A stretch of DNA of 37,780 nucleotides, taken from assembly GCA_003158295.1 (NCBI GenBank), contig PMIP01000011.1, positions 8,609 to 46,388 of the forward strand, read 5' to 3'. Positions 1 through 37,780 of this stretch are shown here, piece after piece; positions within the stretch are counted from its first letter, which is position 1, and each line of letters begins with the position of its first letter. Made by a program: the position numbers and the translations under genes. The stretch is from Chloroflexota bacterium. GTDB lineage: Bacteria > Chloroflexota > Limnocylindria > Limnocylindrales > CSP1-4. The notes beneath the pieces are model-generated. The model did no database searches. It was not told the origin of the DNA and worked only from the letters and a program-made list of their open reading frames with translations.

Positions 1-149
1 GTCCCCGGGTCGACGTTGATGTAGGGGTCGAGCTTCAGGACGGAGACGGCGAGACCGCGAGCCTTGAGGAGCCGTCCGACGCTGGCAGCGGTGATGCCCT
101 TCCCGAGAGAGGAGGTGACGCCTCCGGTCACAAAGACATACTTCGCCAT
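1..149 (-). CDS. pyrG: CTP synthase, N-terminal part (cut by window edge)
   Basis: The minus strand from an ATG at 149 reads [20 protein letters not shown] and continues in frame to base 1. This is the hallmark N-terminus of CTP synthase, including the P-loop-like G-G-V-x-S-x-L-G-K-G motif of the amidoligase domain. The family makes CTP from UTP, ATP and glutamine in the cytoplasm. Only about 49 of the usual ~540 residues are inside the window. An in-frame ATG nine bases upstream (158) is less likely: the GGAGG ribosome site lies 9 bases before the 149 start but only 2 before 158. The adjacent sugar genes are divergent and appear functionally unrelated. Confidence 0.9.
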
Positions 150-178
150 CGCGCGCATTTCCTCCGGGGGTTTTTCCA

Positions 179-207
179 ATTCTACGCATGACCCGGCTTC
201 CCCGCAA
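179..207 (-). promoter_or_regulatory. Putative sigma70-type promoter of pyrG
   Basis: On the minus strand a TTGCGG box (202-207) and a TAGAAT box (179-184) are separated by 17 bases. This places a start of transcription near 172, about 23 bases before the pyrG ATG with its GGAGG site. The -10 match is good and the -35 match is moderate. This is inferred from sequence only. Confidence 0.45.
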
Positions 208-367
208 ACCGCCCTTCCCAGACCGGGCGCCGCGGAAGACCCCGGGGGCCGTTCGGCGCCTTCAGGCCTCGCCTGTACACGCGCCGTACCTGCGCCGGTG
301 GTTCCGAACTGAGAGGCAGAGAAATCGTGCATTCCGGCGCCCCATTCGAGTCCGGCAATGGTTATGC

Positions 368-381
368 TGCATTCGATTGCA
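368..381. promoter_or_regulatory. Putative LacI-type operator upstream of GH51
   Basis: TGCATTCGATTGCA is a 12/14 palindrome centred on CG, the usual centre of LacI-family operators. It lies 47 bases upstream of the GH51 start, just after a possible TATGCT -10 box (363-368). It shares the pattern NGCATNCGNNTGCN with the two stronger palindromes near 9197-9210 and 16091-16104. It is the most diverged of the three sites, so the call is tentative. Confidence 0.4.
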
Positions 382-428
382 GGCATCTGGGCACGGCGCC
401 CGGGCGGCGTGCACCAGGAGGAGGCTGC

Positions 429-1952
429 ATGGTCGAAGCTTCAATAGAGATCGGCGCCGATCCCATCGGGCGCATCTCGCCCCGCCTCTACGGGACTCTC
501 GCCGAGCACCTCGGACGCTGCTGTTACGACGGCCTGTGGGTCGGACCTTCGTCGCAGATCCCCAACGTAGAGGGGTTTCGCGAGGACGCTGTGGAAGCCC
601 TCCGCGATCTGCCGATGCCGCTGGCCAGGTGGCCCGGAGGCTGCTATGCCGACAACTACCACTGGCGGAAGGGGATCGGCAGCGCGGCCGAGCGACCCGT
701 GACTCTCGGCACCTCCTGCGGACTCTCCGTGGCCGACAGCAACGCCCTCGGAACGCACGAGTTCCTGCGCTTCTGCGAACTCGCCGGCGTAGAGCCGTAC
801 TTCGCCGGGAACGTTGGGAGCGGGTCCGTTCAGGAGCTGTGCGACTGGGTCGAGTACGTCAACTCCGACGTCGACACGTCCCTGGCCCGGGAGCGTGCGA
901 CCAACGGCTGCCCGGGTCCGGGGCATGTTCGGCTGTGGGGTGTGGGCAACGAGACCTGGGGCTGCGGGGGCAATTTCGACGCGGCCGCTTACGCCCAGGA
1001 GTACCTCCGCTACGCGACCATGCTCCGGCGGATCGATCAAGACATCGAGCTCGTGGCCGTGGGCCAGGAGGACGACCCGCTACCCGAGTCGGGCCTCGAT
1101 CCGGAGTGGAATGCAAGGTTCCTGGCGGCACTCGGGCCCAACGTCGGCCTGGTCGACCATCTGTCGGTTCACCGGTACTGGGTCCACGGAGGCCCCGAGA
1201 CGGATTTCGATGAGGCGGACTACTACGCGCTCCTGGCCGAGGCCGAGGCCACGGAGGCGCTGATCGAGCGTACGGTTCGGACGATCGCGGCAATTGCCCC
1301 GCCATCTCGTCGCATCGGCATCGCGCTCGACGAGTGGGGCGTATGGCATCCGGAGGCCCGAGACTGGGGACCTGGCAACGTGCCTCGCCGTACCCCTGCC
1401 ACGTTCGAGCAAGCGGGAACGCTCAGGGACGCACTAGCGGCCGCCGTGGCGCTGGAGGTCTTCCACCGGCAGTGCTCCGTGCTCTCGATGGCGAACCTGG
1501 CCCAGACCGTCAACGTCCTTCATGCCCTTCTGGTCACCGATGGGGCCGCGTGCGTGAAGACACCTACGTACCACGCCTTCTCCCTCCACAGCCCACACAT
1601 CGGTGCGCAGGCTCATGGCACACAGATCGCGACCGACATCACGCTGCCAACCGGCCACGCCGCGGTTAGTGCCACCGCCTCGAGGTCCGAGCGGGGAGCG
1701 GCGGTGACCGTCGTCAACCGCCACTTCGACCGAGCGATCGCCACAGGCGTGCACGTCGCCGACATGGCGGTGGAACGGGCACGCGTTCTTGCCGCGGATG
1801 CCGCCAACGCCGTGAACAGCCCACAGATTCCGGATCGCGTAGCCCCTCGACCTCTTGAGGTAATTCGAACGCCGGAGGGTGAGTTCACGTTCACTCTCCC
1901 GGCCCACTCGATGGCGACGATAGAGTTCCGCGCAGCCCGAGGGGTGCCATGA
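429..1952 (+). CDS. abfA: GH51 alpha-L-arabinofuranosidase, intracellular
   Basis: Predicted 507-residue glycoside hydrolase family 51 enzyme that removes terminal alpha-L-arabinofuranosyl groups from arabinoxylan or arabinan oligosaccharides. The N-terminus ([20 protein letters not shown]) and the L-A-R-W-P-G-G-C motif are typical of the family. The acid/base glutamate is in G-N-E-T-W-G (about E175) and the nucleophile glutamate in D-E-W-G-V-W-H (about E302). A beta-sandwich C-terminal part follows, and the length is normal. There is no signal peptide, so it acts in the cytoplasm on imported oligosaccharides. The start at 429 was chosen because it has an AGGAGG site 7 bases upstream and matches the family N-terminus. 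The longer frame beginning at 327 adds 34 residues unlike the family. The LacI gene follows closely, suggesting co-transcription. Confidence 0.93.
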
Positions 1953-1963
1953 CGTGCCATGAC
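1944..1963 (+). repeat. 10-bp tandem duplication at the GH51/lacI junction
   Basis: The ten bases GTGCCATGAC occur twice in direct tandem. The first copy contains the GH51 stop codon overlapping an ATG (ATGA, 1949-1952). The second contains the lacI start at 1959. If one copy is removed in thought, the lacI ATG falls exactly on a 4-base ATGA overlap with the GH51 stop, in the lacI frame. Confidence 0.8.
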
Positions 1964-3293
1964 GTATCAGGACCCGACCTGGACCGCGGTCAAGGCCAGG
2001 TTCTTGCCTACAGACCTGTGGAATCCGGGGTGGAACATGCGGGGCGATGAGTTGGAACCGGGCACCGGGGCAACGGACAACGCTTCTCCGGTCCGGCGCA
2101 AGCGCACCTCACGCACGGCGGACGATGGCCACGGATTGGCACCCAGGGCTCGGGGCGCCGAGAACGTGAGCCGCGGTGGGCGGCCGGTCCAGCTGGCGCG
2201 GCCGGCCACGATGCAGGACATAGCCGACGCCGTCGGAGTCTCCCAGAGCACGGTGTCGAGAGTCCTGGCCGGCGCGCCGATGCCCGTGCCGATCAGTCCG
2301 GCCACCCGCCAGCAGGTCCTGGACATGGCCCGCCAGATGCACTATCGGCCGAATCCACTGGCTCGCGGCCTGCGGGGCGCCAGGACGATGCTCCTCGGAG
2401 TCATTGTCCGCGAGATCACGGACCCGTTCTTCGCCGGCGCCATCGACGCGATTTCGGTGGAGGCAAGCAGGCACGGCTACAACGTCGTCCTGGGCCACGC
2501 CCACGGCCGGACGGACGAAGCCATCGCTCTCCGAGCAGTGTTGGAGACACGGCATTGCGACGCCATTCTTCTCGTCGGCGACACCAGCGACCAACCGCTG
2601 CTGCTGGAGGACCTGCACGAGGCCAATATCACGGTCGTCGGTATGTGGCAGGGATCTGCCGCATTGCCCGGCATCTCGACCGTCAACGTCGACAACCGAT
2701 TGGGGATCCGGCGCCTGATCGACCACCTCGTTGGACTCGGGCATCGATCGTTCGGGTTCATCGGCGGCTCGTTCTCCTTCGCCGGAGGACGCCCGCTCGG
2801 AGACATCCGGGAACGCAAGCTTGCCTTCCTGGAAAGCCTGTCCGAGCACGGCATCGAGGTCCCGCCCGAGTACTGCCGGGACGCCAAGAACAACTTCGCC
2901 GGCGGAGCAAGCGAATTCGAGGCCCTCATGGCCTTGCCCAATCCTCCCACCGCCATCCTGGCGTCCACGGACGTCCTGGCGATCGGAGCGTTGCGAGCCG
3001 CTCACCGTCTCGGGCTGGGCGTGCCCGGTGACGTTTCCATCGTGGGCTTCGACGACTTACCGTTCGCCGAGCACACCACGCCGCCCCTGACGACGGTTCG
3101 GCATCCGATCTCCGAGATGGCCGCGGTCGCGGTGCGCGCGGCGATCAACGAAGTATCGGGCAAGCCCTCTCCGATCGTCGAGTGCCTCGAGCCGACACTG
3201 ATCGTCCGGGAGTCTTCAGGCCCGGCGCCGTCCCTGCGCCAGGAGCCGAACGGGATTGAGGCCACCGCGGCCGGCGAGGTCGTGCCGGCCTAG
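1959..3293 (+). CDS. LacI-family transcriptional regulator
   Basis: DNA-binding regulator of up to 444 residues. A helix-turn-helix (TMQDIADAVGVSQSTVSRVL, about residues 84-103) is followed by the hinge Y-R-P-N-P-L-A-R-G-L and a periplasmic-binding-protein-like sugar sensor domain ending with G-F-D-D-L-P-F-A-E. The family usually represses sugar genes and is released by a sugar. Its place next to the arabinofuranosidase and convergent to a sugar-transport/GH3 operon suggests a pentose or xylo-oligosaccharide signal, which is inference. The N-terminal 70-80 residues before the HTH are unusually long and basic. Other starts are GTG 2166 (HTH preceded by ~15 residues, the usual layout) and ATG 2211. 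The ATG at 1959 is supported by the junction duplication but has no ideal ribosome site. Confidence 0.9.
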   Translation: MTYQDPTWTAVKARFLPTDLWNPGWNMRGDELEPGTGATDNASPVRRKRTSRTADDGHGLAPRARGAENVSRGGRPVQLARPATMQDIADAVGVSQSTVSRVLAGAPMPVPISPATRQQVLDMARQMHYRPNPLARGLRGARTMLLGVIVREITDPFFAGAIDAISVEASRHGYNVVLGHAHGRTDEAIALRAVLETRHCDAILLVGDTSDQPLLLEDLHEANITVVGMWQGSAALPGISTVNVDNRLGIRRLIDHLVGLGHRSFGFIGGSFSFAGGRPLGDIRERKLAFLESLSEHGIEVPPEYCRDAKNNFAGGASEFEALMALPNPPTAILASTDVLAIGALRAAHRLGLGVPGDVSIVGFDDLPFAEHTTPPLTTVRHPISEMAAVAVRAAINEVSGKPSPIVECLEPTLIVRESSGPAPSLRQEPNGIEATAAGEVVPA

Positions 3294-3337
3294 CAGCCGG
3301 CGTGGCCTGGAGGCTTCCCCGCGCGGGATGACCGCGG

Positions 3338-5677
3338 CTACTCCACGACCACCTTGGTGAAGTAGCGGCTGCGACGGACGCCGGCCACGGCTTCGCCTGT
3401 GATCTCGATCTGCGCCTTGCAGGGCAGGTCGACCGACGAGGAGCCGGCCATGATCGTGACCAGCCCCGGTTCGATCACGAGACTGCCGTCCACGCCCGTG
3501 AAGGCCAGCTGCTCGGCTGCCAGCCCAAACCGGACCCTTCGGGCCTCGCCTGCGGCCAGGTGGACTCGCTTGAACCCCCGTAGCTCCTTGACCGGTCGAG
3601 TGACGCTCGCTTCCTCGTCCCGAACGTACAGCTGCACGACCTCATCACCGGCCCTGTCACCGACGTTGGCGACCTCGACGCTCGCCTCGAACTCACCACG
3701 CACATCCACGCTCCCGCGATCCAACCGCAGATCGCGTACCTCGAACCGGGTGTACGACAGCCCAAAGCCGAACGGCCAGAGAGGCTCGTTGGATCCGTCG
3801 ACGTAAGGCCCCTTCCAGGTCGAGTGGCCTCCCGACGGCTTGTGACCGTAGTAGATGGGGATCTGACCGACAGAGCGCGGAACCGTGATGGGGAGCTTGC
3901 CGCCGGGGTTCGTGACACCGAAGAGCACGTCGGCCAGCGCCTCGGGACCTTCTTCTCCGGGAACCCAGGCGTGGACGACGGCGGCCACGGACGAGGCCTC
4001 CGATTCGATCGCCAGCGGTCGTCCTGCGACGAGGACCAGCACGACAGGCGTCCCTGTCGCGATGACGGCCGCTACGAGCTCCCCCTGGCGGCCGGGGAGG
4101 CCAATGTCCATGCGATCGCGACCCTCTCCGCAGGTGCAGTCTTCGGTCAAGCCCGATTTCTCGCCGACCACCACGATCGCTACGTCGGCACCCATGGCCG
4201 CGTCGACCGCAGCCCTGATTCCTTCGTCATCCCCATCCTTGATTCCACAGCCCGGGGCGAAGCGTACCTCTGTCGAGTCGCCCAGCCGATGGCGGATGGC
4301 GTCCAGCATCGTCGCCGCACCCGCAAGCTCGTCCTCGACCTTGAACCCCTCCGGCAGCTTCGAGCCGAAGCCGCCCATCTCAATGAGCGCCTCGATGTGG
4401 ACTGCGTGCGCGTAGTCCCCGATCAGATTCCGGGCGCTATCGGCACTGGGCCCGATGACGGCTACGGAGCGCAGGCCCGGGCGCAGCGGAAGGATCCCGC
4501 TATTGGAGAGCAAGACCATGGATTGGCGGGCCATCTCTCGGGCGAGGGCCCGGTCGTCGGCGGACGGCAGGCCGGCTTCTTCCGGATCGACGTAGGGGTT
4601 CTCGAAGAGGCCCAGCTCGAACTTGGCTCGGAGAACGCGCGCCACAGCCGCATCGACAGTCGCCTCCGACACGCGACCGGATGAGACGGCCTCGGCCAGA
4701 GGGCCGGAGAAGAAGCGGTAGGTCGGCAGTTCGACGTCAAGGCCCGCCTCGAGCGCCAGTGCGGCGGCGGTTGGGCGGTCACCCGTCATCCCATGGGAAT
4801 TGATTATCTCGTCGACTCCCATGTAGTCCGAGACGACGGTCCCGCCGAAGCCCCAGCGATCACGCAGCACCTCCGTGAAGAGGAACCGAGAGGCCACGCA
4901 GGGCATGCCGTCGACGTCGTCATAGGCATGCATCACTGAACCCATGCCGGCGTCGCGAACGGCAGCCTCGAACGGGAAGAGGAAATAGTCCGCCAGCTCG
5001 CGGGGGCCGATGTGCACCGGAGCGTGGTTCAGGCCACCCTCGGGCAGGCCGTGGCCGACCATGTGCTTGCCGGTGGCAATGACTCCCCGCTTGGTGCCGT
5101 CGGTCTCCTGCAGGCCGCGAACGTAGGCGGCTCCGCACTCCGCGACGAGATACGTATCTTCGCCGAATGTCTCCTCGACCCGGCCCCAGCGCGGATCGCG
5201 AGTGATGTCGAGGATCGGCGCGAGAGCCTGGTGCGCGCCGGCCGCTCGGAGTTCACGCCCCAGCCGCTCCGCCATCGCCCGGACAAGGTCCGGATCCCAG
5301 GTCGCCGCCTGGCCGATGGACTGCGGGAAGCAAACCGACTCACGGGCCAGCAGTCCGTGCAGGCATTCCTCGTGGATGATGGCCGGGATCCCCAACCGGG
5401 TCCGCTCGACGAGGAATTGTTGGATCTCGTTGGCGAGCTCCGCCACACCTCGCTGGGGAAGGTTGGTGACTCCGGCAACCCGGCTGATCTGACCGATGCC
5501 GAGGGCGAGGCGTTCGCCTGCTTTTGTCTCGTCGAACGCCTCGCGACTCAGGATTTCGTAACCCCAGTACGAGCCCAGCTGAGCGAGCCGCTCCTCGAGC
5601 GTCATCCGCCCGAGGAGATCGGCTACTCGCTCATCTATGTTCGCATTGGCGTCCCGATAGGGGGCGTCTGCGGCCAA
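3338..5677 (-). CDS. GH3 beta-glycosidase (beta-xylosidase/beta-glucosidase)
   Basis: Glycoside hydrolase family 3 enzyme of 779 residues. The N-terminal pattern R-V-A-D-L-L-G-R-M-T-L-E-E-R begins the TIM-barrel domain, with K-H-M-V-G-H-G and the nucleophile aspartate in V-V-S-D-Y-M-G (about D284). The alpha/beta sandwich and a C-terminal fibronectin-III-like domain follow (pattern G-D-E-V-V-Q-L-Y-V-R-D near the end). No signal peptide is seen, so it is probably cytoplasmic and acts on imported oligosaccharides; context favours xylo-oligosaccharides, but glucosides cannot be excluded. The start is TTG at 5677, four bases after the stop of the upstream permease, because the first ATG (codon 25) would cut into the conserved N-terminus. 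It is the last gene of the transporter operon. Confidence 0.9.
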   Translation of the reverse strand: MAADAPYRDANANIDERVADLLGRMTLEERLAQLGSYWGYEILSREAFDETKAGERLALGIGQISRVAGVTNLPQRGVAELANEIQQFLVERTRLGIPAIIHEECLHGLLARESVCFPQSIGQAATWDPDLVRAMAERLGRELRAAGAHQALAPILDITRDPRWGRVEETFGEDTYLVAECGAAYVRGLQETDGTKRGVIATGKHMVGHGLPEGGLNHAPVHIGPRELADYFLFPFEAAVRDAGMGSVMHAYDDVDGMPCVASRFLFTEVLRDRWGFGGTVVSDYMGVDEIINSHGMTGDRPTAAALALEAGLDVELPTYRFFSGPLAEAVSSGRVSEATVDAAVARVLRAKFELGLFENPYVDPEEAGLPSADDRALAREMARQSMVLLSNSGILPLRPGLRSVAVIGPSADSARNLIGDYAHAVHIEALIEMGGFGSKLPEGFKVEDELAGAATMLDAIRHRLGDSTEVRFAPGCGIKDGDDEGIRAAVDAAMGADVAIVVVGEKSGLTEDCTCGEGRDRMDIGLPGRQGELVAAVIATGTPVVLVLVAGRPLAIESEASSVAAVVHAWVPGEEGPEALADVLFGVTNPGGKLPITVPRSVGQIPIYYGHKPSGGHSTWKGPYVDGSNEPLWPFGFGLSYTRFEVRDLRLDRGSVDVRGEFEASVEVANVGDRAGDEVVQLYVRDEEASVTRPVKELRGFKRVHLAAGEARRVRFGLAAEQLAFTGVDGSLVIEPGLVTIMAGSSSVDLPCKAQIEITGEAVAGVRRSRYFTKVVVE

Positions 5678-5681
5678 TACC

Positions 5682-6587
5682 CTAACCCTTGACCGATCCG
5701 GCAGTCAGACCGCCGACGATCTGGCGCTCCGCCAGGCCGTAGAAGATGATCGCGGGCATGATCGCGCAGACCGTGAAGGCAAGGATGCGGGCCTGGTCAG
5801 AAACGTACAGACCTGAGAAGTTCATGACACCGAGCGGAAGGGTCCATTGATCCTGGCCGCCCAGAAGAATCAGCGGCAGCATGAACGCATTCCATGTGCC
5901 GACGATGGCCAGAACGCTCACAGTCGCGAGGGCGGGCCGTGCCAGCGGCAGCAACACGCGCCAGAAGAAGCCGAACGTGCTGCAGCCATCGATCTTCGCC
6001 GCGTCCTCGAGTTCCACCGGGATGCTTCTGAAGAAGGGCCGGAGGATGATGATCGTCAACGGCAGTCCAAACGCGGCCTGAGGTAGGGCCACGCCGAGAA
6101 GGTTCTCGCTCAGACCGATCTGCTTGACCAGGATGTACAGGGGCAGGATCGCCACGGCCGACGGGAAGAGCAATCCGAGCGTGAACAGCGTATAGAAGAT
6201 CTCGCGACCGCGGAACACCATCCGCGCAAAGACGAAGGCCGCGAGGGACGCCAGGCCGACGGTCAACCCGACGGCAACCACGGCGATTATCAAGCTGTTC
6301 GCGAACTCTCTCCAGAAGGTCGCGGCGTCTGCCCCAAACACGACGTCCGTGTAGTTGGACAAGACCCATGGAGCGGGGATAAGGGCCAGTGGATCGCCGA
6401 GGAGCTGGCCGTTGCTCTTGAACCCGCCGAGTACCGCATACACGATTGGGATGAGGATCACACCGGCTACGACGATGAGGATCACGTAGCGGACGATGCT
6501 CAGGAAGTTCCGACGGACGAGCTTGAGCCTCTGTCCGCCGATGGCGCTGACTGAAGTGGTCGTACTTGTGGACGTGGTGGTCGTCAT
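5682..6587 (-). CDS. Sugar ABC transporter permease, MalG type (CUT1)
   Basis: Inner-membrane subunit of a carbohydrate ABC transporter, 301 residues with six predicted membrane spans. The cytoplasmic loop that contacts the ATPase is visible as E-L-E-D-A-A-K-I-D-G-C, followed by F-F-W-R-V-L-L-P-L-A-R-P, typical of the MalG branch. The ATG at 6587 is preferred over a frame from 6629 because it lies four bases after the stop of the partner permease and avoids overlap. The N-terminal ~25 residues are an odd Thr/Ser-rich stretch. It pairs with the next permease and the binding lipoprotein. No ATP-hydrolysing subunit is encoded nearby, so a shared MsmK/MalK-type ATPase elsewhere is likely. Confidence 0.93.
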   Translation of the reverse strand: MTTTTSTSTTTSVSAIGGQRLKLVRRNFLSIVRYVILIVVAGVILIPIVYAVLGGFKSNGQLLGDPLALIPAPWVLSNYTDVVFGADAATFWREFANSLIIAVVAVGLTVGLASLAAFVFARMVFRGREIFYTLFTLGLLFPSAVAILPLYILVKQIGLSENLLGVALPQAAFGLPLTIIILRPFFRSIPVELEDAAKIDGCSTFGFFWRVLLPLARPALATVSVLAIVGTWNAFMLPLILLGGQDQWTLPLGVMNFSGLYVSDQARILAFTVCAIMPAIIFYGLAERQIVGGLTAGSVKG

Positions 6588-6591
6588 CGCA

Positions 6592-7533
6592 CTACCCGTT
6601 GAATGCCGTGACTGCGCCCTCGACGTCACGCTGCAGCACGAAACGCTGGTAAGCGAGCGCCAGGACGAGGGCGAAGAGGAACAGGATCACTGCGAGAGCG
6701 CTTCCATACCCCATCTGTTGATTCGTGAAGCCAGCCTTGAACATGGCTATGGCCATGGTATTCGAAGCGCCAAGAGGACCGCCCTTGGTCATGACCCAGA
6801 TCATGTCGAACAGCTGCAACGCTCCGATCATCGAGAGGAAGACGGAGACTCGCAGGGTCGGGCCGAGAAGGGGCAGAGTGATGTGACGGAACGCTTGCCA
6901 GCGACCTGCTCCATCGATGAGGGCCGCTTCCTCGATCTCGCGAGGGATGCCCTGCAAGCCGGCCAGCAGCAGGATCATGTGAAAACCGAAGTACTTCCAC
7001 GAGATGATGACGAACAACGTGATCATCACGAAGCCCGGGTCGCCGAGCCAGTCCTGTATCAGGCCACCCAAACCCAGGCTACTAAAGCCGGAATCAATGA
7101 GCGCCCCCGGCCGCAGCAGCAGCGAGAAGACGACGCCGGTGATGGCCTCCGATAGGACGTAGGGCAGGAAGAAGATCACCCTGAATACCGTCCGGCCCCT
7201 GAATCGCCGGTTCAAGAGGACCGCGAGCGAGAGTGAGAACGGGATCTGGAGCGTTAGCGAGAGCACGATGATCAAGAAGTTGTTCGACACCGCGGTCCTG
7301 AAAGTGTCGCTACCAAGTGCCGTCGCGTAGTTCCTCAGCCCAACGAAGTTGTCGAGCGGCTGCAACCCGTTCCATTTGTAGAGGCTGTAGTGGGCAGCCT
7401 GAATGACCGGGACCAGGACGAACAGAAGGTAGAGAGCCAGGGCCGGCAATAGGAACAGGGAGATCGTCACCCATTTGGTCGGTACTCTGAACCCGACCCG
7501 TGGCCGGGCACCCGTTGCGCTCGTTGCGCTCAT
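6592..7533 (-). CDS. Sugar ABC transporter permease, MalF type (CUT1)
   Basis: Partner permease of 313 residues with six predicted spans. The EAA loop reads E-I-E-E-A-A-L-I-D-G-A-G-R-W-Q-A-F followed by I-T-L-P-L-L-G-P, diagnostic for the MalF/UgpA-like group. The ATG at 7533 has an AGAGGA site about 6 bases upstream; an in-frame GTG at 7548 overlaps that site and is less likely. Together with the MalG-type permease and the lipoprotein it forms a CUT1 importer, probably for xylo- or arabino-oligosaccharides given the GH51 and GH3 neighbours (inference). Confidence 0.93.
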   Translation of the reverse strand: MSATSATGARPRVGFRVPTKWVTISLFLLPALALYLLFVLVPVIQAAHYSLYKWNGLQPLDNFVGLRNYATALGSDTFRTAVSNNFLIIVLSLTLQIPFSLSLAVLLNRRFRGRTVFRVIFFLPYVLSEAITGVVFSLLLRPGALIDSGFSSLGLGGLIQDWLGDPGFVMITLFVIISWKYFGFHMILLLAGLQGIPREIEEAALIDGAGRWQAFRHITLPLLGPTLRVSVFLSMIGALQLFDMIWVMTKGGPLGASNTMAIAMFKAGFTNQQMGYGSALAVILFLFALVLALAYQRFVLQRDVEGAVTAFNG

Positions 7534-7564
7534 CGCCGTTCCTCTCACCTCACCCGGGGGAATC

Positions 7565-7593
7565 GAGCGGGCCGGCAGTTGGCCGGCCCGCTC
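7565..7593 (-). terminator. Intercistronic hairpin between binding-protein and permease genes
   Basis: A perfect 12-bp stem (GAGCGGGCCGGC) with a 5-base loop lies in the gap between the binding-protein stop and the first permease. The minus-strand transcript has no U-run after it, so a full intrinsic terminator is unlikely. Such hairpins in binding-protein/permease gaps are known to stabilise the upstream message or to allow partial termination, giving more binding protein than permease. A matching hairpin sits at the same place in the xylose operon. Confidence 0.6.
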
Positions 7594-7633
7594 TTCATTG
7601 GTGTCCTAACGGTGGACTAAGCCTTGCGATGAC

Positions 7634-8995
7634 CTACTGGGCAGCAGCCGCGGTGGTGATTGCTGCGCAGACCTTCGCCGGGGTGGATGCGCCTTCGAAC
7701 AAAGCGACAGTCGCCTCGTTGATCGCCGTGCCCATGGCCGGAGAGGTCGCCTGGTCGAGATAGAGCTGCATGAAGGTAGCCTTACCACGGCCGGCCAGAA
7801 CGAGCTGGAGGTTCGCATCCGTGACAGCGCTCTCGGTGCCGATGACCGGCGAGAGGGCGGTGGCCGGACTCGAAGCGTTGAGCTTGGTCGCGTTGTAAAC
7901 GCTGCTGAAGAACTTGAGGAAGTCAATGGCTTCCGGCGGCGCGTTCTTTCCGACCGCGATGCCGTTGCCGCCGCCAACTCCGTCAGTCGCAGCGCCCTTG
8001 CCGCCAGCAACCGTCGGGAACGGGAACCAACCGAGATCGGCTCCGATGCCCTTCTTGTTGGTGGCGTCGTTCGCCTCGGTGCCTGGGGCCCACTGGCCCA
8101 TCACTTCCATGGCAGCCTGGGCGTTGCCAACAGCGGCAGCCTCGTTGTCGTAGGTAGCGCTCTTGTAGCCGGGCTGATAGGGATTGAGGGCGTTGAGCTT
8201 GACAACCTGGTCGCCGGCCGCCGTGCAGGCGTCAGTGTTCCAGTTGCCGGAGCTGATCATCGTCCGGAGCGCATCGCCGCCGCCAATGCGGAGGAGGAGG
8301 TACGTCCAGAGGTGCATGGAGGGCCACATGTCCTTGCCCGCGATGGCGAGCGGGACGATGCCAGCGGCCTTGAGCTTGGAGACGTCGGCAAGGAAGTCAT
8401 CCCAGGTCGCGGGCGGAGCGGAGATGCCGGCCTTGGTGAACAGCGCCTTGTTGTACCAGACGCCGATCATTCCCATATCCCACGGGACGCCGTACTGGTG
8501 GAAGACGCCGCTCTTGTCCGTGAGGCCGTAGATGCTCATGGCGCCCTTGTTGACCGTGTCAGCCCATGGCGCCACGGCGGCGGTGATGTCCTGGAGCATG
8601 CCGGCATCGGCCTGAGCCTGCATGATGCCGCCACCCCACGACTGGAAGAGGTCAGGCGACGTGCCCGACTGCATCGTGGTCGCGAGCTTGGTCTTGAAGG
8701 CCTCGTTCTCGAGGACCGTGATGTTGATCTTGACGTTCGGATGGGCCGCTACGTAAGCGTCCGCGATCCCCTGGAAGATCGACTTGCCCGGTTCGCCAGT
8801 GGTGATGTGCCACCACTCGATGGTCACAGCCTTGGGCGTCGGGGTCGGCGTGGCGACGGCCGGCGCGGGCGTCACGGCCGGCGCGGGCGTCGCGGCCGGC
8901 GCGGGCGTCGGCGATGCGGCGGTCGATGAGCATGCACTGGCGACCAGCGCGAGGATGGCGGCTCCAGCCAGGAACCGCGTCGGGATCAATTTCAC
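7634..8995 (-). CDS. Sugar-binding lipoprotein of CUT1 ABC transporter
   Basis: Extracytoplasmic solute-binding protein, family 1, 453 residues. The N-terminus is a lipoprotein signal (A-L-V-A-S-A-C, cleavage before Cys22), followed by a Pro/Ala/Thr linker that places the domain away from the membrane. The mature domain begins V-T-I-E-W-W-H and has the typical P-D-L-F-Q-S-W-G and G-V-P-W-D-M-G-M-I-G-V-W-Y-N-K motifs of oligosaccharide binders. The start is GTG at 8995 with an AAGGAG site 8 bases before it. It is the first gene of an operon with two permeases and GH3. A promoter with an embedded palindrome lies about 190 bases upstream. The exact ligand cannot be read from sequence. Confidence 0.92.
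   Translation of the reverse strand: MKLIPTRFLAGAAILALVASACSSTAASPTPAPAATPAPAVTPAPAVATPTPTPKAVTIEWWHITTGEPGKSIFQGIADAYVAAHPNVKINITVLENEAFKTKLATTMQSGTSPDLFQSWGGGIMQAQADAGMLQDITAAVAPWADTVNKGAMSIYGLTDKSGVFHQYGVPWDMGMIGVWYNKALFTKAGISAPPATWDDFLADVSKLKAAGIVPLAIAGKDMWPSMHLWTYLLLRIGGGDALRTMISSGNWNTDACTAAGDQVVKLNALNPYQPGYKSATYDNEAAAVGNAQAAMEVMGQWAPGTEANDATNKKGIGADLGWFPFPTVAGGKGAATDGVGGGNGIAVGKNAPPEAIDFLKFFSSVYNATKLNASSPATALSPVIGTESAVTDANLQLVLAGRGKATFMQLYLDQATSPAMGTAINEATVALFEGASTPAKVCAAITTAAAAQ
8858..8911 (-). repeat. 18-bp tandem repeat in lipoprotein linker
   Basis: Three near-identical 18-bp units (GGCCGGCGCGGGCGTC plus two variable bases) encode the Ala-Pro-rich linker after the lipid-modified cysteine. 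Length variation between strains would be expected from slippage. Confidence 0.75.
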
Positions 8996-9475
8996 CTGGG
9001 ACTCTCCTTCATGTCACGAGACGCTCCGGCCGGGCGATCGACGGGCGATCGACGCTCTGCGGCCCTCCCTTCCAAACAACCCAAGTACTCTGATCGGCGC
9101 CTCCTCCATTGCTCGCGAGGCCGTTGCCGGGCTCGCTAGCCGCGTAGCATGATTCCGCCCTCCCGTGACGGCGGCGCAGCGCGTGCATACCTATGTAGCA
9201 TACGCATGCTGGCACAGTCAAGGGCCGCCAAGGACTTGCTGGCGTAGGATCTCCGGCATACGATTTACTCCTCTCGGCGGGCGCGTTCCAGCGACGGCCG
9301 GCGAGCGAGCCTGGGATCTATCGAGTCTTTTCTTGACTCGAGCGGTCGCAGGCCGCGACACGCCAGAGCCGGTCCGGCGCAAGAACAGGGATATGTCAAG
9401 GTTGCCAACGGCGGCCTGCGAGCCCTCGAATGGGCCCGGCAAGGCTGCAAGAGTCGCATTTTGGAGGTCGAAGCC
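8996..9475. other. Divergent intergenic region between sugar-binding gene and xylA
   Basis: The 480 bases between the binding-lipoprotein GTG and the xylA ATG hold no convincing gene; short frames here are leader sequence. It contains an 11-bp tandem repeat CGGGCGATCGA (9031-9041 and 9042-9052) in the minus-strand leader, the promoter/operator at 9189-9222, and a half operator GCATACG at 9256-9262 facing xylA. A TTGACT at 9333-9338 on plus has no good -10 partner, so the xylA promoter is not identified. Confidence 0.6.
9189..9222 (-). promoter_or_regulatory. Promoter with spacer palindrome, copy 1 (binding protein/permease/GH3 operon)
   Basis: Read on minus: TTGACT (9216-9221), an 18-base spacer, then TACATA (9192-9197). 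The palindrome AGCATGCGTATGCT (9197-9210, one mismatched pair) fills most of the spacer, so a bound repressor would block RNA polymerase directly. The whole 34-bp block is 30/34 identical to 16083-16116, far more than expected for two unrelated intergenic regions. The centre CG fits a LacI-family operator. Confidence 0.7.
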
Positions 9476-10666
9476 ATGGTCCTGACGACGGGCGGCGCAG
9501 CGCACGAGGCGTATCGGCCGACCAGCGCCGACAAGTTCACCTTCGGCTTGTGGACGGTGGGCAATGCGGGGCGCGACACGTTCGGCAGCGAGACCAGACC
9601 GCGGCTGGACCCAAACGACAGCGTCCGCAAGCTGGCCGAGCTCGGGGCTTACGGCATCTCAATGCACGACGACGACCTCGTCCCGTACGACGCCTCGCCG
9701 GCCGAGCGCGACCGGATCGTCGGGCGCCTCAAGGAGACCCTGGCCGATACCGGCATGGTCGTGGCGATGGCGACGACCAACCTCTTCGGCCATCCGGTCT
9801 TCAAGGACGGGGCCTTCACCTCAAACGACCGAGCGGTGCGCCGCTACGCCATCGCCAAGACGATGCGGGCGATCGACATCGGGGCCGAGCTTGGGGCCAA
9901 GATCTACGTCTTCTGGGGCGGCCGCGAAGGCGTGGAGGCGATGGCGTCGAAGCGACCGGGAGACGCCCTGGACCGCTTCCGCGAGACCATGGACTTCCTG
10001 TGCGAGTACGTGATCGATCGCAAGTACGGGATGCGCTTCGCGATGGAGCCAAAGCCCAACGAGCCGCGCGGCGATACCTTCCTGCCGACGGTTGGCCACG
10101 CGCTGGCCTTCATCGGCACTCTGGCCCATCCCGAGATGGTCGGGCTCAACCCCGAGACGGCGCACGAGACGATGTCGGGCCTGTCCTTCTACCACGCCGT
10201 GGCCCAGACCCTCTGGCAGGGCAAACTCTTCCACATCGACCTCAACGGCCAGAAGATCGGCCGCTACGACCAGGACCTGCGCTTCGGCTCGGAGGGCATC
10301 AAGGATGCCTTCTTCCTGGTCAAGCTGCTCGAGGAGTCCGGCTACGAGGGGCCGCGCCATTTCGACGCTCACTCCTACCGCAGCGAGAACATGGAAGGCG
10401 TCTGGGACTTCGCCGCGGGTTGCATGCGGACGTACCTGATCCTCAAGGAGAAGGCCAAGCGCTTCGCCGCCGACCCCGAGATCACTGCCGCCCTGGCGGC
10501 GGCTTCCGTCCCCGAACTGGCCCTCCCCAGCGTGGGCCGCTATTCAGCCAAGTCCGCCGCAGAGCTGGCGGCGAACCCCGGCGACCCCAACGAGCTTGCT
10601 CGACGCGGCTACGGCAACGAGCGCCTCGACCAGCTGGTCATGGAGTTGCTCATGGGCGTCCGGTGA
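9476..10666 (+). CDS. xylA: Xylose isomerase
   Basis: Cytoplasmic metal-dependent enzyme that converts D-xylose to D-xylulose, 396 residues, the length of the actinobacterial-type (short) group. Conserved parts seen are the catalytic histidine in M-H-D-D-D (about H64), the metal ligand and lysine in [10 protein letters not shown] (about E191, K193), N-P-E-T-A-H-E, and the D-x-D pair in Y-D-Q-D-L-R-F-G. The ATG at 9476 has a GGAGG site 8 bases upstream; a TTG at 9461 would overlap that site. xylB follows after a short gap in the same direction. The sequence gives full-length matches to all catalytic motifs. Confidence 0.96.
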
Positions 10667-10705
10667 CGGTGGACTGACGCCAGCCGGCACGGGACCGCGA
10701 TTACG

Positions 10706-12166
10706 ATGGCAGCGATGAGAACGCTGGTCGCGGGCGTCGATTGCTCTACCCAGTCGACCAAGGTCCTCGTCATCGACGTAGATACCGGTGAGATCGTCGG
10801 GCGAGGACAGGCCCCGCACGCGGTCACCGGTGTGGGCGGAGCTCGCGAGACTCAACCGGACGTATGGTGGGAGGCTCTTCGCATCTGTCTGGGACAGACC
10901 GGTGTCGCCCGCGACATAGCCGCCATCGCCGTCGCCGGCCAGCAACATGGCCTCGTGTGCCTGGATGCGAGCGGCAGGCCTCTCCGCCCGGCAATGCTCT
11001 GGAACGACACACGGTCGGCCCCGGACGCGGCCCGGCTCGTCGAGGCATTGGGCGGCGCCGAGGCCTGGGCCAAGCGGATCGGAAGCGTTCCGGTGGCATC
11101 GTTCACAGCCACAAAATGGGCCTGGATGAGGCGGCTCGAGCCCGAGATTGCAGCTCGGACGCGTGCCCTCCGCCTGCCCCACGACTATCTCACCGAACGG
11201 CTCACGGGAGAGGGAGTCACGGATCGGGGTGACGCGTCGGGCACGGCCTGGTGGTCGACGGACACGGAGAAGTACGCTCCCGGCGTCCTCTCGCTGCCGG
11301 AGCTGGATCTGCCGCCCGAACTCCTGCCCCGAGTCCTCGAACCGACCGAGCCCGCCGGCTCCGTCACGGCCGAGGCTGCCGAGGCGACCGGCCTTTCGGT
11401 CGGAGCGCTCGTTGGCCCGGGCACGGGCGACAACATGGGCGCGGCATTGGGTTTGGGGCTGCGACCGGGCATGCCCGTGCTCAGCCTCGGAACTTCCGGG
11501 ACGGTCTACCTTGTCTCCAAGACACGCACCGCCGATCCGACCGGGAGCGTCGCGGGCTTCGCCGACGCCACTGGCAAGTTCTTGCCACTTGCCGCAACCC
11601 TGAACTGCACTCTCGCCGTGGATCGTGTGGCGGCGCTGTTCAAGCTGGACCGCAACGATGTCGCTCCTAGCAACGGTGTCGTGGCCCTGCCCTACTTCGA
11701 CGGTGAGCGCACGCCCAACCTGCCCGAGGCGGCCGCGGCGTTCCTCGGGCTGCGCCACGAGACGGATCCGCGGTCGATCCTGATGGCCACGTACGAGGGC
11801 GCCATCGTGAGCCTCCTCGACGCGCTCGACGTTATCGATCAGTGCTCGTCCGGGGTGGATGCTGGCGCGCCGCTCACTCTGATCGGCGGAGGAGCGAGGG
11901 GCGAGACCTGGCAGCGCGTGGCACAACGCCTTTCCGGGCGGGCGATCTCCATACCGGACGCGACCGAGCTAGTGGCGATCGGCGCGGGCGTGCAGGCGGC
12001 GGCCACGCTGCGAGGCGAGACGGCACAGAACGTGGCCGCTCGCTGGCAGACGGACCACGGAACCCTGCTCGAGCCTATCGCCCGCGACGCGGAGACGATC
12101 TCCTACCACCGAGCCGTCCGGCAGCTTGCGCTGGCAGCGGTACAGAGCCGCCCGGAAGCGAGTTGA
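10706..12166 (+). CDS. xylB: Xylulokinase
   Basis: FGGY-family sugar kinase of 486 residues that phosphorylates D-xylulose to xylulose 5-phosphate. The first ATP-fold domain opens with G-V-D-C-S-T-Q-S-T-K and contains V-A-G-Q-Q-H-G, typical of xylulokinase. The second has the catalytic aspartate in G-T-G-D-N-M-G-A, S-L-G-T-S-G-T-V, and the adenine-site I-G-G-G-A-R-G. It follows xylA by 39 bases. No clear ribosome site precedes either possible ATG (10706 or 10715). A TACGAT box ends 7 bases before 10715, so a leaderless secondary transcript from 10715 is possible but has no -35 match. Confidence 0.94.
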   Translation: MAAMRTLVAGVDCSTQSTKVLVIDVDTGEIVGRGQAPHAVTGVGGARETQPDVWWEALRICLGQTGVARDIAAIAVAGQQHGLVCLDASGRPLRPAMLWNDTRSAPDAARLVEALGGAEAWAKRIGSVPVASFTATKWAWMRRLEPEIAARTRALRLPHDYLTERLTGEGVTDRGDASGTAWWSTDTEKYAPGVLSLPELDLPPELLPRVLEPTEPAGSVTAEAAEATGLSVGALVGPGTGDNMGAALGLGLRPGMPVLSLGTSGTVYLVSKTRTADPTGSVAGFADATGKFLPLAATLNCTLAVDRVAALFKLDRNDVAPSNGVVALPYFDGERTPNLPEAAAAFLGLRHETDPRSILMATYEGAIVSLLDALDVIDQCSSGVDAGAPLTLIGGGARGETWQRVAQRLSGRAISIPDATELVAIGAGVQAAATLRGETAQNVAARWQTDHGTLLEPIARDAETISYHRAVRQLALAAVQSRPEAS

Positions 12167-12217
12167 TCCGCCGCTCTCCGTGAACGAGACCCCGAGGCGG
12201 TCCTGGACCGAGCCCGA

Positions 12218-13042
12218 TCAGCCGTGGAGCTTGGCAAGCTCCGTCTGAGTGACCTCGCTCGGCAGCTTCCCCATGATGATCATGCCCAGGACCTCGTCCG
12301 TCGTCACTTCCGTCTTGTTGACCGTACCGACGAGCCTGCCGTGGAGCATGACGCTGATTCGATCGGCCAGGTCGAAGACGTCGTGGATGTCGTGGCTGAT
12401 CAGGAAGATGCCGATCCCTTCGGACTTCAGCTGCTTGATCACGTTTCGCACTTGCACGGTCTCGGCCGGACCGAGCGCCGCCGTGGGCTCGTCCATGATC
12501 AAGACCCGGGCGTTGAAGTGGATGGCCCGGGCAATGGCGATGGCCTGCCGCTGGCCGCCGGAGAGGGAGACGACCGGCGTCTTGAAGTTCTTGAAGTTGG
12601 GGTTCAAGCGCCCCATGACCTTGCGGGTAGCCGATTCCATCGCCGAGTCGTCGAGCGACCCTGTTCGAGTCTTGAGTTCCCGGCCGAGGAAGAAGTTGGC
12701 CGGGGCGTCAATGTTCTCGGCCAGCGCCAGGTTCTGATAGATCGTTTCGATGCCGAGAGCCTTGGCCACGCGCGGATTCGGTATAGAGACGGGCTGGCCG
12801 TCGATCAGGACCTCGCCGGAATCGGCCGGGTGGGCCCCCGAGAGGGTCCGGATCAGCGTCGTCTTGCCGGCGCCGTTGCCGCCGACCAGGCCGACGACCT
12901 CTCCCGGACGGAGATCCACGGTGACGTTCTGAACTGCGTGAACGCCACCGAAAGCCACGCTGATTTCGCGCAGCTCGACGAGGGGCGCACCCGCGACCGT
13001 CGCAGCGGTCGTGGGTTCGGCGGGGGTGGGTGCGATGCTCAT
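12218..13042 (-). CDS. xylG: Xylose ABC transporter ATP-binding protein, single domain
   Basis: ABC ATPase of 274 residues that powers the XylF/XylH importer. Walker A is G-G-N-G-A-G-K-T-T, the signature is L-S-G-G-Q-R-Q, Walker B is [11 protein letters not shown], and the switch histidine is in I-S-H-D-I. Unlike the two-domain XylG of enterobacteria (about 510 residues), only one ATPase domain is present, so it should work as a homodimer. An AGGGAG site precedes the ATG. It follows the permease by 16 bases and ends converging with xylB. Confidence 0.92.
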
Positions 13043-13058
13043 CTTCTTGCTCCCTGGC

Positions 13059-14429
13059 CTACTTGGAACGCCGCTGAAGAATAGTGTCGAGGCCGACCAC
13101 GAACACCAGAACCGAACCGATCGCGACGTCCTGCATCGGCGAATCCAGGCCGATTGTGACCATGCCGGCCTTGAGCGACTGCATGAGCACCGCCCCGAGG
13201 ATTGCGCCCTGGATCGTGCCGACGCCGCCGGAGAATGACGTGCCGCCGATGACGGCCGCGGCGATCACGAGCAGCTCATATCCGGTTCCTGTGCTGGTCA
13301 CGCCGGCGTCGAGCCGGGACGCCTGGATGCACGCGGCAACGGCGCAGAGAACGCCCATCAGCACGAACGTGCCGAGGATGATGCGCTTCGTGTTGATACC
13401 GGCAAGGGTGACCGCTTCGGGGCTGCCGCCGATCGCGAAGACGTAGCGGCCGAACTGGCGTCTGGTCGCCAGGTAACCCATGACCAGCCCGATGCCCAGA
13501 AGAATCAGGACCGGAGCCGCGAGGCCGACCGGAATGATCAGGCCGCCGGGCGGCTCGGTGGTGCCGTGAGCCGTTGCGAACTGGGTGGCGAGTCCGGGCG
13601 GCAGGGGGTAGTTGTTGAGGACCCAGGCGAAGAACAGGACGGCGGCCCAGCCTGCCGCTATCAACACAGTCATGGCCCACCGCGGCCGGACGGGGAATCC
13701 GTACTTACGGCGCTTGCCGCTGCTGCTGATCAGCGCATACGCGATCCCCGCGCAGATCAATAAGGCGACAATCCACGTCGGCCAGAATCCGATTGCGCCA
13801 CCGCTGTCGCTGATCGCGCTGCCGCTGGAGAGGTTGCCGCCGATGATGGCGAAGTTCTTGTCCATGGGCGCGATCGTCTGGCCCTGCTGGATCTTGAAGA
13901 TGAGACCGCGCCATATAAACCAGCCGCCCAGAGTGACGATGAACGAGGGGATCCCGATATAGGCGATCAGGCCGCCCTGAATGGCCCCGATCACGGCGCC
14001 GACGGCGACGGCGACCAGGACCGCGACGACCCAGATCTCCCACGAGCCGTAGGCGAGATGCAGGTCCTCGGTCAGCCAGATACGCTGCGTCATCGCGGCG
14101 AAGTAGGCCGTGAGGCCCATGACTGAACCGACCGAGAGGTCGATGTTCCGCGAAACGATGATCAGAACCATGCCCGTGGCCATGATCGCGACCGGCACGC
14201 TCTGGACGGAGACGTCGTAGAGGTTGCGCGGCGTCAGGAAGAGGCCGTTCGAGGCATAGCCGAAGCCCAGCCAGATAGCGATCAGGGCAAGGATCATGCC
14301 CGTCAGCCGCAGATCGATCTCCATCGTCCGAGCACCGGACCGAAGGACGACCTGCAGCGGTTTCGTCGCCCGCCTCCACGCGGGCTGAATCGGCGCCGGG
14401 CCCTGTGCTTGTCCCACAACCTGACTCAT
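13059..14429 (-). CDS. xylH: Xylose ABC transporter permease
   Basis: CUT2-family permease of 456 residues with more than ten predicted membrane spans. Family marks are [37 protein letters not shown] and [13 protein letters not shown]. Between about residues 200 and 320 is a long stretch with extra hydrophobic segments, as in XylH rather than the shorter RbsC. It lies between the binding protein and the ATPase in one operon. Confidence 0.93.
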
Positions 14430-14480
14430 CGCTAGCCTCTCGACTGACCTGAGATCAAAAGACTCGTCACCCCTAATGTT

Positions 14481-14519
14481 ACGCGCCCTGCGCCGCGGTT
14501 TCCCGGGCGCAGGGCGCGT
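14481..14519 (-). terminator. Intercistronic hairpin between xylF and xylH
   Basis: A perfect 14-bp stem (ACGCGCCCTGCGCC) with an 11-base loop sits between the xylF stop and the xylH start. There is no U-run on the minus transcript. Position and form match the hairpin at 7565-7593 in the other transporter operon, pointing to the same role in giving the binding protein more message than the membrane parts. Confidence 0.6.
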
Positions 14520-14545
14520 CGATTGCCTCTAGATCTCGCGAGCTG

Positions 14546-15706
14546 CTAGCAGCCCGTGACGGATCCGGCGGTCACGTCCTTGCAGAGCGTGGCCTTGTCG
14601 ATCCACTTGGCGTCAAGGACGACCTGGAGGTTGTCCTTGGTGATCGCCTGCGGGGTGATGAGGATCGAGTTCAGGCTGTTGCCGCCCGGTGACTTGAAGA
14701 CGGCGGACTTGCCTTGCGCTGTCGAGATGTCGGCCATCTTGGTGCCAGCGCAGAGGGCAGCGGCAGCCTCACCGGCCGCGTTGCCGAGGAGGCGGGCGTC
14801 CTTCCAGACGTCAACGGTCTGGGTTCCGAGGGCGATGCGGTTCAGAGCCGCGGCGTCGCCGTCCTGTCCGGAGACCGGAACCTTGCCGGCAAGGCCCTGA
14901 GACTTCAGGGCGGCGATGACGCCACCGGCCATGCCGTCGTTCTCAGTGAAGGCGATGTCGATCTTGTTGTTGTTCTTGGTGAGCAACTGGGCCATCTCGT
15001 TCTGGGCGTTGGCCGGATCCCAGTTGTCGGTGTAGGTCTCGCCGACGTTGACGAGCTTGCCGGTCGGATCGGTCTGGCCGACATCCGGGACACCAGCCTG
15101 GACCATGCCGGAGCGGAGGAAGTCCGCGTTGGCATCGGCCTTGTTGCCCTTGATGACGACGAAGTTGCCGGAGCTCTTGACGGCGAGGAGAGCCTGCGCC
15201 TGCATCTTGCCGACGAGGACGTTGTCGAAGGTGATGTAGAACGCGCCCGGATCTTCGATCAGGCGGTCATACGCGATGACCCCGACGCCGGCCGCGATAG
15301 CCTTGGCAACGGACGGCTTGATGGCCGTTCCGTCCTGGGCCAGGATGATCACGACCTTGGCGCCCTGGTTGATCAGAGCGTCGACGTTAGAGGCCTGGGC
15401 GTCCGTGGACGACTTAGCGTCGTTCGAGATGTAGGTGTCGCCAGCCTTGGTGAGAGCAGCCTTGATCGCCGGCTCGTCCCACTTGGCCCAGCGCTCTTCC
15501 TGGTAGTTGTTCCAGGAGACGCCGACGGTGCAGGGCGCGGCCGGGGTGGCCGCCGCCGGGGTCGCCGCGGCCGGGGTGGCCGCCGCAGGGGTCGCTGCGG
15601 CCGGGGTGGCCGCCGCAGGGGTCGGAGATGCCGCCGAGCTAGAGCAGGCTGAGGCGACGAGCGCCACGACTGCGACTAGGGCTGCTGCTTTGCGACTACT
15701 GAACAT
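14546..15706 (-). CDS. xylF: D-xylose-binding lipoprotein
   Basis: Periplasmic-binding-protein-like sugar binder of 386 residues. A lipoprotein signal (A-L-V-A-S-A-C) is followed by an Ala-Thr-Pro linker made of five-residue repeats. The mature part has the XylF hallmarks G-V-S-W-N-N-Y-Q-E-E-R-W, V-I-A-Y-D-R-L-I, and F-D-N-V-L-V-G-K-M-Q-A. The ATG at 15706 is preferred over a frame from 15799: it has an AAGGAGG site upstream and a proper signal peptide starts there. First gene of xylF-xylH-xylG; the likely promoter is about 380 bases upstream at 16083-16116. Confidence 0.95.
   Translation of the reverse strand: MFSSRKAAALVAVVALVASACSSSAASPTPAAATPAAATPAAATPAAATPAAATPAAPCTVGVSWNNYQEERWAKWDEPAIKAALTKAGDTYISNDAKSSTDAQASNVDALINQGAKVVIILAQDGTAIKPSVAKAIAAGVGVIAYDRLIEDPGAFYITFDNVLVGKMQAQALLAVKSSGNFVVIKGNKADANADFLRSGMVQAGVPDVGQTDPTGKLVNVGETYTDNWDPANAQNEMAQLLTKNNNKIDIAFTENDGMAGGVIAALKSQGLAGKVPVSGQDGDAAALNRIALGTQTVDVWKDARLLGNAAGEAAAALCAGTKMADISTAQGKSAVFKSPGGNSLNSILITPQAITKDNLQVVLDAKWIDKATLCKDVTAGSVTGC
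15541..15624 (-). repeat. 30-bp tandem repeat in XylF linker
   Basis: About 2.8 copies of a 30-bp GC-rich unit, itself two 15-bp half units, encode the A-A-T-P-A repeats of the XylF linker. A low-complexity spacer, not a CRISPR. Confidence 0.8.
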
Positions 15707-16147
15707 ATGTCCCTTCCTCCTTGTGGAATGGATGCGGATCGCGATCCGCCAAGCGACTGTCTTCCGCGTTAAGCTACCGGACCTCCTCTCCGCCTTCAAA
15801 TCGGTCTTCGATTCCGGAGACTAATTGAATGGATCGCTCATGCCCTGAGCTGTACCGGGGCCTCACTCCGGCGCCCGGCCGGATCCCTGTGGCAGCGGAA
15901 CCGTCTGACTCACAATCCTAGTAGCGGATCCGCCGCAGGGTCTCGTTCAGAACAAGAGCCGTACCGTCGATCGCTTGCGGCACGCGCGGACATGATATAG
16001 CAGAGATGCTGATAGCTTCTGGGCGCGATCGGGTCATCTCCCGTGTTGCCCGGTTGGGCACGAGCATGTGGGCCGGGTGTCCACCTATGTAGCATACGTA
16101 TGCTTCCCCAGTCAAGATCGTGAGGCAGATCGTGGAGCGGGGCCCGT
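15707..16147. other. xylF leader region
   Basis: About 440 bases without a convincing gene. It holds the long xylF 5' leader. A perfect 16-bp palindrome GCGGATCGCGATCCGC at 15734-15749 ends 27 bases before the xylF start and could be an operator or a hairpin. The promoter/operator copy 2 lies at 16083-16116. Confidence 0.55.
16083..16116 (-). promoter_or_regulatory. Promoter with spacer palindrome, copy 2 (xylFHG operon)
   Basis: Read on minus: TTGACT (16110-16115), 18-base spacer, TACATA (16086-16091). The spacer contains the perfect 14-bp palindrome AGCATACGTATGCT (16091-16104). The 34-bp block matches 9189-9222 at 30 positions. The start of transcription would be near 16079, giving a leader of roughly 370 bases. 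A LacI-family repressor site is the simplest reading. Confidence 0.72.
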
Positions 16148-16309
16148 TGGGCTGGACCCACCGGCCTGGGCCCTGCCGGCGACGCTCGAGTCCGCGTCCA
16201 GTGGCCGGACGGCGAGATTGGGCCGTGGATGCAAGTGACCGAGAACCAGTTCGTCGACATCGCGCGCGGCTCCGCCGGGGCGCAGCCATGGACGCCGCCC
16301 AAGACCTGA
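16148..16309 (+). pseudogene. C-terminal remnant of a CRTAC1/ASPIC-UnbV domain protein
   Basis: The plus frame ending with TGA at 16307-16309 has no start codon at a sensible place but reads like the end of an ASPIC/UnbV domain: T-G-L-G-P-A-G-D-A-R-V-R-V-Q-W-P-D-G, then T-E-N-Q-F-V-D-I-A-R-G and a W-T-P-P end. In this family the pattern is G-L-G-x-A followed by V-x-V-x-W-P-D-G and A-N-Q-F. An in-frame stop lies just upstream (near 16120) and the adjacent bases are the xylFHG promoter. It looks like the tail of a lost gene. Recognition is by motif memory only, so confidence is moderate. Confidence 0.45.
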
Positions 16310-16325
16310 GGAAGGAACCAAATCG

Positions 16326-17702
16326 ATGGTCAACGCACGGCTGGCCGAGATCGCGTTGCCGGACTTCGGTATGCCGGAGACGCGCCCCGAGATCCCCGGG
16401 CACGTCTACGCGGCCCGAGTGGCGGCCCTCCGAGAGCGCGCGGATCAAGGCGGCTATGACCGGCTCGTCGTCTACAGCGATCGCGAGCACAGCGCCAACC
16501 TGGGCTATCTGACCGGCTTCGACCCCCGCTTCGAGGAGGCCATCTTCGTGCTCGGCCCGACGGGCGACCCGGCGATCCTGGTCGGCAACGAGTGCCAGGG
16601 GATGGCGGCCCATGCGCCCCTCAAGATGCGGACGGTGCTGTTCCAGGATCTCAGCCTGCCGGGTCAGCCGCGCGATCGGTCGGCGCCCCTGGCCGCGATT
16701 CTCGGCGACCTGGGCGTCGAGCGAGGCAGCCGAGTGGGCGTGGTCGGCTGGAAGACGTACGCCGACCGCGAGTCGATGGATATGCCGTCGTACCTCGTGG
16801 ACGAGCTGCGGCGCCTGACTGGACCAACGGGGAAGGTCGAGAACGCGACCGGCATCCTGATCGACGCCGCCGACGGCCTGCGTGTAGTCAACGAGGTCGA
16901 TCAGCTCGCGGCGTTCGAGTACGCGGCCTGTCAGACGTCGGATGGGGTCCGGCGCGTCATCTTCGGCATCGAGCCCGGGGTGACCGAAAGCGAAGCGGTC
17001 CGGCTCCTGCGCTGGAACGGCATGCCGCTCTCCTGCCACCTCATGTTGTCGGCGGGACCGAGGGCATTCCTGGGGATGCTCAGTCCGGGCGACCGTCAGA
17101 TCCAGCGCGGCGATCCGTTCACCGTCGCCTTCGGCGTCTGGGGTGCGCTCAACTGCAGGGCCGGCTTCGTGGTCGGTGGTGCGGACGAGCTGCCTCCGGG
17201 GATCGCAGGCTACGTGGAGCGCCTGGTTGGGCCCTACTTCGAGGCCATCGCGGAGTGGTACGGTGCCCTGCGCGTCGGCCAGACGGGCGGTGTCCTGCAC
17301 GAGATAGTCCAGCGTCACATTGGCGATCCGTTCTTCGGCGTCTCGCTCAATCCAGGGCACCAGATCCACAACGACGAGTGGGTCAACTCCCCGATAGCCC
17401 CGGGGTCGCCGATCGAGCTCCGTTCCGGCATGGCGCTGCAAGTGGACGTCATCCCGGCAACCGGGACGGACTTCTTCACGACCAACATCGAGGATGGCGT
17501 TGCCCTTGCCGACGGGTCGTTACGCGAGGCCTTCGCCGCGGCCTACCCCGGAGCGTGGAAGCGGATCCAGGCCAGACGGCAGTTCATGAGCGACGCTCTC
17601 GGGATCGCCCTGCACCCGGATGTCCTGCCGTTCTCCAACATCCCGGCCTACCTGCCGCCGTTCCTGCTCCGCCCGGAAAGGGCCATGACCGTGGCCGTCT
17701 GA
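16326..17702 (+). CDS. M24-fold (aminopeptidase P/creatinase-like) protein with altered metal site
   Basis: Predicted 458-residue cytoplasmic protein with an N-terminal creatinase-type domain (through about residue 190) and a C-terminal pita-bread domain. AAGGAA lies before the ATG. Family M24 normally uses five metal ligands D-D-H-E-E. Here the first Asp position is A268 (F-T-V-A-F-G), the second lies in N-C-R-A-G-F (about 276-281) with no Asp, His is kept in N-P-G-H (H345), the first Glu is replaced by D374 (Q-V-D-V-I-P), and the last Glu is kept in N-I-E-D-G (E389). It may be a metal-free hydrolase like creatinase or a non-catalytic member. It is divergent from xylFHG, and no role in xylose use is evident. 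Confidence 0.8.
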   Translation: MVNARLAEIALPDFGMPETRPEIPGHVYAARVAALRERADQGGYDRLVVYSDREHSANLGYLTGFDPRFEEAIFVLGPTGDPAILVGNECQGMAAHAPLKMRTVLFQDLSLPGQPRDRSAPLAAILGDLGVERGSRVGVVGWKTYADRESMDMPSYLVDELRRLTGPTGKVENATGILIDAADGLRVVNEVDQLAAFEYAACQTSDGVRRVIFGIEPGVTESEAVRLLRWNGMPLSCHLMLSAGPRAFLGMLSPGDRQIQRGDPFTVAFGVWGALNCRAGFVVGGADELPPGIAGYVERLVGPYFEAIAEWYGALRVGQTGGVLHEIVQRHIGDPFFGVSLNPGHQIHNDEWVNSPIAPGSPIELRSGMALQVDVIPATGTDFFTTNIEDGVALADGSLREAFAAAYPGAWKRIQARRQFMSDALGIALHPDVLPFSNIPAYLPPFLLRPERAMTVAV

Positions 17703-17717
17703 CCGCCTTGCAGGCGA

Positions 17718-18551
17718 TCAAGCGGGCGGGGTCTTGCGCGCACGCCGTCCGGATTCGGGCGGGTTGATCCGCCCCGGGCCCCAGACCTCCGGGCCGCATA
17801 TGAAGGGCCGCGGGCTGTGACGGGGCAGGGTCGTCGGATCCGACCGCCACGCGGCGACTGTCTCATCGAGCCAGGCCTTCAGCCCATCGAAGTCTTCCCA
17901 GGGCTGGAACGGCCAGCCCTCGGAGCGGCATAGGGCGATCAGGTCGCGTTTCGCGAAGATCACGTCCGAGTAGGCCGCGGCGTACCTGTCACTCTCGCCG
18001 TCGCCGATGAAGACGACTATCCTGCCGGCGGCCTGGTGGCCGAGCACGCGCTGCCGCTTGCAGGTTCCACAGACGAGGCAGTCGGGGTGGCCGTTGGGGA
18101 AAGTCATCCGGGCACGCCCACCGTCGAATTGGGTCCGGGCGCAGATTACCGGGATCGGCGGCACCCCGAGGCGACGAAGCGCGGGCTCGATGTAGAAGCC
18201 GAAACCGTCGCTCACGACCTCGATCGGGATCTCCAGCTCGAGCGCGCGACGGGCGAATGAGGCGAACGACTGGTCGTGCGGCTGCGCCTCGGCGAGCGCG
18301 ACGACCGGCGCCGGATCGCCGGGCAGAAGGTCGACCTGGCTGGTGTAGAGCGTCCTCGAACCGACAGCACCGGCATCGTAAGCCTCGTCGTCGGCGCGAT
18401 ATCGCTCGCCGATGAAGCGGTACAGGATCGTGTCGGCGACGTCAGTGGTGGCGATCGTGCCGTCGTAGTCGACCAACAGAGCTATCGGCGGCTGACCGGG
18501 CCGAAGCGGAGGCACGGGCGGCGCGGGCAGGTCGTCAGAGTCGGTTCGCAT
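17718..18551 (-). CDS. HAD-superfamily phosphatase (MtnX/SerB-like)
   Basis: Haloacid dehalogenase-type phosphohydrolase of 277 residues. Motif I is L-L-V-D-Y-D-G-T (nucleophile D28), motif II is V-V-S-D-G-F-G-F-Y, and motif III/IV is F-I-G-D-G-E-S-D-R-Y-A-A, with the small helical cap of the phosphoserine phosphatase/MtnX group. A Cys cluster (C-L-V-C-G-T-C-K) lies in the middle, and a basic, Pro-rich tail follows the catalytic domain. The substrate is unknown. No purine-rich ribosome site precedes the ATG. A TATCCT box ends six bases before it, so the message may be leaderless. It converges with the M24-like gene. Confidence 0.78.
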   Translation of the reverse strand: MRTDSDDLPAPPVPPLRPGQPPIALLVDYDGTIATTDVADTILYRFIGERYRADDEAYDAGAVGSRTLYTSQVDLLPGDPAPVVALAEAQPHDQSFASFARRALELEIPIEVVSDGFGFYIEPALRRLGVPPIPVICARTQFDGGRARMTFPNGHPDCLVCGTCKRQRVLGHQAAGRIVVFIGDGESDRYAAAYSDVIFAKRDLIALCRSEGWPFQPWEDFDGLKAWLDETVAAWRSDPTTLPRHSPRPFICGPEVWGPGRINPPESGRRARKTPPA

Positions 18552-18650
18552 CCGGGGAGGATACCGGCCGCGGCCCGCGGGGGGCCGTGGCGGGGCGTTC
18601 GGCGAGGCGGACCCGCGGCGATCCGTGGGGCCTGGCGAGCACCGAGGGGC

Positions 18651-19598
18651 CTACCCCACCCCACCGGATCCTCGCGTCGAGCGCGACACAAGAATCCCGA
18701 GCACGATCACCGATCCCCCGAGGATCTGGCCCACGACGATCGATTCGCCGAGGAGGATCGCCGCCAGGGCCACCGCGAAAGCGGGGATCAGGAACTGGAA
18801 GAGCATCGTGCGCGTCGGGCCCAGGATCTTGACCGCCTCGAACATGACGACGTTGGCGGCCGCTGCCGCCAGGAGGGCGCAGAACACGTACAGCCCTATC
18901 GTGCCGGCGTGGACATGAGAGAGGTCCAAGGACTGCGCCTGCCAGGCCGCCAGCGGCAGCATTCCCAGGCAGCCGAAGCCGATCGCCCATGTGGCGGTTC
19001 GGAGCGGCGAGTGGCGCCGGAGCACCGACGTCCCGAAGGCCACGTAGCATGACCAGCAGACCGTGGCCGCGAATGTCATCAGGTCGCCGGCGGAGGCGCC
19101 GGTGAACCCGATGCCGTGAGTGGCCAGAACGACCCCTACCGCCCCCGAGAAGCCGATCGCACCGCCGATCACCTTGGCCCGCGAGAGCGTGTCGGACCCG
19201 ACTCCCGCGGCGATGATCATCGTCGATATGGGCGTCGCGGCCGTGATCAGCGCCGAGTTGGACGCGGTCGTGTTGCTCAGTGCGGTGGCCCAGAGATCCT
19301 GATACAGCCCGAACCCGGCCAGGCCCAGCAACGCCATCGGCACGATATCGCGGCGCGGCAGCCCGATACTCCCCTCGCGCCACCTGAGAACGGCAAGAAG
19401 GACGAGGAAGGCGGTCTCGAACCTGACGAAGGCAAAGAGGATGGGCGGCACGTCGCGGATGACCGCCTTGACGGCCACGACGTTGGCGCCCCAGGTGAGC
19501 ATCACCAGCAAGACCGCAAGCTCGGCCAGGTAGCGCGCGCGAGGGCTCGGAGCCACTCCTGTCGCTCCGGAACCGAGACGATCGACCGAACGAGTCAT
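18651..19598 (-). CDS. EamA/DMT-family transporter
   Basis: Integral membrane protein of about 315 residues with ten predicted helices in two EamA repeats; marks are L-T-W-G-A-N-V-V-A-V-K near the first helix and L-G-E-S-I-V-V-G-Q-I-L-G-G near the end. Members export amino acids, nucleosides or other small metabolites, and the substrate cannot be told. The ATG at 19598 follows an AGGTGGGA site; an in-frame GTG at 19613 overlaps that site. It lies downstream of the 52-residue gene but is separated by a hairpin, so it may be an independent unit. Confidence 0.88.
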   Translation of the reverse strand: MTRSVDRLGSGATGVAPSPRARYLAELAVLLVMLTWGANVVAVKAVIRDVPPILFAFVRFETAFLVLLAVLRWREGSIGLPRRDIVPMALLGLAGFGLYQDLWATALSNTTASNSALITAATPISTMIIAAGVGSDTLSRAKVIGGAIGFSGAVGVVLATHGIGFTGASAGDLMTFAATVCWSCYVAFGTSVLRRHSPLRTATWAIGFGCLGMLPLAAWQAQSLDLSHVHAGTIGLYVFCALLAAAAANVVMFEAVKILGPTRTMLFQFLIPAFAVALAAILLGESIVVGQILGGSVIVLGILVSRSTRGSGGVG

Positions 19599-19656
19599 CC
19601 GAGCGATTCCCACCTGATGGATTTGGCCCTCGGGCAGCGACGGGCCGGAAATGCGA

Positions 19657-19681
19657 TCGCCCGGGCCAGCGGCCCGGGCGA
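19657..19681 (-). terminator. Hairpin terminator after small membrane protein gene
   Basis: Perfect 11-bp stem TCGCCCGGGCC with a 3-base loop, 28 bases after the TAG of the 52-residue gene. On the minus strand it is followed by a short T-containing stretch (GCATTT). It probably limits read-through from the 174-aa/52-aa pair into the EamA gene. Confidence 0.5.
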
Positions 19682-19708
19682 CGGCTCAGTCGAGCGGCGG
19701 TAGAGGTG

Positions 19709-19867
19709 CTAGACGTTCTCCTGGTCGAGTTCTAGCGACTCCTCGTCCCCTTCTTCGGTCAGCTTGAGCCAGACGAAGAGGCCGGCCAGAACGAGCAGCG
19801 GGATGACGATGAGCGCAGCAACGATCAGCAAGAGCCCGATCATCAGGTACTTGAAGAGCGCCTTCAT
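19709..19867 (-). CDS. 52-residue single-span membrane protein, unknown function
   Basis: The frame begins MKALFKYLMIGLLLIVAALI, continues through a second hydrophobic run to about residue 35, and ends in an acidic tail (T-E-E-G-D-E-E-S-L-E-L-D-Q-E-N-V) with a TAG stop. A GGAGG site stands 6-7 bases before the ATG, and the basic-hydrophobic-acidic layout is that of a real small membrane protein with one long or two short spans. It lies 41 bases downstream of the 174-residue gene and is probably co-transcribed. I do not recognise a family. The acidic cytoplasmic or extracellular tail may bind a partner, possibly the adjacent protein. Confidence 0.75.
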   Translation of the reverse strand: MKALFKYLMIGLLLIVAALIVIPLLVLAGLFVWLKLTEEGDEESLELDQENV

Positions 19868-19908
19868 GGTCTACCTCCGTTACCCGCCTTCGTACCAACC
19901 GAGCCGGC

Positions 19909-20433
19909 TCATTCTCCTGGCTGGGGCTTGGCGGCCTTTTCGCCTCTCATGTCCGGGGCCTGGGCGATCAGGCCCTCGACCTCATCTCTGGTGAACTCCG
20001 CGATGACGTGCCTGCTGCCGGTCTGGGTTCCCATCAGCAGCCGCAAGACGAACGCGCCCTCCTGCTCGAAGAAGAAGATGTCGCGCGGCTTCTGCTCGTC
20101 GACGTATCGGCCGACGACTCGAAATGCCTGCTCATAGTAGCCCGGCTGGCCCCAAGTCACCGCGGGCTGATGGGTCTCGCGTCTCGCGTGACCTTCCTCC
20201 ATGAACCGCGCGATATCGTCGTCGAGGAAGGTGAAAGTCTCCTTCACCTGGGTGCCCAGGTGTTCCGACCAGGCACCGGTTGAGGCAGACTCGACTACCA
20301 ATCCCTGAACGATGAACCCGTCCGGGGCCTCGACAACGAGCATCTCGCGCATGCCACGCTGGTCGAGGAATGCCCCGATCGAGCGCAGAACTTCCTCGTA
20401 GTTCTGGCGCGGACTGCCTTCATAGATCCGCAT
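19909..20433 (-). CDS. Conserved-looking 174-residue protein with internal duplication, unknown function
   Basis: Soluble, acidic protein of 174 residues made of two similar halves. Residues 12-48 (Y-E-E-V-L-R-S-I-G-A-F-L-D) align with 100-136 (Y-E-Q-A-F-R-V-V-G-R-Y-V-D) at an offset of 88, keeping Y, E, R, G, D, R and E. The helix after each half also corresponds (F-L-D-D-D-I-A-R-F-M and F-T-R-D-E-V-E-G-L-I). This suggests a duplicated alpha/beta unit. The ATG at 20433 has an AGGAA site 6 bases upstream; a longer frame from 20553 would run across the promoter. No enzyme motif is seen. Co-transcription with the 52-residue membrane protein is likely. I do not recognise the family. Confidence 0.75.
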   Translation of the reverse strand: MRIYEGSPRQNYEEVLRSIGAFLDQRGMREMLVVEAPDGFIVQGLVVESASTGAWSEHLGTQVKETFTFLDDDIARFMEEGHARRETHQPAVTWGQPGYYEQAFRVVGRYVDEQKPRDIFFFEQEGAFVLRLLMGTQTGSRHVIAEFTRDEVEGLIAQAPDMRGEKAAKPQPGE

Positions 20434-20460
20434 CTCGGTTCCTCGCGCTCCGTCGACCCT

Positions 20461-20486
20461 GAAAAAGGACCGTCGGCCGGGTCCCT
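20461..20486 (-). terminator. Possible attenuator hairpin in leader of the 174-residue gene
   Basis: On the minus strand GGACC, an 8-base loop and GGTCC are followed directly by TTTTT. G-U and A-U pairs can lengthen the stem into the U-run. It lies between the predicted promoter (20536-20563) and the ATG at 20433, so it would act inside the leader. The stem is short, hence moderate confidence. Confidence 0.4.
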
Positions 20487-20535
20487 CCCGGCAGGCACCG
20501 CCCGATCCGGTATCGTGCGCGCCGCCTGATGGCCG

Positions 20536-20563
20536 AGTGTAGCAGCCCGCCACACGCGCGCAA
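20536..20563 (-). promoter_or_regulatory. Putative promoter of the 174-aa/52-aa gene pair
   Basis: Minus-strand TTGCGC (20558-20563) and TACACT (20536-20541) are 16 bases apart, giving transcription from about 20529 and a leader of about 95 bases. Confidence 0.45.
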
Positions 20564-20630
20564 CGGGATTGAGCGGGTACGTGCGCCGGTCCTGTCGCCT
20601 CCGCTCCATCCCCGCGACGGCTCCCGGCCG

Positions 20631-20647
20631 TAGAATGACGCCGTCAT
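20631..20647 (+). promoter_or_regulatory. Putative -10 box and palindrome upstream of the pentose-phosphate operon
   Basis: TAGAAT at 20631-20636 overlaps the palindrome ATGACGCCGTCAT (20635-20647). No good -35 box is seen at the right distance. If used, the tkt leader is about 210 bases. The rest of 20564-20851 holds no gene that I can support. Confidence 0.3.
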
Positions 20648-20851
20648 CCGGACGCCGATGCCGCTCCAACCGGTTCGGCACGCTGGCGCCCATCTCGATG
20701 ATGCAGTCGGGTCGCGCTGCCGGACTCTCACCGGAGTAGTTCGAACCGGAGATCGACGGCTCGGCGGAGCGCGATTTCCGTGCGGCACAAGACTTTGGGA
20801 TCCGCAGGAGCGGACCGAGCCATCGCGCGAGCAACGGGAGGCGGAGAGCGA

Positions 20852-22915
<2,064 letters not shown>

Positions 22916-22927
22916 AAGGAGGCCAAG

Positions 22928-23383
22928 ATGCGCGTCGCGATGGCGGCCGACCATGCCGGTGCCGAGCTGAAGGCCGAGTTGCTGGCCCGGTTGGCTCCTC
23001 TGGGCCACGAGCTGATCGACCTGGGCGGCGACGGCTCCGATCCAGAGGACGACTACCCGGACTACAGCCGCGCCCTGGCGATGGCCATCGTCGATGGCCG
23101 TGCGGATCGCGGCATCCTCGTCTGCGGCAGCGGCGTGGGGGCTTCGATCGCGGCCTCCAAGGTGCCCGGGATCCGGGCCGGACTCTGCCACGACACCTAC
23201 TCCGCAGGCCAGGGCGTGGAGCACGACGACATGAACATCCTCGCCCTGGGAGCCAGGGTGATCGGTGTTGAGACGGCCGTTTCCTGCGCCGAGTCGTTCC
23301 TGGCCGCGAGATTCAGCGGCGAGCCGCGCCACGTGCGCCGCCTCGCCAAGATCCACGCCATCGAGGAGGAGGCCTCCAGATGA
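22928..23383 (+). CDS. rpiB: Ribose 5-phosphate isomerase B
   Basis: Protein of 151 residues in the RpiB/LacA family that interconverts ribulose 5-phosphate and ribose 5-phosphate. It begins with A-A-D-H-A-G-A-E-L-K and has the active-site cysteine in L-V-C-G-S-G-V-G-A-S and the H-D-T-Y-S-A and N-I-L-A-L-G-A-R motifs. AAAGGAGG precedes the ATG. It follows tkt by 12 bases and overlaps the next gene by four (ATGA), so translation is probably coupled. In related actinobacterial clusters the gene after tkt is usually a transaldolase. Confidence 0.95.
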   Translation: MRVAMAADHAGAELKAELLARLAPLGHELIDLGGDGSDPEDDYPDYSRALAMAIVDGRADRGILVCGSGVGASIAASKVPGIRAGLCHDTYSAGQGVEHDDMNILALGARVIGVETAVSCAESFLAARFSGEPRHVRRLAKIHAIEEEASR

Positions 23384-25152
23384 CCGAACCGATTCTCTCG
23401 ACGTCTCTGGCCCTGGACCTGACGCTCAAGGACGCGAAGCTGGAGGCCGCCCTGGCCGCGGCTCGCGGCCGCGCCGTCAGTGAGAACTGGGCAGATCGGG
23501 CCATCGGCCGCCGCGATCCCGCCGTGTGGTCCGGCGAAGACCTCGTGCAGCGGGCTATCGCCCAGCGTCTCGGCTGGCTCGAGGCGCCGTTCCACTTCGC
23601 CGACGAGACCGGCGAGCTGAAGGCGTTCGCGACCTCGATCCGCGAGCAGGGCTACACCACGGCCGTGCTGGGGGGGATGGGCGGCAGCAGCCTTGCTCCT
23701 GCGCTCCTGGCCCACGTCTTTGGTCCGGCGAAGGACGGCACGCCGGTACGCGTTCTCGATTCCACCGATCCGGCCGCGGTGTCGGCCACGCTGGACGACC
23801 TGGACCCAACCGCGACCCTGTTCATCGTTTCCACCAAATCGGGCACTACCGCCGAGTCGCTCTCGTTCCAGGCGTATCAATGGGCCCGGATCGACGATGC
23901 GCTGGAGGCCGCCGGGGTGGGACGGCCGACCCAGTCGGGCGACTTCATGGCCGCGATCACGGACCCCGACAAGAGCCTCCGCGCGATCCCTCACCACGAC
24001 CAATTGCGCGAGGTCTTCCTCAACCCACCCGATGTGGGCGGCCGCTATTCGGCCTTGACCTACGTCGGCCTCGTCCCCGGTGCTCTGCTCGGGATCGACC
24101 TCGAGACGCTCCTGGAGAAGGCCCGGGCGATGGTCATCGCCTGCGGCCAGCCCGACCCGGCCAGGAACCCGGGCCTGGCGCTCGGCCTGGCCATGGGCGC
24201 CTTCGCCGCGGCGGGTCGCGACAAGCTGACCTTCGTCATAGACCGTGAGCTGGCTGCCTTCGGGCCATGGGTCGAGCAGCTGATCGCCGAGAGCACCGGC
24301 AAGGCGCCGATCGGCTCAGCGGATGGGCGAGGCGTTGGCGTGGTGCCCGTCGACGGCGAGCCGCTCGCCGCCCCGGCGGCCTACGGCAATGACCGTGTCT
24401 TCGTCCGAATCGCGCTCGCCGGATCCGCCGGACCGGACCCATCTATCGGCACATACGTCGACGCCCGACTGGCCGAGCTTGCCGCGGCCGGTCACCCGGT
24501 CATCCGCATCGAGGTCGGAGACAAGATCGAGATCGGCGCGGAGTTCGTCCGCTGGGAGGTCGCCACGGCGCTCGCCGGCGCGGTGCTGAAGATCGACCCG
24601 TTCGACCAGCCCAACGTCGAGGAGGCCAAAGCCAACACCCGCGCGGTCATCGCCGCCTTCGAGGATGGAAATGGAGCCGACGCGGGCGGTGCGGCCCTCG
24701 GTGTGGCCGACGAAGCGGCGCTCGCCGCCGCCCTCAGGGCCCATCTGGTCAAGCTCGCCCCGAACGGCTACGCCTCCATCCAGGCCTACGTGGCCCAGAC
24801 GCCGGATCGGGACGCGGCCCTGAGCCGCATCCGCACGCATCTCCGGGACGCGACCCACCGCGCCACGACCGTGGGCTACGGGCCGCGCTTCCTGCACTCG
24901 ACGGGCCAGCTGCACAAGGGCGGCGCGCCGATTGGGTGGTTCCTCCAGCTCGTCTGCGAGCACCCAGCCGACCTCGAGATTCCCGGCCAGTCCTACACCT
25001 TCGGCCAGCTCATCGACGCCCAGGCCATCGGCGACGCCCGGACGCTCGTGGACCACAATCTGCCGATCCTGCGGATAGATCTGGGACGGGACCCGGACGG
25101 CAGTCTGGCCGCCCTCGAGCGGGCTCTCGTCACGGCTCTCGGGGAGGGATGA
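23380..25152 (+). CDS. pgi: Glucose-6-phosphate isomerase of the Tal-Pgi type, without the transaldolase domain
   Basis: Cytoplasmic SIS-domain protein of 590 residues. Sugar-isomerase motifs are visible as G-G-M-G-G-S-S-L-A-P and I-V-S-T-K-S-G-T-T-A-E-S. The C-terminal F-L-H-S-T-G-Q-L-H-K-G-G-A motif is that of the isomerase half of bifunctional transaldolase/glucose-6-phosphate isomerase proteins (about 950 residues). Here only the isomerase half exists: the start overlaps rpiB by four bases and no transaldolase domain precedes it. It should convert glucose 6-phosphate and fructose 6-phosphate. zwf follows after 86 bases. Confidence 0.88.
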   Translation: MTEPILSTSLALDLTLKDAKLEAALAAARGRAVSENWADRAIGRRDPAVWSGEDLVQRAIAQRLGWLEAPFHFADETGELKAFATSIREQGYTTAVLGGMGGSSLAPALLAHVFGPAKDGTPVRVLDSTDPAAVSATLDDLDPTATLFIVSTKSGTTAESLSFQAYQWARIDDALEAAGVGRPTQSGDFMAAITDPDKSLRAIPHHDQLREVFLNPPDVGGRYSALTYVGLVPGALLGIDLETLLEKARAMVIACGQPDPARNPGLALGLAMGAFAAAGRDKLTFVIDRELAAFGPWVEQLIAESTGKAPIGSADGRGVGVVPVDGEPLAAPAAYGNDRVFVRIALAGSAGPDPSIGTYVDARLAELAAAGHPVIRIEVGDKIEIGAEFVRWEVATALAGAVLKIDPFDQPNVEEAKANTRAVIAAFEDGNGADAGGAALGVADEAALAAALRAHLVKLAPNGYASIQAYVAQTPDRDAALSRIRTHLRDATHRATTVGYGPRFLHSTGQLHKGGAPIGWFLQLVCEHPADLEIPGQSYTFGQLIDAQAIGDARTLVDHNLPILRIDLGRDPDGSLAALERALVTALGEG

Positions 25153-25238
25153 GCATATGGAACTCGGCTCAGTCCGAGCGGTTCGGGTCATAGCCCCCTC
25201 CGCGCCGGCCGTTCGAGACACGGCTCGAGCCTGAGCCG

Positions 25239-26867
25239 ATGAGCCCGGCTCGTGTCCCCAGCCCGCCCACGCCGGCCCGAACGGCGCGGCAGCTCCGCGA
25301 AGCGACCGGCGCCGCCCGTGGTCGCCGGAGGAGCGAAGGGGATCTCAATCCGCTCCGTCAGGGGCTTCGCCTGGAACGCGTGCCGGACCCGTGTGCCTTC
25401 GTCCTTTTCGGCGCCACGGGCGACCTGGCTCATCGCAAGGTCATTCCGGCGATCTACCAGCTATGGCGCACGAACCTGCTGCCGGCCGAGTTCAGCCTGG
25501 TCGCGGTAGCCCGACGGCCGTATTCGGACGAGGCCTTTGTGGCCGAGGCTCGGGATTCCGTGGCGAAGTACTCGCGGGTTCTGCCGATCGACGAAGCGGC
25601 CTGGGCCGAGCTGGCGAAACGGATCACGTACCAGCAGCTCGACTTCGGCGACGACCCCGGCTTCGACCGGCTGGCCAAACGGCTGGACGAGCTGGACACG
25701 CAGCGAGGATCGGCTGGGAACCGGCTCTTCTACCTGGCCACACAACCGTCGCAGGTGACGGAGATCGTCCAGCAGCTGGGTCGAGCGGGCCTGGACCACG
25801 AGTTACGCGGCGGCGGCTGGCGACGCGTCGTCATCGAGAAGCCGTTCGGCCGCGACTACGAATCGGCGCGCCATCTCAATCACGAACTGGCGAAGGTCCT
25901 GCGCGAGTCGCAGGTCTATCGCATCGACCACTACCTGGGCAAGGAGACGGTCCGCAACCTGCTCGTCTTCCGGTTCGGCAACGGGATCTTCGAGCCGGTC
26001 TGGAACCGAAGTTACGTCGACCACGTGCAGATCACGGTGGCCGAGTCGATAGGCGTGGAGAACCGGGGTTCCTTCTACGAGGAAACGGGGGCCAGCCGCG
26101 ACATCCTTCAGAACCACCTCCTCCAGCTCCTGACGCTGGTCGCCATGGAACCGCCCTCGTCGTTTCAGGCAGACGCGCTGCGCGACCAGAAGCTCCAGGT
26201 CCTGCGGGCCATCGCGGCGCCCGATCTGGAGCAGGTCCGCCGCAACGTCGTGCGAGGTCAATACGGACCGGGCTGGGTCGAGGGAGAGGCGGTCGCCGGG
26301 TACCGACAGGAGCCGGAGGTCGACCCCGAGTCCGAGACTGAGACCTACGTAGCCGGCTGCTTCCAGATCGACGACTGGCGCTGGAGCGGAGTCCCGTTCT
26401 ACCTGCGGGCCGGTAAGCGACTGCCCAAGCGCGCCACCGAGATCGCGATCCAGTTCAAGGAAGTGCCGCTTCGGCTCTTCCGGGAATCCACGGGCGATCC
26501 GGCGCCGAACGTCCTGGCCATGCGCATCCAGCCCGACGAAGGAATCATGCTGCGCTTCGCGGCCAAGGTGCCCGGTCTGGGCCTGGACGTACGGACGGTG
26601 AACATGGACTTCGGCTACGACACGTCGTTCGCGGTCGATTCGCCGGACGCGTACGAGACACTGATCCTCGACGCACTCTTGGGCGACGCCTCTCTCTTCA
26701 CCAGGGCCGACGAAGTTGAGGCTGCCTGGTCCGTCGTGACGCCCATCGACGCGGCCTGGGCCTCGATGCCGGCGCCGCACTTCCCCGACTACGCCGCGGG
26801 AACGTGGGGCCCGGAGGCGGCGGACGAGTTGATCGAACGGGACGGCCGACGGTGGCGAAGAATCTGA
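25239..26867 (+). CDS. zwf: Glucose-6-phosphate dehydrogenase
   Basis: Enzyme of 542 residues oxidising glucose 6-phosphate to 6-phosphogluconolactone with NADP or NAD. The Rossmann motif is F-G-A-T-G-D-L-A-H-R-K, the substrate-site motif is R-I-D-H-Y-L-G-K-E (catalytic region near H231), and E-K-P-F-G lies between them. The first ~45 residues are Arg/Pro-rich and outside the conserved domain. The start is uncertain but no better in-frame start is seen. A 6-bp hairpin (CGGCTC/GAGCCG, 25221-25238) sits directly before the ATG and could hold back translation. The 3' end overlaps opcA. Confidence 0.95.
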   Translation: MSPARVPSPPTPARTARQLREATGAARGRRRSEGDLNPLRQGLRLERVPDPCAFVLFGATGDLAHRKVIPAIYQLWRTNLLPAEFSLVAVARRPYSDEAFVAEARDSVAKYSRVLPIDEAAWAELAKRITYQQLDFGDDPGFDRLAKRLDELDTQRGSAGNRLFYLATQPSQVTEIVQQLGRAGLDHELRGGGWRRVVIEKPFGRDYESARHLNHELAKVLRESQVYRIDHYLGKETVRNLLVFRFGNGIFEPVWNRSYVDHVQITVAESIGVENRGSFYEETGASRDILQNHLLQLLTLVAMEPPSSFQADALRDQKLQVLRAIAAPDLEQVRRNVVRGQYGPGWVEGEAVAGYRQEPEVDPESETETYVAGCFQIDDWRWSGVPFYLRAGKRLPKRATEIAIQFKEVPLRLFRESTGDPAPNVLAMRIQPDEGIMLRFAAKVPGLGLDVRTVNMDFGYDTSFAVDSPDAYETLILDALLGDASLFTRADEVEAAWSVVTPIDAAWASMPAPHFPDYAAGTWGPEAADELIERDGRRWRRI

Positions 26868-28225
26868 AGGTCCCCGCGGCGGCCAAGGCAGTCGCGGCGG
26901 CCGGGGCATCCGGACGGGCGGCCACCGCGGCCGTGGCGTCCCGGCTCCCTGTCGTCCACTCCGTGCCCGAGATCGAACGTCAGCTCGGAATGTTGTGGGC
27001 ACGTGTCGAGGCGGCTCGCGCGGAGACCGAGCGCACCAAGGAAGCCCTGGCCGAAGGCCACGGGCGGGCGGCGACCCACCTCTCGGCGGCCCGTGCCGCG
27101 GCCGCCCTGGCCGCGCACGAGCCGAGTGGCGCCGGGGAGAGGCACGTCGTGGCCCGTTCCAGCGTCCTGAACCTGGTCGTGGTGGCGCGCCATCACGAGA
27201 CGGCCGAGCGCTGCGCGGCCACGATCGTACACACGGCCGGACGCCGACCGTCGCGGTCGTTGATCCTCCTGGCGATGGACCCCGACGGGCCGCCCGGCCT
27301 GGAGGCCCGAATCGACGCCCTGGCGCTGAGCGCGGCGACGGGACGCGCCGAGACGGGCGCCGAGACGATCCACGTGACGGCTCGGGGTGAGACCGGGATG
27401 CACCTCGCCTCGATCATCGTGCCGCTCCTGGTCCACGATCTGCCGGTCGCCCTGTGGTGGCCGGACGACCCGCAGTTCTCCTCCCGTCGCGCGGAACGAC
27501 TCGCGCCCCTGGCGGATCGCCTGATCGTCGACGGGTCCTCCTGGTCCGGCAACGGCATAGACCGCCTTGCGGCCCTGGCGGACCTGGCGCACAGTCGGCA
27601 GCTGTTCGTCGCCGACTTCGCCCTTCTGAGACAGGCCCGCTGGCGAGAGGCGCTCGCCTCCGTCTACGACCTGCCGGACCTTCGTCCACACCTGCGGGCG
27701 GTTCGATCGATCGCCGTCGAGTACGCCGCCGCCCAGGAGGGCGACCCGGCCGGATTGACGAACGTCGTGCGACCCATCTACCACGTTGCCTGGCTGGCAT
27801 CTCGGCTCGGGATGAGTGTGGTTTCGCCTCTGCAGGGCGCACCCGGAGGCCGGCGCGTAGCCACGCTTCGCCAGCGAGAGCACAGGGTGGACGTGGAGCT
27901 TCGTCCGGCCGGTTCGGAGCTGGGCGAAGGCTCGACGGTGCGGGTGGAGATCGTTTCGCGCCTGCGTGGGGCCGAGCTGGTCGGCGATGTCACGGCGGGC
28001 GATCGGACGGTCGAGGTTGCCGTCCGAGACAAAGGCCGCGAGCGAGTTCGGCGCACCTACCTGGCCCCCAAACTCCGCGACGTGGACCTGCTGGAGCGAG
28101 CCGTGGAAGACAGTGCGACCCACCCGGTCGCCGTGGAAACCCTGGCGATGGCGGGCCGTTTGATCCGAGCGGAAGAGGCGCCACGCGGGCCGGGCCAGGG
28201 ACGCGAGGGCGGTGGCCGTGACTGA
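26852..28225 (+). CDS. opcA: Glucose-6-phosphate dehydrogenase assembly protein OpcA
   Basis: Protein of about 457 residues related to OpcA, which in cyanobacteria and actinobacteria binds and activates glucose-6-phosphate dehydrogenase. Family signs are S-V-L-N-L-V-V-V-A-R, A-E-R-C-A-A-T-I, R-R-P-S-R-S-L-I-L and V-H-D-L-P-V-A-L-W-W-P-D-D-P, followed by a second region containing L-A-D-R-L-I-V-D-G-S-S-W. The Ala-rich N-terminus (about 45 residues) is low complexity. GTG at 26852 gives a 16-base overlap with zwf; GTG at 26804 is an alternative. Position between zwf and pgl is the classic arrangement. Confidence 0.9.
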   Translation: MAKNLKVPAAAKAVAAAGASGRAATAAVASRLPVVHSVPEIERQLGMLWARVEAARAETERTKEALAEGHGRAATHLSAARAAAALAAHEPSGAGERHVVARSSVLNLVVVARHHETAERCAATIVHTAGRRPSRSLILLAMDPDGPPGLEARIDALALSAATGRAETGAETIHVTARGETGMHLASIIVPLLVHDLPVALWWPDDPQFSSRRAERLAPLADRLIVDGSSWSGNGIDRLAALADLAHSRQLFVADFALLRQARWREALASVYDLPDLRPHLRAVRSIAVEYAAAQEGDPAGLTNVVRPIYHVAWLASRLGMSVVSPLQGAPGGRRVATLRQREHRVDVELRPAGSELGEGSTVRVEIVSRLRGAELVGDVTAGDRTVEVAVRDKGRERVRRTYLAPKLRDVDLLERAVEDSATHPVAVETLAMAGRLIRAEEAPRGPGQGREGGGRD

Positions 28226-29084
28226 ACACGGGTCGGACGCCGCCCGGGTCCCGGAGCTGTTCGCGGGTAGCGGCGTCGCGGGCCTGGCGGCGCCCAACCG
28301 GGGCGAGCCCGAGCTGTTGGTCCTGGCCGATCCGGAGGCCGTCGCCCGTGAGGCCGCCGGTCGAATCGCGGCCGCGCTCGTCGCCGCCGTGAAGCATCGC
28401 GGCCGGGCCGACTTCTGCACCACCGGCGGCACCACTCCGATCCCTATCTATCGCCTCCTGGCCCAGTCGCCGCTGCGCGATCGCATCGCCTGGCCGCAGG
28501 TCCACGTCTGGTTCGGCGACGAACGGTTCGTCCCGCGCGATCACCCCGAGTCGAACGTGACCCCGGTGGACGATGTCTTGCTGGGCGGCGACGCGGAGGG
28601 CGGCGCGCCGCTGCCTGCGGCAAACATCCATCCCTTCCCCGTGGATCGGGCGATCGCGGAAGACCATGACAACGCCTGGTGCGCTGCCCGTTACGCCGAG
28701 GAGATGGCGTCGAACCTGCCACGACTGGGAAGCAACTGGCCGGTCTTCGATGTGATCCTGGTCGGCGTGGGGACCGACGGCCACGTCCTTTCCTGCTTCC
28801 CGGACAGCCCGGCGCTGGACGGCCTCGCCTGGACGGTCGGAGTGCCAGCACCTTCCCACGTGGGGCCACATCTGCCTCGAATGACTCTCAATCCACGTCT
28901 CCTCGAGGCGTCCCCGGTCCTGGCCGTCACCTGGGGCGCCGGCAAGGCCGAGGCTCTCGGCCACGTCTTCGGGACGGTTCGCGACGGCCGCCGCTGGCCG
29001 GTCCAGCGCACCCGCCGCGCCGGCGCGGTCTGGCTTGTTGACGAGGCCGCGGCGGCGCGTATGCCGAAGGCCGATCTGGCGTAA
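28212..29084 (+). CDS. pgl: 6-Phosphogluconolactonase
   Basis: Predicted 290-residue enzyme of the NagB/Pgl fold that hydrolyses 6-phosphogluconolactone. Motifs are C-T-T-G-G-T-T-P-I-P-I-Y, V-H-V-W-F-G-D-E-R-F-V and V-G-V-G-T-D-G-H-V-L-S-C-F-P, with R-M-T-L-N near the C-terminus. The GTG start at 28212 overlaps opcA by 14 bases and follows a GAGGG site. It is the last gene of the operon; a strong hairpin follows. Confidence 0.94.
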   Translation: MAVTEHGSDAARVPELFAGSGVAGLAAPNRGEPELLVLADPEAVAREAAGRIAAALVAAVKHRGRADFCTTGGTTPIPIYRLLAQSPLRDRIAWPQVHVWFGDERFVPRDHPESNVTPVDDVLLGGDAEGGAPLPAANIHPFPVDRAIAEDHDNAWCAARYAEEMASNLPRLGSNWPVFDVILVGVGTDGHVLSCFPDSPALDGLAWTVGVPAPSHVGPHLPRMTLNPRLLEASPVLAVTWGAGKAEALGHVFGTVRDGRRWPVQRTRRAGAVWLVDEAAAARMPKADLA

Positions 29085-29103
29085 GCCTCCCGCCGGACAA
29101 GGT

Positions 29104-29130
29104 TCCGGCCCGGGATCAACCCGGGCCGGA
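29104..29130. terminator. Hairpin between convergent pgl and GH5 genes
   Basis: Perfect 11-bp stem TCCGGCCCGGG with a 5-base loop, 20 bases after pgl and 26 bases before the end of the convergent GH5 gene. No U-run on either strand, but position suggests a bidirectional stop. Confidence 0.6.
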
Positions 29131-29156
29131 GACTCGCCGCGATTAGGGACCGGTAC

Positions 29157-30776
29157 TCAGTGATCGGTGATCACCTTGATCGTCGGGTCGTTCGGCCCCA
29201 CCGGCCAGTTGCTGGTAGTAGGCGCGGCGTTGTTCCACGACCAGATCAGGAAGCCCCTGACTCCGGCCTTGAACATGGCCGAGCATTTCGCGTCGAAGGC
29301 AGCGGCTCGGGCGGCCAGGGTGCCGCCGACGCTGGAGGCCTTGATGCCGGACTCACCAACGAAGATCGGCTTGCCCAGGGCGTTGCAGGCCGCGATGTCC
29401 TTGACGAGGTTGGCCGGCAGAGCCTCTGTCTCATGGCCGTAGTCGTGATACTCGCAGACATCGATCGTCGAGGGTGAATTGATCAACTGGTAATCCCCGC
29501 CCTGGCTGCCGCACTGGCCCGCGCCCATGGTCCCGAGCGAGATCAGGTGGTTGGGGTCGATCGACTTGATCAGGCCGGAGACGTCGGTCGCGAAGTTGAA
29601 GAGGTCGGATGCCGGTGCGCAGGTCGAAGTGTTGTCCTTCTTCACTTCGGCCTCGTTCATCAGCTGCCACATGGCGATCGTCGGATCGTCCTTGTAGCGA
29701 GCGACGATCTCCTGGACCCACTGGCGATAGGGCACGGTGTTCTGCGGCAAGACCTGCGTCTTGTAGCCGCCGGTGTACCAGCTGTCCCACTTGTACTGGC
29801 TGGTGGAGCTTTCGCAGGAGCCCCACTGGTTGGCGAGGGTCACGACGACCTTCACTCCGTGGGCCTTCGCGACCGCGAGGGTGTGGTCGAAAGCGCTCCA
29901 ATCGCGCTGGCCGTTCGTCGTCGCCAGGCGCTGGAAGAACCACGCCCGGAAGACCTCGGCACCCGAGCCCACGGTCGTCAGGGCCGTGTCGAGCGCGCTA
30001 CCGGTGCCCATGGTGTACGAGCAGTTGGAGCGGCTGTTGGCCTGGTAGATGTTGAAGCCGGCGAACTGGAAGGGCTGACCGCCGAGGGTCAACTGGGTTC
30101 CGGAGCGGCCGACGAAACCGGCCGGCAACGGCGTAGGTGCCGTGGTCGGGGCCGGAGTTGGTGTAGCAGTGGGCGTCGGGGCCGCCGTCGGGGAGGGTGT
30201 GGCTGTGGGCGTTGGTGCAACCGTGGGCGTCGGGGCCGCCGTCGGGGATGGTGTGGCGGTGGGCGTTGGGGTAGCCCGCGGTGGACTCGTTGGGGTAGTG
30301 CTCGGTCGGGAGCTGGGAGCCGGAGTGACGTCGTCGGTTCCCACCATGAAGGTCGCCGTCAGGTTGGAGGTCCCCGACGATGTCTCGATCTTTACCGAAA
30401 TCGCATGGCTACCGTTGCCGGCCTTGCTGGAATCCCAGGGCTTGGCCTTTCCGGCGCTATCCGTGCCGGCGAAATCGAGCGGCGCAGAACCTTCGACATG
30501 AGTCGCCGTGCCGGTCATGGCCGGGTTGTCGAGCCAGAAGCTGGCCTTGCTCACGCCACTGGTCGGGGTCACGAAGACATACACCTCGTCGCTGATCTTG
30601 GCCCCGGCTAGGGCCGTGGCCGAGGTCCGGCTGGATGATTTCGAGACCATCAAGGTGTACGAAGGTCCGCTGCTGGACGCGAAGACGGCGATGGGGATCA
30701 GGAGGGCCGCGATCACGGCGATGGCGAGCACGGCACGAGGCGATCGTGCGTGCAGCGGGCGAGAGCCGTTGTCCAT
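29157..30776 (-). CDS. Secreted GH5-like glycoside hydrolase with N-terminal beta domain
   Basis: Exported protein of 539 residues. A signal peptide or anchor lies at about 15-34, then a ~110-residue Ig-like/beta module (P-L-D-F-A-G-T-D, G-N-G-S-H-A-I-S-V), a Pro/Thr linker of about 70 residues, and a TIM-barrel domain like family 5 beta-mannanases and related enzymes. The acid/base glutamate is in W-Q-L-M-N-E-A-E and the nucleophile in P-I-F-V-G-E-S-G-I. GAGGAGGAG before the ATG fixes the start. The substrate (mannan, glucan or other) cannot be decided. It stands alone on its strand, convergent with pgl and divergent from a GT-C-like gene. Confidence 0.85.
   Translation of the reverse strand: MDNGSRPLHARSPRAVLAIAVIAALLIPIAVFASSSGPSYTLMVSKSSSRTSATALAGAKISDEVYVFVTPTSGVSKASFWLDNPAMTGTATHVEGSAPLDFAGTDSAGKAKPWDSSKAGNGSHAISVKIETSSGTSNLTATFMVGTDDVTPAPSSRPSTTPTSPPRATPTPTATPSPTAAPTPTVAPTPTATPSPTAAPTPTATPTPAPTTAPTPLPAGFVGRSGTQLTLGGQPFQFAGFNIYQANSRSNCSYTMGTGSALDTALTTVGSGAEVFRAWFFQRLATTNGQRDWSAFDHTLAVAKAHGVKVVVTLANQWGSCESSTSQYKWDSWYTGGYKTQVLPQNTVPYRQWVQEIVARYKDDPTIAMWQLMNEAEVKKDNTSTCAPASDLFNFATDVSGLIKSIDPNHLISLGTMGAGQCGSQGGDYQLINSPSTIDVCEYHDYGHETEALPANLVKDIAACNALGKPIFVGESGIKASSVGGTLAARAAAFDAKCSAMFKAGVRGFLIWSWNNAAPTTSNWPVGPNDPTIKVITDH
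30169..30276 (-). repeat. 54-bp tandem repeat in GH5 linker
   Basis: Two nearly identical 54-bp units (30169-30222 and 30223-30276) encode an 18-residue Pro/Thr/Ala unit of the linker, with further partial copies on both sides. A flexible, probably glycosylated spacer. Confidence 0.75.
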
Positions 30777-31237
30777 GAATTCTCCTCCTCATGGCCCGCG
30801 GTGACGAGCGGGCATGGGTAGTCCGACGGGGGCGGCGTGGCGGCGGGGGGCTACGGTCGCGAAGGCGGGGGCGTTGGCAGCAACCGTAGGCGGTGGACGG
30901 GACCGAAGTCATGACCTAAAGGGGCTTGCCAGGGACCGCCTGAAGGTCATCGCGTGGCTGGGTCTAATTGCCCTACCCGTCCAGCCGAGCTTACGAGCCC
31001 GAGGCAACCCCAGATTCGGCCCCAGGCCATCCCACCCTTCGGGACACTTGCGGTCCCTCCTCGTTCGGGACCGTGATCTCGTCCCGCCCCTCGGCCCCAC
31101 GGTTGACTGAGCAACCGTGCCACCGGATGCTCCAGTCCTGCCACGGGTGGGTTGGATCCGGTGCCTGTGCGCTCCGCTTCGGCCCTCGCCGACCGGGGCA
31201 GCGCCCACCAAGCGCCGTAGCATCTCAGGGGAGCCTC
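30777..31237. other. Divergent intergenic region without recognisable gene
   Basis: About 460 bases between the GH5 ATG and the GT-C-like gene. Frames through it have poor codon bias and no family resemblance. TAGCAT at 31218-31223 could be a -10 box for the plus gene but lacks a -35 partner. I found no riboswitch or operator pattern. Confidence 0.5.
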
Positions 31238-33133
31238 TTGTTCACGAACGAAGAACTCGGCCCCAGGCGTCATCCGTTGCCGCGCCCGAGGTCCGGCCGC
31301 GTCCGTGGGACGCGCACGACGGCCGGCCAAGCAGTTGCGACCGATCGCGAGTCGCCCGGCCGCACGCCCGCCCGCGCAGGCGTGACGGCGGGTCTCCGGC
31401 CCGTCGAGAGCGTGGGCTGGCGCCGGCGTCCTCTCGCGCTCGTCCTGCGGAGACCGAGCGAGGGCGCGCTGATAGGCGCGGTTTCGCTCGTCGTTTATCT
31501 GATCGCATCCGGCGCGGTGATCCTGGGCGCCCACAGCATCATCGGCGACGCCTGGAGCCGGGTGGCGAATGGGTACTACGTCCTCTTCAGCCGCGATCCG
31601 CACCTCGCGGCGATCGGCTTCGTTTGGAACCCGCTGCCATCGGTTGCAGTGCTGCCGCTTCTTCCACTGAAGGCGATCTGGCCCGACATGGTCGCTACCG
31701 GCTTCGCCGGCGCCGTAGTGTCAGCCCTATGCATGGCCGGCTCGGTGTGGCAGGTGCACGCAATCGCCGAGGACTGGCATGTCCGCCGATCGGCGCGGTT
31801 GGCGGTCACGCTCCTCTTCGCTTTGAACCCCATGATCCTCTACTACGGCGCCAACGGGATGAGCGAAGCCATGTTCATCCTGACCATGCTCATCTGCGTC
31901 CGGTACATGGCACGCTGGGCTCAGAGCGGCCAGGTAGTGCCGCTGGCCGTGGCCGGCACGGCCATGGCTGCCGCATACCTGACCAGGTACGAAGCGGTAG
32001 TGGCGGCCATCGGGGCCGTGGGCGCCGTCACGATCATCTCGGCGTGGCGACGTCACGGCGAGATACGAGACAGAGCCGCGGAGGGCATGGCAGACGGCAT
32101 CGTCTTCGCCGCTCCGTTCGGGACCGCCTTCATAGGCTGGGCCCTGGCCAGCTGGCTGATCGTGGGAGACCCGTTCCAGCAGTTCACTTCCGCATACGGC
32201 GTGGTCTCTCAGTTGCAGGTCGCCCAGGGAGCCGTGGCCCAGATCACCGGGCAGGGAACGTCCTCGGCCTACTGGTGGATCGCTCATCAGATGCTGGGGC
32301 TCGAGCCGGGAATAGTCGTCCTGTTGCTGCTCGGCCTGATAGTCACGTTCAAGGGCCGGCACGGCCTGACGATCCCGGCGGTGGCCGTCCTGGGCTCGGT
32401 TGTGGCATTCGCGGTGTTCGGCTTCCTGACCGGCCGAACCCTGGGCTGGCTTCGTTACTCCATCGACGTGATCCCGCTGGCGTCGGTGCTCGCGCTGGCG
32501 ATCCTGGCACCGAACCCAAATGCGGAAGCCACGTCACCCGCCGAGGCCGGTGACACCACCGCGAGTCGGCTTCGCCTGCCCAAGTTGCCGGCCGGGCCAG
32601 GACTTCGGCGGTTGTCCAGCCGAGCCATGGGCCTCGCGGCCGTGGCTCTCGTTGCGCTGGCCGTGCCTGTCGGAGCCTCGACGATGCTCGACCCGGGTCA
32701 GAACCCACAATACGGCGGCGAGGCGTTTCAGCTGAGGCCGATCCTCTTCCCCAACGAACCGATCGGCCAATACACACCGTTTGGCCAGTACCAAGTCGGC
32801 CGGGAGGCCGCGCAATACCTCGACTCAATGCACCTCGGCAACGGCCAGGTCCTGGTCGACGGAGCGATGGGCTTTCCGGTCATTCTCGAGTCCGCTTACC
32901 CAACCCAGTTCATCACGACTTCGGATCGGGACTTCCAGCAGGCACTGCTCGATCCGGTCTCCTTCGGCGTGAAGTACCTGCTCGTCCCGGAGGCGATCGG
33001 TTACCAGAGCCTGGACGCCATCAACCGCGCGTATCCGGGCATCTACAAGAGCGGCGCCACCGTGGCACCGACGCTGGTGGCGCAGTTCGACGCCGGCGGC
33101 AACAACTGGCGGCTCTATCAGGTCTCGTCCTAA
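31238..33133 (+). CDS. Multi-pass membrane protein, GT-C glycosyltransferase-like
   Basis: Integral membrane protein of about 631 residues with roughly ten helices and a C-terminal soluble part. After the first helix an acidic/aromatic loop (I-I-G-D-A-W-S-R-V-A-N-G-Y-Y-V-L) and the helix block W-N-P-L-P-S-V-A-V-L-P resemble GT39/ArnT-like enzymes that use lipid-linked sugars at the outer membrane face. The C-terminal ~130 residues (V-L-V-D-G-A-M-G-F and onward) look like an extracytoplasmic domain. The start is uncertain. TTG 31238 has AGGGGAG before it and coding bias begins there, but the first 60 residues are Arg-rich; GTG 31382 would remove most of that stretch. It lies 49 bases before the giant secreted protein, so they may be co-expressed. 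Confidence 0.75.
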   Translation: MFTNEELGPRRHPLPRPRSGRVRGTRTTAGQAVATDRESPGRTPARAGVTAGLRPVESVGWRRRPLALVLRRPSEGALIGAVSLVVYLIASGAVILGAHSIIGDAWSRVANGYYVLFSRDPHLAAIGFVWNPLPSVAVLPLLPLKAIWPDMVATGFAGAVVSALCMAGSVWQVHAIAEDWHVRRSARLAVTLLFALNPMILYYGANGMSEAMFILTMLICVRYMARWAQSGQVVPLAVAGTAMAAAYLTRYEAVVAAIGAVGAVTIISAWRRHGEIRDRAAEGMADGIVFAAPFGTAFIGWALASWLIVGDPFQQFTSAYGVVSQLQVAQGAVAQITGQGTSSAYWWIAHQMLGLEPGIVVLLLLGLIVTFKGRHGLTIPAVAVLGSVVAFAVFGFLTGRTLGWLRYSIDVIPLASVLALAILAPNPNAEATSPAEAGDTTASRLRLPKLPAGPGLRRLSSRAMGLAAVALVALAVPVGASTMLDPGQNPQYGGEAFQLRPILFPNEPIGQYTPFGQYQVGREAAQYLDSMHLGNGQVLVDGAMGFPVILESAYPTQFITTSDRDFQQALLDPVSFGVKYLLVPEAIGYQSLDAINRAYPGIYKSGATVAPTLVAQFDAGGNNWRLYQVSS

Positions 33134-33182
33134 CGCCCACCGCATGGGCTCGCCGCCCCTGCAAACTCGGGAGGCTCAAACC

Positions 33183-36100
33183 GTGAAGCGTCCTTCGTCG
33201 GCACTCAGGCTGGCGAGCGCCTGCGCGCTCCTGGTCGGCATGGCAATCCCGGGCTGGGCCGCCACTCCCGCGCCTGTGGCAGCCGCGACGGCCACCGACT
33301 GGCCGATGTACCTTCACGACGGCAATCTGTCGGCCGCGAGTACCGAGACGATCCTGACGGCGGCCGCGGCCCCGAACCTGCGGCCGACCTGGACATTCAA
33401 GACGGGCGGCGTCATCGCCGCCTCGGCCACGGTCGTCGGAGGCGTGGCCTACGTCGGATCCTGGGACGGCTACGAGTACGCCCTCAATGCCGCGACCGGG
33501 GCTCTGATTTGGAAGACCAACCTCGGCATCACCACCGCCCCGGCCTGCTCGCCGCCATCTCTGGGAGTCAGCTCGGTCGCCGCGGTCACAGGCGGCGTGG
33601 TCTACGTCGGGGGCGGCGACTCCAACTGGTATGCCCTGAACGCGGCTACAGGCGCGGTCCTCTGGACCGTCCCGACCGGCGACAACAGCGCCGCCGGCGG
33701 CCACTACAACTGGAGTAGCCCGCTCATCGTGGGCAACAGCGCCTACATCGGCATCGCCAGCCTGGGCGACTGCCCCCTGGTCCAGGGCCAGCTGCTGCGC
33801 GTGGACCTGACGACTCATCTGGTGGTCGCGACCGCCAACTTCGTCCCGACAGGGCAGGTCGGGGGCGGGATCTGGACCACGCCCGCGATCGATACCGCCA
33901 CCAACACGGTCTACGTCACCACCGGGACGCGGAACATGGCCAGCCAGACGACTTCGGAAGCCATGGTCGCCCTAGATGCCACGACCCTGGCCATCAAGGA
34001 CCACTGGCAGATCCCCCTGAGCACCGCCAACGCGGACTCCGACTGGGGCGACTCGCCGATCCTATTCAACGACGCCACCAACCGGGCCATGGTCGCAGGC
34101 ATCAACAAGAACGGCTTTCTGTATGCCTTCGATCGCACCAACCTCGCTGCCGGACCGGTCTGGTCCGAGCAGGTCGCCATCGGCGGCATCTGCCCCACCT
34201 GCGGCGACGCCAGCGTGTCATCGATGGCCTACGCCCAGGGCACCCTGTATGTCGCCGGGGGCAATACCACGATCGGGGGCGTGGCGTACCAGGGAGCGGT
34301 CCGGGCCATCAACCCGACCACCGGGGCCGTGGTCTGGGCCCGCGGCCTGGCCAGTCCGGTGATCCCGGCTCTGGCCTATGACGACGGCATGATCTTCGCC
34401 GGCTCAGGACCGCGCTTGGAAGTGCTCGACGCGGCCACCGGCAACCGGCTGTACAGCTACTCCACAGGTGCGGTCACATACTCCCCGCCCTCGATCTCCA
34501 ACGGCATCGTGTATTTGGGTTCGGGCAACGGCAACGAGTACGCCTTCGCGCCGGTCACGCCGGCTGCGCCCCCGGCCGACCCCAACTGCCCGAGCGGATT
34601 CGTCTGCCAGGATATCGGAGGCCCGACGCCGGCCGGGAGCGAGTCCGTCTCCTCCGGCTCGTGGGCCATCAGCTCCGGGGGCGCGGGCATCGGCGGCACC
34701 GCCGACCAGTTCCGCTTCATGAGCCAGACCGCGACGGGCAATCTCGCGGCTCAAGGCCGCGTTGCCGCCCAGGCCGCCGTCGGCACCGGCACCGAGTCGG
34801 GCCTAATGGTTCGCCAGACCAACGATCCCGGCTCGCCGTTCTACGCCGTCAGCGTCGCGGGCGGCACGTCGGTCTCCGTGCAGTCCCGGTCGGCCTTCGG
34901 CGGCGCGGTCAAGACCGTCAATCTCGCCTCGACGACCCTGCCGCTCTATCTAGAGATAGTCCGCACCGCCGACGGCTTCAGCGCGGCAACCTCGACGGGC
35001 GGGGTCACCTATACCCTCGTTCCGGGCGGCACTGCAACGGTGGTGATGCCGGACGCGGTCATGGTCGGGCCTTTCGCGACATCGGGCACCAATGGAACGC
35101 CGGCTGCATCCACGATCGACACTCTCATCGTCGGGGCCACCGGAGTCGCGCCGGTGCCTGCGGCATCGCCGTCGCCCTGCCCTTCGGGCTGGTCGTGCAC
35201 CGACATCGGTGACCCGCCGGCCGGGGGCAATCAAACACTGACCTCGGGCACCTGGACGATCAGCGGCTCGGGCTCGGCTACCGGCAGTAACGTGTACACC
35301 GACCAACTGCACTACGTCTGGCAGGCCATCGCGGGCGACGCCACGCTCTCGGCGCACATCGCCACTCAGGCCAACACGTCGGCCAACGCTCAGGCCGGCC
35401 TCGCGTTCCGAGCCGACGCCGCGACCGCCGGCGCCGTCTTCTACGGCGCCTACCTGACGCCGACGAACGGCATCGAGATCGTCTACCGGACGACGACGGG
35501 GCTGCGGTCCACCGTGATCATGACCACGACCGGCGCCGCCCCTGCCTACGTGCAGATCACCAGGTCCGGGAACACGTTCACCACATTCACCTCCACCGAC
35601 GGGGTCAACTGGTCGGTTCTGGTCGGCTCGAGCGTGACCTTCGGTTCAGGCGGCGCGATGGTCGCCGGGCTGGTTGTCAACTCGAATAGCGCCGCGCTCG
35701 GGACAGACACATTCGACACGGTCTCCCTCACCAACTCGGCGGCTCCTCCGCCCAGTCTCTGCCCGACCGGCTGGACATGCCAGGACATCGGCAACCCGAC
35801 ACCGTCCGCCGGCTCTCAGTACATCGTGGCTCCAGCCTGGTCGATAGCGGCCGGCGGCTCCGACATCTGGGGCACCTATGACGCCTTCCGCCTCCTGAGC
35901 CAGCCCCTGGCCGGCGACGGGACGATGAGCGTCCGAGTCGACTCTCAGACGAACACGTCGACCTGGGCCAAGGCCGGGGTGATGATCCGGGCGTCATCCG
36001 ACCCGGGCTCGCCCTACTTCGCCGAGCTCATCACCCCGGGCAACGGCGTGGCGGTCCAGTGGCGGACCACACAGGCCGGTGCCTCCTCCCAGGTCTCGAT

Positions 36101-37780
36101 TCCCGGAACCGTCCCGGCCTGGCTCGAAGTCGGCCGATCGAGCGGCACCTACACCGCCTACACCTCGGCCGACGGCGTGACCTGGACTCCGGTGCCGGGA
36201 GCCAGCGTCACCCTGACCATGCCCGGAACGCTTCTCGCCGGACTGGCCGTCACCTCCCACAACGGCGGCGCCATGGGTTCGGCGACGTTCGATACGCCTA
36301 CCCTGACCAACTCTTCCCCTCCGCCTCCGGGCGCCTGCCCGACGAACTGGACGTGCTCCGACATCGGCAACGTCGGCATCGCCGGCGGCCAGGCGCTCAC
36401 GGCCGGGACCTGGACGGTCCAGGGCGGCGGCGGCGACATCTGGGACGTCGCCGACAGCTTCCACTACGCCTATCAGACGCTGGCCACGGACGGCTCGCTT
36501 AGCGCCCGGGTCGCGACACAGACGAATACGTCCGTTTGGGCTAAAGCCGGAGTGATGCTCCGGGCCACCACGGATCCCGGATCGCCGTACTATGCCGCCT
36601 TCGTTACTCCGGGGAACGGCGTCGCCGTTCAATGGCGATCCGCTCAGGCCGGGACCTCGAGCCAGGTCCTGACGCCCGGAACGACGCCGGTGTTCTTGCG
36701 GGTCTCGCGCGCCGGCGGCAACTACTCGGCCTTCACGTCGCCCGACGGGGCCACCTGGACCGTCGTCCCCGGCTCCACAATAGGGCTCGGACTCACCGGG
36801 TCGGTGCTCGCCGGTCTGGCGGTCACCTCACACAGTTGGGGCGTGCTGAGCTCGGCGACCTTCGATTCGGTCGCGATCGCTCAACTGCCTCCGCCATGGG
36901 TAGACGGCGACATTGGGGCGCCGGCTCTGGCCGGCTCCGCAACGTCGACGAACGGCGCCTTCACCGTGACCGCAGGTGGATCGGACATCTACAACGCCTC
37001 CGACCAGCTCAACTACGCCTACCAGCCAACCTCCGGGGATGCGGTTCTGGGCGCGAGGGTGACCTCGCAGACGAACACCAGCTCCTGGGCCAGGGCCGGA
37101 GTGATGCTCCGCTCCACCACCGCCGCCGGGTCGCCCTACTACGGCCTGTTCGTTACTCCGGGGAATGGCGTGGTCGTTCAGTACCGCAAGACCCTCGGCG
37201 GCAACACATCCCAGGTGAAGACCACGGGCACGGTGCCCGCCTACCTGCGGGTGGCCCGGGCCGGCAACACGTTCACCGCATACACCTCTCCTGACGGGGC
37301 GACCTGGACCCTGATCCCGAGTTCGACTGTGACCTTCACCATCGCGCCGGCAGAACTGGCCGGACTGGCCGTCAACTCACACAACGCCTCGAAGCTCGGC
37401 ACGGTCACCTTCGACACGGTGAGCCTGACCAACTCCGTCGCGCCTCCGCCCAATGACTTCTCGATCGCCCCCACTCCGGCGGCGCTCTCGGTCGTGGCCG
37501 GCGGCGCCGGCTCCACGTCCATCGGAACGGCGCTGGTCTCGGGCACCGCGGAGACGGTCACCCTGTCGGCCACGGGTGCTCCGGCCGGCGTGACGGCCGC
37601 CTTCGCCCCGACCTCCCTCACGGCCGGCGCCGCCTCGACGCTGACCCTGACCGTTGGCTCGTCGACGGTCCCCGGGGTCTACCCGATCACCGTGACGGGC
37701 ACGGCTCCGTCGGCTACCCACGCCACGACCGTGACTCTGACGGTGACCTCCGCGGGCGGGCTTCCCAGCCCCTGGCTCGA
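33183..37780 (+). CDS. Giant secreted protein: PQQ-like beta-propeller plus five repeated beta-sandwich domains (3' end cut)
   Basis: An open frame of at least 1,532 residues runs from GTG 33183 (GGGAGG 8 bases upstream) to the window end without a stop. A signal peptide ends near A-I-P-G-W-A-A. A beta-propeller of PQQ/BamB-like blades occupies about 40-460 (V-V-Y-V-G-G-G-D, Y-A-L-N-A-A-T-G-A, V-Y-L-G-S-G-N-G). Five ~190-residue concanavalin-like (DUF1349-type) domains start near residues 469, 666, 860, 1052 and 1239. The first four begin C-P-x-x-(F/W)-x-C-x-D-I-G; repeated inner motifs are A-K-A-G-V-M-(I/L)-R and Y-T-S-x-D-G-x-T-W. From about 1424 an Ig-like domain begins (N-D-F-S-I-A-P). 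Probably a surface carbohydrate-binding or adhesion protein; no catalytic residues are recognisable. Confidence 0.85.
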   Translation, partial: MKRPSSALRLASACALLVGMAIPGWAATPAPVAAATATDWPMYLHDGNLSAASTETILTAAAAPNLRPTWTFKTGGVIAASATVVGGVAYVGSWDGYEYALNAATGALIWKTNLGITTAPACSPPSLGVSSVAAVTGGVVYVGGGDSNWYALNAATGAVLWTVPTGDNSAAGGHYNWSSPLIVGNSAYIGIASLGDCPLVQGQLLRVDLTTHLVVATANFVPTGQVGGGIWTTPAIDTATNTVYVTTGTRNMASQTTSEAMVALDATTLAIKDHWQIPLSTANADSDWGDSPILFNDATNRAMVAGINKNGFLYAFDRTNLAAGPVWSEQVAIGGICPTCGDASVSSMAYAQGTLYVAGGNTTIGGVAYQGAVRAINPTTGAVVWARGLASPVIPALAYDDGMIFAGSGPRLEVLDAATGNRLYSYSTGAVTYSPPSISNGIVYLGSGNGNEYAFAPVTPAAPPADPNCPSGFVCQDIGGPTPAGSESVSSGSWAISSGGAGIGGTADQFRFMSQTATGNLAAQGRVAAQAAVGTGTESGLMVRQTNDPGSPFYAVSVAGGTSVSVQSRSAFGGAVKTVNLASTTLPLYLEIVRTADGFSAATSTGGVTYTLVPGGTATVVMPDAVMVGPFATSGTNGTPAASTIDTLIVGATGVAPVPAASPSPCPSGWSCTDIGDPPAGGNQTLTSGTWTISGSGSATGSNVYTDQLHYVWQAIAGDATLSAHIATQANTSANAQAGLAFRADAATAGAVFYGAYLTPTNGIEIVYRTTTGLRSTVIMTTTGAAPAYVQITRSGNTFTTFTSTDGVNWSVLVGSSVTFGSGGAMVAGLVVNSNSAALGTDTFDTVSLTNSAAPPPSLCPTGWTCQDIGNPTPSAGSQYIVAPAWSIAAGGSDIWGTYDAFRLLSQPLAGDGTMSVRVDSQTNTSTWAKAGVMIRASSDPGSPYFAELITPGNGVAVQWRTTQAGASSQVSIPGTVPAWLEVGRSSGTYTAYTSADGVTWTPVPGASVTLTMPGTLLAGLAVTSHNGGAMGSATFDTPTLTNSSPPPPGACPTNWTCSDIGNVGIAGGQALTAGTWTVQGGGGDIWDVADSFHYAYQTLATDGSLSARVATQTNTSVWAKAGVMLRATTDPGSPYYAAFVTPGNGVAVQWRSAQAGTSSQVLTPGTTPVFLRVSRAGGNYSAFTSPDGATWTVVPGSTIGLGLTGSVLAGLAVTSHSWGVLSSATFDSVAIAQLPPPWVDGDIGAPALAGSATSTNGAFTVTAGGSDIYNASDQLNYAYQPTSGDAVLGARVTSQTNTSSWARAGVMLRSTTAAGSPYYGLFVTPGNGVVVQYRKTLGGNTSQVKTTGTVPAYLRVARAGNTFTAYTSPDGATWTLIPSSTVTFTIAPAELAGLAVNSHNASKLGTVTFDTVSLTNSVAPPPNDFSIAPTPAALSVVAGGAGSTSIGTALVSGTAETVTLSATGAPAGVTAAFAPTSLTAGAASTLTLTVGSSTVPGVYPITVTGTAPSATHATTVTLTVTSAGGLPSPWL

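Follow-up and report, generated by a model that had tools for sequence, protein, structure and literature searches.

We propose, from a comparison of related genomes, that a set of repeated promoter elements very probably constitutes the operators of a LacI-family repressor encoded at 1959-3293 of the window, which would place the import and catabolism of pentoses and arabinoxylan under local, autoregulated control. The window is the whole stretch of 37,780 nucleotides that was analysed, and it comes from a draft genome of a Chloroflexota bacterium (2.7 Mb, 101 contigs). A first-pass annotation had suggested that one regulator may control oligosaccharide import, xylose import and its own operon. 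The comparative evidence supported this suggestion, with sites that track the LacI orthologue and a second class of sites (class B) before lacI. The annotated genes of the locus are the following.

429-1952, plus strand: GH51 alpha-L-arabinofuranosidase (Pfam; NCBIfam match below its cut-off)
1959-3293, plus strand: LacI-family regulator (HTH from about residue 83, recognition helix GVSQSTVSR)
3338-5677, minus strand: GH3 protein (best NCBIfam match, beta-xylosidase/alpha-L-arabinosidase, below cut-off)
5682-7548, minus strand: two ABC permeases (5682-6629 and 6592-7548)
7634-8995, minus strand: solute-binding protein (SBP), SBP_bac_1
9461-10666, plus strand: xylA, xylose isomerase (TIGR02631, above cut-off)
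10706-12166, plus strand: xylB, xylulokinase (TIGR01312, above cut-off)
12218-15799, minus strand: xylose-type ABC transporter (ATPase 12218-13042, permease 13059-14429, XylF 14546-15799)

The locus contains xylA, xylB and a xylose transporter, as a xylose regulon requires; XylF scored 317.7 bits against TIGR02634, under the cut-off of 389.55. The ORF at 9430-10677 had no family match and was rejected as a gene, the overlapping frame 9461-10666 being xylA. No known RNA family was detected in the window at the gathering threshold, and no ROK-family regulator was found in the subset of ORFs that was scanned, namely 19 of the window and six of a compact locus, L132.

The segments 9189-9222 and 16083-16116 were identical at 30 of 34 bases, and their flanks did not align. 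On the minus strand both read TTGACT, 18 bases and TACATA, with a CG-centred palindrome inside the spacer (AGCATGCGTATGCT in copy 1, AGCATACGTATGCT in copy 2), and the predicted promoters of the two binding-protein operons, SBP-permease-permease-GH3 and xylFHG, are located there. A third palindrome, TGCATTCGATTGCA, was present at 368-381 before GH51-lacI, 47 bases from the likely GH51 ATG at 429, and was conserved in relatives. The positions, the match between the two copies and the promoter-like reading agreed with the first-pass annotation. In eight Markov-1 simulated windows, the best same-strand pair found by a seeded search matched at 27 of 34 bases; the real window also has another pair, matching at 33 of 34. 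The longest shared runs seen in the window were short tandem repeats within ORFs.

The degenerate pattern NGCATNCGNNTGCN gave five strand matches at three places in the window, where 0.52 were expected. When it was used to scan the whole genome, as had been recommended, it was not enriched (21 strand matches vs 25 with the reversed control), indicating that it is too loose for genome searches. The 21-base element, by comparison with its control, was found at two places in the same genome with no control match. Dyads with at most one mismatch to GCATACGTATGC in this genome were just the two window sites. The GCATACGTATGC dyad with two mismatches was discarded as a search tool, since it returned 27 places vs 37 in the control.

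The two 34-base copies and their counterparts in relatives are called class A here. Their predicted features in the window are listed below.

9185-9209, minus strand: predicted class A composite operator 1, GCATGC|GTATGC T ACATAG|GTATGC, two overlapping dyads with centres 13 bp apart
9192-9221, minus strand: predicted SBP-permease-permease-GH3 promoter (-35 TTGACT 9216-9221, 18 bp, -10 TACATA 9192-9197, TGC before the -10)
16092-16103, minus strand: predicted class A operator 2, perfect upstream dyad GCATACGTATGC, third half-site lost (GTGGAC)
16086-16115, minus strand: predicted xylFHG promoter (-35 TTGACT 16110-16115, 18 bp, -10 TACATA 16086-16091)

When 16 class A sites were aligned on TATGCTACAT, a single conserved block, GCATnCGTATGCTACATAgGTATgC, appeared. 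It consists of two 12-base dyads with centres 13 bases apart, and spans from the outer end of one dyad to the outer end of the other, or one base past it. The repeated element had been described as one palindrome; the CG-centred dyad was borne out, but the second, overlapping dyad had been missed. The upstream dyad has a central CG in 16/16 sites and an outer G in both halves. The downstream dyad is weaker, its centre being GG in 14 sites, TG in one and CG in one. The third half-site reads GTATGC in 11 sites, GTATTC in four and GTGGAC in the window xylF copy alone, so that the outer half-site at the fixed 13-bp offset was kept in 15 of the 16 sites across the genus. TTGAC was conserved apart from the block in 14/16 sites. 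The distance from TTGACN to TACATA was 18 bases in 11 sites, 17 in two and 21 in one, so that the -35 drifts relative to the block. TACATA is a poor -10 sequence, and the core at the window lacI reads TGCATT.

The scan of related genomes, another proposed check, showed the 21-base element to be specific. The element GCATnCGTATGCTACATAGGT was present at 16 places in 12 of 21 genomes of the genus, with no match in the reversed control (search with GCATNCGTATGCTACATAGGT, at most three mismatches). Extending the search to the family (107 genomes, 27 genera) added no further places, with three control matches, so the element is confined to those 12 genomes, all of one genus. These 12 genomes coincide exactly with the set that has the LacI orthologue (best E < 1e-140) and with the set that has full-length xylA (E < 1e-200). 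Among the other nine genomes of the genus, seven had weak xylA matches (E 1e-24 to 1e-14) and two had none; the weak match of G009 is a 42-residue stretch at 74% identity, and the lone TATGCTACAT of that genome lies elsewhere and resembles neither class A nor class B. As sites, lacI and xylA lie in one locus and would be inherited jointly, 12/12 vs 0/9 is not an independent test.

In all 12 genomes the element lies about 100-515 bp upstream of xylA. It reads away from xylA in 11 of them and is inverted, and weak (three mismatches), in G001. The operon across from xylA varies: it is SBP-permease-GH3, another permease operon (G002) or xylFHG, and none was seen in G015. One relative, G012, bears the element at both positions, as the window does. 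Of 16 XylF matches in the genus, seven had a class A site; none was found at the close XylF copies G013 C61 and G007 C166, nor at seven more distant ones. This result indicated that the regulon does not cover every transporter copy. In another collection, four of 80 XylF loci carried the dyad with at most one mismatch, all four from fen isolates.

The site before GH51-lacI belongs to the second class.

362-381, plus strand: predicted class B operator before GH51-lacI, TTATGCTGCATTCGATTGCA; pattern in relatives GGTATGCTACATTCGATTGC

The pattern GGTATGCTACATTCGATTGC was found at 12 places in 10 of the 21 genus genomes, with no control match. Eleven of the 12 places are upstream of lacI, GH51-lacI or a second lacI (G005), where the autoregulatory site of a LacI-family local regulon is expected; in G001 the class B site is followed by a partial GH51 match and then lacI. 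The remaining place, in G017, is followed by an ORF that encodes DUF6851 and VCPO_2nd domains. The strong dyad of class B, ACATTC|GATTGC, corresponds in register to the downstream dyad of class A. Its centre is CG in 12/12, and the outer base of its left half is A in eight, G in two and C in two. By eye, four of 20 bases differ in the G004 site, which is weaker, and the genus search gave no class B match in G015. Central CG in 16/16 class A upstream dyads and 12/12 class B dyads is what a LacI-family local regulon leads one to expect.

A further site was found on the xylA side of the intergenic region at copy 1.

9236-9264, plus strand: predicted xylA-xylB promoter (-35 TTGCTG 9236-9241, 17 bp, -10 TACGAT 9259-9264)
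9256-9267, plus strand: predicted xylA operator over the -10, GCATACGATTTA, weakened in the window

Ten of 12 genomes, the window included, share TTG (TTGnTG in nine), 17 bases and TACGAT between the element and xylA. In those ten a CATAC|GATT core covers the xylA -10, and the full right half GATTGC is kept in seven; the window has GATTTA. The class A dyad and the xylA site are 59 bp apart in seven of nine measurable genomes, 58 in one and 57 in one. G015 and G017 were left out of this count, as the best match there was the class A dyad; read by eye, these regions showed no recognisable xylA site in G015 and a degraded one in G017. The two divergent promoters are arranged with their -35 elements facing each other, and each -10 carries a site. 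Since one half of the xylA site is of class A type (GCATAC) and the other of class B type (GATTGC), both classes are tied to one putative binder. The regulon as outlined by the first-pass annotation (oligosaccharide import, xylose import and the lacI operon) was supported in what it included, but it omitted the divergent xylA-xylB site. The pattern CGGCATACGATTGC with two mismatches was rejected; it occurred in 21/21 genus genomes (334 strand matches vs 176 in the control), and since it is common also in genomes without this LacI, it is too loose to define the regulon.

A symmetric matrix was built from 28 sites of relatives; neither the window nor G012, the genome closest to it, contributed, and the aberrant class A site of G001 was also left out. 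The three window sites scored 19.9, 19.8 and 17.8 and ranked first to third in the window. Maxima in 40 simulated windows were 8.7-17.2, and none reached the 17.8 of the third site; as the training sites had been found with window-derived patterns, this is a consistency test and not an independent discovery. The window xylA site (8.9, rank 7) and the second class A dyad (12.1) were not significant alone, and a site within lacI coding DNA scored above both (12.9).

The 1959-3293 protein carries a LacI HTH (PF00356, 5.7e-13) and a periplasmic-binding-like sensor domain (PF13377, 8.2e-36), and its best matches among solved structures were CcpA, a reconstructed ancestral LacI-family protein and PurR. 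All 14 close sequences aligned, the window protein among them, have the same GVSQSTVSR helix. The hinge NPLARGLRG aligns with NAVARGLAS of CcpA, and its Ala and Leu are kept in all 17 aligned sequences. Camas et al. linked Arg at AA-20 to G at NT-6 and AA-15/16 to NT-5/-4, and hinge-helix Ala and Leu go with a central CG in the LacI family (PMC2978694). Here Arg is found at AA-20 (TVSR), and the half-site GCATNC has G at NT-6 and CA at NT-5/-4. LacI-family rules are followed in the CG centre, the predicted autoregulation and the pairing of Arg-20 with G at NT-6. Beside an xylFHG operon in G007 lies a second LacI copy, 63% identical, and the promoter of that operon carries CAAACGTTTGC instead. 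There is a suggestion, no more, that deeper LacI paralogues share the half-site, since their repeated element fits more than one choice of centre.

Another DNA-binding protein might occupy these sites, such as a different LacI-family regulator or a global carbon regulator, with the neighbouring LacI as a bystander or a sharer. The genome holds seven further matches to the LacI protein, and CG-centred dyads are of a form that fits most regulators of the LacI family (Ravcheev et al. 2014, PMC4052901). We consider this explanation unlikely, however, as class A sites turned up in no genomes other than the 12 with this LacI clade, and class B sites are upstream of lacI itself in most. A global regulator should also have class A-like sites elsewhere, while the one-mismatch GCATACGTATGC search of the genome returned the two window sites. 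In the compact locus L132, LacI is the sole regulator among the six ORFs scanned.

The shared block could also be a mere conserved extended -10 promoter (TATGCTACAT) with no operator function. Such a promoter would account for TATGCTNCAT, which is common to classes A and B and reads as TRTG plus a weak -10, and for TTGAC 17-18 bp before TACATA in 13/16 class A sites (21 bp in one). Conservation, however, reaches the outer dyad ends on both sides, and the G015 site by xylA keeps its dyads without TTGAC, no operon being seen on that strand. As a genus search the TATGCTNCAT core was rejected: it gave 44 matches vs 43 in the reversed control, so that the core, too, lacks specificity by itself. Of the 44, 28 are class A or B places, leaving 16 vs 43 in the control, and the 11 of these 16 whose surroundings were compared resemble neither class. 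A bare promoter is very unlikely on these grounds. That the 34-base copies are a functionless remnant of recent local duplication or recombination, as near-identity within one window might suggest, is scarcely credible: the relatives contradict it, with both positions occupied in G012, and the element persists where LacI is only 61-76% identical to that of the window and where its flanks are unrelated.

For the LacI-family repressor at 1959-3293, the following mode of control can be proposed. A dimer would bind CG-centred dyads with the half-site GCATNC / GNWTGC. The class A operators would lie between the -35 and the -10 and extend over the -10 of the SBP-permease-GH3 and xylFHG promoters, and the xylA operator would cover the -10 of the divergent xylA-xylB promoter; the exact promoters and start points are predicted. 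Without sugar, the promoters would be blocked, until a pentose or a short (arabino)xylo-oligosaccharide, the presumed inducer, freed the dimer. Uptake, side-chain trimming and entry into the pentose phosphate pathway would then come on together, and through the class B operator before GH51-lacI the regulator would limit its own making. Repression by occlusion of the -10 or the spacer, relieved by the sugar, is the most likely mode, rather than activation. The sites, where they lie, how far they are conserved and which genes surround them are read directly from sequence; the binder, the sign of control, the inducer and the start points are proposed.

It is possible, though somewhat doubtful, that class A is a genuine overlapping double operator, at which two dimers, or one shifting between registers, would bind in a mode unexplained by published LacI-family structures. 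If so, the xylF copy, which has lost its outer half-site, and the single-dyad xylA site would be natural controls within the same locus. Ravcheev et al. (2014) reported preferred distances of 13, 22 and 32 bp between LacI-family sites, and noted 110 operons preceded by sites about 13 bp apart, an arrangement hard to reconcile with structures (PMC4052901). Our sites resemble their local LacI regulons in CG-centred even dyads in promoters, autoregulation and control of sugar operons, and resemble a minority class of them in overlapping sites about 13 bp apart; they differ in the half-site GCATNC and in a 13-bp overlap kept at class A sites over a genus (PMC4052901). The main text of that study does not contain the word XylR, and about 1-2% of the regulons it covers are from Chloroflexi. 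E. coli GntR, also of the LacI family, has two overlapping operators about 13 bp apart at gntKU (via PMC4052901), but serves the gluconate pathway; the parallel is drawn from its published description. In Anaerocellum bescii, the LacI-family regulator XynR governs xylan and xylose genes, among them xylB and a beta-xylosidase, as well as its own gene, a scheme like the one proposed here, whereas its operators differ (e.g. aatcgaaatcgcttacaatt) and the A. bescii xylA operator is assigned to a ROK-family XylR (PMC12285236). According to that paper, distant homologues in Chloroflexi do not cluster with xylose genes (PMC12285236). Judged by titles and the beginnings of abstracts, no Chloroflexi or LacI-type xylose regulon matching this one was found in the open-access literature, and a search there found no paper on overlapping operators of the LacI family as a topic.

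Taken together, the locus appears to hold a gene switch of a familiar kind, well conserved, with a regulon better defined than a reading of the sequence by itself had allowed. The 13-bp double operator is the part of the finding worth a bench test. The operators form a natural series, from double through double with one half-site lost to single, which suits testing the 13-bp overlap of LacI-family sites, the feature that Ravcheev et al. could not reconcile with structures (PMC4052901). These Chloroflexota are represented here by draft genomes alone, several of which come from fens, and for them the sites provide a testable regulon of pentose use.

CG-centred elements ending in GTGCGCACnCG were present in the loci of deeper LacI paralogues (L136, L137 and L138), whose products were 44-49% identical to the LacI-family regulator of the window. 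L136 and L137 each carried two copies, 42-44 bp apart, at a divergon of a GH127 beta-L-arabinofuranosidase gene versus a gene for a solute-binding protein (SBP), while a single copy was found in L138.

CG-centred elements ending in GTGCGCACnCG
L136, 10370-10432: two copies
L137, 11186-11250: two copies
L138, 13900-13920: one copy

By reading frame alone, the ORF of the window LacI has about 80 residues ahead of the helix-turn-helix (1959-2205), and the ORF of the orthologue in the genus genome G017 likewise starts well upstream. G017 also carried a class B site, the type found before GH51-lacI, with 0 mismatches (L214, 2531-2540). It lies upstream of a 651-aa ORF with the domains DUF6851 and VCPO_2nd, which at first sight has no relation to pentose use.

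The xylose-type transporter ATPase (12218-13042) has only 274 aa, and its best matches span about half of the XylG/RbsA-type models of about 500 aa. Short repeats were found at three places within ORFs, and the first two fall in the N-terminal regions of the window's two binding proteins.

Short repeats within ORFs
8857-8910: spacing 18 bp
15536-15628: spacing 30 bp
30169-30242: spacing 54 bp

The ORF at 33144-37780, which has at least 1545 codons and continues past the window end, contains repeats about 549 bases apart.

In G009, a genome without the LacI orthologue and without the class A element, a 42-residue stretch on contig C197 (L157) showed 74% identity to xylA; it may be a remnant, or else a copy that has diverged.

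The second xylFHG promoter of G007 (L134, 9320-9355, minus strand) contained CAAACGTTTGC and CAACGTTTGC, 14 bp apart, and adjoins its own LacI copy. This promoter and the second LacI copy may represent a shift in specificity with the recognition helix unchanged.
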